Below are positions 1 to 64,000 of a DNA stretch of 64,000 bases, one piece after another. A program made the position numbers and the translations under genes. The stretch comes from Oceanobacter sp. (GTDB taxonomy: Bacteria > Pseudomonadota > Gammaproteobacteria > Pseudomonadales > Oceanobacteraceae), in the NCBI GenBank assembly GCA_002733645.1, contig NVWL01000003.1:82069-146068 (forward strand). Reading direction: 5' to 3'. Position 1 is the first letter of the stretch; every line of letters begins with the position of its first letter. A model generated the notes under the pieces. The model made no database searches and was not told the origin of the DNA. It saw only the letters and a program-made list of their open reading frames with translations.

Positions 1-1
1 C

Positions 2-1138
2 GCTAGCACTCACTCCCAAACACCTGCTCGGCCATCTGATCAAGTACCTGTTGAAGCTTCTAAGCCACAAGATTCAACAGAATCTGAGCCAGGATTTTCA
101 TGTATTGCCGCCGAAATTGCTGAAACCTTAAGCGGCCTTATTTCGCGTTTGGTTATTCCAGAGCGCCTTGCCGGACGTTCAACCGAATTGCTAGATCGTT
201 TAAACGACGGGCTTCACTCGTCTGAGTTTGTCGCTTTGCTTGAAGACACATCACAGTTTTTACTCGACTGCTTGGGTTCAGGCCAAGAAGAATTTGAGCG
301 ATTTTTACAAAGTTTAGATAAGCGCCTGCAAGCCATTCAGCTGATGGTGGCGGATGCCAACACCAGTCAAAACGACAGAGAACAAGCACGAACTGATCTT
401 GAAACAAATGTGCGAGATCAAATTGCGGATATTCGTTCAGTCGTCAATGGTCTTGGTGATTTAGGCGAGTTAGGCTCCAGCGTTCGAGACCACCTTGCGA
501 CAATTGTGCAAGCAATGGAGAACTACCAACAGGCTGAAGCTCAGCGAGAGCTTCGTCTGGCGGAGCAACTCCAAGTATTGCAGGCCCGCCTGAACGAAAT
601 GGAGGCCGAAGCTTCGCAGGCGCGTAAAATCATCGAAGACCAAAAAACTCGTGCCACCCAAGATCACCTTACCGGCCTACCTAATCGCGCGGCCTATGAA
701 GTGCGTCTAAGTGAAGAGCTGCTTAAACGCAGCCGCACCCGCAGTCCACTATCAATCATCGTCTGCGATGTTGATCACTTTAAGCGCATTAACGATACCT
801 ACGGCCACATTGCTGGCGACAAAGTGCTGCAACTATTGTCGTCCACTGTGCGTCGTAACCTCCGCAACGATGATTTTATATCCCGTTACGGTGGTGAAGA
901 ATTTGTTGCTCTTCTGCCAAATACCACCGCCGATGATGCGATGGGCGTGGCAGAAAAACTAAGACAAAAAGTAGAAGCCTGTCCATTCAATTTCCGCGGT
1001 GAGCGCGTCACCATCACCATGTCATTTGGCATTAGTGAATTTCGTTCATTGGAAGCCCCAGAAACCGTATTCGAACGTACGGATAAAGCGCTCTACAAAG
1101 CCAAGGGCGCGGGTCGTAATAGGTGTGTGAAAGCCTAA
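2..1138 (+). CDS. Diguanylate cyclase (GGDEF domain), 5'-truncated by window edge
   Basis: Frame stays open upstream of the listed TTG start to base 2. C-terminal GGDEF domain with DHLTGLPNRAAYE, DVDHFKRINDTYGH and RYGGEEF. Confidence 0.93.
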   Translation, partial: ASTHSQTPARPSDQVPVEASKPQDSTESEPGFSCIAAEIAETLSGLISRLVIPERLAGRSTELLDRLNDGLHSSEFVALLEDTSQFLLDCLGSGQEEFERFLQSLDKRLQAIQLMVADANTSQNDREQARTDLETNVRDQIADIRSVVNGLGDLGELGSSVRDHLATIVQAMENYQQAEAQRELRLAEQLQVLQARLNEMEAEASQARKIIEDQKTRATQDHLTGLPNRAAYEVRLSEELLKRSRTRSPLSIIVCDVDHFKRINDTYGHIAGDKVLQLLSSTVRRNLRNDDFISRYGGEEFVALLPNTTADDAMGVAEKLRQKVEACPFNFRGERVTITMSFGISEFRSLEAPETVFERTDKALYKAKGAGRNRCVKA

Positions 1139-1209
1139 TAAACGTCATTTTTTGCTATAACGTTTCGAATCGATTAAATTAGCGCCCATACATTCCGATT
1201 CGAAACCTT

Positions 1210-2010
1210 ATGGCTCGACGACAGACCTCCGAACGACGACAATCAATACTTGATGCGCTCCATCTACATGGCCGCGTTCAGGTGGACAGTCTTGCCCGTT
1301 CGTTAAACACCTCAGAAGTAACTATTCGTAAGGATCTCAGTGCCTTAGAACAGGCCGGAAATCTGATTCGTCGTTACGGTGGCGCAATTTCTGCGTCCAA
1401 TACCGCTGTTGACCATACGCTTACTGTCGTCTCTCCAAGCCCTTCTTTAGAAGTTTCGGTTCGAAAGAAAGAGATAGGACGTTACGCTGCCCAGCAAGTG
1501 AAGAATCACAGTCGGATTCTCATCGATTTCGGCACCACCACTACTGCTATGATCCCGCACTTAAATACGCGAGAAGGCTTAGTAGTCATGACCAATTCAA
1601 TGCGCACCGCGCAAGAAATCTTAAGTCTTGAGCCAGCGCCAACGCTCCTAATGACCGGTGGTACATGGGACACCCAAACTCAATCATTACAGGGCCAGAT
1701 AGCCGAACAGGTTTTGCGTTCCTATGATTTCGATCAGCTATTTATTGGTTGTGATGGCATAGACCCTGCCCGAGGTACAACCACATTCAATGAATTAACC
1801 GGCCTCAGTAAAGTGATGGCAGAGTCAGCGAGTGAAGTCATTGTTGTCGCCACCACCGACAAAGTTGGCCGCCGGATACCCAACCTCGAACTTCCTTGGT
1901 CAAAAATAAACAAACTAATCATCGACGTGAGCCTCCCTATAGACGCACGACGAAACATCGAACAACAAGGCGTAGAAATCATCATCGCAACGCCTGACGG
2001 AGAAAAATAA
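1210..2010 (+). CDS. DeoR-family transcriptional regulator
   Basis: N-terminal DeoR HTH ([42 protein letters not shown]) and DeoR sensor domain; directly upstream of glmS. Confidence 0.9.
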
Positions 2011-2011
2011 T

Positions 2012-3826
2012 ATGTGTGGAATTGTTGGCGCTGTCGCGCAACGTGATGTTGTAGACATTCTTATCGAAGGCCTACGCCGCCTTGAATACCGAGGCTATGA
2101 CTCTGCCGGTGTCGCCATCATTAATGACACCCAAACCCTGCGCCGCGTTCGTCGTATGGGAAAGGTGCAATCATTAGCCGATGCTATTACCGAAGCGCCC
2201 ACCCTCGGCGGCACCGGTATTGCGCACACGCGCTGGGCCACCCACGGCGAACCCTCAGAAGACAACGCGCACCCACACATGTCTGGCGACATTGCCGTTG
2301 TGCATAATGGCATCATTGAAAACCATGAAAAACTACGTATTGAGCTGCAAGAGCAAGGCTACATATTCACCTCTCAGACCGACACCGAAGTCATCGCCCA
2401 CCTCGTTGAGCGTGAACTCAAAGACTCAAGCAGCCTGTTAAATGCGGTGATGGCAACGCGTTCTTTATTGGAGGGCGCTTACGGCATGGTCGTCATCAAC
2501 AGAACCGACCCAGAGCGGATGATTGTTGCCCGCTCAGGTAGCCCTTTGGTGATTGGTCACGGTATTGGCGAAAACTTCGTCGCCTCTGACGTGCTGGCCC
2601 TACTGCCTGTGACACGTAAGTTTTCTTACCTTGAAGAAGGCGATGTCGCCGAAATTACCCGAACAGACATTCGCATCTTCGACGCAGGCAATATTCCGAC
2701 AGAGCGTGCTGCCTCGGAAAGCGATATTGAACACGACGCCGGAGATAAAGGTGAGTTTCGTCATCACATGATGAAAGAAATCTACGAGCAGCCGTTAGCC
2801 ATCGCTAATACACTGGAAGGCCGTTTAATCGGCGGCAAGCTCAACCTCGAAGCCCTCGGTGACCTCAGTGACATTGACCAAGTTCAAATCATCGCTTGCG
2901 GCACCAGTTATCACTCAGGCATGACTGCGCGTTACTGGATCGAAGAGCTAGCAGGTGTTGCGTGCAACATCGAGATTGCCTCCGAATTTCGCTATCGTAA
3001 GTCCGTCGTACGTCCTAACAGTTTAATCGTTACTATTTCTCAAAGTGGTGAAACCGCTGACACTCTCGCGGCATTACGATTAGCCAAAGAACTCGGTTTC
3101 TCTCGATCTCTAACCATTTGTAACGTGCCAGGATCATCCTTAGTGCGTGAATCAGACATGGCCTTAATGACCCGTGCTGGGGCAGAAATTGGCGTTGCAT
3201 CCACGAAAGCGTTTACCACTCAGCTGGTTGCACTCATGCTGCTCACCGCGGCACTCGGACGCGCAAACAATATGAACGCTGAGACCGAAAAACGCATCGC
3301 CGATAGCCTGACTCTGCTTCCAGGCTTGATTGAAAAAGCTTTGGGCATGAACAGCGATATTGAAGAGTTGGCTCAACACTTCGCCGACAAGCACCACGCA
3401 CTCTTTCTTGGCCGTGGCGATCAATATCCGATTGCAATGGAAGGGGCGCTCAAACTAAAAGAAATCTCCTACATTCACGCCGAAGCATACGCTGCAGGCG
3501 AGCTGAAACATGGCCCGCTGGCCTTGATTGATGCCGAAATGCCAATTGTCGTAGTGGCGCCACACAATGACTTAGTTGAAAAGCTAAAGTCGAATATCGA
3601 AGAAGTACGCGCCCGAGGTGGTGAACTATTTGTTTTCGCCGATGAAGCAGCGAACATACGCCCGGCCAGCAATATGAAGGTCATGTCGGTGCCCCATTGC
3701 GACGACATCATTGCGCCAATTTTATATACGCTACCGCTACAATTACTGAGCTACCACGTCGCAGTTATTAAGGGCACGGATGTGGATCAGCCGCGTAACT
3801 TGGCGAAGAGCGTAACGGTAGAGTAG
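2012..3826 (+). CDS. glmS: Glutamine--fructose-6-phosphate aminotransferase (isomerizing)
   Basis: N-terminal [12 protein letters not shown], two SIS domains, C-terminus [11 protein letters not shown]. Confidence 0.98.
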
Positions 3827-3845
3827 ACGCATCATACTCGGCGGC

Positions 3846-3850
3846 TTTCC
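3846..3850. repeat. 5-bp target site duplication TTTCC, glmS-proximal copy
   Basis: TTTCC immediately before TGTCGG at 3851; same TTTCC immediately after CCGACA at 22594-22598. Confidence 0.92.
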
Positions 3851-3917
3851 TGTCGGTTAACAATAAAGTTGTTAACTAAACAATAAAGTTGTTAACTTGA
3901 CAATAAAGTTGTTAACT
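3851..3917. repeat. glmS-proximal (Tn7 R-type) end: three tandem TnsB-binding-like repeats
   Basis: ACAATAAAGTTGTTAACT at 3860, 3880 and 3900, exactly 20-bp spacing. Confidence 0.9.
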
Positions 3918-3969
3918 AAAGCCATCTCAGCTATCTTATTTAAAGAATAGTTAAGGTGGCTTTTTTCAT

Positions 3970-4791
3970 ATGGCTAGAAAAAAATATTGGAATTCAGAGG
4001 CTACTAATGCTCGCTGGATAAAAGAAGGACGTGGACAAGGGGTTGGTAATAATTATAAACCTTGGTTAAGCGTAAGAGATGTCGCTTCTGAAGGCCGCTC
4101 TCACAGAGTTTATGGGCATCTTACCAATCGAACTCATCATCTTTTATCAGACCTTGAATTAGCTACTTTTTTGCTACTTCAGTGGCGGCCAACAACTACC
4201 GACATTCGAGAACAATTTCCCCTAGACCCTACCACTACTAAGCAAATCAGTATCGACACTGGTATAACACATCCTTCTCACGCAGGTGTCATTCAATACA
4301 TGAGCAGTGACCTTGTTGTTAATAGTAGTGAAAAAGACAGATCTGTATTTGCACTTCAGGTAAAACCATCCTCGAAGCTGGAAGATAAGAGGACAATTGA
4401 AAAACTAGAAATAGAAAGACGTTATTGGTTACAGAAAGGGATACCTTGGTCTCTTGTAACAGAAAACCAAATCCCTTCTACAGTTTTTAAGAATATTGAG
4501 TGGCTTTATAGTTTACAGGCCGAAAATGATGATGAGGCAGACTATAAGCATTTAGAACAGTACTCGGCCTGGATTTTACAGAATTCAAACTTAAAAATAA
4601 TTGATCTATGCAAGGACTTAGACTCCTCATACTCCCTTCCAATAGGTGAAAGCCTATTCCAGTTAAGAAACTTGTTAGCAAAGCGGTACTTTCATTTTGA
4701 TATTAGAATTCCATATATAGAATTGAGGTGTAGTGATTTAATTTCAGAGCCCATTGAAGCAATAATTGGGGTTTCACATGTTCCAAATTAA
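3970..4791 (+). CDS. tnsA: TnsA endonuclease
   Basis: First gene of a tnsABCDE operon; TnsA-like N-terminal domain (HLLSDLELATFLLLQW...QFPLD...); 273 aa. Confidence 0.95.
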   Translation: MARKKYWNSEATNARWIKEGRGQGVGNNYKPWLSVRDVASEGRSHRVYGHLTNRTHHLLSDLELATFLLLQWRPTTTDIREQFPLDPTTTKQISIDTGITHPSHAGVIQYMSSDLVVNSSEKDRSVFALQVKPSSKLEDKRTIEKLEIERRYWLQKGIPWSLVTENQIPSTVFKNIEWLYSLQAENDDEADYKHLEQYSAWILQNSNLKIIDLCKDLDSSYSLPIGESLFQLRNLLAKRYFHFDIRIPYIELRCSDLISEPIEAIIGVSHVPN

Positions 4792-6853
4792 TGAAGTCGT
4801 GGACCTTGATGGGCAGCTATACCGAATATTGAAAACTGTAGGTGATCAGATTATTTGGATAGAAGTAGAAAATAAAAAAGCATTCCCTTCTTTCATTCAT
4901 ATTGATGAGTTGGAACAGTTGATAATGAGTGAGAAACTCACTCGCGTATCTGATCCTTTTAGTTATTTATTGCAACTAACACCAACTCCTGGCTCTAAAG
5001 AAGAACAAAAAAGAGATAAATACTTCGAAATAATTAAACCATTGGTTATAAATGATCAGTTTTATATACCAAAAGTACGCGCTGAGTATATTAAGCAAAT
5101 CTTGCAGGGAGGCGAAATTTCCAAGCCCTATCTGTATCGATTAGTGCGCCAATATTGGCAAAGAGGTCAAATTCAAAATGCTCTTTTGTCTGATTACCAC
5201 AAGTCTGGAGCAAAAGGGAAAAAGCGCACAGCTAATGATATAAAGCTAGGAAGACCTAGGAAAATTACTAGTGGAATTGGTGCAATCATCGATGAAAGGA
5301 CTGAGAAACTATTCCGTATAGTGATAGACAAATACTTATTAACGGAGCAAACATTCACGGTAGCTTTTGCTCATCGCAGATTAAAACTACTGTATGAGCA
5401 GTATTTTCCGAACCTCTCAGAGGCCGAAAAGCCAACTAGAAGACAGCTGGAGTATTTTTTTAATAGAGAATATTCAGATGCACATAAGCTAATCTCAACG
5501 AATGCTCCAACAACTTACCGTAAAGATATAAGACCCCTACACAGTACTGCCACCATGCAAGCCTTGGGGCCTGGGTCACGTTATGAGATAGATGCAACCA
5601 TTGCAGATATTATTTTAGTTTCTGATGATAATAGAAATCAACCTATTGGAAGACCAATTTTATATATCTTAGTGGATGTGTTTTCGCGATTTATTGTCGG
5701 CTGGTATATCGGCTTTGAAAACCCATCATATGTTGCAGCCATACAAGCTCTCCATTTAGGTATGACGGATAAAAATAAATTTTTACAGAACAAAGAGCTT
5801 AATTCAGAGTCTTTTGAATGGCCGAGACCGGGTTTACCAGAAGCGATACTTGCAGATAGAGGCGAGCTTATTGGTCATCAAATTGAAGGGCTAGAGAAGA
5901 GCTTTAATATTCGAATAGAAAATACACCGCCCTATCGTGGTGATGCCAAGGGAATTGTCGAAAGAAACTTTAAAACACTTCAAGCAGAGTTTAAACCCTA
6001 TGCACCAGGGATCGTTACAGGGGTTACAGTAAAAAAAGTAGGTGGCAGAAATTATTGGCTTGATGGAAAGCTAACCCTTTCTGAGTTCACAGAAATTATT
6101 GAATCTTCCATCGTTATGCGTAACTTTGTTGATCCATTGTCTAAATACGACAAAAGTAGTGACATGCCAGCTGATTTGCCTTTGATTCCAGTTCATCTCT
6201 GGAATTGGGGTTTGCAGAATAGAACAGGCCGCCTTCGCACAGCAGACCCTGAAGATGTTCGAATTGCATTGCTACCAACGGAAAAAGTAACAGCCTCGGA
6301 AAATGGGATTTGTTTATTTGGTCTTTACTATTCTTCCCCTGAGATATTATCAGCTGGTTGGATGCATAGAGTTAGTAGCTCCAATAGACCCAAAAAATTG
6401 ATGGCAGCATATGATCCCAACCATGCTAATGAAATCTATTTGTTCCATGAAACGAACAGTCGTGCATATTGGGTTTGTAGGTTAACTGATATGTCGCGTG
6501 CATATCGTAATAGCTCATTTTGGGAAGTATGGCGAAATCTTGAGTTGAAAAAGAAAGCAATGAACCAAAGCAGATTAAATGCTGATAAAGTCAGAGCTGT
6601 GCATGAGAAAAAAATTGAAAGCATCATATCTTCAGCAATTAAATCAACACCGAAAGCAACTAATACTAATACCGAAAGAATGAGGAACGTAGGTCAAGCG
6701 CGTGAAAAGCAGCTTGAGAGTGAGCGTTTAGACAGAAGACCAAAAACGAAGGTAACTTATCCATCATCTAAAGTAATTTCACTAAGGGATAACGATGATA
6801 TAGATGAATACCCTACTTATGAAGATGAGTTATTTGATGATGGGGATGATTAA
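4766..6853 (+). CDS. tnsB: TnsB DDE transposase (more likely start ATG 4781)
   Basis: rve-type DDE core: YEIDATIADIILVSD, PEAILADRGELIGHQ, PPYRGDAKGIVERNFKTLQ. Confidence 0.95.
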   Translation: MGFHMFQINEVVDLDGQLYRILKTVGDQIIWIEVENKKAFPSFIHIDELEQLIMSEKLTRVSDPFSYLLQLTPTPGSKEEQKRDKYFEIIKPLVINDQFYIPKVRAEYIKQILQGGEISKPYLYRLVRQYWQRGQIQNALLSDYHKSGAKGKKRTANDIKLGRPRKITSGIGAIIDERTEKLFRIVIDKYLLTEQTFTVAFAHRRLKLLYEQYFPNLSEAEKPTRRQLEYFFNREYSDAHKLISTNAPTTYRKDIRPLHSTATMQALGPGSRYEIDATIADIILVSDDNRNQPIGRPILYILVDVFSRFIVGWYIGFENPSYVAAIQALHLGMTDKNKFLQNKELNSESFEWPRPGLPEAILADRGELIGHQIEGLEKSFNIRIENTPPYRGDAKGIVERNFKTLQAEFKPYAPGIVTGVTVKKVGGRNYWLDGKLTLSEFTEIIESSIVMRNFVDPLSKYDKSSDMPADLPLIPVHLWNWGLQNRTGRLRTADPEDVRIALLPTEKVTASENGICLFGLYYSSPEILSAGWMHRVSSSNRPKKLMAAYDPNHANEIYLFHETNSRAYWVCRLTDMSRAYRNSSFWEVWRNLELKKKAMNQSRLNADKVRAVHEKKIESIISSAIKSTPKATNTNTERMRNVGQAREKQLESERLDRRPKTKVTYPSSKVISLRDNDDIDEYPTYEDELFDDGDD

Positions 6854-8526
6854 TGCAAGTACCTAAGCACTTCGTTAAAGCGGAATATTCTAAGACAGGC
6901 GTTCGGCAATATGACAATAATCCGTTTATCGAAGCTTTACCCCCAATAATTCTTTCAGTCAAACAAGCTGGTTCAAGCCTAAAGGGACAAGTAGAGTTTG
7001 AGCCGTCTGATCGACTTGCTCCCCCTAAGGCAAGAATGCATATGGTTGTGTCATTACTAGATGATTTTTTCCAGCCTTTATCGCAACATATTCTACTAGA
7101 AGAGCGATTGGGCATGATGATAAGGAGAGGATATGTTGGTAGAAATTTGAATGATGGTTCTCTAAATCAAAAGCTACAAGAAGGCTACGAATTAATAAAG
7201 TCAGGTGAAAGCAGTTCTATTAATTTCGCTACAGAAAAAACAACTGCTCGCAGCATGTCTCTGATTGGAATATCTGGCGGGGGAAAAAGCAGCTCATTAA
7301 ACCGAATATTGGAAACATACCCTCAGGTCATTTATCACGAATCTACTAATTTCATTCAAATAAGCTACTTAAAAATAGAGTGCCCAAGCAACGGGGATCT
7401 TGAAAGTTTATGTTTAAACTTCTTTAGTGCGGTAGATAGCATTTTGGAAACAGATTATGAAAGACGGTATGCCAACCGCCGTCTTTCTGTACCTAAAATG
7501 CTCGCATTAATGCGTCAAACTGCAAATCACCGAGCAATTGGTGTGCTGGTAATTGATGAAATACAGCGACTCAGTCAGGTCAGATCTGGTGGTAAAGAAC
7601 AAATGTTAGAGTTCTTTGTTGAATTGGTAAACCAAGTTGGAATTCCGGTCGTGCTTGTTGGTACACCGAAAGCACGACCCATCTTTGAGCTTGAGCTCCA
7701 GTCTGGGCGTCGTAGCGCGGGTATAGGTTCAATTTATTGGGAAACAATTCAGAAGAAGACAGAAAAGAAGGGGTATGGACTTGTAGATAATCCAAACTGG
7801 GTTGCTTTTACAAATAGTCTTTGGAAATATCAATGGCTAAAGCATGGCGATGACCCTTTAACCGATGAAATTCGTGATTGCTGGTACGATTTATCACAAG
7901 GCGTACTTGATATTGTTGTGAAATTGTTTGTTTTAGCGCAATTAAGAGCGATAGCGAATAAGCGCGAAAGAATAACGGTGGGTATCTTGAAATCGGTATA
8001 CGATCAAGAGCTAAAGCCTGTTCAGCCGATGCTTGATGCTCTTCGATCAGGCAATGCCGATATGATTGTGAAATATTCAGATTTACGAGTATTAGATCTA
8101 GAAAAAAGATTGATTGAGCTTGGAAGTCAGATCATGTCATCAGCCCAAAAAGAGGAAGAGGGGCTTTTTGGTGGGAACAATGAAGCCTTAAAACTGTTTA
8201 ATTTAATGCTACAGCTTGATGGGAATTATGATAAAACTATCTTAGTAGCACTTATTAAAAGAATGTTTAAAGAAAGCCCAGAGCTAAGCTTTACAGAAAT
8301 GCTACCAAGCATGATCAACTGGTATAAAGAATATACTGCTGAAGAAAAGGTTAATAAGAAGGTCTCAAAAATTAACACCGTAAAGCGTAAAGACTGGTAT
8401 GACTTAGATAAAGAAGATTTAAGGTATTTGTTTGATTATAGTGAATCAGAAGGTCTTAACTTGAGCGATAACTTAGAGCAGCGCGGCTTGTTTTTTAATC
8501 TTGAAGACTGGGCGGCAAACTACTAG
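6853..8526 (+). CDS. tnsC: TnsC AAA+ ATPase
   Basis: Walker A GISGGGKSSSLNRIL, Walker B GVLVIDEIQRL; 557 aa; between tnsB and tnsD. Confidence 0.95.
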   Translation: MQVPKHFVKAEYSKTGVRQYDNNPFIEALPPIILSVKQAGSSLKGQVEFEPSDRLAPPKARMHMVVSLLDDFFQPLSQHILLEERLGMMIRRGYVGRNLNDGSLNQKLQEGYELIKSGESSSINFATEKTTARSMSLIGISGGGKSSSLNRILETYPQVIYHESTNFIQISYLKIECPSNGDLESLCLNFFSAVDSILETDYERRYANRRLSVPKMLALMRQTANHRAIGVLVIDEIQRLSQVRSGGKEQMLEFFVELVNQVGIPVVLVGTPKARPIFELELQSGRRSAGIGSIYWETIQKKTEKKGYGLVDNPNWVAFTNSLWKYQWLKHGDDPLTDEIRDCWYDLSQGVLDIVVKLFVLAQLRAIANKRERITVGILKSVYDQELKPVQPMLDALRSGNADMIVKYSDLRVLDLEKRLIELGSQIMSSAQKEEEGLFGGNNEALKLFNLMLQLDGNYDKTILVALIKRMFKESPELSFTEMLPSMINWYKEYTAEEKVNKKVSKINTVKRKDWYDLDKEDLRYLFDYSESEGLNLSDNLEQRGLFFNLEDWAANY

Positions 8527-10052
8527 TGCTGGGCTTTCCTACTCCATATGCAAATGAGTTGCTTTATAGCACTATTGCACGAGCAGGAATACACGATGGT
8601 GAGATGTCACCAAAACAGCTTCTTGATTCTGTATTTTCGAATAGAAAAGTAATAGCAACAGTAGATTTACCAAGCCATATACAGGACATTGAAGACCAAT
8701 ATCCAAAAGCTTTAGGCTTAGATGTAACACAGCTAATTAATTCACACACACTTCTGCCTATCTACGAACCATTTATCCCCACTGAGCGCATAACTGCTAT
8801 TAGAAATTGGATGAGTGATGACTCTCAGGGGGCTGCTCATCTCGCTTCGGGTGTAGCTGCTTCTCGAATTAAAACTAAAGAAAAGCTGTTGTTATGCCAA
8901 GAGTGCGTTTCAGAGCAAAGAGCTATCTATGGAGAAGCATATTGGGATAGGCGCTGGCATGTGCCGCTAGTCAAATATTGTATTAAGCATGGGCGGCCCC
9001 TATTCGAAACTGATATCGAACTCAATGGGAACCAGCGACATGCATTTAGGTCTATCCTAGAAGTTACCCAGATCCACCAATTAAATGTGACTGATAGCGA
9101 TGTAAAATTTGCAAATCTTGCATATCAATTAATTGATTTTAAAACGACCAGCTCACCAAGTATTGGTCAGTGGACGGCATTTTATCGAAGACTAGCGGTT
9201 GAATATGGATTTCAGCTTGGAAATAGAATTGATCATCGTAAGATAGATGATCACTATAATGGTTATTGGGGTAAAGCTTGGCTTGCTAATTCAGACTTAA
9301 ACACGACAACTAAAGATACATCCTGGTTAAAAGGTATATTTCGTAAGCATAGAAAATCATTTAGCTTTGCAGAGCATCTTACAGTAATTGACGCTATAAG
9401 CTCTGGTTCTCTGAGTATAGAAGAAGCTATAAATCGAGCGATGAATATTCCAGTTCAGCACCATAAAATAAAAAAAGAAGTTCACGTTAAATTAGTAGCA
9501 GCTCATACCGATCAGTTTGAGTGGATAGATTTGCTAAAAGAGCACAGCCCTAAAGCTGCAAGGTTATTAAAGCAAGCATTGTATACAAGGCTGTATCGCA
9601 ACCATTATGACTGGTTGATGATTATTAATGAAAAAAATAAAGGCAGTACAAATTACATTAATAATAGAGTGAATTGGTCACAGAGAGATCGAAGAGTCGC
9701 AAAGGCATTATTGATAATTATTAATACATTAGAGCAGGATTTATCTCTACCCAGGTTTAGTCGGGCATACTTACTCAAGAAATTAACCCCTAGAACGACG
9801 ATAGAAAAAAATTTACACCGATTGCCAAGAACGCTAGCGTTATTAGAAAGGTATTCAGAATGTATTGATGAGTATCAAGCTCGTAGGCTTACTAGAGCTA
9901 TAATCTTACTGCTTCAAAGAAAAGAACCTGCCAAACCTTGGCTATTACTACGAGAAGCAGGTTTAAGTCATGAAAGAATGACTCATTCAGTAAACAAATT
10001 ATTTGAGGAAATTTTGAAGCATGATTCGTGGCGCAAAATACAAACATCTTGA
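8526..10052 (+). CDS. tnsD: TnsD (TniQ family) attTn7 target selector
   Basis: Starts GFPTPYANELLYSTIARAGIHDGEMSPKQLLDSVFSNRKVIATVDLPSH, closely resembling Tn7 TnsD; zinc-finger CQECVSEQ; 508 aa; GTG start overlapping the tnsC stop. Confidence 0.96.
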   Translation: MLGFPTPYANELLYSTIARAGIHDGEMSPKQLLDSVFSNRKVIATVDLPSHIQDIEDQYPKALGLDVTQLINSHTLLPIYEPFIPTERITAIRNWMSDDSQGAAHLASGVAASRIKTKEKLLLCQECVSEQRAIYGEAYWDRRWHVPLVKYCIKHGRPLFETDIELNGNQRHAFRSILEVTQIHQLNVTDSDVKFANLAYQLIDFKTTSSPSIGQWTAFYRRLAVEYGFQLGNRIDHRKIDDHYNGYWGKAWLANSDLNTTTKDTSWLKGIFRKHRKSFSFAEHLTVIDAISSGSLSIEEAINRAMNIPVQHHKIKKEVHVKLVAAHTDQFEWIDLLKEHSPKAARLLKQALYTRLYRNHYDWLMIINEKNKGSTNYINNRVNWSQRDRRVAKALLIIINTLEQDLSLPRFSRAYLLKKLTPRTTIEKNLHRLPRTLALLERYSECIDEYQARRLTRAIILLLQRKEPAKPWLLLREAGLSHERMTHSVNKLFEEILKHDSWRKIQTS

Positions 10053-11610
10053 ACAAGATTCGCAGATTGCGGGCATTGGAACTATGTTTCGTGGCATAGA
10101 TAAAAAACAGTGGTGTATTAATCTCGATTTTGTCAGAAAGAAATCTAACCAAATCAACTTTAGCGCTGCTCCTATCTTAGCGAGGCGAAGATTTATAAAT
10201 TCAAGCAGCCCAGCTAAGAGAAACGGTAAAGTAATTAATATTACTGTTAAAAATGCGCAGAACTGGGAAAAAGCACGATTAAAAGAATATCCAGCAGCTC
10301 ACAAGCTACCAAATATCACAGATGGTACTCAGCATTGTTTTGTAGCAGAACAAGAAGAAATGAAGGTATACATTCCGCAGTTAGAGCTTGCGCGAGTGCT
10401 ATTTTATCATGATCCATTTATGACAAGAACAAGTCTACGACACAATGCATTGGCGGAAAGCTTTCAAGTTGATTTAACCGATGGCGACCCTAAAATTTAT
10501 GTAATAGAGGGAGCTGATTATCCATTGTATTATTTTAACAAAGATACAAATCGACGCTTTCTTAGCTGGGTTTTAATTGATAAAGATGCGCGGGAGTCCT
10601 TTGAGAGTATTGGGAACAGTTTATTTAACCTGAAAAACCGAAGGGGTAATTATGATTTTTGGGACTTTGAGTTTACCCCGCCCTCTTTAAGCGGAGTAGA
10701 GCTTGAGCTGTCTGGTTGGCACGATTTTGAGACAAATAGCTTTTTTGTCTGGGAAATTCAAAGTATTAAAAAATTACCCTCTAATGTTAAAGGGGTGGTA
10801 GATATAATTCACCCCATTTACGAGAGACGAGTTGGTGGAAAACCCATCTCAGGAAATGGCTCATCCCCTGAGGCACCTGATGAATACGAATTAGATGACG
10901 ATGAGTTGTCTGATATAGACAAAGTAACGATGAGTTTGATGTCTGAAGCCGTGACTATTAGCTTTAAAGACCCCTTCATTACCAATAGACTAGGTAAAAA
11001 CATGAAGCCTGTGAAGGCTGTAACAAATGATGGTGAAAAAGAAGTTCTTGATAAAGAACTGAGTGCCAATGAACAAGATGAAACGGGGAAGTTACCTGGA
11101 GGGGCTTGGAATAATTTAAATGATCAAACAGATGACGCTCATCTCTACCTTAGTAAATTCAAATCATTTTTAGAAATGACTAATTTATTGGTCTCAAAAC
11201 ATGGTTGTGAGCTAAAACGAAAAACGATAGAAAAGCTTCCTAAATACGGACATGGAAAAAAACACTGGCTTTCTGATACCCAAAACCCAAGGCACTTAGC
11301 GATTGTTGAACTTGCCTATGCTGGCCAGCTAATAACTTTGTTAGAAGTTGATACCTCTGATGGTGCTGCAAAGTTAAGTACAATGATGTTAAAAACAGCT
11401 GAAGATGGATGGGTAATAAACAATATAGACGCAATAAAGCTGGGGATCATGAAAAAATCATTAGGCTGGCCAACCGCATTATTCAAGGAAGCCTTAACTG
11501 ATAAAGGATGTTCCGGAATACCCCACCCCCAGTCAAAGCATGTTGGAAGCCTACCCCCTGAGGAGATTGCACCGTGGGCACAGAGATTCATTAATTGTAT
11601 GACTCTATAG
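10021..11610 (+). CDS. tnsE: TnsE, replication/conjugation-linked target selector
   Basis: Tn7 TnsE-like motifs VYIPQLELARVLF, LEVDTSDGAAKLSTMML, KSLGWPTALF; overlaps the tnsD end (start could be ATG 10084). Confidence 0.93.
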   Translation: MIRGAKYKHLEQDSQIAGIGTMFRGIDKKQWCINLDFVRKKSNQINFSAAPILARRRFINSSSPAKRNGKVINITVKNAQNWEKARLKEYPAAHKLPNITDGTQHCFVAEQEEMKVYIPQLELARVLFYHDPFMTRTSLRHNALAESFQVDLTDGDPKIYVIEGADYPLYYFNKDTNRRFLSWVLIDKDARESFESIGNSLFNLKNRRGNYDFWDFEFTPPSLSGVELELSGWHDFETNSFFVWEIQSIKKLPSNVKGVVDIIHPIYERRVGGKPISGNGSSPEAPDEYELDDDELSDIDKVTMSLMSEAVTISFKDPFITNRLGKNMKPVKAVTNDGEKEVLDKELSANEQDETGKLPGGAWNNLNDQTDDAHLYLSKFKSFLEMTNLLVSKHGCELKRKTIEKLPKYGHGKKHWLSDTQNPRHLAIVELAYAGQLITLLEVDTSDGAAKLSTMMLKTAEDGWVINNIDAIKLGIMKKSLGWPTALFKEALTDKGCSGIPHPQSKHVGSLPPEEIAPWAQRFINCMTL

Positions 11611-11726
11611 AGATAAATAGCGCTTTGTATGAATAAGTCGTTACTTACACGCTGTTTTAATCTGTGAATCGCCCCTATTTCACTAGACACTCTTTAACTA
11701 TGCAATGAGCTAGCAGGAGACCTAAT

Positions 11727-12017
11727 ATTGGTGAACGATACAACGAAGAATTTAAGATAGCAGCAGTTAAGCAAGTAACCGAAGGTGGTTATTCAATAGC
11801 CGATGTTGCTAAGCGTTTAGGCATCACAACCAAAAGTCTTTATAACTGGCGTGATCGCTACGGTGAGAACGCACAAGCCTACCAAGAAAAGCAATCCAGC
11901 TCAGATGAACTACGCAAGCTTAAAGCTGAACTTAAGCGTGTAACCGAAGAGCGTGACATCCTAAAGGAAGCCGCCGTGTTCTTTGCCGTCGAGTCGAAGA
12001 AAAATACACGTTCATAA
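11727..12017 (+). CDS. IS3-family transposase OrfA (HTH); non-ATG start assumed
   Basis: GERYNEEFKIAAVKQVTEGGYSIADVAKRLGITTKSLYNWRDRYG...KLKAELKRVTEERDILKEAAVFFA; stop TAA 12015-12017. Degraded copy at 22214 has ATGGCT where this copy has ATT. Confidence 0.8.
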   Translation: MGERYNEEFKIAAVKQVTEGGYSIADVAKRLGITTKSLYNWRDRYGENAQAYQEKQSSSDELRKLKAELKRVTEERDILKEAAVFFAVESKKNTRS

Positions 12018-12874
12018 AAGATCGACGCCTACGCTACCCTGTTCGGACGCTCTGTCGGGCACTAGAAATTCATCCTAGTGGTTTCTATGCCTGGCTAGCA
12101 AACCCACTAAGTAAGCGTGCAAAAGAAGACGAATACTTATTAGGGTTTATCAAGCAATACTGGCTAGAGAGTGGCTGTGTTTATGGCTATCGAAAAGTCT
12201 ATAAAGACTTACTAGCCGCAGGTGATCTGTGCGGTAAAAATCGTGTATATCGCCTGATGCGAACCGAAGGACTTCAAGCTCAGCGAGGCTATAAGAGAAA
12301 AAATAACTATGGAGGTGGTGACTTATCGACCGTTGCACCGAATCTACTTAAGCGTGAATTTAATGTCGAAAAACCAAATACTGTCTGGGTTACAGATATT
12401 ACTTATATTCGTACACAAGAAGGATGGCTTTTTCTTGCAGTGATCATTGATCTATTTTCACGACAAGTAATTGGTTGGTCTATGGGAGGTCGTATTAATA
12501 CAGATTTGGTACTTAATGCGATAACCATGGCCTGCTGGCGACGCAAGCCAAGGGGTGAGGTTATTGTACATTCAGATCAAGGGTGTCAGTACACGAGTTA
12601 TGATTGGCAGAGCATGCTTAAAGCGAATAACTTGGTCGTGAGCATGAGTCGTCGAGGGAACTGTCACGATAATGCATGTGCTGAAAGCTTCTTTGCATTA
12701 CTAAAAAGAGAACGTATTCGCCGTAAGATTTATCGCAGCAGAGAGGAAGGTAAAGCCGATGTATTTAATTATATTGAGCTGTTCTATAATCCCACTCGAC
12801 GTCATGGAAATAATAATGACTTGTCGCCAATGGAATATGAAAAGAACTATTTTTTGAAACAAGGCAGTGTCTAG
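11999..12874 (+). CDS. IS3-family transposase OrfB (rve), expressed by -1 frameshift from OrfA
   Basis: Open -1 frame EKYTFIKDRRLRYPVRTLCRALEIHPSGFYAWL... through TVWVTDITYI, HSDQGCQYTS, CHDNACAESFFALLKRE. The tracked ORF 12257-12874 is an internal start. Confidence 0.9.
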   Translation, partial: EKYTFIKDRRLRYPVRTLCRALEIHPSGFYAWLANPLSKRAKEDEYLLGFIKQYWLESGCVYGYRKVYKDLLAAGDLCGKNRVYRLMRTEGLQAQRGYKRKNNYGGGDLSTVAPNLLKREFNVEKPNTVWVTDITYIRTQEGWLFLAVIIDLFSRQVIGWSMGGRINTDLVLNAITMACWRRKPRGEVIVHSDQGCQYTSYDWQSMLKANNLVVSMSRRGNCHDNACAESFFALLKRERIRRKIYRSREEGKADVFNYIELFYNPTRRHGNNNDLSPMEYEKNYFLKQGSV

Positions 12875-13223
12875 ATAACTAGGGGCGATTCAGTAGTAGA
12901 TCAATTGAGAATAATTGCTAAATTCACTGTGAACCATTGAAGCCTAACCATTACCATAAGCCACTGATGATAATAAAGAAATCAACTCTCTATAGACCAT
13001 AAAACTAGCTGTATTTGAAGATTGGTTAAATGTGTTTCTTCAGCCAGGGACTTCCAAAAAGCGGTTTACGTCAAATGGTAGTAAGATATTACACTTGTGT
13101 AACGTTGTTAATGTGAAGGGCTTATAGTATTTTTTCATCCCCCTTACCTTGCCCATTTAGTAGGAAATTGTACAGATCTAGGCACTAATTATAGTAACGT
13201 TATTCACCCCATAGGTAAATATA

Positions 13224-13574
13224 GTGACTTATTACATTATAAAAGTACTGATAACAGCAGCTCTAATTGTCCTCATAGCAGAGATTTCAAAGCGTAGCAG
13301 CTTTATTGGAGCGGTACTTGCATCTATTCCTCTGACTTCGATACTAGCAATGCTTTGGCTGTACATCGACACGGGAAGTGTCGATAAAGTCAGCGAACTA
13401 GCAAGTAGCGTATTTTGGCTAGTTCTCCCATCATTAGCATTATTCCTTACCTTACCGACCCTATTGTCTCAAGGAATAGGGTTTTACCTGAGTCTTTCAA
13501 TATCTATAATAGTGACCGCCGCATGTTACTTTCTCATGATTATGGTGTTAAGACATTATGATGCACCCCTCTAA
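13224..13574 (+). CDS. Small membrane protein, DUF3147-like
   Basis: 116 aa, hydrophobic, four predicted TM segments by inspection (KVLITAALIVLIAEISKRSSFIGAVLASIPLTSILAMLWLY). Confidence 0.7.
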   Translation: MTYYIIKVLITAALIVLIAEISKRSSFIGAVLASIPLTSILAMLWLYIDTGSVDKVSELASSVFWLVLPSLALFLTLPTLLSQGIGFYLSLSISIIVTAACYFLMIMVLRHYDAPL

Positions 13575-13614
13575 ATTCTAGGCTATTAACAACATTTATT
13601 TACAAATTAGCTTG

Positions 13615-13659
13615 ATATCAATCAAAAAACCGATTGTTAATCGGTTTTTTGATTGATAT
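13615..13659. terminator. Perfect 21-bp inverted repeat with 3-nt loop (terminator and/or operator)
   Basis: ATATCAATCAAAAAACCGATT-GTT-AATCGGTTTTTTGATTGATAT, between the DUF3147-like and blaI-like genes. Confidence 0.8.
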
Positions 13660-13693
13660 AATGTTGCTAAATTTATAACAGTAAAGATTAAAA

Positions 13694-14077
13694 ATGCGCT
13701 TGGGTGAACTTGAGAAGCTAATACTTCAATACTTTTGGGATATCGGGCCCGCTGATGCGAAGCAAGTATTTTCTTACTTTGAAAAAAAACGTGGCGGCAC
13801 TCTAAATACCATTCAAAGTACTTTAGATCGATTGTTTAAAAAAGGCTTACTCCAACGTGAAAAGGAAGGCCATGCCTTTCAATACAGAGCAGCTGTCAAG
13901 CGAGATGCATTTCTTGGTAATTTGATTAATGAAATCTCAAGCGACTTTGGCGGTAGCGGTAATAATGCACTTCTAGCAGCATTCTCTTCTCTTTCTAGTG
14001 ATTTAGATAGCTCACAGTTAGATGAGCTAGAACGCTTAATTGATCAGCGCCGTTCATTAAGTAATAAAGGTTCATAA
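13694..14077 (+). CDS. BlaI/MecI/CopY-family transcriptional repressor
   Basis: LGELEKLILQYFWDIGPADAKQVFSYFEKKRGGTLNTIQSTLDRLFKKGLLQREKEGHAFQYRA winged helix; adjacent M56 gene. Confidence 0.9.
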   Translation: MRLGELEKLILQYFWDIGPADAKQVFSYFEKKRGGTLNTIQSTLDRLFKKGLLQREKEGHAFQYRAAVKRDAFLGNLINEISSDFGGSGNNALLAAFSSLSSDLDSSQLDELERLIDQRRSLSNKGS

Positions 14078-14079
14078 AA

Positions 14080-15045
14080 ATGATTTTTGGAGGCTTGGGC
14101 CTAGCTCTTAATATTACAACGATTGTGATTTTAAGCTGCAGCTTCACCTTGATTCTTACGTCTGTAATCATGAAGCACTTCCATGATTCCTTATCTAATT
14201 TCAATGCAATTAGTAGATCCCGAATACTTTGGTGCATTGTTATTTTACCTTGGTTTGTTAGCGCTCTATCCGTCGTTGCTTTAGTATTTCCCGAGCTATT
14301 TCAATGGAAAGGAATCTGGGCTTCATTGCATTGGCATCACATATACGATTTCTCAATATTCAGCTGGCATGGAGCATCTTTAATAATATTCAGTAGCTTC
14401 TGCTTGCTGTTATTGCTCTCTAGACTAGCCCGAGCTTTGAAGATGCATTCCAGCATGAATCAGCTCAATTCTTTTTCGAAATCAGACGTTTTATTAAATG
14501 GATGCCTAATTATCGAATCGAATGAGGTTAATGCATTTACATCAGGCCTCTTGAATGCCAAGGCATTTATCACAACCGGCCTTAACAATCGTCTTAATAA
14601 TGATGAAAATACTATTGTCCAATTGCATGAACTTGCGCATGTGAAAAATTCTGATCCACTGCGGAAATATATATTTTCTCTACTAGTTTCTTTTTACCCA
14701 TTAAAAATATCAGAACAATTAAATGCTTCATTTTCACTAGCGCTTGAACAGCTTGCAGACAGCGAAGTATTAAAAGAAATACCCGATGTCGCCTTAATTG
14801 CTAAAACACTAGTAAACGTGACTCGATTACAATTAAATTCGAGTCAAATAGCGCCACCAGTATCTGAAAACTGTTCATTCATAAATACTCCTTTGGAATC
14901 AAGAATTCATTACCTTTTAAATGAGTATAAAGGTAAGTCTTTTCCATACTTCATATTAATCATTTTAGTTTTTGCTATTTCTTCAATTAGCACACTCTCT
15001 GTTGATCTGATTCATCACTCTTTCGAACAATTATTTAGCCACTAA
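14080..15045 (+). CDS. M56-family (BlaR1-like) membrane metallopeptidase without a beta-lactam sensor domain
   Basis: HExxH motif VQLHELAHVKNSDPLRKY, several TM helices, 321 aa. Confidence 0.87.
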   Translation: MIFGGLGLALNITTIVILSCSFTLILTSVIMKHFHDSLSNFNAISRSRILWCIVILPWFVSALSVVALVFPELFQWKGIWASLHWHHIYDFSIFSWHGASLIIFSSFCLLLLLSRLARALKMHSSMNQLNSFSKSDVLLNGCLIIESNEVNAFTSGLLNAKAFITTGLNNRLNNDENTIVQLHELAHVKNSDPLRKYIFSLLVSFYPLKISEQLNASFSLALEQLADSEVLKEIPDVALIAKTLVNVTRLQLNSSQIAPPVSENCSFINTPLESRIHYLLNEYKGKSFPYFILIILVFAISSISTLSVDLIHHSFEQLFSH

Positions 15046-15060
15046 GGATGTTTAATACTT

Positions 15061-16377
15061 ATGTTTGACTTTAAATCCACATCCAAAAAACCGACTGGCA
15101 GTCGGTTTTTTGGAGGTATTTCATCGAACTATATTTTTAGCGCAATCAGCATTTTTCTGCTCACAAGCAATATAAATGCAATGGAGCCTTCAAATAGCAC
15201 TCTTACAATAAAAGAGGCTGTTGTTAAAAGTTTGAAGCAACATCCAGGCTTGGCAAGTTTCGCATATCGAGTTCAAAGCTCTGATCACACTATAGCGCAA
15301 GCTGCTATTGGGCAAAAACCAGAGGTGTCCTTGGTTATTGAGGATGCATTGGGAACCGGTGATTATTCTGATTTTAGCAATGCACAATCAACGTTGAGTA
15401 TTGGCTGGATCTTAGATGGCGGGCTCGTCAATAGCCGTGTGCAACAATATAAATATAAGAAAGCATTGACTGAGATAGAGTTAGATATCAAACGTTATGA
15501 TGTTGCCGCTGAAACAGCTCATCAGTTCATTACTATATTAGCGCTACAAGACCGCTTTAAAATTGGCAAAGAAGCACATTTACACAGTAAAAAAATTCTT
15601 AAAGAGATAACTCATCGTGTGAATAGTGGTAAAGCACTTATGGCTGATCAACTTCGTGCAGAAGTAAATTTAGAGCGTAGAGAGCTTGAGGTTGAAGATA
15701 TTGCACATGAATTGATATCCGCCAAAAAAATACTATCTTCTTCTTGGGGGCAGTCAGATATCGAATTTTCGTCAGTATCAGGCTCTTTAAACTTACCTAA
15801 AAGCCTTATTGATTACTCTAAATTTGAGCAAGCAATCAGTTCTAATCCTAAAGTACGCTATTTTTTAACCCAGCAGCGGCTAACAGAAGGTGAAATATCT
15901 CTAGCAAGAGAAGAAGGTAAAAACAGGTTACGTTTTAATGCAGGGGTAAGTCGCTATGAAAGAACAGAAGATTATGGATTAACCATGGGAATTACTTTGC
16001 CTTTCGGTGGGAATAATAATCAAGGAAAAATTTCTTCCTTGAGCGCTGATAAAAGTCGCTATCAAGCTGAATTAACAGCAACCGAAATTCAATTATTAAC
16101 ACAGGTTTTTGTGCTCTACCAAGAACTGATGCATAGCTACCATATTAATAATTCACTAACAGATGAAATAATTCCCCGCCTAGAAAAAGCGTTAAAAGAA
16201 ACCTACAAAGCTTATCAGCTAGGTAAGTATAGCTATCAAGAATGGTCGTCTGTGCAGCAAGAAGTTTACGATGCTCAATTTTCATTAATAGATGCTCGCT
16301 TAACCGCACATAAAAATACAGTTGAACTTGAGCGTCTAACGGGTTTAGCCATGCAAGATTATAAAAACGCACAGTAA
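15061..16377 (+). CDS. TolC-family outer membrane efflux protein
   Basis: Signal-like N-terminus, OEP coiled-coil features; upstream of adaptor and RND pump; start codon uncertain. Confidence 0.88.
   Translation: MFDFKSTSKKPTGSRFFGGISSNYIFSAISIFLLTSNINAMEPSNSTLTIKEAVVKSLKQHPGLASFAYRVQSSDHTIAQAAIGQKPEVSLVIEDALGTGDYSDFSNAQSTLSIGWILDGGLVNSRVQQYKYKKALTEIELDIKRYDVAAETAHQFITILALQDRFKIGKEAHLHSKKILKEITHRVNSGKALMADQLRAEVNLERRELEVEDIAHELISAKKILSSSWGQSDIEFSSVSGSLNLPKSLIDYSKFEQAISSNPKVRYFLTQQRLTEGEISLAREEGKNRLRFNAGVSRYERTEDYGLTMGITLPFGGNNNQGKISSLSADKSRYQAELTATEIQLLTQVFVLYQELMHSYHINNSLTDEIIPRLEKALKETYKAYQLGKYSYQEWSSVQQEVYDAQFSLIDARLTAHKNTVELERLTGLAMQDYKNAQ
15083..15113. terminator. Terminator/attenuator-like hairpin at the start of the efflux operon
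   Basis: Perfect 14-bp arms CCAAAAAACCGACT-GGC-AGTCGGTTTTTTGG. Confidence 0.6.
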
Positions 16378-16394
16378 ATTAAAATTTATAAAAA

Positions 16395-17651
16395 TTGAGA
16401 AATTATATGAAAAAAATATTATACCGCCCCTTAAAGGCTTGGCTTGTCCTCTGGAGTATTGCAATAACACTGGCTACTGGTTCAGCCTTATCGTTTGCAG
16501 TTGATAATGAAATGAAAGAGATCACACCAGAAAAGGGACCAAATGGTGGGAGGCTGTTAACTCAACAAGATTTAACGATTGAGTTATCAATATTTGAAAC
16601 CGGTATACCACCTGAATTTCGTGTGTGGGTGACGAGCAACGGTGAGCCTGTTGCACCTGAATTGATCCAACTAACTATTAAACTTACCCGCTTAGGTGAT
16701 GTAGTTGATCATATTAACTTTCAACCACAAGCCGATTTTTTGCGTGGTGACATGGAAATCTACGAACCACATTCATTTGTAGTAACGATTGACGCAAACT
16801 ACCAAGGGAAAGAGTATCAATGGAAGTATGACAACTTTGAAGGCCGGACTTTAATTGAAACTAAAGTAGCAGAAGCTATGGATATCCAAACGGCTAAAGC
16901 TGGGCAAGCCATGCTCTCAGAAACAATTGAAGTGTTTGGTCGTATAGTAGCTGCGCAAGATGCACAGCGAAATATTTCGGCTCGCTTTGATGGACAGATT
17001 AAGTCAATGCCCGTGAAATTGGGACAAGCAGTTAAGTCGGGTGATTTACTAGCCACCATTGAGAGTAATGAAAGTTTAAAAGAGTACCGCATAATATCCC
17101 CCATCGACGGTGTTATTGTTGAAAAAAATGCCAATATAAGTGAGCAAACTGATGGTCGAATTTTACTATCAATAACCAACTTACAAGCTCTAAATGCAGA
17201 ACTATCAGTGTTCCCTTCCGACCGTTCACGAGTAAAACTTACAGCCATAGCAAGCATTAATGTTGATGGGGTAAAAGAGAAATTAACCAGTAAAGTGATC
17301 TCTATTGATAGCCACCTTCAAAGTAATCAATCAACGATTGTACGAGTGGCACTTGATAATACCGCTGGGGCTTTATTTCCTGGTCAGTTTGTAACAGGAG
17401 AAATAGAAGTTGCTCGTTATACCGCCCCACTAGCGGTTAAACGAGAAGGCCTACAGGCATTTCGTGATTTCACGGTTGTTTATGCAAAAGTTGGTGAGCA
17501 ATACGAAGTAAGGATGCTTGAGCTTGGCCGTCAGGCTGGAGAATGGATAGAAGTATTGGGTGGGCTGGATGCAGGCACAGAATATGTGACCAAAAACAGT
17601 TTTATTATCAAAGCAGATATCGAAAAATCTGGCGCATCTCACGATCATTAA
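16395..17651 (+). CDS. RND efflux periplasmic adaptor (CzcB/CusB-like)
   Basis: Membrane fusion protein features (GRIVAAQDAQRNISARFDGQIKSMPVKLGQAVKSGDLLATIES), GPNGGRLL N-terminal metal-type domain, C-terminal HDH. Confidence 0.9.
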   Translation: MRNYMKKILYRPLKAWLVLWSIAITLATGSALSFAVDNEMKEITPEKGPNGGRLLTQQDLTIELSIFETGIPPEFRVWVTSNGEPVAPELIQLTIKLTRLGDVVDHINFQPQADFLRGDMEIYEPHSFVVTIDANYQGKEYQWKYDNFEGRTLIETKVAEAMDIQTAKAGQAMLSETIEVFGRIVAAQDAQRNISARFDGQIKSMPVKLGQAVKSGDLLATIESNESLKEYRIISPIDGVIVEKNANISEQTDGRILLSITNLQALNAELSVFPSDRSRVKLTAIASINVDGVKEKLTSKVISIDSHLQSNQSTIVRVALDNTAGALFPGQFVTGEIEVARYTAPLAVKREGLQAFRDFTVVYAKVGEQYEVRMLELGRQAGEWIEVLGGLDAGTEYVTKNSFIIKADIEKSGASHDH

Positions 17652-17660
17652 GGAAGTATC

Positions 17661-20600
17661 ATGCTCGAATATATTATTCAGTTTTCAATTCAGCGGCGTG
17701 GATTAATCATGGCCGCAGTAATTGCATTATGCGGCCTTGGTTTATGGAATTTTACTAAACTGCCAATTGATGCTGTTCCTGACATTACAAATGTACAGGT
17801 TATGATCAATACAGAAGCTCCAGGCTATACACCACTGGAGGTTGAGCAACGTGTAACGTTTCCTATTGAAACAGCTATGGCAGGATTGCCTAACTTACAA
17901 TTTACGCGTTCTGTATCACGATATGGTCTATCTCAGGTCACAATCATTTTCACCGATGATACTGATATCTATTTTGCACGTCAGCTCGTTAGCGAGCGTT
18001 TATCAGGCGCAAAGTCGAATCTGCCTAGGTTGCTTGAACCCGAACTGGGTCCGATTGCAACGGGTTTAGGTGAAATATTTATGTTTACCGTTGATGCGGA
18101 GCCTGGCGCATTAAATACGGATGGTTCTGAGATAACACCTACTGATTTACGATCGGTTCATGATTGGATTATTCGACCACAACTACTGCGCGTTCCAGGT
18201 GTTGTTGAGGTCAATCCTATCGGGGGTTATAAGCGAGAAGTCTTAGTTGCAATCGATCCTGAGAAACTTCTTTCGTTTCACGTTACGCAAGCGGATGTTG
18301 TCAGTGCAATTCAAAATAACAATCAAAATCGTGGTGTGGGTTTTGTTGAGCACAATGGTTCACAGTGGTTATTACGTGTTCCTGGCCAGCGTGAAAAGAT
18401 TGAAGAGCTTGGCGATTTAGTGATACACAGCGACGACGGCATTCCCGTTCGTATAAAAGATGTTGCCAGTATCGAAGAAGGCAAAGAGTTACGTACCGGT
18501 GCGGCTACACAAAATGGTCGTGAAGTCGTCATGAGTACTGTATTTATGCTTGTGGGTGAGAACAGTCGTACGGTTGCCAAAGCGGTAGCTGAGAGACTAG
18601 AAGAGATAAAACAAGGTCTGCCAACTGGGATCAGTGCAACCGCTGTATATGACCGCACAAACCTTGTCGATAAAACACTGAAGACGGTCCAAGCAAATTT
18701 GGTTGAAGGTGCCTTATTAGTCATCATTATTTTATTCTTCTTGTTAGGTAATATTCGAGCGGCCTTACTAACCGCAGCGGTTATCCCCATTGCAATGCTA
18801 ATGACAATTACAGGAATGGTACACGCTAAAGTCAGCGCCAACTTAATGAGCCTAGGAGCTTTAGATTTTGGTTTATTGGTGGATGGTGCCATTATTATTG
18901 TTGAAAACTGTTTACGAAGATTAAGCCAGGCATCCAAATCCAACTTAACATTAGGTATAAAAGAGCGTTTCGATATTGTCTTCAGTGCAACGCGTGAGGT
19001 TATTCGCCCTGCATTGTTTGGTGTGTTCATAATTACTGCTGTTTACCTACCCATATTTTCTTTGACTGGTGTCGAAGGAAAAATGTTTCACCCAATGGCA
19101 TTAACAGTCGTCATTGCATTGATTTGCTCAATTATTCTTTCAATTACGTTTGTGCCTGCTTGCGTAGCATTGCTATTCAATAAACCAATCGAAGAAAAAG
19201 ACAGTGCGATTATTAAAGCTTCAAGAACGATATACGAACCTCTGCTGAAGTTGGCACTTTCTGCTCGCTGGGTGGTGATTGGTTTTGCATTAGTTTTGGT
19301 TTTTGGATCTGGATTTCTTGCTACAAAGTTAGGAAGCGAATTTGTCCCCAATTTAGATGAGGGCGATATTGCGATGCACGCATTGCGTATTCCTGGGACA
19401 TCTTTGAGTCAGGCAATTGAACTACAAAAAACCTTAGAAGAAAAAATAAAAACCTTACCTGAAGTAAAGCTAATTTTTGCTAAGGTTGGCACCGCTGATG
19501 TAGCTACTGATGCTGTGCCACCAAGCGTTGCCGATAACTTTATAATTTTGAAACCACGAAGCGAGTGGCCTGATCCCAATAAAACTAAAGAACAGGTCGT
19601 CAATGATCTAGCAGCTTTAGTTGAGCCTATTCCAGGTAATCGCTATGAATTTCTGCAACCGATTCAAATGCGATTTAATGAACTATTATCAGGCGTTCGT
19701 GCGGAACTCGCAATCAAAGTATTTGGGGATGATTTTACCCAATTACAAAAAATCGGTAGTGATATTCAAAGTACGATAGCAAGTATTGATGGTATCGCTG
19801 ATATCCAGATGGAAAAAATAACGGGCCTCCCCATTATGACCATGCAACCAAAGCTTGCTGTATTAGCTCAATACGGTTTATCAATTCATGATGTTCAAGA
19901 GCAATTGGCTGTTGCTCTGGGTGGTGAAGTTGCGGGACAGTTTTATGAGGGTGATAGACGCAGTAATATCGTTGTGCGACTACCTGAGCAACGAAGATCT
20001 GATATGGATCGCTTACGCTACTTACCCATTCAGCTGTCGAATATGGACGCTGTTCCACTGCAAGAGTTGGTGACACTAGAATTAGTTGAGGGCTTTAATC
20101 AAGTGAACCGTGAGAATGGTAAGCGACGCATCGTCGTGACAGCGAACGTACGTGGTCGCGACTTAGGCTCATTTGTTTCGGATATCCAAACCGCTATCAA
20201 TGCATCAGTCGATGTACCTGCTGGCTACTGGATAGAATATGGTGGTACTTATCAAAAGCTCCAATCCGCCTCAAAACGTTTAACTCTAGTGGTGCCCATC
20301 ACATTAGTAATGATTATTGGCTTGTTAATCTTGGCTCTGGGTTCGTTTAAAGATGCCATGATTATTTTCACGGGTGTTCCTTTAGCGTTAACAGGGGGAG
20401 TATTATTTTTAGTATTACGCGACATACCTTTCTCTATATCAGCCGCTGTCGGTTTCATTGCATTATCGGGTATAGCCATTCTTAACGGACTGGTAATGGT
20501 CTCATTTATTAGGGATCTGATACATGATGGCTTCTCTGTTGAGAAAGCAATAATTCAAGGGGCACTTACCCGTTTGCGGCCTGTTCTAACCACGGCTTTA

Positions 20601-20780
20601 GTTGCTTCACTTGGATTCGTGCCAATGGCTTTAAATACGGGTATAGGGTCTGAAGTTCAACGTCCCTTAGCAACAGTTGTTATCGGAGGCATTATATCGT
20701 CTACGCTACTAACTTTGTTTGTACTACCTGTACTTTATCGCTTGCTCCATAAAGACACCCAATCTGTAAAAAATACTTAG
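17661..20780 (+). CDS. Heavy-metal efflux RND permease (CzcA family)
   Basis: 1039 aa; PIDAVPDITNVQV, DFGLLVDGAIIIVEN TM4 motif, FVPNLDEGDIAMHALRIPGTSLSQA. Confidence 0.95.
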   Translation: MLEYIIQFSIQRRGLIMAAVIALCGLGLWNFTKLPIDAVPDITNVQVMINTEAPGYTPLEVEQRVTFPIETAMAGLPNLQFTRSVSRYGLSQVTIIFTDDTDIYFARQLVSERLSGAKSNLPRLLEPELGPIATGLGEIFMFTVDAEPGALNTDGSEITPTDLRSVHDWIIRPQLLRVPGVVEVNPIGGYKREVLVAIDPEKLLSFHVTQADVVSAIQNNNQNRGVGFVEHNGSQWLLRVPGQREKIEELGDLVIHSDDGIPVRIKDVASIEEGKELRTGAATQNGREVVMSTVFMLVGENSRTVAKAVAERLEEIKQGLPTGISATAVYDRTNLVDKTLKTVQANLVEGALLVIIILFFLLGNIRAALLTAAVIPIAMLMTITGMVHAKVSANLMSLGALDFGLLVDGAIIIVENCLRRLSQASKSNLTLGIKERFDIVFSATREVIRPALFGVFIITAVYLPIFSLTGVEGKMFHPMALTVVIALICSIILSITFVPACVALLFNKPIEEKDSAIIKASRTIYEPLLKLALSARWVVIGFALVLVFGSGFLATKLGSEFVPNLDEGDIAMHALRIPGTSLSQAIELQKTLEEKIKTLPEVKLIFAKVGTADVATDAVPPSVADNFIILKPRSEWPDPNKTKEQVVNDLAALVEPIPGNRYEFLQPIQMRFNELLSGVRAELAIKVFGDDFTQLQKIGSDIQSTIASIDGIADIQMEKITGLPIMTMQPKLAVLAQYGLSIHDVQEQLAVALGGEVAGQFYEGDRRSNIVVRLPEQRRSDMDRLRYLPIQLSNMDAVPLQELVTLELVEGFNQVNRENGKRRIVVTANVRGRDLGSFVSDIQTAINASVDVPAGYWIEYGGTYQKLQSASKRLTLVVPITLVMIIGLLILALGSFKDAMIIFTGVPLALTGGVLFLVLRDIPFSISAAVGFIALSGIAILNGLVMVSFIRDLIHDGFSVEKAIIQGALTRLRPVLTTALVASLGFVPMALNTGIGSEVQRPLATVVIGGIISSTLLTLFVLPVLYRLLHKDTQSVKNT

Positions 20781-20835
20781 ATTAATAATAGCAGTGATAT
20801 AAAAATTACTGCATACCATTACTTTAGAGGTTCAT

Positions 20836-21696
20836 ATGTTTAAAATTATATTAGTCTTTTTCTTCACGTGCCTAAGCACTACTGCTTTCGCACACGGCAT
20901 GTCTGCTGCTGATCAAGCACGTATTCTTAATGCAGGTTACTTCGAATATTTAACGCTTGGTGCGACACACATGCTCTCAGGGTATGACCATTTATTATTC
21001 TTATTTGGTGTTATTTTCTTTTTAACACGATTTAGAGATATTCTAAAATTCATCACTGCGTTTACCGTTGGCCATTCCATCACCCTTATCTTTGCAACCA
21101 TTTATGAAATTAACGCTAATTATTACCTAATTGATGCGGTTATCGCATTAACGGTTTGCTATAAAGCATTTGATAACTTGGGTGGATTTAAAAAACACCT
21201 ACAAATGGAATCACCCAACCTAACATGGATGGTATTTATTTTTGGTTTGATACACGGTTTTGGTTTATCAACACGTTTGCAGCAGCTCCCTCTTGGAGAA
21301 GACCATTTAGTCTTAAAAATACTGTCATTTAACGTAGGGGTTGAGCTAGGCCAGATAATTGCTCTAACTATTATGCTTGTGATATTAGCGGGTTGGAGAA
21401 AAACAGAATCCTTTAATCGCTTCAGCAAAGCATCAAATGTTATTCTAATGATACTGGGTGGACTACTTCTATTAATGCAGCTCCACGGATATCAGCACTC
21501 TAAATATTCAGATGATTTCCCTTTGAATAAAGATGATCACTCACATATTCATGAAGATATGGAAAGTGAAGCATCAGAGCTATCGAACTATCCGGTTAAA
21601 TTGAATCTTGATGTTCAAGCTCCTAAAGAAAAAGTAATCGATGAAGAGCCAGTTAGTGAGCACTCCCACGATGGCCAAAACTCTCACAAACATTAA
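20836..21696 (+). CDS. HupE/UreJ-family membrane protein with His-rich C-terminus
   Basis: HMLSGYDHLLFLFGVIFFLTRFRDILKFITAFTVGHSITLIFA and LIHGFGLSTRL motifs; tail HSHIHEDMES...EHSHDGQNSHKH. Confidence 0.88.
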   Translation: MFKIILVFFFTCLSTTAFAHGMSAADQARILNAGYFEYLTLGATHMLSGYDHLLFLFGVIFFLTRFRDILKFITAFTVGHSITLIFATIYEINANYYLIDAVIALTVCYKAFDNLGGFKKHLQMESPNLTWMVFIFGLIHGFGLSTRLQQLPLGEDHLVLKILSFNVGVELGQIIALTIMLVILAGWRKTESFNRFSKASNVILMILGGLLLLMQLHGYQHSKYSDDFPLNKDDHSHIHEDMESEASELSNYPVKLNLDVQAPKEKVIDEEPVSEHSHDGQNSHKH

Positions 21697-21719
21697 TACA
21701 ATAAAATAAAGGTGATTTT

Positions 21720-22067
21720 ATGAAAACTATTCAAACAATTTTTGCAGCATTAGTACTATTGACTTCTCAGCTAGCATATTCTCACGGCAGTCATGCACCC
21801 GTAATGAACGAAGCTCAAATAATGGCTTTGGGCGTTAGTGCAGCCTCACAATTTTCGACTCAAGATACAGGGCTACCCATTGGAAAACTTCCAGAGAGCT
21901 GGGCAAATATTAAAGAGAACAATGTATCAATACATAAAAAAGGTAGAGGTTATTATATTCTGAAAATAGAGAATGGAGCTGATGAAAGAATTCTTTATGT
22001 TTTAGTGTCGAATGCCGGTAGAGTTTATGATGCCAATTTCACAGGGGCTTTCAAAGATATTAAGTGA
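21720..22067 (+). CDS. Small secreted protein, DUF6488-like
   Basis: Signal peptide, SHGSHAPVMNEAQIMALGVSAAS; last gene of metal operon. Confidence 0.65.
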   Translation: MKTIQTIFAALVLLTSQLAYSHGSHAPVMNEAQIMALGVSAASQFSTQDTGLPIGKLPESWANIKENNVSIHKKGRGYYILKIENGADERILYVLVSNAGRVYDANFTGAFKDIK

Positions 22068-22097
22068 GACTGAAAGTATTATACTCGTATAATAAAG

Positions 22098-22129
22098 ATT
22101 AACTGTCACGTTTATTAACGACAGTTAAT
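22098..22129. terminator. Stem-loop after the metal-resistance operon
   Basis: ATTAACTGTC...GACAGTTAAT, perfect 10-bp arms, followed by T-rich tract. Confidence 0.6.
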
Positions 22130-22150
22130 TTTTAATTATGACTCTAAACC

Positions 22151-22330
22151 TGAATCCCACCTAACTCACAAGACACCCTTTAACTATGTAACGAGTTAAC
22201 AGAGTCGGTCACTATGGCTGGTGAACGATACAACGAAGAATTCAAGGTAGCAGTAATTAACTAGATAAGCGAAGTTAGATATTCAATAGTCTCTGCTGCT
22301 AAGCGTTTAGATATAATAATGGATAAACTA
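22151..22330 (+). pseudogene. Degraded 5' remnant of an IS3-family element related to 11665-12892
   Basis: TGAATCCCACCTAACTCACAAGACACCCTTTAACTATG plus MAGERYNEEFKVAVIN followed by in-frame stops; same orientation as the intact IS. Confidence 0.85.
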
Positions 22331-22445
22331 TCTGACGGGTGTGGCTCGGTAAAGTGCTCATATAAGGCTTTGAGTATTCAGTAATTAATATTTAGCGTTG
22401 GTGAGAAAAGCTGATCCCGAAGCTGAGAGGCGATTGAGCTTAAAA

Positions 22446-22593
22446 GTTAACAACTTTATTGTTACGCTTTTATTGGAAAGAAAGGCCAGGTAGAGTTTTA
22501 GTTAACAACTTTATTTAATTCTTAAAAAATCGTGGGCTATATAAATCAATGACTTACGAGCCATTCAGTTAACAACTTTATTGTTAACCGACA
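22446..22593. repeat. glmS-distal (Tn7 L-type) end: three dispersed TnsB-binding-like repeats
   Basis: GTTAACAACTTTATT at 22446, 22501 and 22568, the last being part of the TIR. Confidence 0.9.
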
Positions 22594-22598
22594 TTTCC
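22594..22598. repeat. 5-bp target site duplication TTTCC, distal copy
   Basis: Identical to 3846-3850. Confidence 0.92.
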
Positions 22599-22717
22599 GA
22601 ACCTGAGAATACGTTAATATCTCTTTGTGTTAGCCGCCCCCGTCATGTTCAGCAACCTACTATAAGTCTTTAGTTTACAAACAATCACTAAACGACTTGG
22701 CATAATCGTTATTTTTA

Positions 22718-24814
22718 TCAATAACGGAATTGCTTCAGCGTGTTTTGTAGGGATGTTGCTAACTCAGCTAACTGGTCAGCGGATGCCCGTGTATCATCAG
22801 CAAAGATTTGAGACTCTCCGCCAATAATATTAATTTGTTCTACATTTCCCGCCGCTTCACTCACAGCCTGACTTTGATTATCAGCTCCAGTAGAAATGTC
22901 ACGATTTAGCTTAAGAATCGTTTCCACAGCATCATTTATCTGACCCAGCGAGGCCGCTACCAATTGCGACTGATCAACTGTTTCATACACCTGATCACGG
23001 CCTTCGGTCATGATACTCATCACTTGCTTAGCATCTTGGTTCAACGTATCCAGAATTCCGCCAATTTCTGCCGCAGACGCCTGAGTTCGACCTGCTAGCA
23101 TACGAACTTCATCAGCAACGACGGCAAAACCCCTCCCTTGTTCTCCCGCTCGAGCTGCCTCAATCGCTGCATTAAGAGCCAAAAGATTAGTTTGCTCAGT
23201 AATCTCACGAATCACGGTTAACACACTAATAACGTTGCTGCTGGTCTCAGCGAGCCGCTCCATAGAGATCACACCTGATTCAATTTTTTCCGCTAATTTA
23301 GAGACTGAAGCCGCCGATGCTTGAACCTGTTTTTGACCCGCGCTTGCATGCCCACAAGCAAGTTGAGCCGACTCAAGTGCATTGCCTGCGGAGCTAGCAG
23401 TTTCGGCAAAGCTATGGGATAGCTCTTCCATCACCGTAGCCACTTGCCCAGTTTCATTCGCTTGACGCTGAATTGCCTCACGACTGAGTTTTGCAATTTC
23501 AGTGGCGGAAGCAACTGAGCCACCCAGCTGCTCAGCAACATGACCGACAGAACGAACTGTCTCCTGCAGCCGTTCGATAAAGCGATTGAAGTGCCCAGAC
23601 AAGACACCAGCTTCTCTTACACCGGATACATTGAGGCGCCGCGTTAAATCGCCCTCGCCTGACGCAATGTCGTTAAGTGCCTGGGATATATGGTCGAGAG
23701 GCCGAGTTATAAGGCGGGTGATCATAAATGCTAACGTTGATAAAAGAACGAGTACAATCAAACTAGTCACAATACTGCCGGTGATAATTCCATCAATGCG
23801 ACTCGCCGCTGAGGTTCTTACCGCAGTACTTTCGGTACGAACTTGTTCTGTTTGTGTCGTTGAAAGTTCGCTCACACTGTCGACCAACGTCATCATGCCG
23901 GAACTGTAGGTAGCCAGTTCTTTGGTGAATCCTAAGTTGGCTTCTCTCAGGCGCAGTAGAGACTCCTCTCCGCTAAATAATAACCCAGCCAGAGCCACTC
24001 TTTGTTGCTTCATCACCTCCACCAGCTTAGCAAGCTCCGGCGAGTCTGCCGTTGCACTGGCTAAAACATTGAGCTGTTTATCTAACCGTTTAAACAGTGG
24101 CAAAGAGACGTTTTTCTCTAAACTGATTAAACTCGACACATCAGGTGCGTTTTGAATCTGGAATGACAAAGCGTTGAATCGTGCAGCCGTTTCAGCCAAA
24201 GCAACCGAGGTTACAGAAACAGTTTCCTTATCGCCTAGCGTGAATTCATAAAGCGCTTGCGACATAGCCCGCCAATTATTATCCGCACCAACATCAGCAC
24301 CGGCTTCTAACTTTTTAAATTGGCGTTTTAAACCGCGCAGTTCGCGCTTAACCATCAACGCACTTTTACCTTTGAGCGCGTTAGAATCGCGTTGCATTTC
24401 ATGAATCAATACATCAACAGAACTTGTTGTCTGGCTCACTTTTTCAATGTTAGCCAGTAACTTACTTTTGGATTGATATAACAAGGATTCAGTGTGACTT
24501 AGCTCTGATAAGACAGACTTCAGTTCGATTGATACTTCGTCGTCAAGTATGGGCGGTTGTTCTTGCCACTCGTGCAACGCCTCCGGTGACTGTGCTACGA
24601 GCACCTGCAAAGCTTCAACCAGAATGTCACTGTTACGCTGAGACTGACTGACTAATGCCAAAGATTGATCAGTCTCAACCGCAAGACTTTCACCCGACTC
24701 TTCAGCCACCCGCCCTAACCAGACGGTCATTGCTGAGACGATCAAAACCGAGATCAAAGCAATGGTTGATAATCCTACGAGCAACTGACGAATGGATACA
24801 CTTACCCCTGTCAT
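22718..24814 (-). CDS. Methyl-accepting chemotaxis protein
   Basis: HAMP plus signalling domain hairpin [42 protein letters not shown]. Confidence 0.95.
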
Positions 24815-24840
24815 ACCTCCCCCTTTTATTTAGCGCAAAC

Positions 24841-26028
24841 TTAGCGTAAATCAGACCAGTTAAGCGCTTCATAATGTCCATTACGAATCACGGTGGGCCA
24901 CACTTCATGACTTGCTTGATGTTGATCAGCCGCGAAGGAAACGGGAACATCAATTCCTACATCTAAATTATTCAGCCCTTCAAGGCCATCAATAAGGCCT
25001 TCGCGAGAAACACTTGTCGCATTTTTCAAACCTTCCACCAATATCCTTGCCGCCAGATACCCCTCTAACGACACAAAATCAGGGGCAGCACCTTGACCAA
25101 ACTCTGCAAGATCTGCACGGTACTGACTAACCCCAGCAAGATCCGATTCATAATGCGGAACCACTTGCGTCACGACAACGCCATCCGCTTGATCACCCAA
25201 TGCTTTTAACAAGGGCAAGCTGCCCACAAAGGACACATTCACAAACACAACCCCTTCGAGATCAAGTTTCGCTTGGCGTATAAACTCTGCGCAGGGCGCA
25301 TACGCGCCGACCATGATGATCGCTTTAGGTTCGATATCCGCATCTAAAATAGCACCTAACGCACCCTCAATATTAGTTGTATTACGAGCATAACGGCCGT
25401 GAGCCAAGGTATCTGTTGCATCAAAACCACGTGCTTTTAGTGCTTTTACTGCGCCATTGAAACCGGCATCACCATAACCATCGTTCTGTGTAAAAAAGGC
25501 GATTTCTTCTGGTTTAATGCCCGTGCTCAGCAAGCCGTCAACCATGGCTGCCGTCTCTTCCGCATAACTAGCGCGATAGTTAATAACGTATCGATCAGGA
25601 GGCGTCTGGCGAAGTACTCCAGCTCCGGTGTAGGCCCCAAACAGCAGTGTCTTTTTGGCATTGGCAATGGGAACTGTCACGATGGCGGTTGGTGTGCCGA
25701 CATTACCCATTACTGCGACGACATTATCATTATCAATGAGAGTCTCCATGTTGGGGGCTGCTCGGTCAGGCTCATAGCCATCATCTAAGGCCACCAATTC
25801 AATCGACCGACCTTGAACCCCTCCGGCTGCATTCACTCTGGCAAAGTAACTTTCAATGCCTGTTTTCACACCATTCCCAAGTGCTGATGCCGGGCCGGTT
25901 AATGCCGCGGACATTCCTACTTTAATAGTGTCAGCAACGACTAATGAGGAGGCCAGCGCCAGGGCAGCGGCGGCAAGAAGTCTTGCGATGTATTGTCTTG
26001 GTTTCATACGCGCACCGTATTTATCCAT
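24841..26028 (-). CDS. ABC transporter substrate-binding protein (branched-chain amino acid/LivK type)
   Basis: Signal peptide, IKVGMSAALTGPASALGNGVKTGIESYFARVNAAGGVQGR. Confidence 0.88.
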   Translation of the reverse strand: MDKYGARMKPRQYIARLLAAAALALASSLVVADTIKVGMSAALTGPASALGNGVKTGIESYFARVNAAGGVQGRSIELVALDDGYEPDRAAPNMETLIDNDNVVAVMGNVGTPTAIVTVPIANAKKTLLFGAYTGAGVLRQTPPDRYVINYRASYAEETAAMVDGLLSTGIKPEEIAFFTQNDGYGDAGFNGAVKALKARGFDATDTLAHGRYARNTTNIEGALGAILDADIEPKAIIMVGAYAPCAEFIRQAKLDLEGVVFVNVSFVGSLPLLKALGDQADGVVVTQVVPHYESDLAGVSQYRADLAEFGQGAAPDFVSLEGYLAARILVEGLKNATSVSREGLIDGLEGLNNLDVGIDVPVSFAADQHQASHEVWPTVIRNGHYEALNWSDLR

Positions 26029-26172
26029 AATGAAGTGATTTTTTGAGTATAGAGGCCTATTCGAAATCTGTAGGGTTAAAAGAAAAACTTACTCGCAGCA
26101 TTTATCATTCCTGTCTTTTATGCGTTCACTACTGAGGGAGGTCACTCACCATCAATAGCTTGTAAAGCCCCG

Positions 26173-27195
26173 TTGGTCGGGCAACAATGGCTAACCGGCG
26201 GCCTCGCTTCAGGCCTAATTTTTATTTTTGCTATTAACGGGTTCCGAATGCCTTTCGCTCAACGTTTCTCCATTGTCTCTTTTCTGTCTCGTCGCCTGCT
26301 GATTCACAGCAGTATTCTAATTGGGCTGGTATCTCCTTTCGCAGTGCATGCAGAAGAGGTCACTCCCGATGAGTTCGAAGCGCCGGGAGTAATATTAGAA
26401 ACGTTAAGCGGAGATATTACGCTGCTGGATGGTGCGGCACCTGAAAGCAATTTAGAGCTGGTTATCAGCAACCCTGCGACATCAGAGTTTGATGGGGAGA
26501 TTTATTTTTACGGTAATGAACCACACCCTTTTGTCGTACCACCAGAAGAAACAATTACCATCGCGCTGACCCCTCTTACTCGACACGCTGGTGATGCTGG
26601 TAAAATGCAGAAGGTAGAAATTGATCTAACTCTGATAATCAACGACGCGCCTGCGCCACCAGTAAACACGACAGACATCGACCTGAAAATTCCTACGGCG
26701 GCATTTCCCATTGTTAGAGCAGAGCCGCCCATCATGGAACGCAGCCGAGAGGATGAATTTGCCTATGAGTATTACGCTCTATCCCAACAGTTACAGCCTC
26801 TCAAGCTGACGTACAACCCCGGCCCAGTGAACTTAAAGGTGCGTAAAACCGTGTACCCTATCCCTGTTGTCGCTGGTCCTGTAGAAATTAGCATTGAGGT
26901 GATTAACTACGGCGAGTCCTCCGCTACCAACTTAACACTGCGTGATTCACTCGAAGACGCTGACTTTAGCACCACCGACGAGCGCTTTACTCGTTTTGCC
27001 TCTGCTGATGGCGTCGCTGAGTTAGTCTGGGAAGAAAGCATTGAGTCATTAGCCCCAGGTGAAAGCCTTCGCCTTAAGTACATCGTCAATGCACGTTCTG
27101 ACGTCGGTAACAAACAACTGCCAGCCACAACCGTCATTATGAACGATGAGTTAACCGGCTTAAGCAATAAGGTCTGGCTACCAAAGTGGCATTAA
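26173..27195 (+). CDS. Exported protein with DUF11-like beta-sandwich repeat (likely start 26248)
   Basis: Signal-like N-terminus; NYGESSATNLTLRDSLEDADFSTTDERF resembles DUF11 repeats. Confidence 0.6.
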   Translation: MVGQQWLTGGLASGLIFIFAINGFRMPFAQRFSIVSFLSRRLLIHSSILIGLVSPFAVHAEEVTPDEFEAPGVILETLSGDITLLDGAAPESNLELVISNPATSEFDGEIYFYGNEPHPFVVPPEETITIALTPLTRHAGDAGKMQKVEIDLTLIINDAPAPPVNTTDIDLKIPTAAFPIVRAEPPIMERSREDEFAYEYYALSQQLQPLKLTYNPGPVNLKVRKTVYPIPVVAGPVEISIEVINYGESSATNLTLRDSLEDADFSTTDERFTRFASADGVAELVWEESIESLAPGESLRLKYIVNARSDVGNKQLPATTVIMNDELTGLSNKVWLPKWH

Positions 27196-27406
27196 TGCTG
27201 TTGATATTCTTGACTGGACATTCCGATTAGGTCACTTATCGCCGTTGTTATTCACTTATATGATACTGCTCTGTGACCCCTGTGTGTGGAATTGTATCTG
27301 CTTGCCAGTTACGTTCTCAATGTCACGAATGACACGTCTAGCCCCCCTGACAGATCTCATTCAATTGCTTTACTGAACATGTTCTTACTCACCCGAGATT
27401 TTTATC

Positions 27407-29698
27407 ATGTTCAAACAATTCATTCCTGCAGGGGCCGCCTTGGCTGCCATCCTTGCAACCGTCGGTTGCTCTAGTTCAAACAACAGCTCTGACGATGCAC
27501 AAGAAGAGACCACGAATACAGGCACCGAGAGCATTGAAGGGCGAGCTGCTGATGGCTACCTAGCCGGCGCACGTGTATGCCTAGATTTGAACAGCAACAG
27601 TGCCTGTGATGATGACGAACCATCAAGCACCACAGCCAATGGCGGTGCCTATACGCTTGATGGTGTAACTCAAGAACAGATTGATAACTCACCGATTGTG
27701 GTGGAGATCATCGTTGGTGAAACCATTGATGAAGACCAGCCGGGTGTCGTGATTGAAAAAACCTACACACTCACCGCTCCTGCAGGGTCAGCATTTGTTA
27801 GCCCTCTGACCACAATGGTGCAGAACGAAATCAAAGAAAAAGGCCTCACGCCAGAAGAAGCCAAAGCCAGTGTTCAAACTAAGCTAGGCACAGATTTAGA
27901 TCCAACGGGTGATTACGTTGCTGGCTCAGACGATGAAACATCCGGAGCAGAGTTTGAGCGTTTGCACAAAGTCGCTCAGGTAACCCGTGCAGTTATGCAG
28001 AAAAATATTGAATTGGTTGATACCGTCGTAGGTGAAACAGGCGTATCAATGGAAGACTTAACCGCGCTCATTATTGAACAAGTCATTAATGCGCTGGATG
28101 ATATTCAGCAAGCTGTTAACGATTCAGGGAGTGATTTTAATCCGGATGACTTAGCAGGCTCTGATGAACTCGAAGGCACACGTCTTGATCCAACGACGGT
28201 GGAAGACGAACTGCAAGCTCGCGAAGATCGTAAGAACGCCTCTGCAGCCAATCTCAGCACTCTTTTAACCAGTGGCGGTGGCCTCAACTTTTTCGAGTCT
28301 GACGAAGATGAGGGCGAAATAATGTTCTACTACGGCAACGTACTTGCGGATGGTGAAGGAGCAATTACGATCACTCAATTTGGCTTCGATGGCGAAAGTA
28401 GCTGGGTCGAAAATGATGACGATAACTCACAAGATCAAAATTGCTTTTTGGCCAATGCCACGTGGAACTGCCTAGCCGATAACGACGAGAACATCACCAC
28501 CGAGGGTAATAACGTTCGAATTCTTTACGGTGACCTAACCGCAACCGAAGAGCTTATCTCTGGTGTTGAGGTTAACTTGGTAGGTAAGCGTATCGTCACT
28601 TATTTAGAACCGTCTTATCATGCCGTGGTTGATCCAAGCGCTGTTTTTGAAACAGGCGCGACCGGCTACCAACTCACTTTCACTCGCACTAATAACATCT
28701 ACGAAGTTTATAAAGACAACGTCGAAGAGGTTAGCGAATGCTGGGGCGGCAACTTCAATGAAGACAACACTTGGGCGCCAACCGACGTTTGGTGTAACAA
28801 CGTCTTTGTTCGCACCGGTGACGGCAACCACGAAACCGATGGCGATGCAGCCACCAGCCTAAGTCAGCTCATCAGCGCAACGGCCGCAAGCAACCCAAGC
28901 AGCCGTGCCGATATCGGTGGCGTGAATATCCACGGTAATGATATTGAGTGGAGTGTCGAGCTAGTTCAAGGTGGCAACGCGAACATCTACAAAGTCGAAT
29001 ACAGTGAAAATAACGAGAGCGTCAAGAAAGTTGCCACAGCGACTTGGACGCAAGAAACCATCGACACTAAATCACTGATTCTACTAAAACTGCCTGCCAA
29101 TATTGCTTTCCAAGGTGGTTATGATCAAGGCGAAGTGCAAATGTATACCGTCGTCGATGGCTACGTTCGCCATGGCGAGATGATACCAGCCGGTGCTCGA
29201 GGTGATCGTCAGTGGGTGCTAAACGGTGCGGGCCGAGATCAAATTAAAGCGGCGTTTGATTACTCGCTGTTAGACTCTTTAGATGCTTGTGATGTAGAAG
29301 ATAATGAAGATTCGACCATCAGTGATTTTGATACCATTGCTACCACTTGCTCAGCCACCTCATTTATTAGCAGTGACGTCGCTGGTAAAGCGTTTGCACT
29401 CCGTGACGGCGCCTTTAGCTTCACCCAAGATGGTAATGGCGTGTACCAAGGTGAAATAGACGATGGCGACTTTGTCTCTCTAGGGTTTACCTGGGCCATT
29501 GATGGCGATGGCTACATTGAGATCAATACCCAACATACAGATGACGGTGTCACTGAGTTTCTTCGCATGAACTTAGCCAAGGTTGAAGTCAATGCTCGTC
29601 AAATGAGCGTCGTCACCTTTGGCCAGGATTCTGAAAGCAGCTCAACACTTGGTGCTAGCACCGGTGAGGTACGCGGCGAAGTCTGGAATATTCGCTAA
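27407..29698 (+). CDS. Putative surface lipoprotein, function unknown
   Basis: Lipobox LATVGC; acidic extracellular-type sequence. Confidence 0.65.
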   Translation: MFKQFIPAGAALAAILATVGCSSSNNSSDDAQEETTNTGTESIEGRAADGYLAGARVCLDLNSNSACDDDEPSSTTANGGAYTLDGVTQEQIDNSPIVVEIIVGETIDEDQPGVVIEKTYTLTAPAGSAFVSPLTTMVQNEIKEKGLTPEEAKASVQTKLGTDLDPTGDYVAGSDDETSGAEFERLHKVAQVTRAVMQKNIELVDTVVGETGVSMEDLTALIIEQVINALDDIQQAVNDSGSDFNPDDLAGSDELEGTRLDPTTVEDELQAREDRKNASAANLSTLLTSGGGLNFFESDEDEGEIMFYYGNVLADGEGAITITQFGFDGESSWVENDDDNSQDQNCFLANATWNCLADNDENITTEGNNVRILYGDLTATEELISGVEVNLVGKRIVTYLEPSYHAVVDPSAVFETGATGYQLTFTRTNNIYEVYKDNVEEVSECWGGNFNEDNTWAPTDVWCNNVFVRTGDGNHETDGDAATSLSQLISATAASNPSSRADIGGVNIHGNDIEWSVELVQGGNANIYKVEYSENNESVKKVATATWTQETIDTKSLILLKLPANIAFQGGYDQGEVQMYTVVDGYVRHGEMIPAGARGDRQWVLNGAGRDQIKAAFDYSLLDSLDACDVEDNEDSTISDFDTIATTCSATSFISSDVAGKAFALRDGAFSFTQDGNGVYQGEIDDGDFVSLGFTWAIDGDGYIEINTQHTDDGVTEFLRMNLAKVEVNARQMSVVTFGQDSESSSTLGASTGEVRGEVWNIR

Positions 29699-29737
29699 GT
29701 CTTCGACTCTTCAGCGACCACTTAAACGGCCGCACTA

Positions 29738-29790
29738 AAAAAACGCCCGGTACTTACAGTCTTACAGACAGAAGTGCCGGGCGTTTTTTT
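29738..29790. terminator. Bidirectional rho-independent terminator
   Basis: AAAAAACGCCCGGTACTT...AAGTGCCGGGCGTTTTTTT between convergent genes. Confidence 0.85.
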
Positions 29791-29849
29791 ATAGCAGCAT
29801 TCTCCGATACAGGGGCGCCGCTAAGAATAGATCGTGAATAAGAAACGAG

Positions 29850-31877
29850 TTAAAAATCAGCCAGCATGTTTTTCAAGCTGCTAAGCGTCTCTTGGCCGCG
29901 CTGTTTCTGCTCTTCCTCAGAGACCTCAGTTTTACCTTCCCAAACGATATCGTCGTTTGGCAGCTCATCCAGAAAACGCGAATGCGTGGTATCACTGGCT
30001 TCGCCATATTGACGACGCTTACCTGCATAAGTCAGGGTCAATGTGCGTTTTGCTCGCGTGATGCCCACATACATTAAGCGCCGCTCTTCTTCGATGGTAT
30101 CGGCTTCAATGCTGTTGCGGTGTGGCATCAACTCTTCTTCCATACCCATAATGTACACATGCGGAAACTCCAAGCCTTTAGATGCATGAAGCGTCATCAA
30201 TTGCACTTGGTCGTTTTCGTCTTCATCGGATTGGCGCTCTAACATATCACGAAGAATCAGCTTTCCTACCGCATCTTCAATCGTGCACTCGTCGCCTAAC
30301 TCATCCGCCTTGTCGATCATCTTCTTGATTTGATCCACCAAGAAATAAACGTTTTTCATCCGTCGCTCAGCCTGATGCGGCGTGCCGGAATTTTGATGCA
30401 GGTAAGCTTCGTAATCGATGTCTTCGATCAACTCTTTAATCGCGGCCACGGGATCATCCGTGTACGCATTACGGGTAATTCGTTCCAACCAATGACCAAA
30501 ACGACGAAGACGATCCAACGCCTTGGGCATTAACTGCTGTTCCAGTCCCATTTCGGTGGTCGCGGCGATCATGCTGATGTTACGCATGGAGGCATATTCG
30601 CTAAGTTTTTCGATCGTGCTTGGGCCTATTTCACGACGTGGAGTATTCACAACCCGCAAAAATGCGGCATCGTCGCTGGGATTAATCAACAAGCGCAGGT
30701 AGGCCATGATGTCTTTGATTTCATTACGACCAAAAAACGACTGCCCGCCGCTGAGTTTGTAAGGCACTTGATAGGCCTGTAACTTCATTTCGATCATGCG
30801 CGACTGATGGTTACCACGATACAAGACGGCAAAATCACTATAACCACCACCGTAACGTAAGCGACGCTCGACGATCTCGGTAGCGATACGCTCGGATTCG
30901 ATTTCATCATTACGACATTTAAGAATCTTGATCGGATCACCATACCCCTTATCCGACCACAGCTTTTTCTCAAATTCGTGCGGGTTGTTATCAATCACGA
31001 TGTTTGCTGCGTTAAGAATCAAACCAGTCGAGCGATAGTTCTGCTCCAACTTGATCAACTTTAACGTTGGAAAATCTTTTTTCAGCAAGGAGAGGTTTTC
31101 AGGCCGTGCCCCCCGCCAAGCATAAATAGATTGGTCGTCGTCCCCTACCACCGTCAGGCCAGTACGATTGCCCACAAGGTACTTCACCAGTTCATACTGG
31201 CTGGTGTTGGTGTCTTGATACTCATCCACCAGCAAGTAACGGATCTTCCTCTGCCAACGCGCGCGAACATCCTCATGATCACGGAACAATAAGGTCGGCA
31301 CCATAATAAGGTCATCAAAATCGACCGCATTGTAGGCCTTCAACATGCGCTGATAGACGCTGTAGGTTTGTGCAATGAGCTGTTCTTGCGGGGTTGTGAC
31401 TCGGGCGATGGCTTCATCCGGCGTCACCAGATCATTCTTTAAACTTGAAACACCGTTTTGCACCATGTCCAGCATATCGCCATCATCACCGTGTTCACGA
31501 TGCATGATGTCACGCAAAATGCTTTTGCAGTCGTCTTGGTCGAGAATCGAAAAACCGGATTTATAACCCGCTGACTTCAGCTCAGCTTTAATAATATTCA
31601 GGCCAAGGTTGTGGAAGGTCGACACAATCAGGCCGCGAGCACCACCACGGCCTGTCAGCTGCATCACTCGCTCTTTCATCTCGCGTGCGGCTTTGTTGGT
31701 AAAGGTTACCGCTGCTATGTGGTGCGACTTAACGCCACACACCCCAATTAAGTAAGCAATTTTACGTGTGATTACACTGGTCTTACCCGAGCCTGCGCCG
31801 GCGAGCACAAGTAACGGCCCTTCGATATATTTGGCGGCTTCTTTCTGGCGGGGGTTGAGCTGACTTAAATCGACCAC
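29850..31877 (-). CDS. rep: ATP-dependent DNA helicase Rep
   Basis: LNPRQKEAAKYIEGPLLVLAGAGSGKTSVITRKIAYLI, UvrD/Rep motifs; 675 aa. Confidence 0.93.
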   Translation of the reverse strand: MVDLSQLNPRQKEAAKYIEGPLLVLAGAGSGKTSVITRKIAYLIGVCGVKSHHIAAVTFTNKAAREMKERVMQLTGRGGARGLIVSTFHNLGLNIIKAELKSAGYKSGFSILDQDDCKSILRDIMHREHGDDGDMLDMVQNGVSSLKNDLVTPDEAIARVTTPQEQLIAQTYSVYQRMLKAYNAVDFDDLIMVPTLLFRDHEDVRARWQRKIRYLLVDEYQDTNTSQYELVKYLVGNRTGLTVVGDDDQSIYAWRGARPENLSLLKKDFPTLKLIKLEQNYRSTGLILNAANIVIDNNPHEFEKKLWSDKGYGDPIKILKCRNDEIESERIATEIVERRLRYGGGYSDFAVLYRGNHQSRMIEMKLQAYQVPYKLSGGQSFFGRNEIKDIMAYLRLLINPSDDAAFLRVVNTPRREIGPSTIEKLSEYASMRNISMIAATTEMGLEQQLMPKALDRLRRFGHWLERITRNAYTDDPVAAIKELIEDIDYEAYLHQNSGTPHQAERRMKNVYFLVDQIKKMIDKADELGDECTIEDAVGKLILRDMLERQSDEDENDQVQLMTLHASKGLEFPHVYIMGMEEELMPHRNSIEADTIEEERRLMYVGITRAKRTLTLTYAGKRRQYGEASDTTHSRFLDELPNDDIVWEGKTEVSEEEQKQRGQETLSSLKNMLADF

Positions 31878-32086
31878 GGTTGTACCTCATTTCAGAACCG
31901 GGGATTCTACCAGTAATGAACACGGTTTGAATCTTACGAATTTCGGTTTAAGCCTCAATCACCGGAATGACACAGGTAATTATTATTTCATCGCCATGAA
32001 GGTGATTTTTCAGGCCAATATTTCGCTAACTGTCTTTCGGTAACCTATATGTATTGAGTAGTTAACTAATTGGGCATGCAGGTTAA

Positions 32087-33706
32087 ATGATATCTACTCA
32101 GGAAGAGAGCAAGCCAGTTCTACTGGTGCTGGGAAGTGAGCGGGCACTTCCAGAATTTCTCGTTGACTGGGTTCAGCAAGAATGCGAGCGCTCACAACAA
32201 AATTTTCGTATCGGTATGCTTGATGCGTTTATTCCTATTCCTGACGGGCACATGGTGGTTGTGCTTGCGCCACACGACAACCCAACCATGCGCGACCATA
32301 TTCAAGACATTTCAACCCATGTCCCCACGCTGATCATTGGTCATCCGGAGGATCGTGCCTTCTATCCTGAAGCCTCGGTATGGCTTGACCTAACCCATAT
32401 GACACCGCATGTATTACGCCATGGTATGGCCGAACTGCAAGCCTGTATTGCAGGGCATTTACGTCCTTTGTTGCCACGCCAAACATGGATGCTGCAATTT
32501 CGTAATCGTATTAAAACGGACAAACAAATATACCTTCAACTAGTGAGTTGTCGCTGGCGTCCCGCCGCAGCCGGAGACAGTGCCGAATTGCGCTTTGCTA
32601 CCCAGCAATCGTTTGAACATCAACTGCGAGCCAATGCACCCGAAGATGCCATGATAGGGAAGCTGCTCGACGATCAATTTGTCATCATCAGCCATAACGA
32701 AAAAGCATTATCCGCACACTGGCTACATTCCTTCGCGGACAACATGAGCTTTCTATGGACGGCCTTTTTAAGCAGTCCGGTAAAACTTGATGGCTACGAT
32801 GACCTTGGCGAAGCATTGCAATACTGCGTACGTGAAATTGAACATTCACGCATGATGCAAAGCGGACTAGGAGGTCGTTCTCTTAATCACAATGATTCAG
32901 GCGTCGTACAAGATCTAGTAAGAGCACTGCGCGGTAAGGAATTTTATCTCGACTTTCAGCCTCAATTTGATACCTCAACAGGCATCATGGTCGGCGCGGA
33001 AGCGCTGTTGCGCTGGCTGCATCCAAATCTTGGCATTATTCCACCCACCACCTTTATTCGCGATGCTGAAATGGCCGGCCTAATCCGAACGCTAGGCAGT
33101 TGGGCACTGCGTGAAACGCTTAGCACATGGCATAAGCTGAACGATCAAGGCATCTCATTACGCATGGCCGTAAACGTGTCTTTCCCTGAAGTGGCAGACC
33201 CAGATTACGCCGATAAAGTGCTCGCACTACTAGAAGAGTTCCAAGTACCGGCAGGTTGTCTTGAATTAGAACTAACAGAAACCGCCATGATGCTGGATGC
33301 CAGCGTCTCTTTACGAAACTTACGTTTATTAAAACAAGCAGGCGTACACATTGTTTTGGATGATTTTGGCACCGGGTTTTCGTCTCTGTCCCACCTCAGC
33401 GACTTACCGATCACAGGGATTAAACTCGACAGAGCCTTTGTAACACCGCTTAGCCAGCTTGAAGACAACAGTAAGCAAATGCATATCGTCGCGACGATGT
33501 TGGATCTCGCTCAACGTTTAGAGTTAGAAACCACCGCGGAAGGTATCGAAGATCAAAACTGTTTAGAGGTCATACATGCCCTTGGCTGCGATCGCATCCA
33601 AGGTTACTTCTATGCCCAGCCAATGTCGGTCGATAAGCTCATAGAGCGCGCCTGCGTATCCGAAGCCGTGCTCTGCGATTACTCTGGGCAGCAAAGTCTA
33701 TTTTAG
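32087..33706 (+). CDS. EAL-domain protein (putative c-di-GMP phosphodiesterase)
   Basis: GAEALLRWLHPNLG (EAL replaced by EAL-like GAEALLRW), LELELTETAMM, DDFGTGFSSLSHL. Confidence 0.88.
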   Translation: MISTQEESKPVLLVLGSERALPEFLVDWVQQECERSQQNFRIGMLDAFIPIPDGHMVVVLAPHDNPTMRDHIQDISTHVPTLIIGHPEDRAFYPEASVWLDLTHMTPHVLRHGMAELQACIAGHLRPLLPRQTWMLQFRNRIKTDKQIYLQLVSCRWRPAAAGDSAELRFATQQSFEHQLRANAPEDAMIGKLLDDQFVIISHNEKALSAHWLHSFADNMSFLWTAFLSSPVKLDGYDDLGEALQYCVREIEHSRMMQSGLGGRSLNHNDSGVVQDLVRALRGKEFYLDFQPQFDTSTGIMVGAEALLRWLHPNLGIIPPTTFIRDAEMAGLIRTLGSWALRETLSTWHKLNDQGISLRMAVNVSFPEVADPDYADKVLALLEEFQVPAGCLELELTETAMMLDASVSLRNLRLLKQAGVHIVLDDFGTGFSSLSHLSDLPITGIKLDRAFVTPLSQLEDNSKQMHIVATMLDLAQRLELETTAEGIEDQNCLEVIHALGCDRIQGYFYAQPMSVDKLIERACVSEAVLCDYSGQQSLF

Positions 33707-33865
33707 GGGCTTCTCACCCGTTTCCTTCGCTGACTCTTGAGGTACCTCTTTAGGTCCAAAAAAAGCCTCACTATCAAACGGACTTGGCGTTGATACATGA
33801 TATTGCGCTAGCGCGACAACAATCGCTGTTACCACCACCAAAAAAATCACGAGTTGTTTATTCAC
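33698..33865 (-). CDS. Small single-TM protein, unknown
   Basis: GTG-initiated 55-aa frame MNKQLVIFLVVVTAIVVALAQYHVSTPSPFDSEAFFGPKE..., not in ORF track. Confidence 0.4.
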   Translation of the reverse strand: MNKQLVIFLVVVTAIVVALAQYHVSTPSPFDSEAFFGPKEVPQESAKETGEKPLK

Positions 33866-34055
33866 AAGTCAGACTCCGTGCCTGGTTATTATCAGTCTAG
33901 AAAATGCGCAATCTAGTGAATATTCATTGTGGCACGGAACGTCGAACTTTCCAGTGAATGGCCCATTCTGTTGTGCAAATGCTCAACTCAAAAACTTTAT
34001 TATGAACCATAAAAAAGGAGCCAAAGGCTCCTTCTATAAGAGACACCGCCGATTT

Positions 34056-35363
34056 TTAATCGCGACTATCATCCAGTAACAAAGGCTCTAACCCTGAACC
34101 GTCACCAATGGCGATAGCGGTCTTAACATCTCCTGCAGCTAAAGCAACGTTGGTTAATCCACTGATGGCAGGTGACGTCGTTCCGTCAGCGGCGATATCA
34201 ATGGTGTATCCGTTTGGTGCTAGTGATAAGTAGCCAGTGTCTTGCCCTAACTCAACGTCTGCGACTGTCGCTTCGGAAGGTTGAGTTGTCCCGTTAACGT
34301 AGACGTAAATATCGACCGGATCTGCAGCAGCAGACGACCCATGCACCAAACGCACATCAGCATTGGCAGAATTCGACGCTTCACGCTGATCTGTTAATAC
34401 AATCAAAGAAGCGTCGGTGACGGCACCATCATCGCCTGCCGCAATCACGGTGTAAGATTCGCCACGCTCAAGGGCCAAATCACCACTGAGGTTTTCCAGC
34501 GCACTGCCAATACCTGATCCAGCGGCGGCAATCGCAACACTTACTGTACCTGGCTCAAGAGTTAGATACCCTTCAACATCTTTGTAACTGAAACCATCGA
34601 TTAATAACTCCCCACCAGCAAAAACATCAACATCGATATCGTCAACGGCATGAACTATACGAAGTTCAGTACTGTTATCTAACACAGGGATAACACCTGA
34701 AGCTGTCCAGACGATCAATGATACCGGTGATTTACCCTTGGTACTGTTGACGGCAACGGCGGTAATATCACTTGATACCGCAAGCGAACCAGAGTCATAT
34801 ACAAGATCATCTGTCGCATCTACGGCAATTTGGACTTGATAGTCTCCCGCAGCTAGACCTTCTAACACAGCAGCAGCATCAAACGGTACAGCATCCAATG
34901 TTGGGGCGCTCAACTCTGCATCTGGTGCAGTAACAAAAATATCGACCTCTGCTGCTGCCGTTGCAGCGTGTACGACACGAACATCAGCGTCACCATCCGT
35001 AAACGTCGCAGTATCATCAATCACCTTCAAAGCGAGATCTGCTACGTCATTGATGGCGATCACAGAATAGTAGCCATCTTCGAGAAGATCGAGCTCGGCG
35101 CTGAGTGCAATAGTCTCTGTTCCTGACACTCGGATATCAACTTCGGTGCTACCTTCCGGCAAACTGATGTATCCAGAACCTTGCTGGAAACTCACGTTAG
35201 TCAATGCCGCCTCGCCATCAATTAAGACATCAACATTTGGTGCATCTGCAGAGGCATGTAGCACTCTAACAAACGCTTCTCCCTTATCGTTATTATCATC
35301 TCCACCACACGCAGCGAGCCCTAATGCCGCCGTTGCTAATGCTATCGTCTTAACGTATTTCAT
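34056..35363 (-). CDS. DUF4397-domain lipoprotein
   Basis: Lipobox AALGLAAC; repeated VRVLHASADAPNVDVLIDG-type units. Confidence 0.85.
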   Translation of the reverse strand: MKYVKTIALATAALGLAACGGDDNNDKGEAFVRVLHASADAPNVDVLIDGEAALTNVSFQQGSGYISLPEGSTEVDIRVSGTETIALSAELDLLEDGYYSVIAINDVADLALKVIDDTATFTDGDADVRVVHAATAAAEVDIFVTAPDAELSAPTLDAVPFDAAAVLEGLAAGDYQVQIAVDATDDLVYDSGSLAVSSDITAVAVNSTKGKSPVSLIVWTASGVIPVLDNSTELRIVHAVDDIDVDVFAGGELLIDGFSYKDVEGYLTLEPGTVSVAIAAAGSGIGSALENLSGDLALERGESYTVIAAGDDGAVTDASLIVLTDQREASNSANADVRLVHGSSAAADPVDIYVYVNGTTQPSEATVADVELGQDTGYLSLAPNGYTIDIAADGTTSPAISGLTNVALAAGDVKTAIAIGDGSGLEPLLLDDSRD

Positions 35364-35545
35364 GAGTCACCTCGTTGGTAAATGTCAGGTACTTAATAAA
35401 TATGGGACACAAAACCTACACCTTGTATAAGTTTTGTATTGGAAATAACAATACTGTACAAGATTTAATGTGAGGTATGACATTTAACGCCACGCGGTTA
35501 TTCTTTACATTTAGGCACACTTGATGACAAACAATCGAAACCTCA

Positions 35546-37060
35546 CTAGCCCATTCGATACCGATCCAGCGCCCTAAAGCCCAAGGCCTCCATTAAGTGC
35601 ACCCTGCTTATGTGTTCTTCTGAAGCAAGATCAGCCAACGTCCGAGCGACGGATAGCAGCCGATGATAAGAGCGAGCTGATAAGTTGAGGCGTTCTATAG
35701 CGTCCAACAGCCACAACTGATCCATCTCAGATAACTGGCAAACCTGATCCCTCATCTCGCCTTGTAATTCTGCATTCACACACCCTTGACGCTGAAGCTG
35801 TTGATTACGAGCATTCATTACCCGCGCCTGAACCGCCTCGCTACTTTCTGATGGTGGTGCTTTTTGCAATAACGCTGGCGACACCGGCGGTACATCAACA
35901 TGCAAATCTATGCGATCCAGCAATGGCCCTGAGGTTTGTCCCTGATAACGACGCACTTGATCTGGCGTACACTGACAACGCCCTGACGCATCTCCGTGAT
36001 AACCACAAGGACAAGGGTTCATAGCGGCAATAAGCTGAAAACGAGCAGGGTAGGTCACCGAGCGACTCGCCCGACTGATTACTATTTCGCCACTTTCTAA
36101 TGGCTCACGTAACACATCCAGCACCTTGCGGCTGTATTCGGGCAGTTCGTCTAAAAATAAGACGCCACCATGTGCCAAGGAGATTTCGCCGGGCTTGGGG
36201 TTGCCTCCTCCACCCACAAGAGCCACCCCTGAAGACGTGTGGTGAGGAGCACGAAATGGACGTTGCCCCCAGCGATTTTGCCAATCACCACTGTGGTGGC
36301 TAATAGAAGCAACCGACGCTGAGACCAAAGCCTCGTCGTCGGACATCGGCGGTAATATGCCCGGTAAACGACTGGCGAGCATAGTCTTACCTGTACCCGG
36401 CGGGCCGATAAACAAGAGGTTGTGTTGGCCAGCCGCCGCAATTTCTAGCGCTCGCCGTGCTTGCGCTTGGCCTTTTACTTCACTGAGATCGCCACTCGTT
36501 TGCCACTGATCCGTACGATGCAGCACTGGCTCAACCTCAGGCAGTTTGTTTTGTTTGTGCAACCAGCGAGTAACTTCGGTGAGGGATTTTGCCGAGTAGA
36601 TGGTGCCTTCTCGACAGAGAGAAGCTTCATCTGCATTGATTGCAGGCACAACCAAATTTCGGCCCGCTCGGGCCGCTTGTAATGCGGTCGGCAGAACACC
36701 CGTCACAGACTGCAAATCACCACTTAGCCCCAACTCACCAATAAACTCACAGCCGTCAGTACTGCCTTCTGGGATTTGCCCTGATGCCATCAGGATACCT
36801 AAGGCAATGGGCAGATCGTAACGCCCACCCTCTTTAGGCAGGTCGGCAGGGGCCAAGTTGATTGTTATCCGCTTCGCAGGGAACTCGTAATGGCTATTGA
36901 GGATCGCACTTCGAACTCGATCTTTGGATTCCTTCACCGCCGTTTCAGGCATTCCCACCAAACTAAGCGAGGGTAAACCGCCAGAGAGATGAACTTCGAC
37001 CTGCACGACCGGAGAGTCGATCCCCAGTTGAGCGCGTGTGAACAATAGTGCGAGTGACAT
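35546..37060 (-). CDS. comM: YifB/ComM-family Mg chelatase-like ATPase
   Basis: GLPSLSLVGMPETAVKESKDRVRSAI, GPPGTGKTMLASRLPGILP, NPCPCGYHGD. Confidence 0.93.
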   Translation of the reverse strand: MSLALLFTRAQLGIDSPVVQVEVHLSGGLPSLSLVGMPETAVKESKDRVRSAILNSHYEFPAKRITINLAPADLPKEGGRYDLPIALGILMASGQIPEGSTDGCEFIGELGLSGDLQSVTGVLPTALQAARAGRNLVVPAINADEASLCREGTIYSAKSLTEVTRWLHKQNKLPEVEPVLHRTDQWQTSGDLSEVKGQAQARRALEIAAAGQHNLLFIGPPGTGKTMLASRLPGILPPMSDDEALVSASVASISHHSGDWQNRWGQRPFRAPHHTSSGVALVGGGGNPKPGEISLAHGGVLFLDELPEYSRKVLDVLREPLESGEIVISRASRSVTYPARFQLIAAMNPCPCGYHGDASGRCQCTPDQVRRYQGQTSGPLLDRIDLHVDVPPVSPALLQKAPPSESSEAVQARVMNARNQQLQRQGCVNAELQGEMRDQVCQLSEMDQLWLLDAIERLNLSARSYHRLLSVARTLADLASEEHISRVHLMEALGFRALDRYRMG

Positions 37061-37093
37061 ATGGCCTCCTTGCCAAATTAACGGAATACCTAG

Positions 37094-37382
37094 GGCACCT
37101 CTGATTAATACAGTAGTGCTGCGCGTGAGTCCTGTAACGCTTTAGATCGAGGCGTTGATCGAAGTTAATGGCGGGTCCTTAATAAGATCAATAACAAAGA
37201 TATAAAGTGGCTTATATTGTCAATACAGCCCACGCCCATCACTACCAATAAACAGGGGCTTTCAGGAAAATACCATTTCGGTGTTGCTACTTTTCGACGT
37301 GACCCGCCATGCCATCTAACTAGCGCCTTGAACTGTTACTTTCCTGCAAGCCGCAGCCTCTTCTGCATTAATCAGAGGTGCC
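37094..37382. mobile_element. MITE-like element with 16-bp perfect terminal inverted repeats
   Basis: GGCACCTCTGATTAAT at 37094-37109 and ATTAATCAGAGGTGCC at 37367-37382, imperfect symmetry extending to about 30 bp; no ORF inside. Confidence 0.65.
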
Positions 37383-37597
37383 TTAAATAACGCCATTTAT
37401 CGGGCATCGGGTAACGAGTATCTGAATGGATATAGCTAAGGCGAGATTTAGAACATGAATGAAAGTGGCTCGTATTACTTTACTGATATTGGCTGATTGT
37501 AGTTAGTTGTGCCTGATTGTGGGTTTTTGTGACCCGTATGGAGAAGTCGCCTGTTGCGCTGCTATGCTGTAGTAATACGGATTAAAGGAGTCATGGT

Positions 37598-38722
37598 ATG
37601 CGCATCGGTGTTCCTAAAGAGATCAAAGATCATGAATTTCGCGTAGGGTTAACGCCTGATAGCGCACGCGAGTTAATACATCGAGGGCATGAGGTCATTG
37701 TGGAAACGGGGGCTGGTAAAGCAATCGGCTTTTCAGATGATCTTTATATGAGCAGCGGGGCGGAAATTAAGTATTCCGCCAAGGACGTATTTGCGAACAG
37801 TGAATTAATCGTCAAAGTGAAAGAACCTCAACCTTCTGAAGTTGCCATGCTTCGACCAGAACATACCTTATTTACCTACCTGCATTTAGCGCCAGATATT
37901 GCTCTCACCGACTCATTAATTAACAGCGGTGCTACCTGTATTGCTTATGAAACGGTCACGGATGCTTCAGGTAATTTACCTTTGTTGGCACCTATGTCTG
38001 AAATTGCAGGGCGAATGGCGGTTCAAGCCGGGGCGCACAGTTTGGAGATGGAAGCAGGTGGGCGAGGGGTCTTGCTTTCCGGCGCACCGGGCGTATCACC
38101 GGCGGAAGTTCTTATTTTGGGAGCGGGTGTAGTTGGTGTGAATGCGTTGGCTATTGCGGTAGGCATGGGGGCGCGAGTCACTATTATGGATACCTCGATG
38201 GCCCGTTTACGAACGTTGGATCAACAATATGGCAACCGCGTAACGACTCGGTATTCAACGCGCACGGCGTTGGATGAATTGTTACCGAAAGCAGATCTTG
38301 TGATTGGAGCCGTACTATTACCGGGGGAATCTGCACCAAAGCTAATACAGAGAACGCACCTTGATACGATGAAGCGTGGAGCCGTGATTGTTGATGTTGC
38401 CATTGATCAAGGCGGGTGTTGTGAAACATCACGGCCTACGACGCACCGAGATCCAACATATACTGAACAAGAAGTGGTTCATTATTGTGTCGCCAACATG
38501 CCAGGAGCCGTGGCGCGCACATCAACACTCGCTTTAAATAACGCGACTTTACCTTTTGTCATTAACATTGCTGAGCAAGGTGTAAAAGCCTCTTTGTTGG
38601 CAGCACCCCATTTACTTAATGGCTTAAATATATTCGATGGAAAACTGGTCAGCCCTGAAGTTGCCCATAGCCAAAAACGTAACGTCTCAAACCGGAAGGA
38701 TCTACTTGAGCAAACCAGTTAG
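37598..38722 (+). CDS. ald: Alanine dehydrogenase
   Basis: MRIGVPKEIKDHEFRVGLTPDSARELIHRGHEVIVETGAG; 374 aa. Confidence 0.95.
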   Translation: MRIGVPKEIKDHEFRVGLTPDSARELIHRGHEVIVETGAGKAIGFSDDLYMSSGAEIKYSAKDVFANSELIVKVKEPQPSEVAMLRPEHTLFTYLHLAPDIALTDSLINSGATCIAYETVTDASGNLPLLAPMSEIAGRMAVQAGAHSLEMEAGGRGVLLSGAPGVSPAEVLILGAGVVGVNALAIAVGMGARVTIMDTSMARLRTLDQQYGNRVTTRYSTRTALDELLPKADLVIGAVLLPGESAPKLIQRTHLDTMKRGAVIVDVAIDQGGCCETSRPTTHRDPTYTEQEVVHYCVANMPGAVARTSTLALNNATLPFVINIAEQGVKASLLAAPHLLNGLNIFDGKLVSPEVAHSQKRNVSNRKDLLEQTS

Positions 38723-38796
38723 CTCATTCATGTGAAATTACGGATTTGAAATAAACAGGAACCCTTCGGCTTAAGCTTGGTCACACCTACACATAG

Positions 38797-38862
38797 CAGC
38801 TATGGAGCAGCTATATAGCAACTATGTAGCAACTATGTAGAAACTATGTAGAAACTATGGAT
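38797..38862. repeat. 11-bp tandem repeat array, six units
   Basis: CAGCTATGGAG CAGCTATATAG CAACTATGTAG CAACTATGTAG AAACTATGTAG AAACTATGGAT. Confidence 0.85.
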
Positions 38863-38896
38863 AAAGATAACAATTATCCGTAGTCCGTTACCCATA

Positions 38897-38948
38897 GTGT
38901 TGATAGAAAGTGTTGATAGAAAGTGTTGATAGAAAGTGTTGATCGAAA
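38897..38948. repeat. 13-bp tandem repeat array, four units
   Basis: GTGTTGATAGAAA x3 followed by GTGTTGATCGAAA. Confidence 0.95.
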
Positions 38949-38968
38949 AAACCAAGCTGAAGGAGCAC

Positions 38969-39268
38969 ATGATGAAACGTATTCCACTGGTAATAGCCGC
39001 CTCTGCATTGACCTTTATATTAGTGGGTTGTGAAAAGAGCCCAGACGAAACCATGGACGATGCCAAAGACAGCATGCACGACGCTGCCGAGTACACAAAA
39101 GATGCCGCCAATGATGCAATGGATGCGGCAGAAGAAGCCGCTGAAGATGCACATTCGGCCGCGGAAGAAGCCCTCGGTACTGAAGAGAGTGCATTAAAAG
39201 AAGCAGCCGATGATGTTGAAGATGAAGCCTCAGACGCGGCAGAAGAAGCGAAAGAAACCATGAATTAA
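38969..39268 (+). CDS. Small Ala/Asp/Glu-rich helical lipoprotein
   Basis: MMKRIPLVIAASALTFILVGCEKSPDE lipobox, then amphipathic AA-rich repeats. Tracked start 38936 is a GTG inside the tandem repeat and is probably too long. Confidence 0.7.
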   Translation: MMKRIPLVIAASALTFILVGCEKSPDETMDDAKDSMHDAAEYTKDAANDAMDAAEEAAEDAHSAAEEALGTEESALKEAADDVEDEASDAAEEAKETMN

Positions 39269-39286
39269 TGATTTCTTGCTTCACAA

Positions 39287-39316
39287 AGCCAGCCCGCTCA
39301 ATGCGGGCTTTTTGTT
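39287..39316 (+). terminator. Rho-independent terminator
   Basis: AAGCCAGCCCGCTCAATGCGGGCTTTTTG. Confidence 0.75.
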
Positions 39317-39494
39317 GCTTTGATATTGTCTAGATCTTGTAGAAGCATGCCTAGCCTGCGTCGTCCTGGTGGGCGCTGTCGTGCAATTTAGAGCCGTGAG
39401 AATCACCCGGTTAATCGCGTTAAAAATATTTCCTATATTTGTTTTTTTATAACCACCTTAGTTCTATACTTACGCCGCTTTCAGCCCTGAAAGC

Positions 39495-40799
39495 GTGATC
39501 TTGCTTCTCGTGAGGACCCCCATGAGTGAACTGTTTGGTATTGGCATTCTAATAATGGCCAGTGCGCTTTTTGCGATGTCTGAAATTGGCATAGCGGCGG
39601 CGCGTAAAATAAAGCTCCGGGTGATGGCTGGCGAAGGCAATCACAAGGCTCAAGAAGTACTCGATTTACAACAGAATCCGGGCAACTTTTTTGCCATGAT
39701 CCAAATTGCCCTGAATGCGATTTCGATACTGGGCGGAATTATTGGCGAACAGGCATTAACCCCTTACGTCAAAGATTCCTTGAGTTTGGTATATCAGGGT
39801 CAGATGCTTGATCAAGCCAGCTTTATGATCTCGTTCTTGATTATCACCGCGCTATTTATCTTGTTTGCGGATCTCTTGCCAAAACGCATGGCGATTATCT
39901 TGCCAGAAGAAACCGCGATCAAACTTGTCACCTTAATGCGCTGGATTACCTTCTTAGTGATGCCATTGGTGTTTTTCTTTAATGGCGTATCAAACTTCCT
40001 GCTACGAGTATTAAAACTCCCTATGGAGCGAGAAGAGGCCGTGACTACTGAAGATATCGTCGCCATGATGGACGCTGGCGCAGAGCACGGCAGCCTACAG
40101 AAGCAAGAATACGACTTGATCGGTAATGTCTTTGAGCTGGATAACGTCACCATTGGCAGCGCCATGACACCGCGTGATCAAATCATCTACTTTGATATTA
40201 CCGACAGCGGCGAAGACATCAGCCAAAAAATTATCGACCATCCCCACAATGATTTTCTCGTGTGCGATGGCAGTCTCGATAAAATTAAAGGCTCGATTGA
40301 ATCTAAATCGATTCTTCGTTTGGTACTTAAAGGTGAATTAAATGGTATTGATCCGCATTTTCTCACACAGGATATTTTGTACCTACCGGAAACCTTAACT
40401 CTATCTGAAGGCCTGAACGCATTCAAAGTAGCCACCCAGCCCTTTGCTGTGATTGTTAACGAATACGCAACCGTGGTGGGCTTAGTGACGGTTAAAGATA
40501 TGTTAGGTAGTTTTATGGGGGAGTTGATCACCCACGAGGATGATCAGCAAATTATCAAGCGTGATGATAAATCTTGGTTGATCGAAGGGTTGACTCCCAT
40601 CGGTGACGTGATGAGGCAGCTGAATATTGACGACTTTCCAGAGCGTAATCAGTACGAAACCATCGCTGGGTTTATGATTCACCGGCTCAAGCATTTACCT
40701 CGAAAAACAGAATTCTGCATTCATGCGGGTTACAAGTTTGAAGTGTTAGATCTAGAAGGTGTGCGAGTGGAGCAGTTGTTGGTGACTAAAATTAAATAA
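39495..40799 (+). CDS. CNNM/CorC-family membrane protein with CBS domains
   Basis: N-terminal DUF21/CNNM membrane domain, MTPRDQIIYFD, CBS pair, CorC_HlyC C-terminus. Confidence 0.9.
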   Translation: MILLLVRTPMSELFGIGILIMASALFAMSEIGIAAARKIKLRVMAGEGNHKAQEVLDLQQNPGNFFAMIQIALNAISILGGIIGEQALTPYVKDSLSLVYQGQMLDQASFMISFLIITALFILFADLLPKRMAIILPEETAIKLVTLMRWITFLVMPLVFFFNGVSNFLLRVLKLPMEREEAVTTEDIVAMMDAGAEHGSLQKQEYDLIGNVFELDNVTIGSAMTPRDQIIYFDITDSGEDISQKIIDHPHNDFLVCDGSLDKIKGSIESKSILRLVLKGELNGIDPHFLTQDILYLPETLTLSEGLNAFKVATQPFAVIVNEYATVVGLVTVKDMLGSFMGELITHEDDQQIIKRDDKSWLIEGLTPIGDVMRQLNIDDFPERNQYETIAGFMIHRLKHLPRKTEFCIHAGYKFEVLDLEGVRVEQLLVTKIK

Positions 40800-40994
40800 C
40801 CAATGCGGTTATTGTCTGAAGCCATCCTAGAGACAACAGATATGCAAAGTCTTGCCTTAGTAAGAGCCGAGTCAGGCTCGAAGCGGTACAGGGTGCGTTC
40901 TACCTAATAGTGTAAGGCTAATCACGACGCGAAGCGGCGTATCGGCGATGAGGCTGATACAATGCCTGCTTACTAAACGTACCGGCAGGGCTGC

Positions 40995-41103
40995 ATGTTT
41001 CGTCTATATCACTCCAATGATCTTGAGGTGCTCAAAGAGCTACTACTGCGGGAGATTCGCCAGAATCCGCCGGGTGTGGAGGACGAATATAAGACTATTT
41101 AGT
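40995..41103 (+). pseudogene. Truncated 5' fragment of recC (28 matching codons, then divergent sequence to a stop)
   Basis: MFRLYHSNDLEVLKELLLREIRQNPPGV identical in protein to recC start at 43419; 80/84 nt identical, all four differences synonymous. Confidence 0.95.
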
Positions 41104-41159
41104 ATATTTTGGATAGCGAATGGCAGTTTTCACTATGACATAACAAGTTGACAAGACAT

Positions 41160-41440
41160 TTAATGCTTGTAGTATCAAAGTGCTTGGGCGAATCGCCCAA
41201 TGATGGCAATCAATAATCTAAAAGTCGAAATAAGGCCTTAGGGTCGTAGAAGCAAAATGTTTCTGCAGATGGGGTGCTCGGCGGCGTGTCCTCTCGCCTC
41301 CGGCAGTAGTCCTCTCGAAGCGGGGATCACTTTCAGTATGATAGGCTGTGATTCGACTTTAATTGATGAAAATCACTATCTATTGGTTCCTCTAGATTAA
41401 GAGGATGTGATCCCCCCATTTATATTACACGTAGCAAAAT
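41160..41440 (+). ncRNA. Candidate retron msr-msd non-coding RNA (boundaries approximate)
   Basis: Consecutive stem-loops directly upstream of the RT: TTGGGCGAATCGCCCAA; GTAGAAGC-aaaat-GTTTCTGC; CGGCGGCG-tgtcctct-CGCCTCCG; long stem GGGGATCAC (41322-41330) / GTGATCCCC (41407-41415). a1/a2 pairing not resolved by eye. Confidence 0.6.
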
Positions 41441-41454
41441 GGATGCTTTAAAAC

Positions 41455-42615
41455 GTGAAACACCTAGAAAAAGTTCCTTCTGCTAAATCAATAGGTAGCT
41501 TAAACAAGCTCTCTCATGCACTTGGCATTGAGAAGAGTATATTGATTGATGTTGCTGAATCTATTGGTGGGTACAGAAAATCAGAAAGAACTAAGGATAA
41601 CGGTAAAATACGAGTAGTTTATAGTCCAAGTAGAATTGTAAGAAAAATTCAATCAGCCATAAATGAACGAATATTCACAGACCCTCGTATTATCAGTTGG
41701 GGCGAGTACCTATATGGCTCTATACCTAATGATGAATATGTAACTAGGGATTATATTTCATGCGCAGCACGTCATGGGATGTGTAAGTCTATATTGAAAA
41801 TGGATATTTCAGATTACTTTGATAATATCCATGAAGATGCGGTTTTCGATGTTTTCAACGGTTTTCTTAAATATCCGAATGATGTTTCGACAATATTAGC
41901 TGGTATATGTACTCATGAAGGACGTGTTCCTCAAGGGGGGTTGACCTCCAGCTATCTTGCTAATTTAGTATTGTATGATGTTGAAGAGATAGTAATAAAT
42001 AAGTTAGAAAAAAAGAAACTTACATATACAAGGTACGTTGACGATATTACCGTTTCATCATTATCTTATGGGTATGATTTTACCTATGCTCAAGATTTAA
42101 TTAAAAATATGTTGCATGGTAAAGGTTTTCCAGTAAACGAAGAAAAGTGCGTAATTGAACGAAGTGGTACTATCGGCTTATCTGTCCATGGTTTGAGAGT
42201 AGGGTATGATCGACCTAGGCTGCCTAGAGAGGAAATGCGAAGAATTCGTGCAAATGTTCAAAAAGTTGAAATTATTTCAAAAGAACCTGGTTACCGTACA
42301 ACGCATTCATACAGAAGGGATTTTAATAGGTGTATGGGGCGGGTTAATAAGTTAGTTAGGTTAAAGCATGATCAAGGTGCTAAATTCATTAAGCGTTTGA
42401 ATGCAATCAAACCATTGCCTTCTATTAAAGATATTAATAGATGTAGAAAAATGGTCTGGTTTTTAGCTAAAGATTATGAAAATAAAAAAAGACGACTATC
42501 ATACGAGCGTAGGTTTTATATTTGTCATGAACGTTTGAATATACTTAAAAGAAGTTTTTATCAGGAAGAGCAGTACCTAAGATCTAATTTACGAACTATT
42601 AGGCCTGTTTCATGA
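41455..42615 (+). CDS. Retron-type reverse transcriptase (possibly Ec48-like)
   Basis: RT motifs SILKMDISDYFDNI, GRVPQGGLTSSYLANLVLYDVE, LTYTRYVDDITVSS, then VHGLRVG; GTG start. Confidence 0.9.
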   Translation: MKHLEKVPSAKSIGSLNKLSHALGIEKSILIDVAESIGGYRKSERTKDNGKIRVVYSPSRIVRKIQSAINERIFTDPRIISWGEYLYGSIPNDEYVTRDYISCAARHGMCKSILKMDISDYFDNIHEDAVFDVFNGFLKYPNDVSTILAGICTHEGRVPQGGLTSSYLANLVLYDVEEIVINKLEKKKLTYTRYVDDITVSSLSYGYDFTYAQDLIKNMLHGKGFPVNEEKCVIERSGTIGLSVHGLRVGYDRPRLPREEMRRIRANVQKVEIISKEPGYRTTHSYRRDFNRCMGRVNKLVRLKHDQGAKFIKRLNAIKPLPSIKDINRCRKMVWFLAKDYENKKRRLSYERRFYICHERLNILKRSFYQEEQYLRSNLRTIRPVS

Positions 42616-43331
42616 GTGTAAATTTTCGTTTGAGTAAGTCAGTTAAGTATATAGTATGTGTTTATATGCTAATTGTTTTGGTGTCTCTATTTTTAACTGT
42701 GTACTCGTTATGGTTGACTGTAGTATCACAAGAATTAGTGGAGTTGCCTTTCTGTCTTGAATCTCATTGCGTAAAATATTTCTTAGATATGACCAGCTCA
42801 TCATTTGTGTTTATATATAGAGGTGGTCTACTGGCAACAGGAATATTTACTTTTATCTCTGTTGCTCTGCTGATGGAAAATTATATATCAAACTTGGGGT
42901 CTCAGAGAATATCAAATAATGTTTCACAATATAATCATTTTTCTACTTATATACACTTGCTTCTTGAACGCTATGATCGGATACCAGTAAAGTCAATATC
43001 AAGTTTAAGGTGGTATCAGTCAATTTACGCCTCGCCTACTCAGGGTAAATTTGAGATTTCTGACCAATATTATAAAACGATTGCTGAGATTAATAATATA
43101 ATATTATCTTCAAATTTGAATTATGTTGAGGGTGGTAGTTATCGATTTAGAGAGCATCAGAATTTATTAAGTAATACACTATTTGAGATAGGTATAACTT
43201 TACATACAGGTCCCCGAACTTCATTCCATGAAGCTGAGCGTCAAGTGATTGATTTTATTAATGAGACTCATTCGATGTTTATCTCGGAGGGAATGGATAT
43301 AGTGAAATTAGAAATACCAAAATATAAGTAA
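42612..43331 (+). CDS. Two-TM retron effector candidate (Ec48-type membrane effector)
   Basis: 239 aa; two hydrophobic segments (KYIVCVYMLIVLVSLFLTVYSLWLTVV; FVFIYRGGLLATGIFTFISVALLM) then soluble domain; start overlaps RT stop by 4 nt. Confidence 0.75.
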   Translation: MSVNFRLSKSVKYIVCVYMLIVLVSLFLTVYSLWLTVVSQELVELPFCLESHCVKYFLDMTSSSFVFIYRGGLLATGIFTFISVALLMENYISNLGSQRISNNVSQYNHFSTYIHLLLERYDRIPVKSISSLRWYQSIYASPTQGKFEISDQYYKTIAEINNIILSSNLNYVEGGSYRFREHQNLLSNTLFEIGITLHTGPRTSFHEAERQVIDFINETHSMFISEGMDIVKLEIPKYK

Positions 43332-43418
43332 TATTAATTTGAAAAATCCGTTAAAAACAGTTAACCCTTACTTTTCTTCAATATGTTAAGATTAAGACAA
43401 TTTCCCGGATGATTTTTC

Positions 43419-46400
43419 ATGTTTCGTCTATATCACTCCAACGATCTTGAGGTGCTCAAAGAGCTATTACTGCGTGAGATTCGCCAGAATCCGCCGGGGG
43501 TGTTTGACCACGAGCAAATCCTGGTGCAATCGCAAGGCATGGCACACTGGCTGAAACTGCAATTGGCGGATGGCCTTGGCGTGGCGGCTCAGGTCGATTT
43601 CCCGTTGCCGTCGGCGTACGTTTGGAAAGTGTTCAATACACTCAAGCCTGAATTACCAGAACGTTCGCACTTCGAGAAGCAAGCAATGGCGTGGAAGTTG
43701 ATGCGCCTGCTACCTGAATTAACGAGTCAGTCTGACGCTGAATGTGCGGCTATTGCCACCTACCTTAACGACGACACTCATGGCCTCAAGCTCTATGAGC
43801 TGGCCCACGAAATTGCCGACGTGTTTGACCAATACTTAGTCTACCGCCCGGATTGGCTACTGGCGTGGGAACGAGGCGAGAATGACATCGCCGACACCGA
43901 CGTCAGTGCACATCCATGGCAACCGATTGTCTGGCGAGCTCTGGTGGCCGATAGTCAACGGCTGAACCACAGCTTGGATCATCGAGCGCGTTTAACTCTC
44001 TCGCTTGAGCAATTAGTCACGCAATATGGTGATCGCTTATCCGAATTGCCTGAGCGCTTATTTGTCTTCGGCATTGCTGCGTTACCGGGCGGATATTGGG
44101 ATGTGCTTAACGCCATTTCTGAGCGTATCGACGTTCACTTTTTCTTACTCAACCCTTGTCGTAATTACTGGGGCGACATCGTTGATGATCGCCAACGAGC
44201 ACGAATCCTTAAACAAAGCCCAGACGCCGCGGAATATCTAGACCGAGGTAACCCAGTATTGGCCTCATGGGGGCGCTTAGGTCGAGATTTTTTAACCTTG
44301 GTGCATGAAACTGCCGCCGAAGGTCGCCTGCAAGATATTGAAGCCTACGCGGATGTATTAAATTCCGATGCGCCTACCTTATTGCAACGCATTCAGGCGG
44401 ACTTATTAGATCTTAATGACCCACAAGCGCGGGCTTACACTCCGGCGGCACTAAAACACAGTAAATTTAAACAGAGCATCGCCAACAGCGACGACAGCTT
44501 GCGCGTAGTCGCAGCGCATAGCCCGTTACGTGAAGTGCAACGGCTACACGATCAACTCTTGCATTGGTTTACCCATAACCCCGAATTAAAACCCCGTGAT
44601 GTGGTGGTGATGGTGCCCGACATCGACCAATACGCCCCCTACATTGATGCGGTTTTTGCCAGCGCTCCAGAAAAACAACGTATTCCGTGGGCCATCGCAG
44701 ACCAATCGCAAGTGCAAGAAAATCCACTGCTCGACAGCGTGCTTGGGTTACTGAGTTTATGCGACTCGCGTTTGCAATTAACCGACGTGCTCGACTGGCT
44801 TGATGTCGAAGCGATACGTGCGCGTTTTAATATTGCCGAAGCCGATCTTGATATTATTCGCGATTGGTTAGAGCGCGCGGGTGTGCGTTGGGGCTTAGAT
44901 GACGAACATCGCAAAGCGTTAGGGTTTCCCGGATTTAGCCAAAACAGTTGGCGCAAAGGGTTACGTCAACTATTGCTTGGCATGATGTTGCCAGATTCTG
45001 ATGACATGCATTGGCAAGACGATTGGCCCGTGTTTGGAGTGGAAGGGAATGCTAGTGAATTATTGGGTAATTTATTATCCTTGATAGACACACTGGTAAA
45101 ATGGCAGAGCTATTTATCTGAATCACATGCAACCTCCGAGTGGATGTCGGCGATTCCTGAATTGATCGACGATATGTACGCGCCAGACTTAGACGCAGGT
45201 GTGCAACTACAACGAGTGCGTGATGCCGTGATGCGCTGGCAAGAACAATTAAGTGACGCGGATTATTCAGCCGATTTATCACCCCAAGTGGTGCGTAGCT
45301 GGTTTAACGAAAACCTTGCTCAGCAGGGCGGTTGGCAGCGTTTTCTTGCCGGGCCAGTAAATTTTTGTACCTTAATGCCAATGCGATCTATTCCATTTAA
45401 AGCCGTGTGCTTACTGGGCATGAACGACCAAGATTACCCTCGCCCAGTAACGCCGGTCGGGTTTGATTTAATGGTCACTGGAAAGGCCCGCCGTGGTGAT
45501 CGTTCGCGGCGTGAAGATGATCGCTATCTAGTATTAGAAGCTTTATGTTCGGCGCAGCACTATTTTTACATCAGTTATCGTGGCCGAGATGCGCGAGAAA
45601 ATCATGAGCTGCAACCTTCGGTATTAATTAACGAACTACTTGATTACGTTGGTGATGCTTATTGTCTTGAAGGCGACGAAAAATATTCCGCCAAGCAAAG
45701 CCGTGAAAATCTACGTCAATGGCTAATTGAAGAGCTACCACTGCAGCCGTTTAATCGTCGCACTTTCTCGAAAGAGAAAAATGGTATGCCTCAAGAGGCT
45801 GGCACTGGCATCGTCAGTTTTCACAAGCTTTGGTCAAGTGTAACCAACGCGGAGTTCTCTGATTCTACAATTTTGCCATTTTATGAGTCACCATTAGCTT
45901 TACCTGAAGAATTCAGTCTGAATCACGTGCTGTGGTCAGATGTCAAAGACGCCTTATTAAAACCGGCAGACTTCTTTTTACGTCGTCGTTTACGTTTATC
46001 GCCAGAACTGTATTTTAAAGACAGCAATAACGAAGAAACCTTTGCGCCTAATAATCTTGAAAACGCCATATTGCGTACCCAGTGGGTGGAAGATCAAATA
46101 ACAAGCTCTGCTCAAACCACTCATGGCTTTACAGCGCGTGAGCAGGCGCTAGGGCACTTACCTGTGAATGGCTTAGGAATACTACAAAGTGAAAGCTTCT
46201 CTCGTGAGCTTGATGAATTGGTCGAACGGTTACAAGGTTTATGCGCCCAGCCTTTAAACAACACAGAACAGGATGACACCTCCCTAACCATAACGCGTGA
46301 TGTCATTTTGAATTCAGGAGAAGTTGTTCACTGCCAGGTAAGCGGCGAGTTAACTCAATCTTATCAGCGCCAGCTTGTGCATTGGCGGGCAGGCGAATTG

Positions 46401-46868
46401 CGTGGGCAACATTTACTGGATGCTTGGTTAGATTTGGTTTTAGTGGCTGCAGCTCAACCTGAGCGTATTGGATCTGCCATCGTTATTGGTCGAGATAAAA
46501 CCAAAGGGCGATTGCAAGAATTTGAATTTAACGCCCCAAGCCAAAGTGAAGCACTCGCCTATATCGACCACTGTATTCAGTATTATCGTGATGCATGGCA
46601 AGCGCCGCAGCCAGTCATGCCCGGATTAATGTGGGCACTTAGCCAAGCGGCAGACGATAAAAAAGAAAAACTAATATTAGCAGCGGCGGAGAATGAATTT
46701 TCAGAATTTAATCGTACCGCCATGCAACTGTGTCGCCCAGAGCTTGCGCAGCAATTATTAAGCACCGATGTTGCTGACGGAGATGCAAATGCTTATGACC
46801 ACTGGCTTGAACAATACCAATGGCTATGGGCACTGCCTCAAGCGTGTTTAGTAGGAGACGATGAATAA
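43419..46868 (+). CDS. recC: Exodeoxyribonuclease V subunit gamma
   Basis: 1149 aa; MFRLYHSNDLEVLKELL; followed by recB and recD. Confidence 0.97.
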   Translation: MFRLYHSNDLEVLKELLLREIRQNPPGVFDHEQILVQSQGMAHWLKLQLADGLGVAAQVDFPLPSAYVWKVFNTLKPELPERSHFEKQAMAWKLMRLLPELTSQSDAECAAIATYLNDDTHGLKLYELAHEIADVFDQYLVYRPDWLLAWERGENDIADTDVSAHPWQPIVWRALVADSQRLNHSLDHRARLTLSLEQLVTQYGDRLSELPERLFVFGIAALPGGYWDVLNAISERIDVHFFLLNPCRNYWGDIVDDRQRARILKQSPDAAEYLDRGNPVLASWGRLGRDFLTLVHETAAEGRLQDIEAYADVLNSDAPTLLQRIQADLLDLNDPQARAYTPAALKHSKFKQSIANSDDSLRVVAAHSPLREVQRLHDQLLHWFTHNPELKPRDVVVMVPDIDQYAPYIDAVFASAPEKQRIPWAIADQSQVQENPLLDSVLGLLSLCDSRLQLTDVLDWLDVEAIRARFNIAEADLDIIRDWLERAGVRWGLDDEHRKALGFPGFSQNSWRKGLRQLLLGMMLPDSDDMHWQDDWPVFGVEGNASELLGNLLSLIDTLVKWQSYLSESHATSEWMSAIPELIDDMYAPDLDAGVQLQRVRDAVMRWQEQLSDADYSADLSPQVVRSWFNENLAQQGGWQRFLAGPVNFCTLMPMRSIPFKAVCLLGMNDQDYPRPVTPVGFDLMVTGKARRGDRSRREDDRYLVLEALCSAQHYFYISYRGRDARENHELQPSVLINELLDYVGDAYCLEGDEKYSAKQSRENLRQWLIEELPLQPFNRRTFSKEKNGMPQEAGTGIVSFHKLWSSVTNAEFSDSTILPFYESPLALPEEFSLNHVLWSDVKDALLKPADFFLRRRLRLSPELYFKDSNNEETFAPNNLENAILRTQWVEDQITSSAQTTHGFTAREQALGHLPVNGLGILQSESFSRELDELVERLQGLCAQPLNNTEQDDTSLTITRDVILNSGEVVHCQVSGELTQSYQRQLVHWRAGELRGQHLLDAWLDLVLVAAAQPERIGSAIVIGRDKTKGRLQEFEFNAPSQSEALAYIDHCIQYYRDAWQAPQPVMPGLMWALSQAADDKKEKLILAAAENEFSEFNRTAMQLCRPELAQQLLSTDVADGDANAYDHWLEQYQWLWALPQACLVGDDE

Positions 46869-49800
46869 TGAAACCTCTTGATATTCATAGCTTCCCGCTG
46901 CAAGGCCAATCGTTGATTGAAGCCAGTGCAGGTACAGGTAAAACCTACACCATTAACCAGCTCTACCGTCGTTTGATATTAGGTCACGGGGATGCTCCCA
47001 CGGAAGTAAATGGGCGCTTAGGCTGTACTGATATTTTAGTGGTGACTTTTACAAAAGCGGCAACGGAAGAGTTACGCGGACGTATTCGTAGTGGATTACG
47101 TGATGCGTTTGAGTCGATATTAGCGGCGGAAAGTCTTGCTGTTGATCATGCTGAAAACAGCCACTCGGTATTAAGCGAAAAAATTCCAGATAAAGACATC
47201 GCGCGCTGGCTTAAAGAATCGGGTATACCGATCAAAGAACAGCGCGATTGGTTGCAAGTGAATCTTGCGCAAATGGATGAGTCCTCGATTTTTACCATCC
47301 ACCGTTTTTGTGCGCAAATGCTCAAGCGATTTGCCTTTGACAGCGGCGTTGGTTTTAACGTCGCGATGGAAACTGAAGGGCAGGAGTTTCTACAGCGCGC
47401 CTGTGAAGATGTCTGGCGACAAACCTGTTACCCAGAAACGGTAGATAAATTACGGGTATTAACCGCTAAATGGAAAAATCCACAGGCGCTACTGGCGCAT
47501 TTTCGGAGTTGGACATCGAAGCCCGATCTGACCATTCAACCTAAGGTGGAAAAAAACACTGACGAACTCTGGGATACCATCACACACTTAAAAGCTCAGG
47601 CACGAGAAGCATGGGCGGCGTTAGGCTCGGATGGAATAGATGATCTGATATTCTCAGCCGATATTGATAAACGTAGCTACAGCAAAAAACATTATCCTAG
47701 CTGGAAAGCCCAAATCGGCGATTACCTTTACAGCGATGTCTTGATTCCGATTCCTAAAAACCTCGAACGGTTTGGCAGTGAATTACTGACAGCAAAAACA
47801 AAATCGGGTGAGCCTCCACGGCACTTATTAATTACCACCATTGATGGTCTGATGTCAGCAGTGGCGGATTATCAAGTAGCCCTTGAAGTGTATTGGTTTA
47901 AACACATCTATCAGCGCTATATTGAGCTGCTCGACCAAGCCGCTGTCATGACCAGTGACGATCTACTACGTTTACTTGATGATGCCTTGCAGTCTGAGCG
48001 GGGTGAAGACTTAGCTAAAAAAATACGTACCTTATATCCGGTCGCCATGATTGATGAATTTCAAGATACCGACCCAACACAGTACCGAATATTTAATACC
48101 ATTTACCCGGCTATATTAGGTACTGAAAACACAGAAGACACTGAATTAAACATTGCACCGGGTTATGGCCTGATAATGATCGGTGACCCTAAACAGGCCA
48201 TTTATGCGTTTCGTGGGGCGGATATTTTTACCTACATGAAAGCCCGTGACCAAATACCCGATGAACGCAGTTTTACGTTAGATACTAACTATCGAAGTGA
48301 TAGCGCGCTTATTTCGGCGGTAAACTCGCTGTGGAAAAACAACGATAATCCATTTTTGTTTAAACGGCATATTCAATTTCACCCGGTAAAGTCCGGTGCA
48401 TTGCATGACAAACAAGCCCCTAAGTGGCAATGCGAAACGCCCGAAGCACCATTACAAATATGGATTGACGGCAGCGAAGAAGAATCAAAACGAGAGGCAG
48501 AAGTAAGAATTGCTGAGGAGTGTGCCGAGCAAATATCTGCCGTGCTGGCCGGGGCGGCAACTGTTTCTAAAGGAAAAAAACAAACCTCATTGGTGGCCGG
48601 TGATTGTGCGGTACTGGTGTATTCTCGCCCGCAAGCGGCCTTAATACGCCGGGCATTAACAGCCAAGCATATTGGTAGCGTATTTTTAACCCGTGATAGT
48701 GTATTTGAATCCAATGAAGCATTTGATTTACTCGCCATATTCGAAGCCATTATGCACCCCGGAAATGAAACCGGCGTACGCCGAGCATTAGCCACTTATA
48801 GCTGGGGCATGAGTGCCGAACAATTAGCAGCACTGCAAGTTAATGAAAGTGCTTGGGAAAGCCAACTCGCAGCTATTCATGAATATCAAATACTGTGGCA
48901 ACGTCGCGGTATCATGGCGTTGATCATGCAATGGCTGGCCGATAAAGGAATAGAAAGTAAAGGCTCAACAGGTATTGAAAGAGCGGTTCGGCTGCGCAAA
49001 CAGCCCGACGGCGAGCGTATCATTACCAATATTTTGCACCTAGGTGAAATGCTACAAACCCAAAGCCGAAAATTGCGTGGACACCAAGCCTTAGTGCGTT
49101 GGTTATCAGAGCGCATTAGCGGCGAAATTCCTTCCGGAGAAGAAGCTCAGTTACGGCTCGAAACTGACGAACGCTTAGTGAATATTGTGACCATCCATAA
49201 ATCCAAAGGGTTGGAATACCCCATGGTATTTTTGCCATACCTATGGGCTGACAAAGCAGAACGTCACAGTAAGGAAACTGATAACACTTATTATGACGGC
49301 ATTAAAGTGGTGCGTGATTTAGCGCCTAATGATGATGCCTTTAAATTGCAGCAGCGCGACATACTTGCTGAAAAAATGCGCCTACTCTACGTGGCACTCA
49401 CCCGAGCAAAATTTGGCTGCTATTTGTGGTTAAGTCGTGCAATGGATGGGCGAACGAAAAAACCGGTTTGGCCTTCGTCAGCACTAGGCTATTTATTAGG
49501 AACAGACACCGAGCCACTAACACTAGCTATTAATGATGTGTACATTGGGCCTAAACCTACATGGCAGGCCGTAGGCCAAAACGAATTAGAAATTCCTCCG
49601 CAACCAGTTAAGCCTGCTTCAGCGAAAATTGAATGGCGAGACGCATGGCGAGTAGGTAGCTATAGCCAACTGGCTGCGCACAGTTCTAGTGGGTCTCATA
49701 GCTCAACTGGAGCGAATAGTTCCTCTCACTCAAACGTAGAGCAATCATCGGCAGATTTAGCTCAGGCGTTTGACTGGGAAGCAGGATTGGATTCAGTGCT

Positions 49801-50581
49801 AAACACTAGACCGAGCTATTTTGATAAAAATACGGCAGAAGTTTTACCGGTCGCATTACGTTTTCCAAAAGGCGCAAACCCCGGAACCTGTTTGCATGCC
49901 ATATTCGAACACTGGGATTTTAGCGATCAAAAGCAATTATTAGAGGTGTGTGATAAACAGCTCACACTCTACGGTTTAGCCGAGCAAGCCTCAGAAGAAG
50001 TCGCACGATGGGTAACCGATATAACTCAGCAAGTGATTCCTGGGGTGAAGTCACCTTCGCCATTTTCGCTAAGCCAGCTAGAAGCGCATAATCGTTTAGA
50101 TGAAATGGAATTTTACTTGCCTGTTGGTTTATTGGAATCATCAACAATTGACGCTTTATTAGGCGGCGATAATCGTTTTCAATTTCAACCACTCACTGGG
50201 TATTTAAAAGGCTTTATAGATTTGATTTTTGAATGGCAAGGGCGTTATTACATTGCCGATTATAAATCGAACTACTTAGGAGAAACCGCTGAAGAATACC
50301 AGCCCGGTGCTCTGGTAGAATCTATGCGCGACCATAAATACGATTTACAATCATGGATTTACACCATTGCTCTGGATCAAATGCTAAGTCAGCGCTTGCC
50401 AAATTACTCTCCAGAGAAACACTTAGGTGGCAGCCTATATCTTTATCTACGCGGCATGGGGAACCATTTTTCTGATGCGGCTCCAGACTCAGGTATTTGT
50501 TATACGCCAGTCAATATTGAGCAGCTTGAACAATGGCGTTCCGTATTACTGCGAAGCCTAGATAAGGAGGCGGGAGTATGA
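46868..50581 (+). CDS. recB: Exodeoxyribonuclease V subunit beta
   Basis: 1237 aa; LIEASAGTGKTYTINQLYRRLIL, UvrD-type helicase motifs, C-terminal nuclease YIADYKSNYLG. Confidence 0.97.
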   Translation: MKPLDIHSFPLQGQSLIEASAGTGKTYTINQLYRRLILGHGDAPTEVNGRLGCTDILVVTFTKAATEELRGRIRSGLRDAFESILAAESLAVDHAENSHSVLSEKIPDKDIARWLKESGIPIKEQRDWLQVNLAQMDESSIFTIHRFCAQMLKRFAFDSGVGFNVAMETEGQEFLQRACEDVWRQTCYPETVDKLRVLTAKWKNPQALLAHFRSWTSKPDLTIQPKVEKNTDELWDTITHLKAQAREAWAALGSDGIDDLIFSADIDKRSYSKKHYPSWKAQIGDYLYSDVLIPIPKNLERFGSELLTAKTKSGEPPRHLLITTIDGLMSAVADYQVALEVYWFKHIYQRYIELLDQAAVMTSDDLLRLLDDALQSERGEDLAKKIRTLYPVAMIDEFQDTDPTQYRIFNTIYPAILGTENTEDTELNIAPGYGLIMIGDPKQAIYAFRGADIFTYMKARDQIPDERSFTLDTNYRSDSALISAVNSLWKNNDNPFLFKRHIQFHPVKSGALHDKQAPKWQCETPEAPLQIWIDGSEEESKREAEVRIAEECAEQISAVLAGAATVSKGKKQTSLVAGDCAVLVYSRPQAALIRRALTAKHIGSVFLTRDSVFESNEAFDLLAIFEAIMHPGNETGVRRALATYSWGMSAEQLAALQVNESAWESQLAAIHEYQILWQRRGIMALIMQWLADKGIESKGSTGIERAVRLRKQPDGERIITNILHLGEMLQTQSRKLRGHQALVRWLSERISGEIPSGEEAQLRLETDERLVNIVTIHKSKGLEYPMVFLPYLWADKAERHSKETDNTYYDGIKVVRDLAPNDDAFKLQQRDILAEKMRLLYVALTRAKFGCYLWLSRAMDGRTKKPVWPSSALGYLLGTDTEPLTLAINDVYIGPKPTWQAVGQNELEIPPQPVKPASAKIEWRDAWRVGSYSQLAAHSSSGSHSSTGANSSSHSNVEQSSADLAQAFDWEAGLDSVLNTRPSYFDKNTAEVLPVALRFPKGANPGTCLHAIFEHWDFSDQKQLLEVCDKQLTLYGLAEQASEEVARWVTDITQQVIPGVKSPSPFSLSQLEAHNRLDEMEFYLPVGLLESSTIDALLGGDNRFQFQPLTGYLKGFIDLIFEWQGRYYIADYKSNYLGETAEEYQPGALVESMRDHKYDLQSWIYTIALDQMLSQRLPNYSPEKHLGGSLYLYLRGMGNHFSDAAPDSGICYTPVNIEQLEQWRSVLLRSLDKEAGV

Positions 50582-52578
50582 GCATCAATACTGTTGGCAT
50601 AAATACGAAACCATCGAACTTCCCTAAATTAATGCAGGCCAAAGCGGTACTGATGCAGTGGTTAAAGGAAGACCGTATACGCTCAGTTGATTGGCATCTT
50701 GCATGTCAGGCGGTTGATTACGAAATTGATGCGGGTAACGTCAGTGACGATGCGCTCACGGCTTTATTATTGGCCGTATGCAGTTGCAGTTATGTGTTAG
50801 GCCGAGGGCAGGTTTGTATTGACCTAAGCCACACACATTCTGGTTGGGCACTACCAGAAATGAATGAAGAGCACACAAGCTATCTACGCGCATGCGTAAC
50901 TATAGATAACTTAAGCGCATGTCGAGTTATAAAAAATACACACCTTGTTAAGACAGAAACACAAGAGTGTGAACAATCAGAAAAAATAGGGCAGAGCGAA
51001 CCTCAGTCTTGTGCTCCCTTATTTATACTCAATAAGGGCAGGCTTTATCTCAGCCGTTATTTTACCTACGAAAAACAAGTACTGACGCAATTAACCTCTC
51101 GTTTAAGTCACCAAAATATGCCAGAAGTAAGGGGTGAGCAAAGCGAAGACCTGTCGAAAAATTTGCAGTTGCTATTTAGTAAATCAGAGGTCTCACTTGA
51201 AATAGACTGGCAAGCCATCGCGGCTGCCGTCGCATGTATTCAACCTGTTACTGTAATAACCGGCGGACCGGGGACAGGTAAAACCACCACCGTAACAAAG
51301 TTACTGAGTGCCTTATTAAGTCAAACTCCCGACTTACGCATTGCACTCGCAGCACCGACGGGTAAGGCGGCGGCCCGTATGACCGAGTCAATCCGTCAAG
51401 CGCGCGCTCAAATGTCAGACCGTCGTGATATCAGCGGTATTCCTGCTGATAGTTACACCCTTCATCGCTTACTTGGTTGGAGCCCACGAGGTTTTCGCTA
51501 TAACGCTCAACGCCACTTGCCATTTGATTGTGTGGTCGTGGATGAAGCCTCCATGATCGACTTACCAATGATGGCGCATTTGTTTAATGCGCTAAACCCG
51601 GCGACTCGAATCATATTACTTGGTGATCGTGATCAGCTTGCCTCTGTTGAAGCAGGAAGTGTTCTGGCTGATCTATGTGATGCGGGAGTGAATCACGGGT
51701 TTACCCCAGAATTCTCTGCGCAGCTCTCAACTCTTACAGGGCAGGATTTAACGTCCACCAACAACCTAGAAACTACATCACCTGATACACATTTACTGAT
51801 GCAAAATTCGGTGGTGCAACTGCGTAAATCACATCGTTTCAGCGCGGATAGTGGTATTGGTGCATTAGCGCGGGCAGTCAATAATGGTGATCAAAATACA
51901 ACGTCGAAGGTATTTAGCCAATTTGATGACGTGCAATGGTTAATGCCAGAGGGCGACAGCTGGCAGCGTAAAGTGCTGGCAGGTTATCGCGACTATTGCG
52001 ACCTTGTTCAGGCAGAGGCGTGTGCTGAAGATATTCTCAATGCCTTTGATGAATTCCAAGTCTTGGTGGCATTGCGCAAAGGTACTTGGGGCGTCGAAGA
52101 AACTAATCGTCAAATTGAGCGTCTATTAAATAGAGCCGGGTTGCTTAAAAATACTGCCCAGCAGTGGTATTCAGGCCGCGCCGTGATGATTACGCGCAAT
52201 GATTATGATCTCGGTTTATTTAATGGCGATATTGGCATCTTAATTACCGTCAAAGATGCAGACTCAAACCCGCAAGAACGCGTTGCCTTCCGCGCATCCG
52301 ATGGTGGGGTACGTTATATGTCCCCCGGACGTCTGCCTAATCACGAAACCGCGTTTGCAATCACAGTTCACAAGAGCCAAGGCTCCGAGTTTAATCAGGT
52401 GCTTTTACTGCTGCCAGAGCAGTGGCAGCAAGTAATCACTCGTGAACTCATTTACACTGCTATCACCCGCGCAAAGTTTTCTTTTTGTTGTCAGGCCGGG
52501 GATGCTTGTTGGGCGCAGGGATTAAGCACCCAAGTGTTACGTGCCAGTGGTTTGCGTGATGCTCTTTGGGGTAAGTAA
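50578..52578 (+). CDS. recD: Exodeoxyribonuclease V subunit alpha
   Basis: VITGGPGTGKTTTVTKLLSALL, VVDEASMIDLPMM, FAITVHKSQGSEF; overlaps recB. Confidence 0.96.
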   Translation: MSINTVGINTKPSNFPKLMQAKAVLMQWLKEDRIRSVDWHLACQAVDYEIDAGNVSDDALTALLLAVCSCSYVLGRGQVCIDLSHTHSGWALPEMNEEHTSYLRACVTIDNLSACRVIKNTHLVKTETQECEQSEKIGQSEPQSCAPLFILNKGRLYLSRYFTYEKQVLTQLTSRLSHQNMPEVRGEQSEDLSKNLQLLFSKSEVSLEIDWQAIAAAVACIQPVTVITGGPGTGKTTTVTKLLSALLSQTPDLRIALAAPTGKAAARMTESIRQARAQMSDRRDISGIPADSYTLHRLLGWSPRGFRYNAQRHLPFDCVVVDEASMIDLPMMAHLFNALNPATRIILLGDRDQLASVEAGSVLADLCDAGVNHGFTPEFSAQLSTLTGQDLTSTNNLETTSPDTHLLMQNSVVQLRKSHRFSADSGIGALARAVNNGDQNTTSKVFSQFDDVQWLMPEGDSWQRKVLAGYRDYCDLVQAEACAEDILNAFDEFQVLVALRKGTWGVEETNRQIERLLNRAGLLKNTAQQWYSGRAVMITRNDYDLGLFNGDIGILITVKDADSNPQERVAFRASDGGVRYMSPGRLPNHETAFAITVHKSQGSEFNQVLLLLPEQWQQVITRELIYTAITRAKFSFCCQAGDACWAQGLSTQVLRASGLRDALWGK

Positions 52579-52616
52579 CGTATCAAATTTACATTGTTTA
52601 TTGATCAGGATTATTT

Positions 52617-55352
52617 GTGAAAGTTAAGTCAGACAGTAATAAGCGAAAAGAGAAAGCAAGCAAGAAGTACCCTAAAACCCCTCGTCATATTGATAACGCA
52701 TGGGCGCGACGCTTTCTAATAACGGCAGGGGTTATTGCGGCATTCTATTTTGTTGTATTTTTTGCCCTGCCATTTTTTGCTGTTCGGTATGTCGAAACTT
52801 GGTACGCCGATCAAGGAGAGAATCAGTCACTATTAATTAAAGGTTGGACGCTATCGCCGCTCACTGGCGAAGTACAGTTACGGGATGTGATTGCGAGCTA
52901 TCCAACTGGCGACACCTCAACGGAGGTGGGTGCTGATTTTATCGGTATCAATGTCAACTTAGCGGCGTTATTTTCAAAAACGATTCATATCCAGTCTGTT
53001 GGTGTTGATGGTTTAGTTTTTCGTGGTGCGCAATCAAAAGAAGGATTAAGAATTGCCGGTATTACCATCCCTGCAAGCGACGGTTCCAATGAAAACACTC
53101 AGGAAGAAGACAGCTCGGAAGTCTCGGAAAACGGCCCGCTACCAGAAGGTTGGACCCTGCAAGTGGATGACGTTGCATTAATTAATAATCGCGTTCGCTG
53201 GGAGCAATCAGGCTTGAGTGTCGCTGTGCGCTTAAGTGAGTTTTCTACGGGCATGTTTAACAGCGGTACAAAAAATACGACGCCGGTGGCTTTAGACGTT
53301 ACCTTAGAATCACTAACGTTTGAAACCGAATCTGCGCCAATTGTATTGAAGCAACCCGTTACTTTAACGCTTGCGGGCGATATGAAAAGCCTATTAACGC
53401 AACCGAAGATTACCGGCGATATTAAACTCAGCGCTTTGGATATCACCGTGCCAGGGTTGCAGTCTTTAGCATTGAATGCGCTTGAAATTAACGACGCATC
53501 CTTTGCCATGAATAGCGAAGGTTTAAGCGCTGGCTTAACCCAGCTCGTACTTAAGCAGGTCATGGCCGCCATTGATGAGCAGCAAAATGCCAAGCTGGAA
53601 GCCTTAATTGTAAATAACGTGAGCTGGAGCGGCGGCCTTAACGAAGCGCGAGTCGGTGATATTACCTTACAAGGTACACATGCCGAACTTGAAGCAGTGC
53701 AAAATGCAGGCTTAAAAGAGCTATTGCTGGCCGGATTAACGTGGCGTGGTAATGACGACGAAGTGAGCTTCAAACAAATCACCCTGTCTGAACTAAGTGC
53801 CGAGATGCCAGACATCGAAGGCGCAACGTTGAATAGCTTTGCCGCAAGTGATATTACCGTGAACCAGCTAAGCACAGAACCAACGGCGACCATTGGCTCT
53901 GCAGGTTTAAATACGCTGACAGCGAAACATCGTACCGCAGGTGATTTATCTCTTTCATCAATAATAGCGAACACGATTAAAGCCAGCGCGGCGAATCAGT
54001 CGGTGGCTGACATCACACTCGAAGCACTCACTGTTATGCCACCAAGTGGTGACCAACCACTAGTGTCGTTGGATCATTATGAAGTAATGGATATTAATGC
54101 TACGCCGGAGAGTTTTCGTTCAGGCTTGCATCGTTTTTATGGTTTAGTTGCCAACGCGACCCGATTAAAAAATGGTGCGATTGCTGGCGTGCCTGAAGCG
54201 GAGATGCCTGAAGCGGAGGTGGCTGATCCAACGGACACCCCAAATACTCAAAGTGAAGAGACTCAATCGGCGACTGAATCCGACAATGCCTCATCTCCAT
54301 TTGCTGTAGAAATTGCAGGTGTAGAAATGATTCAGGCGGACTCAGAAGCAAGGGCAGATACCACGGATACAAAACAAGCCAAAGTAACCCCAAGTAGTTT
54401 TCACTGGGTTGATCAAGCAATGACACCCAACGTCTCGACTAACGTCAGCGTGGTTGAATTGCGCACGGGTAAAATAGATACAGCCGCGCTTGATAAAGGG
54501 GTCGAGCTTCACATGGTATTAGCCTTGGATACCTACAACCGTGTTCGTGTCGATGGCGTGATGGGCATGAAGGGAGAATACCCAGAAGGGAAAATAGACC
54601 TAAATATCGAACAATTAAATCTTGTTGAGTTTAACCCCTACCTTGTAGAAGCAATGGGCTATCGCTTGAAAAAAGGCATGTTGCAAGTGACCTCTGATAT
54701 CAGCATAACCGACGGTCAGTTGGGTGGGGAAATGTTGATTGTCTTACAAAACAGTAAATTTGAACCGGCCGATGAAGAAACAATCAAAAGCCTAAGTAAG
54801 CAGATCTCAATGCCGGTAGAAACGGCCTTGTCAGTATTAAAAGATGACAACAACAACATTCGCATCGAAGTGCCGCTCTCGGGTGACATCAGCCAGCCGG
54901 ATGTGGGTATCAACGATGTCATTAACCAAATCAGCAAAAAAGCCCTTAAAACAGCCACGCTGTATTATTTAAAACAATCGCTCGTGCCCTATGGGCAGTT
55001 GCTTAGCATTGCCTCATTTGCCTCGGATCAAATATTTGCGATTCGTTTGAATGACCTTGAGTACCAACCTCAGCAGCTCGACCTGACGGAAGAGCACAAA
55101 GCGTACCTTGATACTGTTGGCAAAATGATGATTAAAAAAGCCGAACTTGAACTGCAAGTATGCCCTGTTGCGGGTGAACTAGAGCTTAAAGAGTGGGGTG
55201 AAAACTGGGCAATAGAAGTGGCTAAACGTGCAGCCAGCGTGAAAGCATACTTAGCCGAACTTAAAGACAACAAAGACAGAAGCTTATCTGGGCGCGTTAC
55301 CGTATGTACCCCGAAAAAAGGCGATAAAGCAAAAGTTATCTTGGGAGTATAG
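52617..55352 (+). CDS. DUF748/AsmA-like domain protein
   Basis: N-terminal TM, long beta-rich repeat region, C-terminal VCPVAGELELKEWGENWAIEVAKRAASVKAYL. Confidence 0.8.
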   Translation: MKVKSDSNKRKEKASKKYPKTPRHIDNAWARRFLITAGVIAAFYFVVFFALPFFAVRYVETWYADQGENQSLLIKGWTLSPLTGEVQLRDVIASYPTGDTSTEVGADFIGINVNLAALFSKTIHIQSVGVDGLVFRGAQSKEGLRIAGITIPASDGSNENTQEEDSSEVSENGPLPEGWTLQVDDVALINNRVRWEQSGLSVAVRLSEFSTGMFNSGTKNTTPVALDVTLESLTFETESAPIVLKQPVTLTLAGDMKSLLTQPKITGDIKLSALDITVPGLQSLALNALEINDASFAMNSEGLSAGLTQLVLKQVMAAIDEQQNAKLEALIVNNVSWSGGLNEARVGDITLQGTHAELEAVQNAGLKELLLAGLTWRGNDDEVSFKQITLSELSAEMPDIEGATLNSFAASDITVNQLSTEPTATIGSAGLNTLTAKHRTAGDLSLSSIIANTIKASAANQSVADITLEALTVMPPSGDQPLVSLDHYEVMDINATPESFRSGLHRFYGLVANATRLKNGAIAGVPEAEMPEAEVADPTDTPNTQSEETQSATESDNASSPFAVEIAGVEMIQADSEARADTTDTKQAKVTPSSFHWVDQAMTPNVSTNVSVVELRTGKIDTAALDKGVELHMVLALDTYNRVRVDGVMGMKGEYPEGKIDLNIEQLNLVEFNPYLVEAMGYRLKKGMLQVTSDISITDGQLGGEMLIVLQNSKFEPADEETIKSLSKQISMPVETALSVLKDDNNNIRIEVPLSGDISQPDVGINDVINQISKKALKTATLYYLKQSLVPYGQLLSIASFASDQIFAIRLNDLEYQPQQLDLTEEHKAYLDTVGKMMIKKAELELQVCPVAGELELKEWGENWAIEVAKRAASVKAYLAELKDNKDRSLSGRVTVCTPKKGDKAKVILGV

Positions 55353-55552
55353 GTAGGCTGTTGTTCCCGTGAGCGACTAGATGGATGTAGGAGGTAGAGC
55401 GACGCAGGATGCCAAAGCCGAGGCGGGAATCCATTCACAGGCAGAATAACAAATACAAGACAGCAAAATTGCACCTATCCTCCTGATTCCAAAGGGATAA
55501 CCCGCAAATTACTTGACATAAAAGTGGCGGTCGTTATTATACGCATCACCTC

Positions 55553-55629
<77 letters not shown>

Positions 55630-55849
55630 AATTTAGTATATGAATCAGGCGCTTACGAGCGCCTTTTTCGTACCTGTTGTTTTTGTTGGCAATTCGTTGG
55701 CAATATACAGTAGTCAGAACCACCACATAACACATGGATGCGTGAGTTATGTGGCTCACGATTCCGGCGTTAGCTGTCAGCAAGTGCCAATCACTTTGCT
55801 CATATCAACTTCACCATGACGTTACTCACTGCGTGCGGTGGCTAAGGTA

Positions 55850-56144
55850 ATGATTCTAAAATTGATATCTTTGCCAATACTGACATTCAGCCCACCGCAA
55901 CCACCTACAACTGGGCGATTTAGAAGTCGTACTGGGCATAATGAATGGCCCGTTTGCTCCGGCTTGGGTAGAAAGCAAAGGCGCAGTGTTCTTCGACTAC
56001 CCATTCCGCGATATAACCCAATCGCTACCATTGCCATGGGATGAAACCTACCTTAGCGAATACAGCGGGTTTATTGCAGACTTGGGCGAGCGTTACACTG
56101 ACGAAGAACGTATTCGCCTTAAACACCTCACTCAGTGGTTATGA
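55850..56144 (+). pseudogene. C-terminal fragment of an unidentified gene
   Basis: LGDLEVVLGIMNGPFAPAWVESKGAVFFDYPFRDITQSLPLPWDETYLSEYSGFIADLGERYTDEERIRLKHLTQWL without plausible upstream start; reading continues only with a frame change. Confidence 0.4.
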
Positions 56145-56277
56145 TTCTCAAATGGAACAGGCAAACTAAGCGCTGCGACATACCGCGTGGTTACATTCCT
56201 GTGGCCTGATTGGCGTTAACAATGATAATCTCGCGAATGCATCGACTATCCGAAATAACATAAGCTAAAGGTAGGAT

Positions 56278-57465
56278 ATGTTCATCGAGAAATTCAGCTT
56301 ACCTACACGGGTAGCATTACTAGGCACGCTTGGCATGTCGGCTTGGCTAATCGCCTTCAGTCGTATACTGAACCACGCCGGTGACAGCTGGAATAACGAC
56401 GACAAACTCTTGATAGGTCTAGGCCTGCTTAATGGGTTTCTAATGCTCGTTAATACGGCTGGCCAGCTGCGCACCATGTTGCTTCATAACATGAAGTGGT
56501 TTACCAACAACCTCGACTCCTTGTGCTGGATAAGCCTAATAGGCTCATACTTCTCTGTTCTCTATATTCAACGACTTTGGCAGCCGGACACCCTCGACCT
56601 ATTTTTGCTTTCATTTATGATCGTCATCCACTCTATACATACCATACGTTTTTCAATGCCAGTAAGTGTGGGGGTGTTATTAATGCCCGCCGTTTTATAT
56701 GGCTGGCAGGCCGGTGGGGAAACCGGTTTTTACCTTGCGTTATTCATTGCCAATCAAGAACTGGTTCTCTGGGGATTAGGACTAGGGGTATTGCGAGAAC
56801 TGCTTGAAGCTTAAAAACTGAAAAACAAAACAGGGGAGCTTAAGGTGGCGCAAGGGCGCTTAGCAGAACAAAGCCGCCGCGATGAGCGTCGAAAAATTCG
56901 TCAAGATCTACACGATAAAATGGGGCATGAACTGGCCGCCATGAATATTAACTTACAGCTGCTAGAACATAAATTCCCTGACAAAGGCGCAGATGAAAAA
57001 CACACACTAGTGCAAGCGCAAGAAGCGTGTCAGCGATTATTCAGCACATTGGGCAACGTAGTAGGGGAATTGCGCAAACAAACCAATGCACAGTTTTATG
57101 AACAACTTGAGCAAATGATTGCCAACGTACCAAGCTTAACCATAACCCTTGAATGTGACTTCGCCCTAAAAATACAAGATGACGTCATTGCCGATAACCT
57201 GCTGTGCTGCATACAAGAAGGCATTACAAATATTCTAAAACATAGCCGTGCCACACGAGCATGGATTATCATTAAATATGACGACCAGAATCTAAGTGTG
57301 CTATTACAAGACAACGGGAATACCTCCACTGATATCGTTGCAGGGAATGGTATTCAAGGTATTAAGCAACGCATGGGAATCATAGGTGGCCGTGCCCACA
57401 CAGATATACTGGATACTCAAGGATTTGAAGTATCATTAACTTTGCCAAGGGAGGCACTAGTATGA
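56278..57465 (+). CDS. Membrane sensor histidine kinase (HisKA_3/NarL-type), split by in-frame TAA at 56812
   Basis: ORFs 56278-56814 (membrane part) and 56845-57465 (RQDLHDKMGHELAAMNINLQLLEHK kinase) are in the same frame, separated by one TAA. Confidence 0.85.
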
Positions 57466-58052
57466 AAAAGGTATTACTCGTAGATGATCAAAACATCGTA
57501 GCACTAGGCATTGCTAAATTGCTTGAAATATCGGGGAAAATTGAGGTAATTGACCAGCTCAATAATGGCGCAGACTGCCTCGAATATCTAGCAACGCGCC
57601 TGCAACCAGATGTTGTGTTGCTAGACGTTCACATGGAAAAAATGAACGGCCTAGAAGTACTTAAAAAGATACGAACAGAATGGAGTATCCCTGTTATTTT
57701 TTTAACCACCTTCGATGATGAATACCTAAAACATCAAGCGATAGAGGCCGGAGCCAATGGTCTTTTGTTAAAAAATATAGGCCTCAACGACCTGATCGAC
57801 TCCATACTCAAAGTCGCCAGTGGTAAAACCTTATTCTCAGCGAAGCAGCTCAGCAACCTCAACAAAATGACAGAGCGTGAGAACTGCATCGCTAGATCAC
57901 TGGTAGAAGGAAAAACCAACAAAGAAATCGCAGAGGAAGAAAGCCTAAGCCCGGGTACGGTTCGAAATTACATTTCTAACTTATTTGAGAAGTTGGGCGT
58001 ACGTAATCGTTTGGAAGCCGTGGTGAAACTAAAGAAACGTGGTTTGTATTAA
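57462..58052 (+). CDS. LuxR/NarL-family response regulator
   Basis: Receiver KKVLLVDDQNIVALGIAKLL...VVLLDVHMEKMNGLEVL; HTH TERENCIARSLVEGKTNKEIAEEESLSPGTVRNYISNLFEKLGVRNR. Confidence 0.93.
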   Translation: MKKVLLVDDQNIVALGIAKLLEISGKIEVIDQLNNGADCLEYLATRLQPDVVLLDVHMEKMNGLEVLKKIRTEWSIPVIFLTTFDDEYLKHQAIEAGANGLLLKNIGLNDLIDSILKVASGKTLFSAKQLSNLNKMTERENCIARSLVEGKTNKEIAEEESLSPGTVRNYISNLFEKLGVRNRLEAVVKLKKRGLY

Positions 58053-58072
58053 GAGAAACAAATAATGGGTTA

Positions 58073-58690
58073 TCAAACGCCTAATAAATGAGCAGACATC
58101 AGAAGCTCATTCGTTTGTTTATCTAAGGCCTTGTTAATATCCATACGCTCAAACCGCGACAAGGTTTCTGCTTTACCCAATGCCAATGCGTTTAAATGAA
58201 TACAGGGCGTAAGCTGATCAAAATCGCGTAAGTCACCTCGCTTAATCACCGGTAAAAACGGACCGTTTAACTGATTTTTAATCAACATAAAGGCTTTGGG
58301 TAAAGGTAAAGTTACGGTTTTGTTATTGCGAGTTTTCACATTTACCCCAATACCATCGGGCGTGGGGTGCAACAGAATTCCGGTTGCTTTCACTGCGGGT
58401 TCAGGAATATGAGAATAGGTCGACGTAAAATCAACGGGATCCGGTAAAATCACCACCGCAGATTTAGTAAAGTAAGTATCATAAGCACTATACACTTGCT
58501 TAAGTGCGGGGCTATACACAGGAAGAAATTGGGCAAGGTTTAAAAGAAACTGCTTACCCGTCTCCTTGGTGCGCATTTCCTCAATAGACCAATGAAGGTC
58601 AGCGGCAATAGCCAGCTTGCGTTCGCGTAAACCACTCACCCGAAAGCTCCGCGTCAAATTTACGTCTGATTCTACGGAGAAACCTGCCAA
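58073..58690 (-). CDS. Hypothetical protein
   Basis: Long ORF without overlapping competitor; family not recognised. Confidence 0.5.
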   Translation of the reverse strand: MAGFSVESDVNLTRSFRVSGLRERKLAIAADLHWSIEEMRTKETGKQFLLNLAQFLPVYSPALKQVYSAYDTYFTKSAVVILPDPVDFTSTYSHIPEPAVKATGILLHPTPDGIGVNVKTRNNKTVTLPLPKAFMLIKNQLNGPFLPVIKRGDLRDFDQLTPCIHLNALALGKAETLSRFERMDINKALDKQTNELLMSAHLLGV

Positions 58691-58871
58691 AAGCTAGGGT
58701 TTCAAAACGGCCAAAAAAAACAGTTATTTGGCATTTAAAGACCTATTTGGTTGGAGAGACTTGATTCGGCACTGTCATTAATTTACCAACAAGCTGTCAC
58801 TCAACCGTAAAGACACCTTTTTATCATGATGCGATTGAAAACTAGTCTCATTAAACAAAGGTAGGAAGCGC

Positions 58872-60875
58872 ATGAAAGGTTTGAATTTAGCGGCACTCGC
58901 AATATTGAGCGCTGGCTTGGTTGCATGTGGTGGTGAAGATGGAAGCAACGGAGCACAGGGCGCTGTAGGGCCTCAAGGTCCACAGGGCGCGCAAGGAGAG
59001 CAAGGCCCAATCGGGGATCAAGCACCGGTGGCACCTGCGGATAACGCGATGTCATTAACCATTCTGCACATGAACGACCACCACTCACACCTTGATGCGG
59101 ATGACTTTGGTTTTGACGTCTCTGCACTCGGTATGGAAACCAACGTTGAAGGCGCAGAAGGCGGTGTGGGCGCGGCCGTTAGTGAAGTAGACGTCACGTA
59201 CGGTGGCTTCCCAATGATGGTGAGCCTGTTTAATCAACTGAGCATGCAGTCAGACAACGTTGTTAAACTGCACTCTGGCGACGCCATCACAGGCACCTTG
59301 TATTACTCACTGTTTAAAGGTCGTGCTGACGCCGACATGATGAACCAGATCTGCTTTGATGCATTCGCACTGGGTAACCACGAGTTTGATGACGGCGACA
59401 CTGGCCTAGCCAACTTCTTGGATTCACTCAACTCATCCGCCTGTGTGACCCCAACCCTCGCGGCTAACGTTAACCCAGCGCCGGAATCTGCCATCGCAGA
59501 AGACTATATTGAGCCTTACACCATTGTTGAGCGTGAAGGCCAGAAAATCGGCATCATTGGTATCGACATTGCCGGTAAAACCAAAAACTCATCCAGCCCG
59601 GACGACGGCACCACCTTCTCAGACGAAACCACCACCGCACAGCAGTACATCGACGAGCTGACGGGCATGGGTGTGAATAAAATCGTCTTAATGACACACT
59701 ACCAGTACGAAAACGACCTTGAACTGGCAGCGGCATTGAACGGCGTTGACGTCATTGTAGGTGGCGACTCGCACACCTTATTGGGTGATAACACCTTCTC
59801 TGATCTTGGCTTCAACCCACAAGGCGACTACCCAACCGTCGTGACCGATGCCAGTGGCAACACAGTGTGTGTGGTGCAAGCATGGGAATACGCGCACCTG
59901 ATGGGCAAGCTGAGTGTAGATTTCGACACCGATGGCAATGTCACCGCCTGTGCAGGCCAGCCGTATATGCCGATCAGCACAACTTACGAATATGAATACA
60001 ACGAAGAAGAAAGTCGTGTTCTTACCGGAGCCGACGTTACTCGCGTGACCACTGCACTTACCAAAGAAGACGAAATAGTAGCCATCCAGCCTGACGCAAC
60101 CACCCAAGCGATTCTGGATATCTACAACCAAGATGTGGACGTACTCAAACAGACCGTGATTGGTACCAACGCACAAGACCTTTGCCTTGAGCGCATACCA
60201 GGGCAGGGCCGCTCTACCATCTGTGATACCTCAGCAACCTACGAGTATGGCTCTGATATTTCAAACGTGGTTGCTAAAGCCTTCCTGACTGTAACGCCAA
60301 CCGCCGACATCGCCATCCAGAATGGCGGTGGTGTGCGGGTTGATTTAGCCGCAGGCGACGTCACCATTGCTGATGCCTTCACGCTACTGCCTTTCTCCAA
60401 TACCCTCGTGATCCTGGATATGACAGGCCAGCAGATCATCGACGTGCTCGAAGATGCATTGGCCAACTTCATCGACAACGATGGCTCTAGCGGTTCATAC
60501 CCATACGCGGCAGGCTTGCGATACGACATTGATGCATCGCAGGCGGCGGGCAGCCGTGTCACCAACGTTGAAGTGAACTCACAAGTCAGCGGCAGCTGGA
60601 CCGCCATTGATACCGCAGCCACCTATGGCGTCGTGACCAACGACTTCATCGCCTCAGGGCAAGATGGCTACACCACCTTCAGCGTACCGTTCGATGCGGG
60701 CGACTACGAAGACACCTTCACAGAATACGCACAGGGCTTTATCGACTACGTTGAAGGCCTTACCGAAAACGGCCAACAGGTACAAAAACTGCCCATCGAT
60801 GAATACTCAACCCAGCTATTCATAGACACCGACGGCTGCAACCACAGCACAGGGGCTGGCTGCGTACCCGACTAA
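58872..60875 (+). CDS. 5'-nucleotidase/metallophosphatase lipoprotein with N-terminal collagen-like stretch
   Basis: Lipobox LSAGLVAC; GAQGAVGPQGPQGAQGEQGPIGDQ; LTILHMNDHHSHL, ALGNHEFDDGD, IAIQNGGGVRVDLAAGDVT. Confidence 0.88.
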   Translation: MKGLNLAALAILSAGLVACGGEDGSNGAQGAVGPQGPQGAQGEQGPIGDQAPVAPADNAMSLTILHMNDHHSHLDADDFGFDVSALGMETNVEGAEGGVGAAVSEVDVTYGGFPMMVSLFNQLSMQSDNVVKLHSGDAITGTLYYSLFKGRADADMMNQICFDAFALGNHEFDDGDTGLANFLDSLNSSACVTPTLAANVNPAPESAIAEDYIEPYTIVEREGQKIGIIGIDIAGKTKNSSSPDDGTTFSDETTTAQQYIDELTGMGVNKIVLMTHYQYENDLELAAALNGVDVIVGGDSHTLLGDNTFSDLGFNPQGDYPTVVTDASGNTVCVVQAWEYAHLMGKLSVDFDTDGNVTACAGQPYMPISTTYEYEYNEEESRVLTGADVTRVTTALTKEDEIVAIQPDATTQAILDIYNQDVDVLKQTVIGTNAQDLCLERIPGQGRSTICDTSATYEYGSDISNVVAKAFLTVTPTADIAIQNGGGVRVDLAAGDVTIADAFTLLPFSNTLVILDMTGQQIIDVLEDALANFIDNDGSSGSYPYAAGLRYDIDASQAAGSRVTNVEVNSQVSGSWTAIDTAATYGVVTNDFIASGQDGYTTFSVPFDAGDYEDTFTEYAQGFIDYVEGLTENGQQVQKLPIDEYSTQLFIDTDGCNHSTGAGCVPD

Positions 60876-60901
60876 TTACCACCTGAAGAAAACGCATGAA
60901 A

Positions 60902-60928
60902 TACGGGAGCTACGGCTCCCGTTTTTTG
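60902..60928 (+). terminator. Rho-independent terminator
   Basis: ACGGGAGCTACGGCTCCCGTTTTTTG. Confidence 0.85.
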
Positions 60929-60951
60929 TGGGCGTAAAGCGGGCTGTGTGA

Positions 60952-61122
60952 ATGTCGGGAAAGCGTGATGACATTGATTACATAAATATGATCGAAAAGA
61001 GAGTAATGTTTATTGAAGGTACTCAATTAGCTGAGTCAATGATTCGGCATAATCTCGGAGATACTGTAAAAAACCAATTACATCAAAGATATTGATACAG
61101 ACTATTTAAGCGATAACTAAAA
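60952..61122 (+). pseudogene. C-terminal remnant of an Mrr-like restriction endonuclease
   Basis: KRDDIDYINMIEKRVMFIEGTQLAESMIRHNLGDTVKNQLHQRY, then frame shift into DIDTDYLSDN; matches the typical Mrr C-terminus (LIDG..LA.LMI.HNVGV...IDxDYF). Confidence 0.65.
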
Positions 61123-61146
61123 ATTGGATAGGGCTAAAGGCAATAT

Positions 61147-61311
61147 TCAGTCAGCTAGAGTCAGCTTAGGATATTTACGAACACCTTTCTTCAGGCGTTT
61201 TTCAATAACATCGACACTCTCTCCTGTATCGATAGCACTGGAGCTGGCAACTGCGCGAATAATACGATTGCGGGATATTTTGCGTTTGGCTTTATCGGTG
61301 TGACGAATCAT
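61147..61311 (-). CDS. Small basic protein, unknown (54 aa)
   Basis: ATG-initiated MIRHTDKAKRKISRNRIIRAVASSSAIDTGESVDVIEKRLKKGVRKYPKLTLAD; below the ORF-track length cut-off. Confidence 0.4.
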   Translation of the reverse strand: MIRHTDKAKRKISRNRIIRAVASSSAIDTGESVDVIEKRLKKGVRKYPKLTLAD

Positions 61312-61458
61312 AAGCTAACACCTCAAAGGTATAGTCAATTTAACCTTTGCTTTCTGAACCTGTTTCTATAGCGTTTAAATCGGTAGGCGGCGAATACCAT
61401 TTACACCATACTGAAATACTCATAAAGTGGCTAATGAATAAGAGGGAGCACACAAACA

Positions 61459-62322
61459 ATGGACGTTCGCGAGACGCTGTCGTATCAGCACCAACAAATA
61501 CTTCGATATATAGAGCTACGTGCGCAATGGGAAGGGCGAATAACCGCGAATCACATCGTAGAAAACTTTAATATCAGCCGCGATTCCGCCAGCAAACTCA
61601 TCAAGCGCTACAACGCGACTTTACCAAACAATCTAAGCTACGATGCCAGTGCTAAAGGCCACACACCCACCGTAAAATTTAAACCTGAATACTCAACAGG
61701 CTCGCTCGAAGAATATATTTACAGCTTTATTCAAACAGACCTGCCTGAAAATCAGACAGGTTTTGTACTGCACGACACCTTCCCAATGCGACAATTTGGA
61801 CGAGCGCTACAGCCTGAAATCGTTCGCCCGATACTCTACTCAATCAACAACAAACGAAAAATAGACATTGCCTACCGGTCGATGAGCAGCCCAGAAATTG
61901 AAGGCCGAATCATCAGCCCACATAGCCTAATACATGATGGAATGCGCTGGCATGTGCGTGCGCGATGTGAAAAAAATCAAGGATATCGTGACTTCGTAAT
62001 ATCTCGTATTAGCGAAGTTGTCGATGACGAAGGCCCCGCAGAATACGGAGTAGAAGAAGATGAACGCTGGAACACCTGGATTACTTTAACCATACAGCCC
62101 GACATCCGCCTGAGCAGAATAAAACAACAAGTCGTCGCTCAAGACTACAGTATGACCGAAAACAAAGACGACCGATATCAATGCGAATATCGAATACGTG
62201 CAGCCTTCGCAATCTACGCCTTAAAACACCTCGGCCTTGACCGGTTACGAGAAAAAGCCGAAGCACAGCAAATAATGCTGACGCCAGAATCGCGGGAAGC
62301 AATAGAACCCTATCTACGATAA
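61459..62322 (+). CDS. wHTH-WYL transcriptional regulator (CapW/BrxR-like architecture)
   Basis: N-terminal HTH (ITANHIVENFNISRDSASKLIKRYN), WYL-type IDIAYRSMSSPEIEGRIISPHSLIHDGMRWHVRARCEKNQGYRDFVISRI, C-terminal WCX; 287 aa. Confidence 0.85.
   Translation: MDVRETLSYQHQQILRYIELRAQWEGRITANHIVENFNISRDSASKLIKRYNATLPNNLSYDASAKGHTPTVKFKPEYSTGSLEEYIYSFIQTDLPENQTGFVLHDTFPMRQFGRALQPEIVRPILYSINNKRKIDIAYRSMSSPEIEGRIISPHSLIHDGMRWHVRARCEKNQGYRDFVISRISEVVDDEGPAEYGVEEDERWNTWITLTIQPDIRLSRIKQQVVAQDYSMTENKDDRYQCEYRIRAAFAIYALKHLGLDRLREKAEAQQIMLTPESREAIEPYLR
61739..61761. repeat. Near-palindromic 23-mer, copy 1 (inside WYL gene)
   Basis: ACCTGCCTGAAAATCAGACAGGT. Confidence 0.75.
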
Positions 62323-62345
62323 ACCTGCCTGAAAATCCGACATGT
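62323..62345. promoter_or_regulatory. 23-mer copy 2, candidate operator before cas3
   Basis: ACCTGCCTGAAAATCCGACATGT begins directly after the WYL stop codon; 21/23 identity to copy 1. Confidence 0.5.
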
Positions 62346-62503
62346 GTAAATGAACAGTGATTGTTTAATGAGCAAAGGATGGGTTGAATAGTTCGGGTAA
62401 GGACAACGCGGAATGCACGAAGGAATGTGGTGCCAGGGATGGCAAAGTTTACAAGGTTGTGAATCATACTTAACCGCTGGATATTTAGGAGTACGTGATA
62501 GTA

Positions 62504-64000
62504 ATGAGCACAACTGAAGTCGCAAGCTATTACCGCTATTGGGGTAAAGCAAAGAGAGATCCTAAACATAGTGGTGATGACTATCACCTACTTGCTTATC
62601 ATTCTTTGGATGTTGCTGCAGTTGGCATGCTACTGCTCGCAGAGGAGAGGCAGATAACTCAGGATATTGCAGTCTATCTTGATATTACTCCAAAGCAATT
62701 ACAGTCGATGTTTGTATTCACGTTAGCCTTACATGATTTAGGTAAGTTCACATCTGCTTTTCAAAATCTATATTCAAATGATGGTGGACATTTATTTCGA
62801 GCGCGCTGTACCCCATACGATGGACGAAACTTTCGTCATGATAGATTGGGAGATTTTTTTATTCATGACGAGAATCGTGAAGATAATGTTTTATCTGTAT
62901 TGCCAGAAGACTTTGACTCTAAGCTGTTTGAAATTTTAATGGAATGTACGCTTGGCCATCATGGTCAGCCAATTAAACATGACAAGCCTATAAGTTATGA
63001 GGAATACACGGTTCCAGAAAATCTAAGCGCGGCTTACGCTTTTGTTAAATATACATTTAATATATTAGAGCCTGATTTTCCATTTGAAAAATTCAAATCT
63101 AAGGATGCTATTAAGCGACTAGAGTTGATGAGCTGGACGCTGGCAGGCTTGGCTGTATTGGCTGACTGGATAGGTTCGGATAACACGTACTTTGAATATA
63201 AATCTACACCGATACCTTTAGGTGAATATTGGAAGTTAGCACAGAAAAGAGCCATTGAAGCGACGTCTGCAACTGACTTATTGCTTGAGCAGCAAGTAAA
63301 CCCCTATACCTCTATTAAACAAACATTCGGGTTCGATCCTACACCGTTACAAAACTGGGCCGAAACAGTAAAAGTTGATGCCAGCCCACAGTTATTTATT
63401 TTGGAAGATGTGACGGGCTCAGGGAAAACCGAAGCCGCTTTAGCATTAACTCATCGCTTGCTGAAGGCTGGTGCTGCAGATGGGTTTTATTTTGGTTTGC
63501 CAACCATGGCAACGTCTAATGCCATGTTTAGACGCGTTTCCGATCATTATTTGCAAATGTTATCGGGAGGTGATGGCCGTAAGCCGAGCATCGTTTTAGC
63601 GCATGGCGCACGCGATATGGATGATCGTTTCAGAGAAGCAAAGCTCGCATCCGGCAGTCAAGACTCAGACTACTCTGCTGCCGACAACACGGCCACGGCT
63701 CAGTGTAATCAATGGCTGGGCGACTCTCGTAAGAAAGCATTACTTGCCCCTGTTGGCGTCGGCACTATAGATCAAGCATTAATGGCTGTTTTAGCACGTC
63801 GTCATCAATCATTGCGCTTGCTTGGCTTATATCGAAAGGTACTTATTTTTGATGAAGTACATGCCGCCGACAATTTTATGTTCGAGATTTTGGAGGGCCT
63901 TCTTACACTTCATCATCAGCAGGGTGGTTCCGCTATCTTACTAACGGCTACTTTATCTAAAATACAGCGGCAGCGGCTTAGCGATATTTGGCTGAAAGCT
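62504..64000 (+). CDS. cas3: CRISPR-associated helicase/nuclease Cas3, type I-E-like, truncated by window edge
   Basis: HD nuclease (YHLLAYHSLDVAAV, LHDLGKF, LGHHGQP), Walker A VTGSGKTEAALAL, DEVHAAD, ILLTATLS; N-terminus YRYWGKAKRDPKHSGDDYHLL resembles E. coli Cas3. Absent from ORF track because there is no stop before 64000. Confidence 0.93.
   Translation, partial: MSTTEVASYYRYWGKAKRDPKHSGDDYHLLAYHSLDVAAVGMLLLAEERQITQDIAVYLDITPKQLQSMFVFTLALHDLGKFTSAFQNLYSNDGGHLFRARCTPYDGRNFRHDRLGDFFIHDENREDNVLSVLPEDFDSKLFEILMECTLGHHGQPIKHDKPISYEEYTVPENLSAAYAFVKYTFNILEPDFPFEKFKSKDAIKRLELMSWTLAGLAVLADWIGSDNTYFEYKSTPIPLGEYWKLAQKRAIEATSATDLLLEQQVNPYTSIKQTFGFDPTPLQNWAETVKVDASPQLFILEDVTGSGKTEAALALTHRLLKAGAADGFYFGLPTMATSNAMFRRVSDHYLQMLSGGDGRKPSIVLAHGARDMDDRFREAKLASGSQDSDYSAADNTATAQCNQWLGDSRKKALLAPVGVGTIDQALMAVLARRHQSLRLLGLYRKVLIFDEVHAADNFMFEILEGLLTLHHQQGGSAILLTATLSKIQRQRLSDIWLKA

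Follow-up and report, generated by a model that had tools for sequence, protein, structure and literature searches.

A retron between two copies of the recC start

The window, a 64,000-nucleotide stretch of an Oceanobacter sp. contig, carries on its + strand, as read from the sequence and its open reading frames, a CorC-type gene, a truncated recC start, a retron, an intact recC, recB and recD, in this order (Table 1). The recC-recB-recD genes are intact. A relative (G008) has the CorC-type gene directly 5' of recC without an insert (adjacency in L025), and represents the empty site. The insert of the window has a GC content of about 34.6% (0.346), compared with about 45-49% in its neighbours. 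The RT and the effector are its only genes, and no recombinase gene was found among its ORFs or by Pfam.

Table 1 Features of the recC locus in the window.
Feature	Position	Strand	Remarks
CNNM/CorC-family gene, left neighbour	39495..40799	+	Pfam CNNM 4.3e-40, CorC_HlyC 4.9e-20
Native recC promoter, extended -10 TGATACAAT	40955..40963	+	Now 5' of the truncated recC copy
Left copy of the 85-nt repeat	40994..41078	+	CATG + resident recC codons 1-28
Truncated recC start	40995-41078	+	Within the left repeat copy
Insert	41080..43417	+	2.3 kb, A+T-rich, one copy in the genome
Retron promoter, TTGACA-16-TAGTAT	41148..41175	+	10/12, best promoter match of the region, just 5' of the ncRNA
ncRNA 5' part, msr-like hairpin TTGGGCGAATCGCCCAA	41180..41220	+	
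ncRNA 3' Y-shaped structure	41320..41417	+	Outer stem GGGGATCAC/GTGATCCCC, long arm, short hairpin
Retron RT, type IV	41455..42615	+	386 aa, YVDD active site, QGGLTSS
Ec48-family two-TM effector	42612..43331	+	239 aa, 4-nt overlap with the RT
Foreign 87-nt leader of intact recC	43332..43418	+	Between the effector stop (43331) and the recC ATG (43419)
Right copy of the 85-nt repeat	43418..43502	+	5' end of intact recC
Intact recC	43419..46868	+	TIGR01450 972.9 bits, cutoff 582.9
recB	46868..50581	+	ORF, 1-nt overlap with recC; follows recC in relatives
recD	50578..52578	+	ORF, 4-nt overlap with recB; tblastn homology to a recD-like stretch in L047

The retron is flanked by the two copies of an 85-nt direct repeat with 95% identity, the only strong one reported by the repeat finder and far beyond what chance would produce. 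The repeat ends abruptly at both sides. Its copies differ at four positions (codons 8, 17, 19 and 27), and all four differences are synonymous; two of them can be polarised, and both of these changed in the right copy. The recC frame of the left copy continues for seven codons into the insert (MFRLYHSNDLEVLKELLLREIRQNPPGV-EDEYKTI) and stops at 41100-41102. Most other genomes of the genus have TGTTACAAT before recC and AAGGAC close to the ATG, and the motif TG[TA]TACAAT before recC is likewise conserved in most of them. In the window this promoter motif and a comparable ribosome site precede the left repeat copy only. The right copy follows an unrelated A+T-rich leader, and its similarity to the left copy starts exactly at CATG. 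The native recC promoter is displaced from the gene that it once served.

An earlier note on this DNA had placed a candidate ncRNA, an RT and a two-TM protein between a truncated and an intact recC on the + strand, with 87 nt from the effector stop to the recC ATG. All three are present, the distance is exact, and the retron directly abuts recCBD; its physical linkage to these genes is real. The description of the insertion as lying at the exact start of recC holds in part: the intact gene is rebuilt from its ATG on, behind foreign sequence, and the resident copy is interrupted behind codon 28.

An Ec48-type reverse transcriptase and effector

The RT matches the PADLOC model RT_IV at 1e-144 (480 bits), with RT_V as the next best (2.8e-71, 239 bits), and Pfam RVT_1 at 5.6e-24. 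Its catalytic residues are intact: YVDD is conserved, and D117, D196 and D197 are invariant in an alignment of type IV RTs (A2). The best relatives among solved structures are retron RTs. The effector scores 157.6 bits against NCBIfam NF038235 ('retron Ec48 family effector membrane protein'; cutoff 65) and 4.7e-69 against PADLOC 2TM_IV. These profile searches bear out the Ec48 type that had been anticipated for the module. By sequence, RT and effector place it decisively in the Ec48-type (type IV) retrons, an assignment with which the ncRNA agrees.

The effector is only 14-30% identical to other members of its family (alignment A5). Cys48 and Cys53, which lie between the TMs, are invariant in 19 type IV effectors in the same alignment, which suggests a disulphide on the periplasmic side. 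The predicted structure (mean pLDDT 85.5, pTM 0.61) has two long N-terminal helices (one TM helix and a second long one); its soluble part is helical. No relative of the effector was found among solved structures, and a fold search with the model over solved and viral structures gave no meaningful match.

A structured RNA 5' of the RT

We compared the 330 nt 5' of the RT in 21 other type IV loci. A GCG-loop-CGC hairpin of the GGGCG-CGCCC type is found at the same place in all 21, and a Y-shaped 3' structure in most of them. A covariance model (R1) was built from 14 other type IV loci with the window left out; the underlying alignment (A4) contains 31 pairs, 19 of which show changes on both sides, and the model recovers loci that were left out of it (L030, L036, L039 and L047). 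With filters off, R1 finds 41320-41417 in the window with 34.7 bits and an E-value of 3.4e-7 over 64 kb, the only strong match (the next has an E-value of 0.011). The candidate ncRNA is thus real. With default filters over 142 kb, R1 missed the window ncRNA, which indicates that the sequence is divergent here while the structure is kept. Rfam searches in gathering and E-value modes returned nothing in the region. Elsewhere in the window, a long near-perfect A+T-rich hairpin at 13612-13662 gives a weak R1 match on both strands.

The gap between the effector and recC

A consensus scan of the leader of intact recC (43332..43418) found no promoter of at least 9/12 and no terminator, although such scans overlook weak and non-sigma-70 promoters; a weak TGTTAAGAT at 43384-43392 could serve recC. 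Since there is no good promoter or terminator between effector and recC, the retron and recCBD are probably co-transcribed, as one transcription unit.

Distribution of type IV retrons and of the recC linkage

Searches with single proteins had returned no relatives from viral contigs, plasmids or genome contigs; a search with an alignment of RT C-termini added 20 type IV loci from named genomes. In the 20 loci a membrane-protein gene lies directly 3' of the RT; tblastn identified it as the effector in most loci, and its position and sequence did so in the remainder. The effector is absent from the 8 other genomes of the genus, and none of 368 others sampled from the class has it. In the order, for which 392 genomes were sampled, only two more (G271 and G276) have a strong effector match, and neither recB, recC nor recD is among the neighbour genes of their retrons.

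The retron-recC linkage did not turn up a second time. A search of 45 family genomes for a duplicated recC start gave one true case, that of the window; the 44 others showed none, and two of these gave no match at all. The search is less sensitive for divergent recC, such as that of genera at about 40% identity. In the 20 other type IV loci, neither recB nor recC lies in the flanks. The linkage, known so far from one genome, is not a general one. Two apparent further duplications of the recC start were rejected: that in G412 reflects a break in the assembly, at which the contigs overlap exactly over 77 nt, and that in G006 consists of two adjoining matches, frameshift-like in appearance. In Luteimonas sp. 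9C (L047), a recD homologue lies about 5 kb 5' of a type IV retron on the same strand (644-2191 and 7296-9255). We did not count this as support for a linkage, as we estimate the chance of such proximity at about 10-15% (about 24 loci with flanks of 7-8 kb).

Other type IV retrons adjoin unrelated genes, in P2-like prophages, in a tRNA-Thr island (L034) and in an integron-like array (L049), and we found no terminal sequence in common between the ends of the element described here and those of the other type IV loci. In E. coli, 56 of 5426 genomes hold most of the pro147 retron, and the two copies viewed both lie in a P2-like prophage. In Pseudomonas putida HAI-2 (L034), the retron is in a segment of about 5.7 kb between repeats of a tRNA-Thr 3' end (6676-6718 and 12379-12422), a typical island boundary. 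The retron of Colwellia sp. D2M02 (L049) lies in an array of small genes (5300-12600) separated by repeated TAACAAG..., which looks like integron cassettes with attC-like repeats. In Arsukibacterium sp. MJ3 (L036), a 35-nt direct repeat (94%; 6760-6794 and 12560-12594) flanks the retron and downstream genes, and its copies are possible attachment sites. Just 5' of the retron, the unrelated genomes of L040 (5868-6896) and L047 (5580-6500) encode similar-looking membrane-anchored proteins with an LPW-V motif near the N-terminus. Two loci, L030 (885-2429) and L056 (4286-5830), have a second RNA-directed DNA polymerase gene beside the Ec48 retron, at the same prophage spot and in the opposite direction.

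Origin and possible function of the locus

In the Ec48 guard model the retron monitors RecBCD (Millman et al. 2020, as reported in PMC9836394). Cells are killed by Ec48 when RecBCD encounters Gam or gp5.9, and the retron is reported to be intolerable without RecB, in a recB deletion (PMC9836394); its activation requires RecBCD inhibition (PMC10162544). Should the same apply to the window, an insert that breaks recC would be lethal and one that mends it would not, and preservation of recC is to be expected.

We think it likely that a complete Ec48-type retron inserted into the 5' end of recC, kept recC working and acts as a guard of RecBCD. The resident recC would have been cut after codon 28, its remnant staying behind the native promoter, and the element would have supplied near-identical codons 1-28, joined in frame to the rest of recC. 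The recombination route that we infer would use an element-borne copy of the first codons of recC, in the manner of dusA islands. Transcription of recCBD would then start at the retron promoter and/or at the old recC promoter, reading through the retron. As in E. coli Ec48, RT and ncRNA would produce msDNA that monitors RecBCD; binding of RecBCD by a phage inhibitor (Gam or gp5.9) would free the two-TM effector, presumably with membrane damage and cell death as the outcome. Both the guard function and a functional linkage with recCBD are plausible here. Several points count against this explanation. The guard model rests on E. coli, to which the low effector identity within the family (14-30%) adds, the insert is without a recombinase, no related strain shows the transfer, and the locus is known from a single assembly, in which a joining error may have occurred.

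The history of the repeat bears directly on this reading. The divergence of its copies is synonymous only, with two of the four changes on the right, and both copies may therefore have evolved as working recC starts. This suggests that the right copy came with the element, on statistics that are modest, as four differences in 84 nt are few. The 85-nt repeat could instead be a long target-site duplication, made by the insertion in this genome, whose copies diverged later. We regard this as improbable. It would fit the abrupt ends of the repeat on both sides, but target-site duplications of 85 nt are unusually long, both polarisable changes are in the right copy, and the four differences include no non-synonymous one, even though the left copy would have been free to change. 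For a plain duplication with the right copy under purifying selection, the chance of an all-synonymous outcome is about 16% if half of the changes fell on the left copy, and about 0.5% if every change fell on that unconstrained copy. Import, by natural transformation or otherwise, from a close strain that already had the retron before recC, with a homologous crossover in recC on the right and an illegitimate junction after codon 28 on the left, would account for a right copy that is divergent yet intact and for the missing recombinase. We hold it to be unlikely, if slightly less so: it only shifts the question to how the donor joined the retron exactly to the recC ATG, and no donor was found among the 8 other genomes of the genus or the 392 sampled genomes of the order.

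A stronger contender, against which we lean only slightly, is that the linkage is accidental, an ordinary mobile defence pair having landed at recC; a promoter within the new leader would then drive recC, with no regulatory coupling to the retron. The rarity of the arrangement speaks for it, with the recC-start duplicate in 1 of 45 family genomes, the 20 other type IV loci without recB or recC in their flanks, and relatives in prophages, a tRNA-Thr island and an integron-like array; so does the weak TGTTAAGAT 5' of recC. Against it stand the gap without a 9/12 promoter or a terminator, and the RecBCD requirement, which gives a reason why an insertion here must spare recC. At the other extreme, and in our view doubtful, the element would target the 5' end of recC, mend the gene with the first recC codons that it carries, and take over transcription of recCBD, which would put sensor, killer and guarded complex on one message and couple polar damage of the locus to a death switch. 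If the retron is indeed wired to its guardee, recombination between the 85-nt repeats would cleanly excise it and restore recC to its native promoter.

Comparison with known systems

The module itself is ordinary. Compared with retron Ec48 of E. coli (Escherichia phage pro147, NC_028896; E. coli EC9, NZ_CP060950), it has the same effector family, gene order and gene overlap, and its RT is 39.6% identical over 98%. The Y-shaped 3' part of the ncRNA is common to both and is more divergent in the window (34.7 bits with R1, against 47.1 bits for pro147). The type IV retrons L031-L050, from Pseudomonas, Variovorax, Thioalkalivibrio, Oceanisphaera, Proteus, Luteimonas and others, share the order ncRNA-RT-effector. 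What is new, in one genome so far, is the place of the module, fused to the genes of the RecBCD complex that such retrons are proposed to guard. The E. coli copies viewed lie between the replication endonuclease and portal genes of P2-like prophages, and none of L031-L050 adjoins recB or recC; L047 has recD at a distance of 5 kb. Ec48 is a leading example of a bacterial guard system, and a natural retron-recCBD fusion offers a simple setting for asking whether the levels of guard and guardee must match. The locus also bears on how a RecBCD-dependent suicide module can enter recC and leave its host alive.

The closest parallel to the mode of entry is given by the dusA-associated islands, in which the 5' end of a core gene is replaced and a remnant 5' end is left behind (PMC4482086). 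Those islands are large and have a dedicated integrase (48.3 kb was deleted together with dusA in PMC4482086), whereas the element described here is 2.3 kb, has no site-specific recombinase of its own among its ORFs, and was not found at the same site in 44 other genomes of the family. In both, the element enters a core gene at its 5' end, leaves the old end behind as a remnant and brings a replacement, the gene being rebuilt in frame behind an element-borne leader. The retron at recC is thus a small, recombinase-free addition to the elements that enter the 5' ends of genes and mend the gene that they enter.
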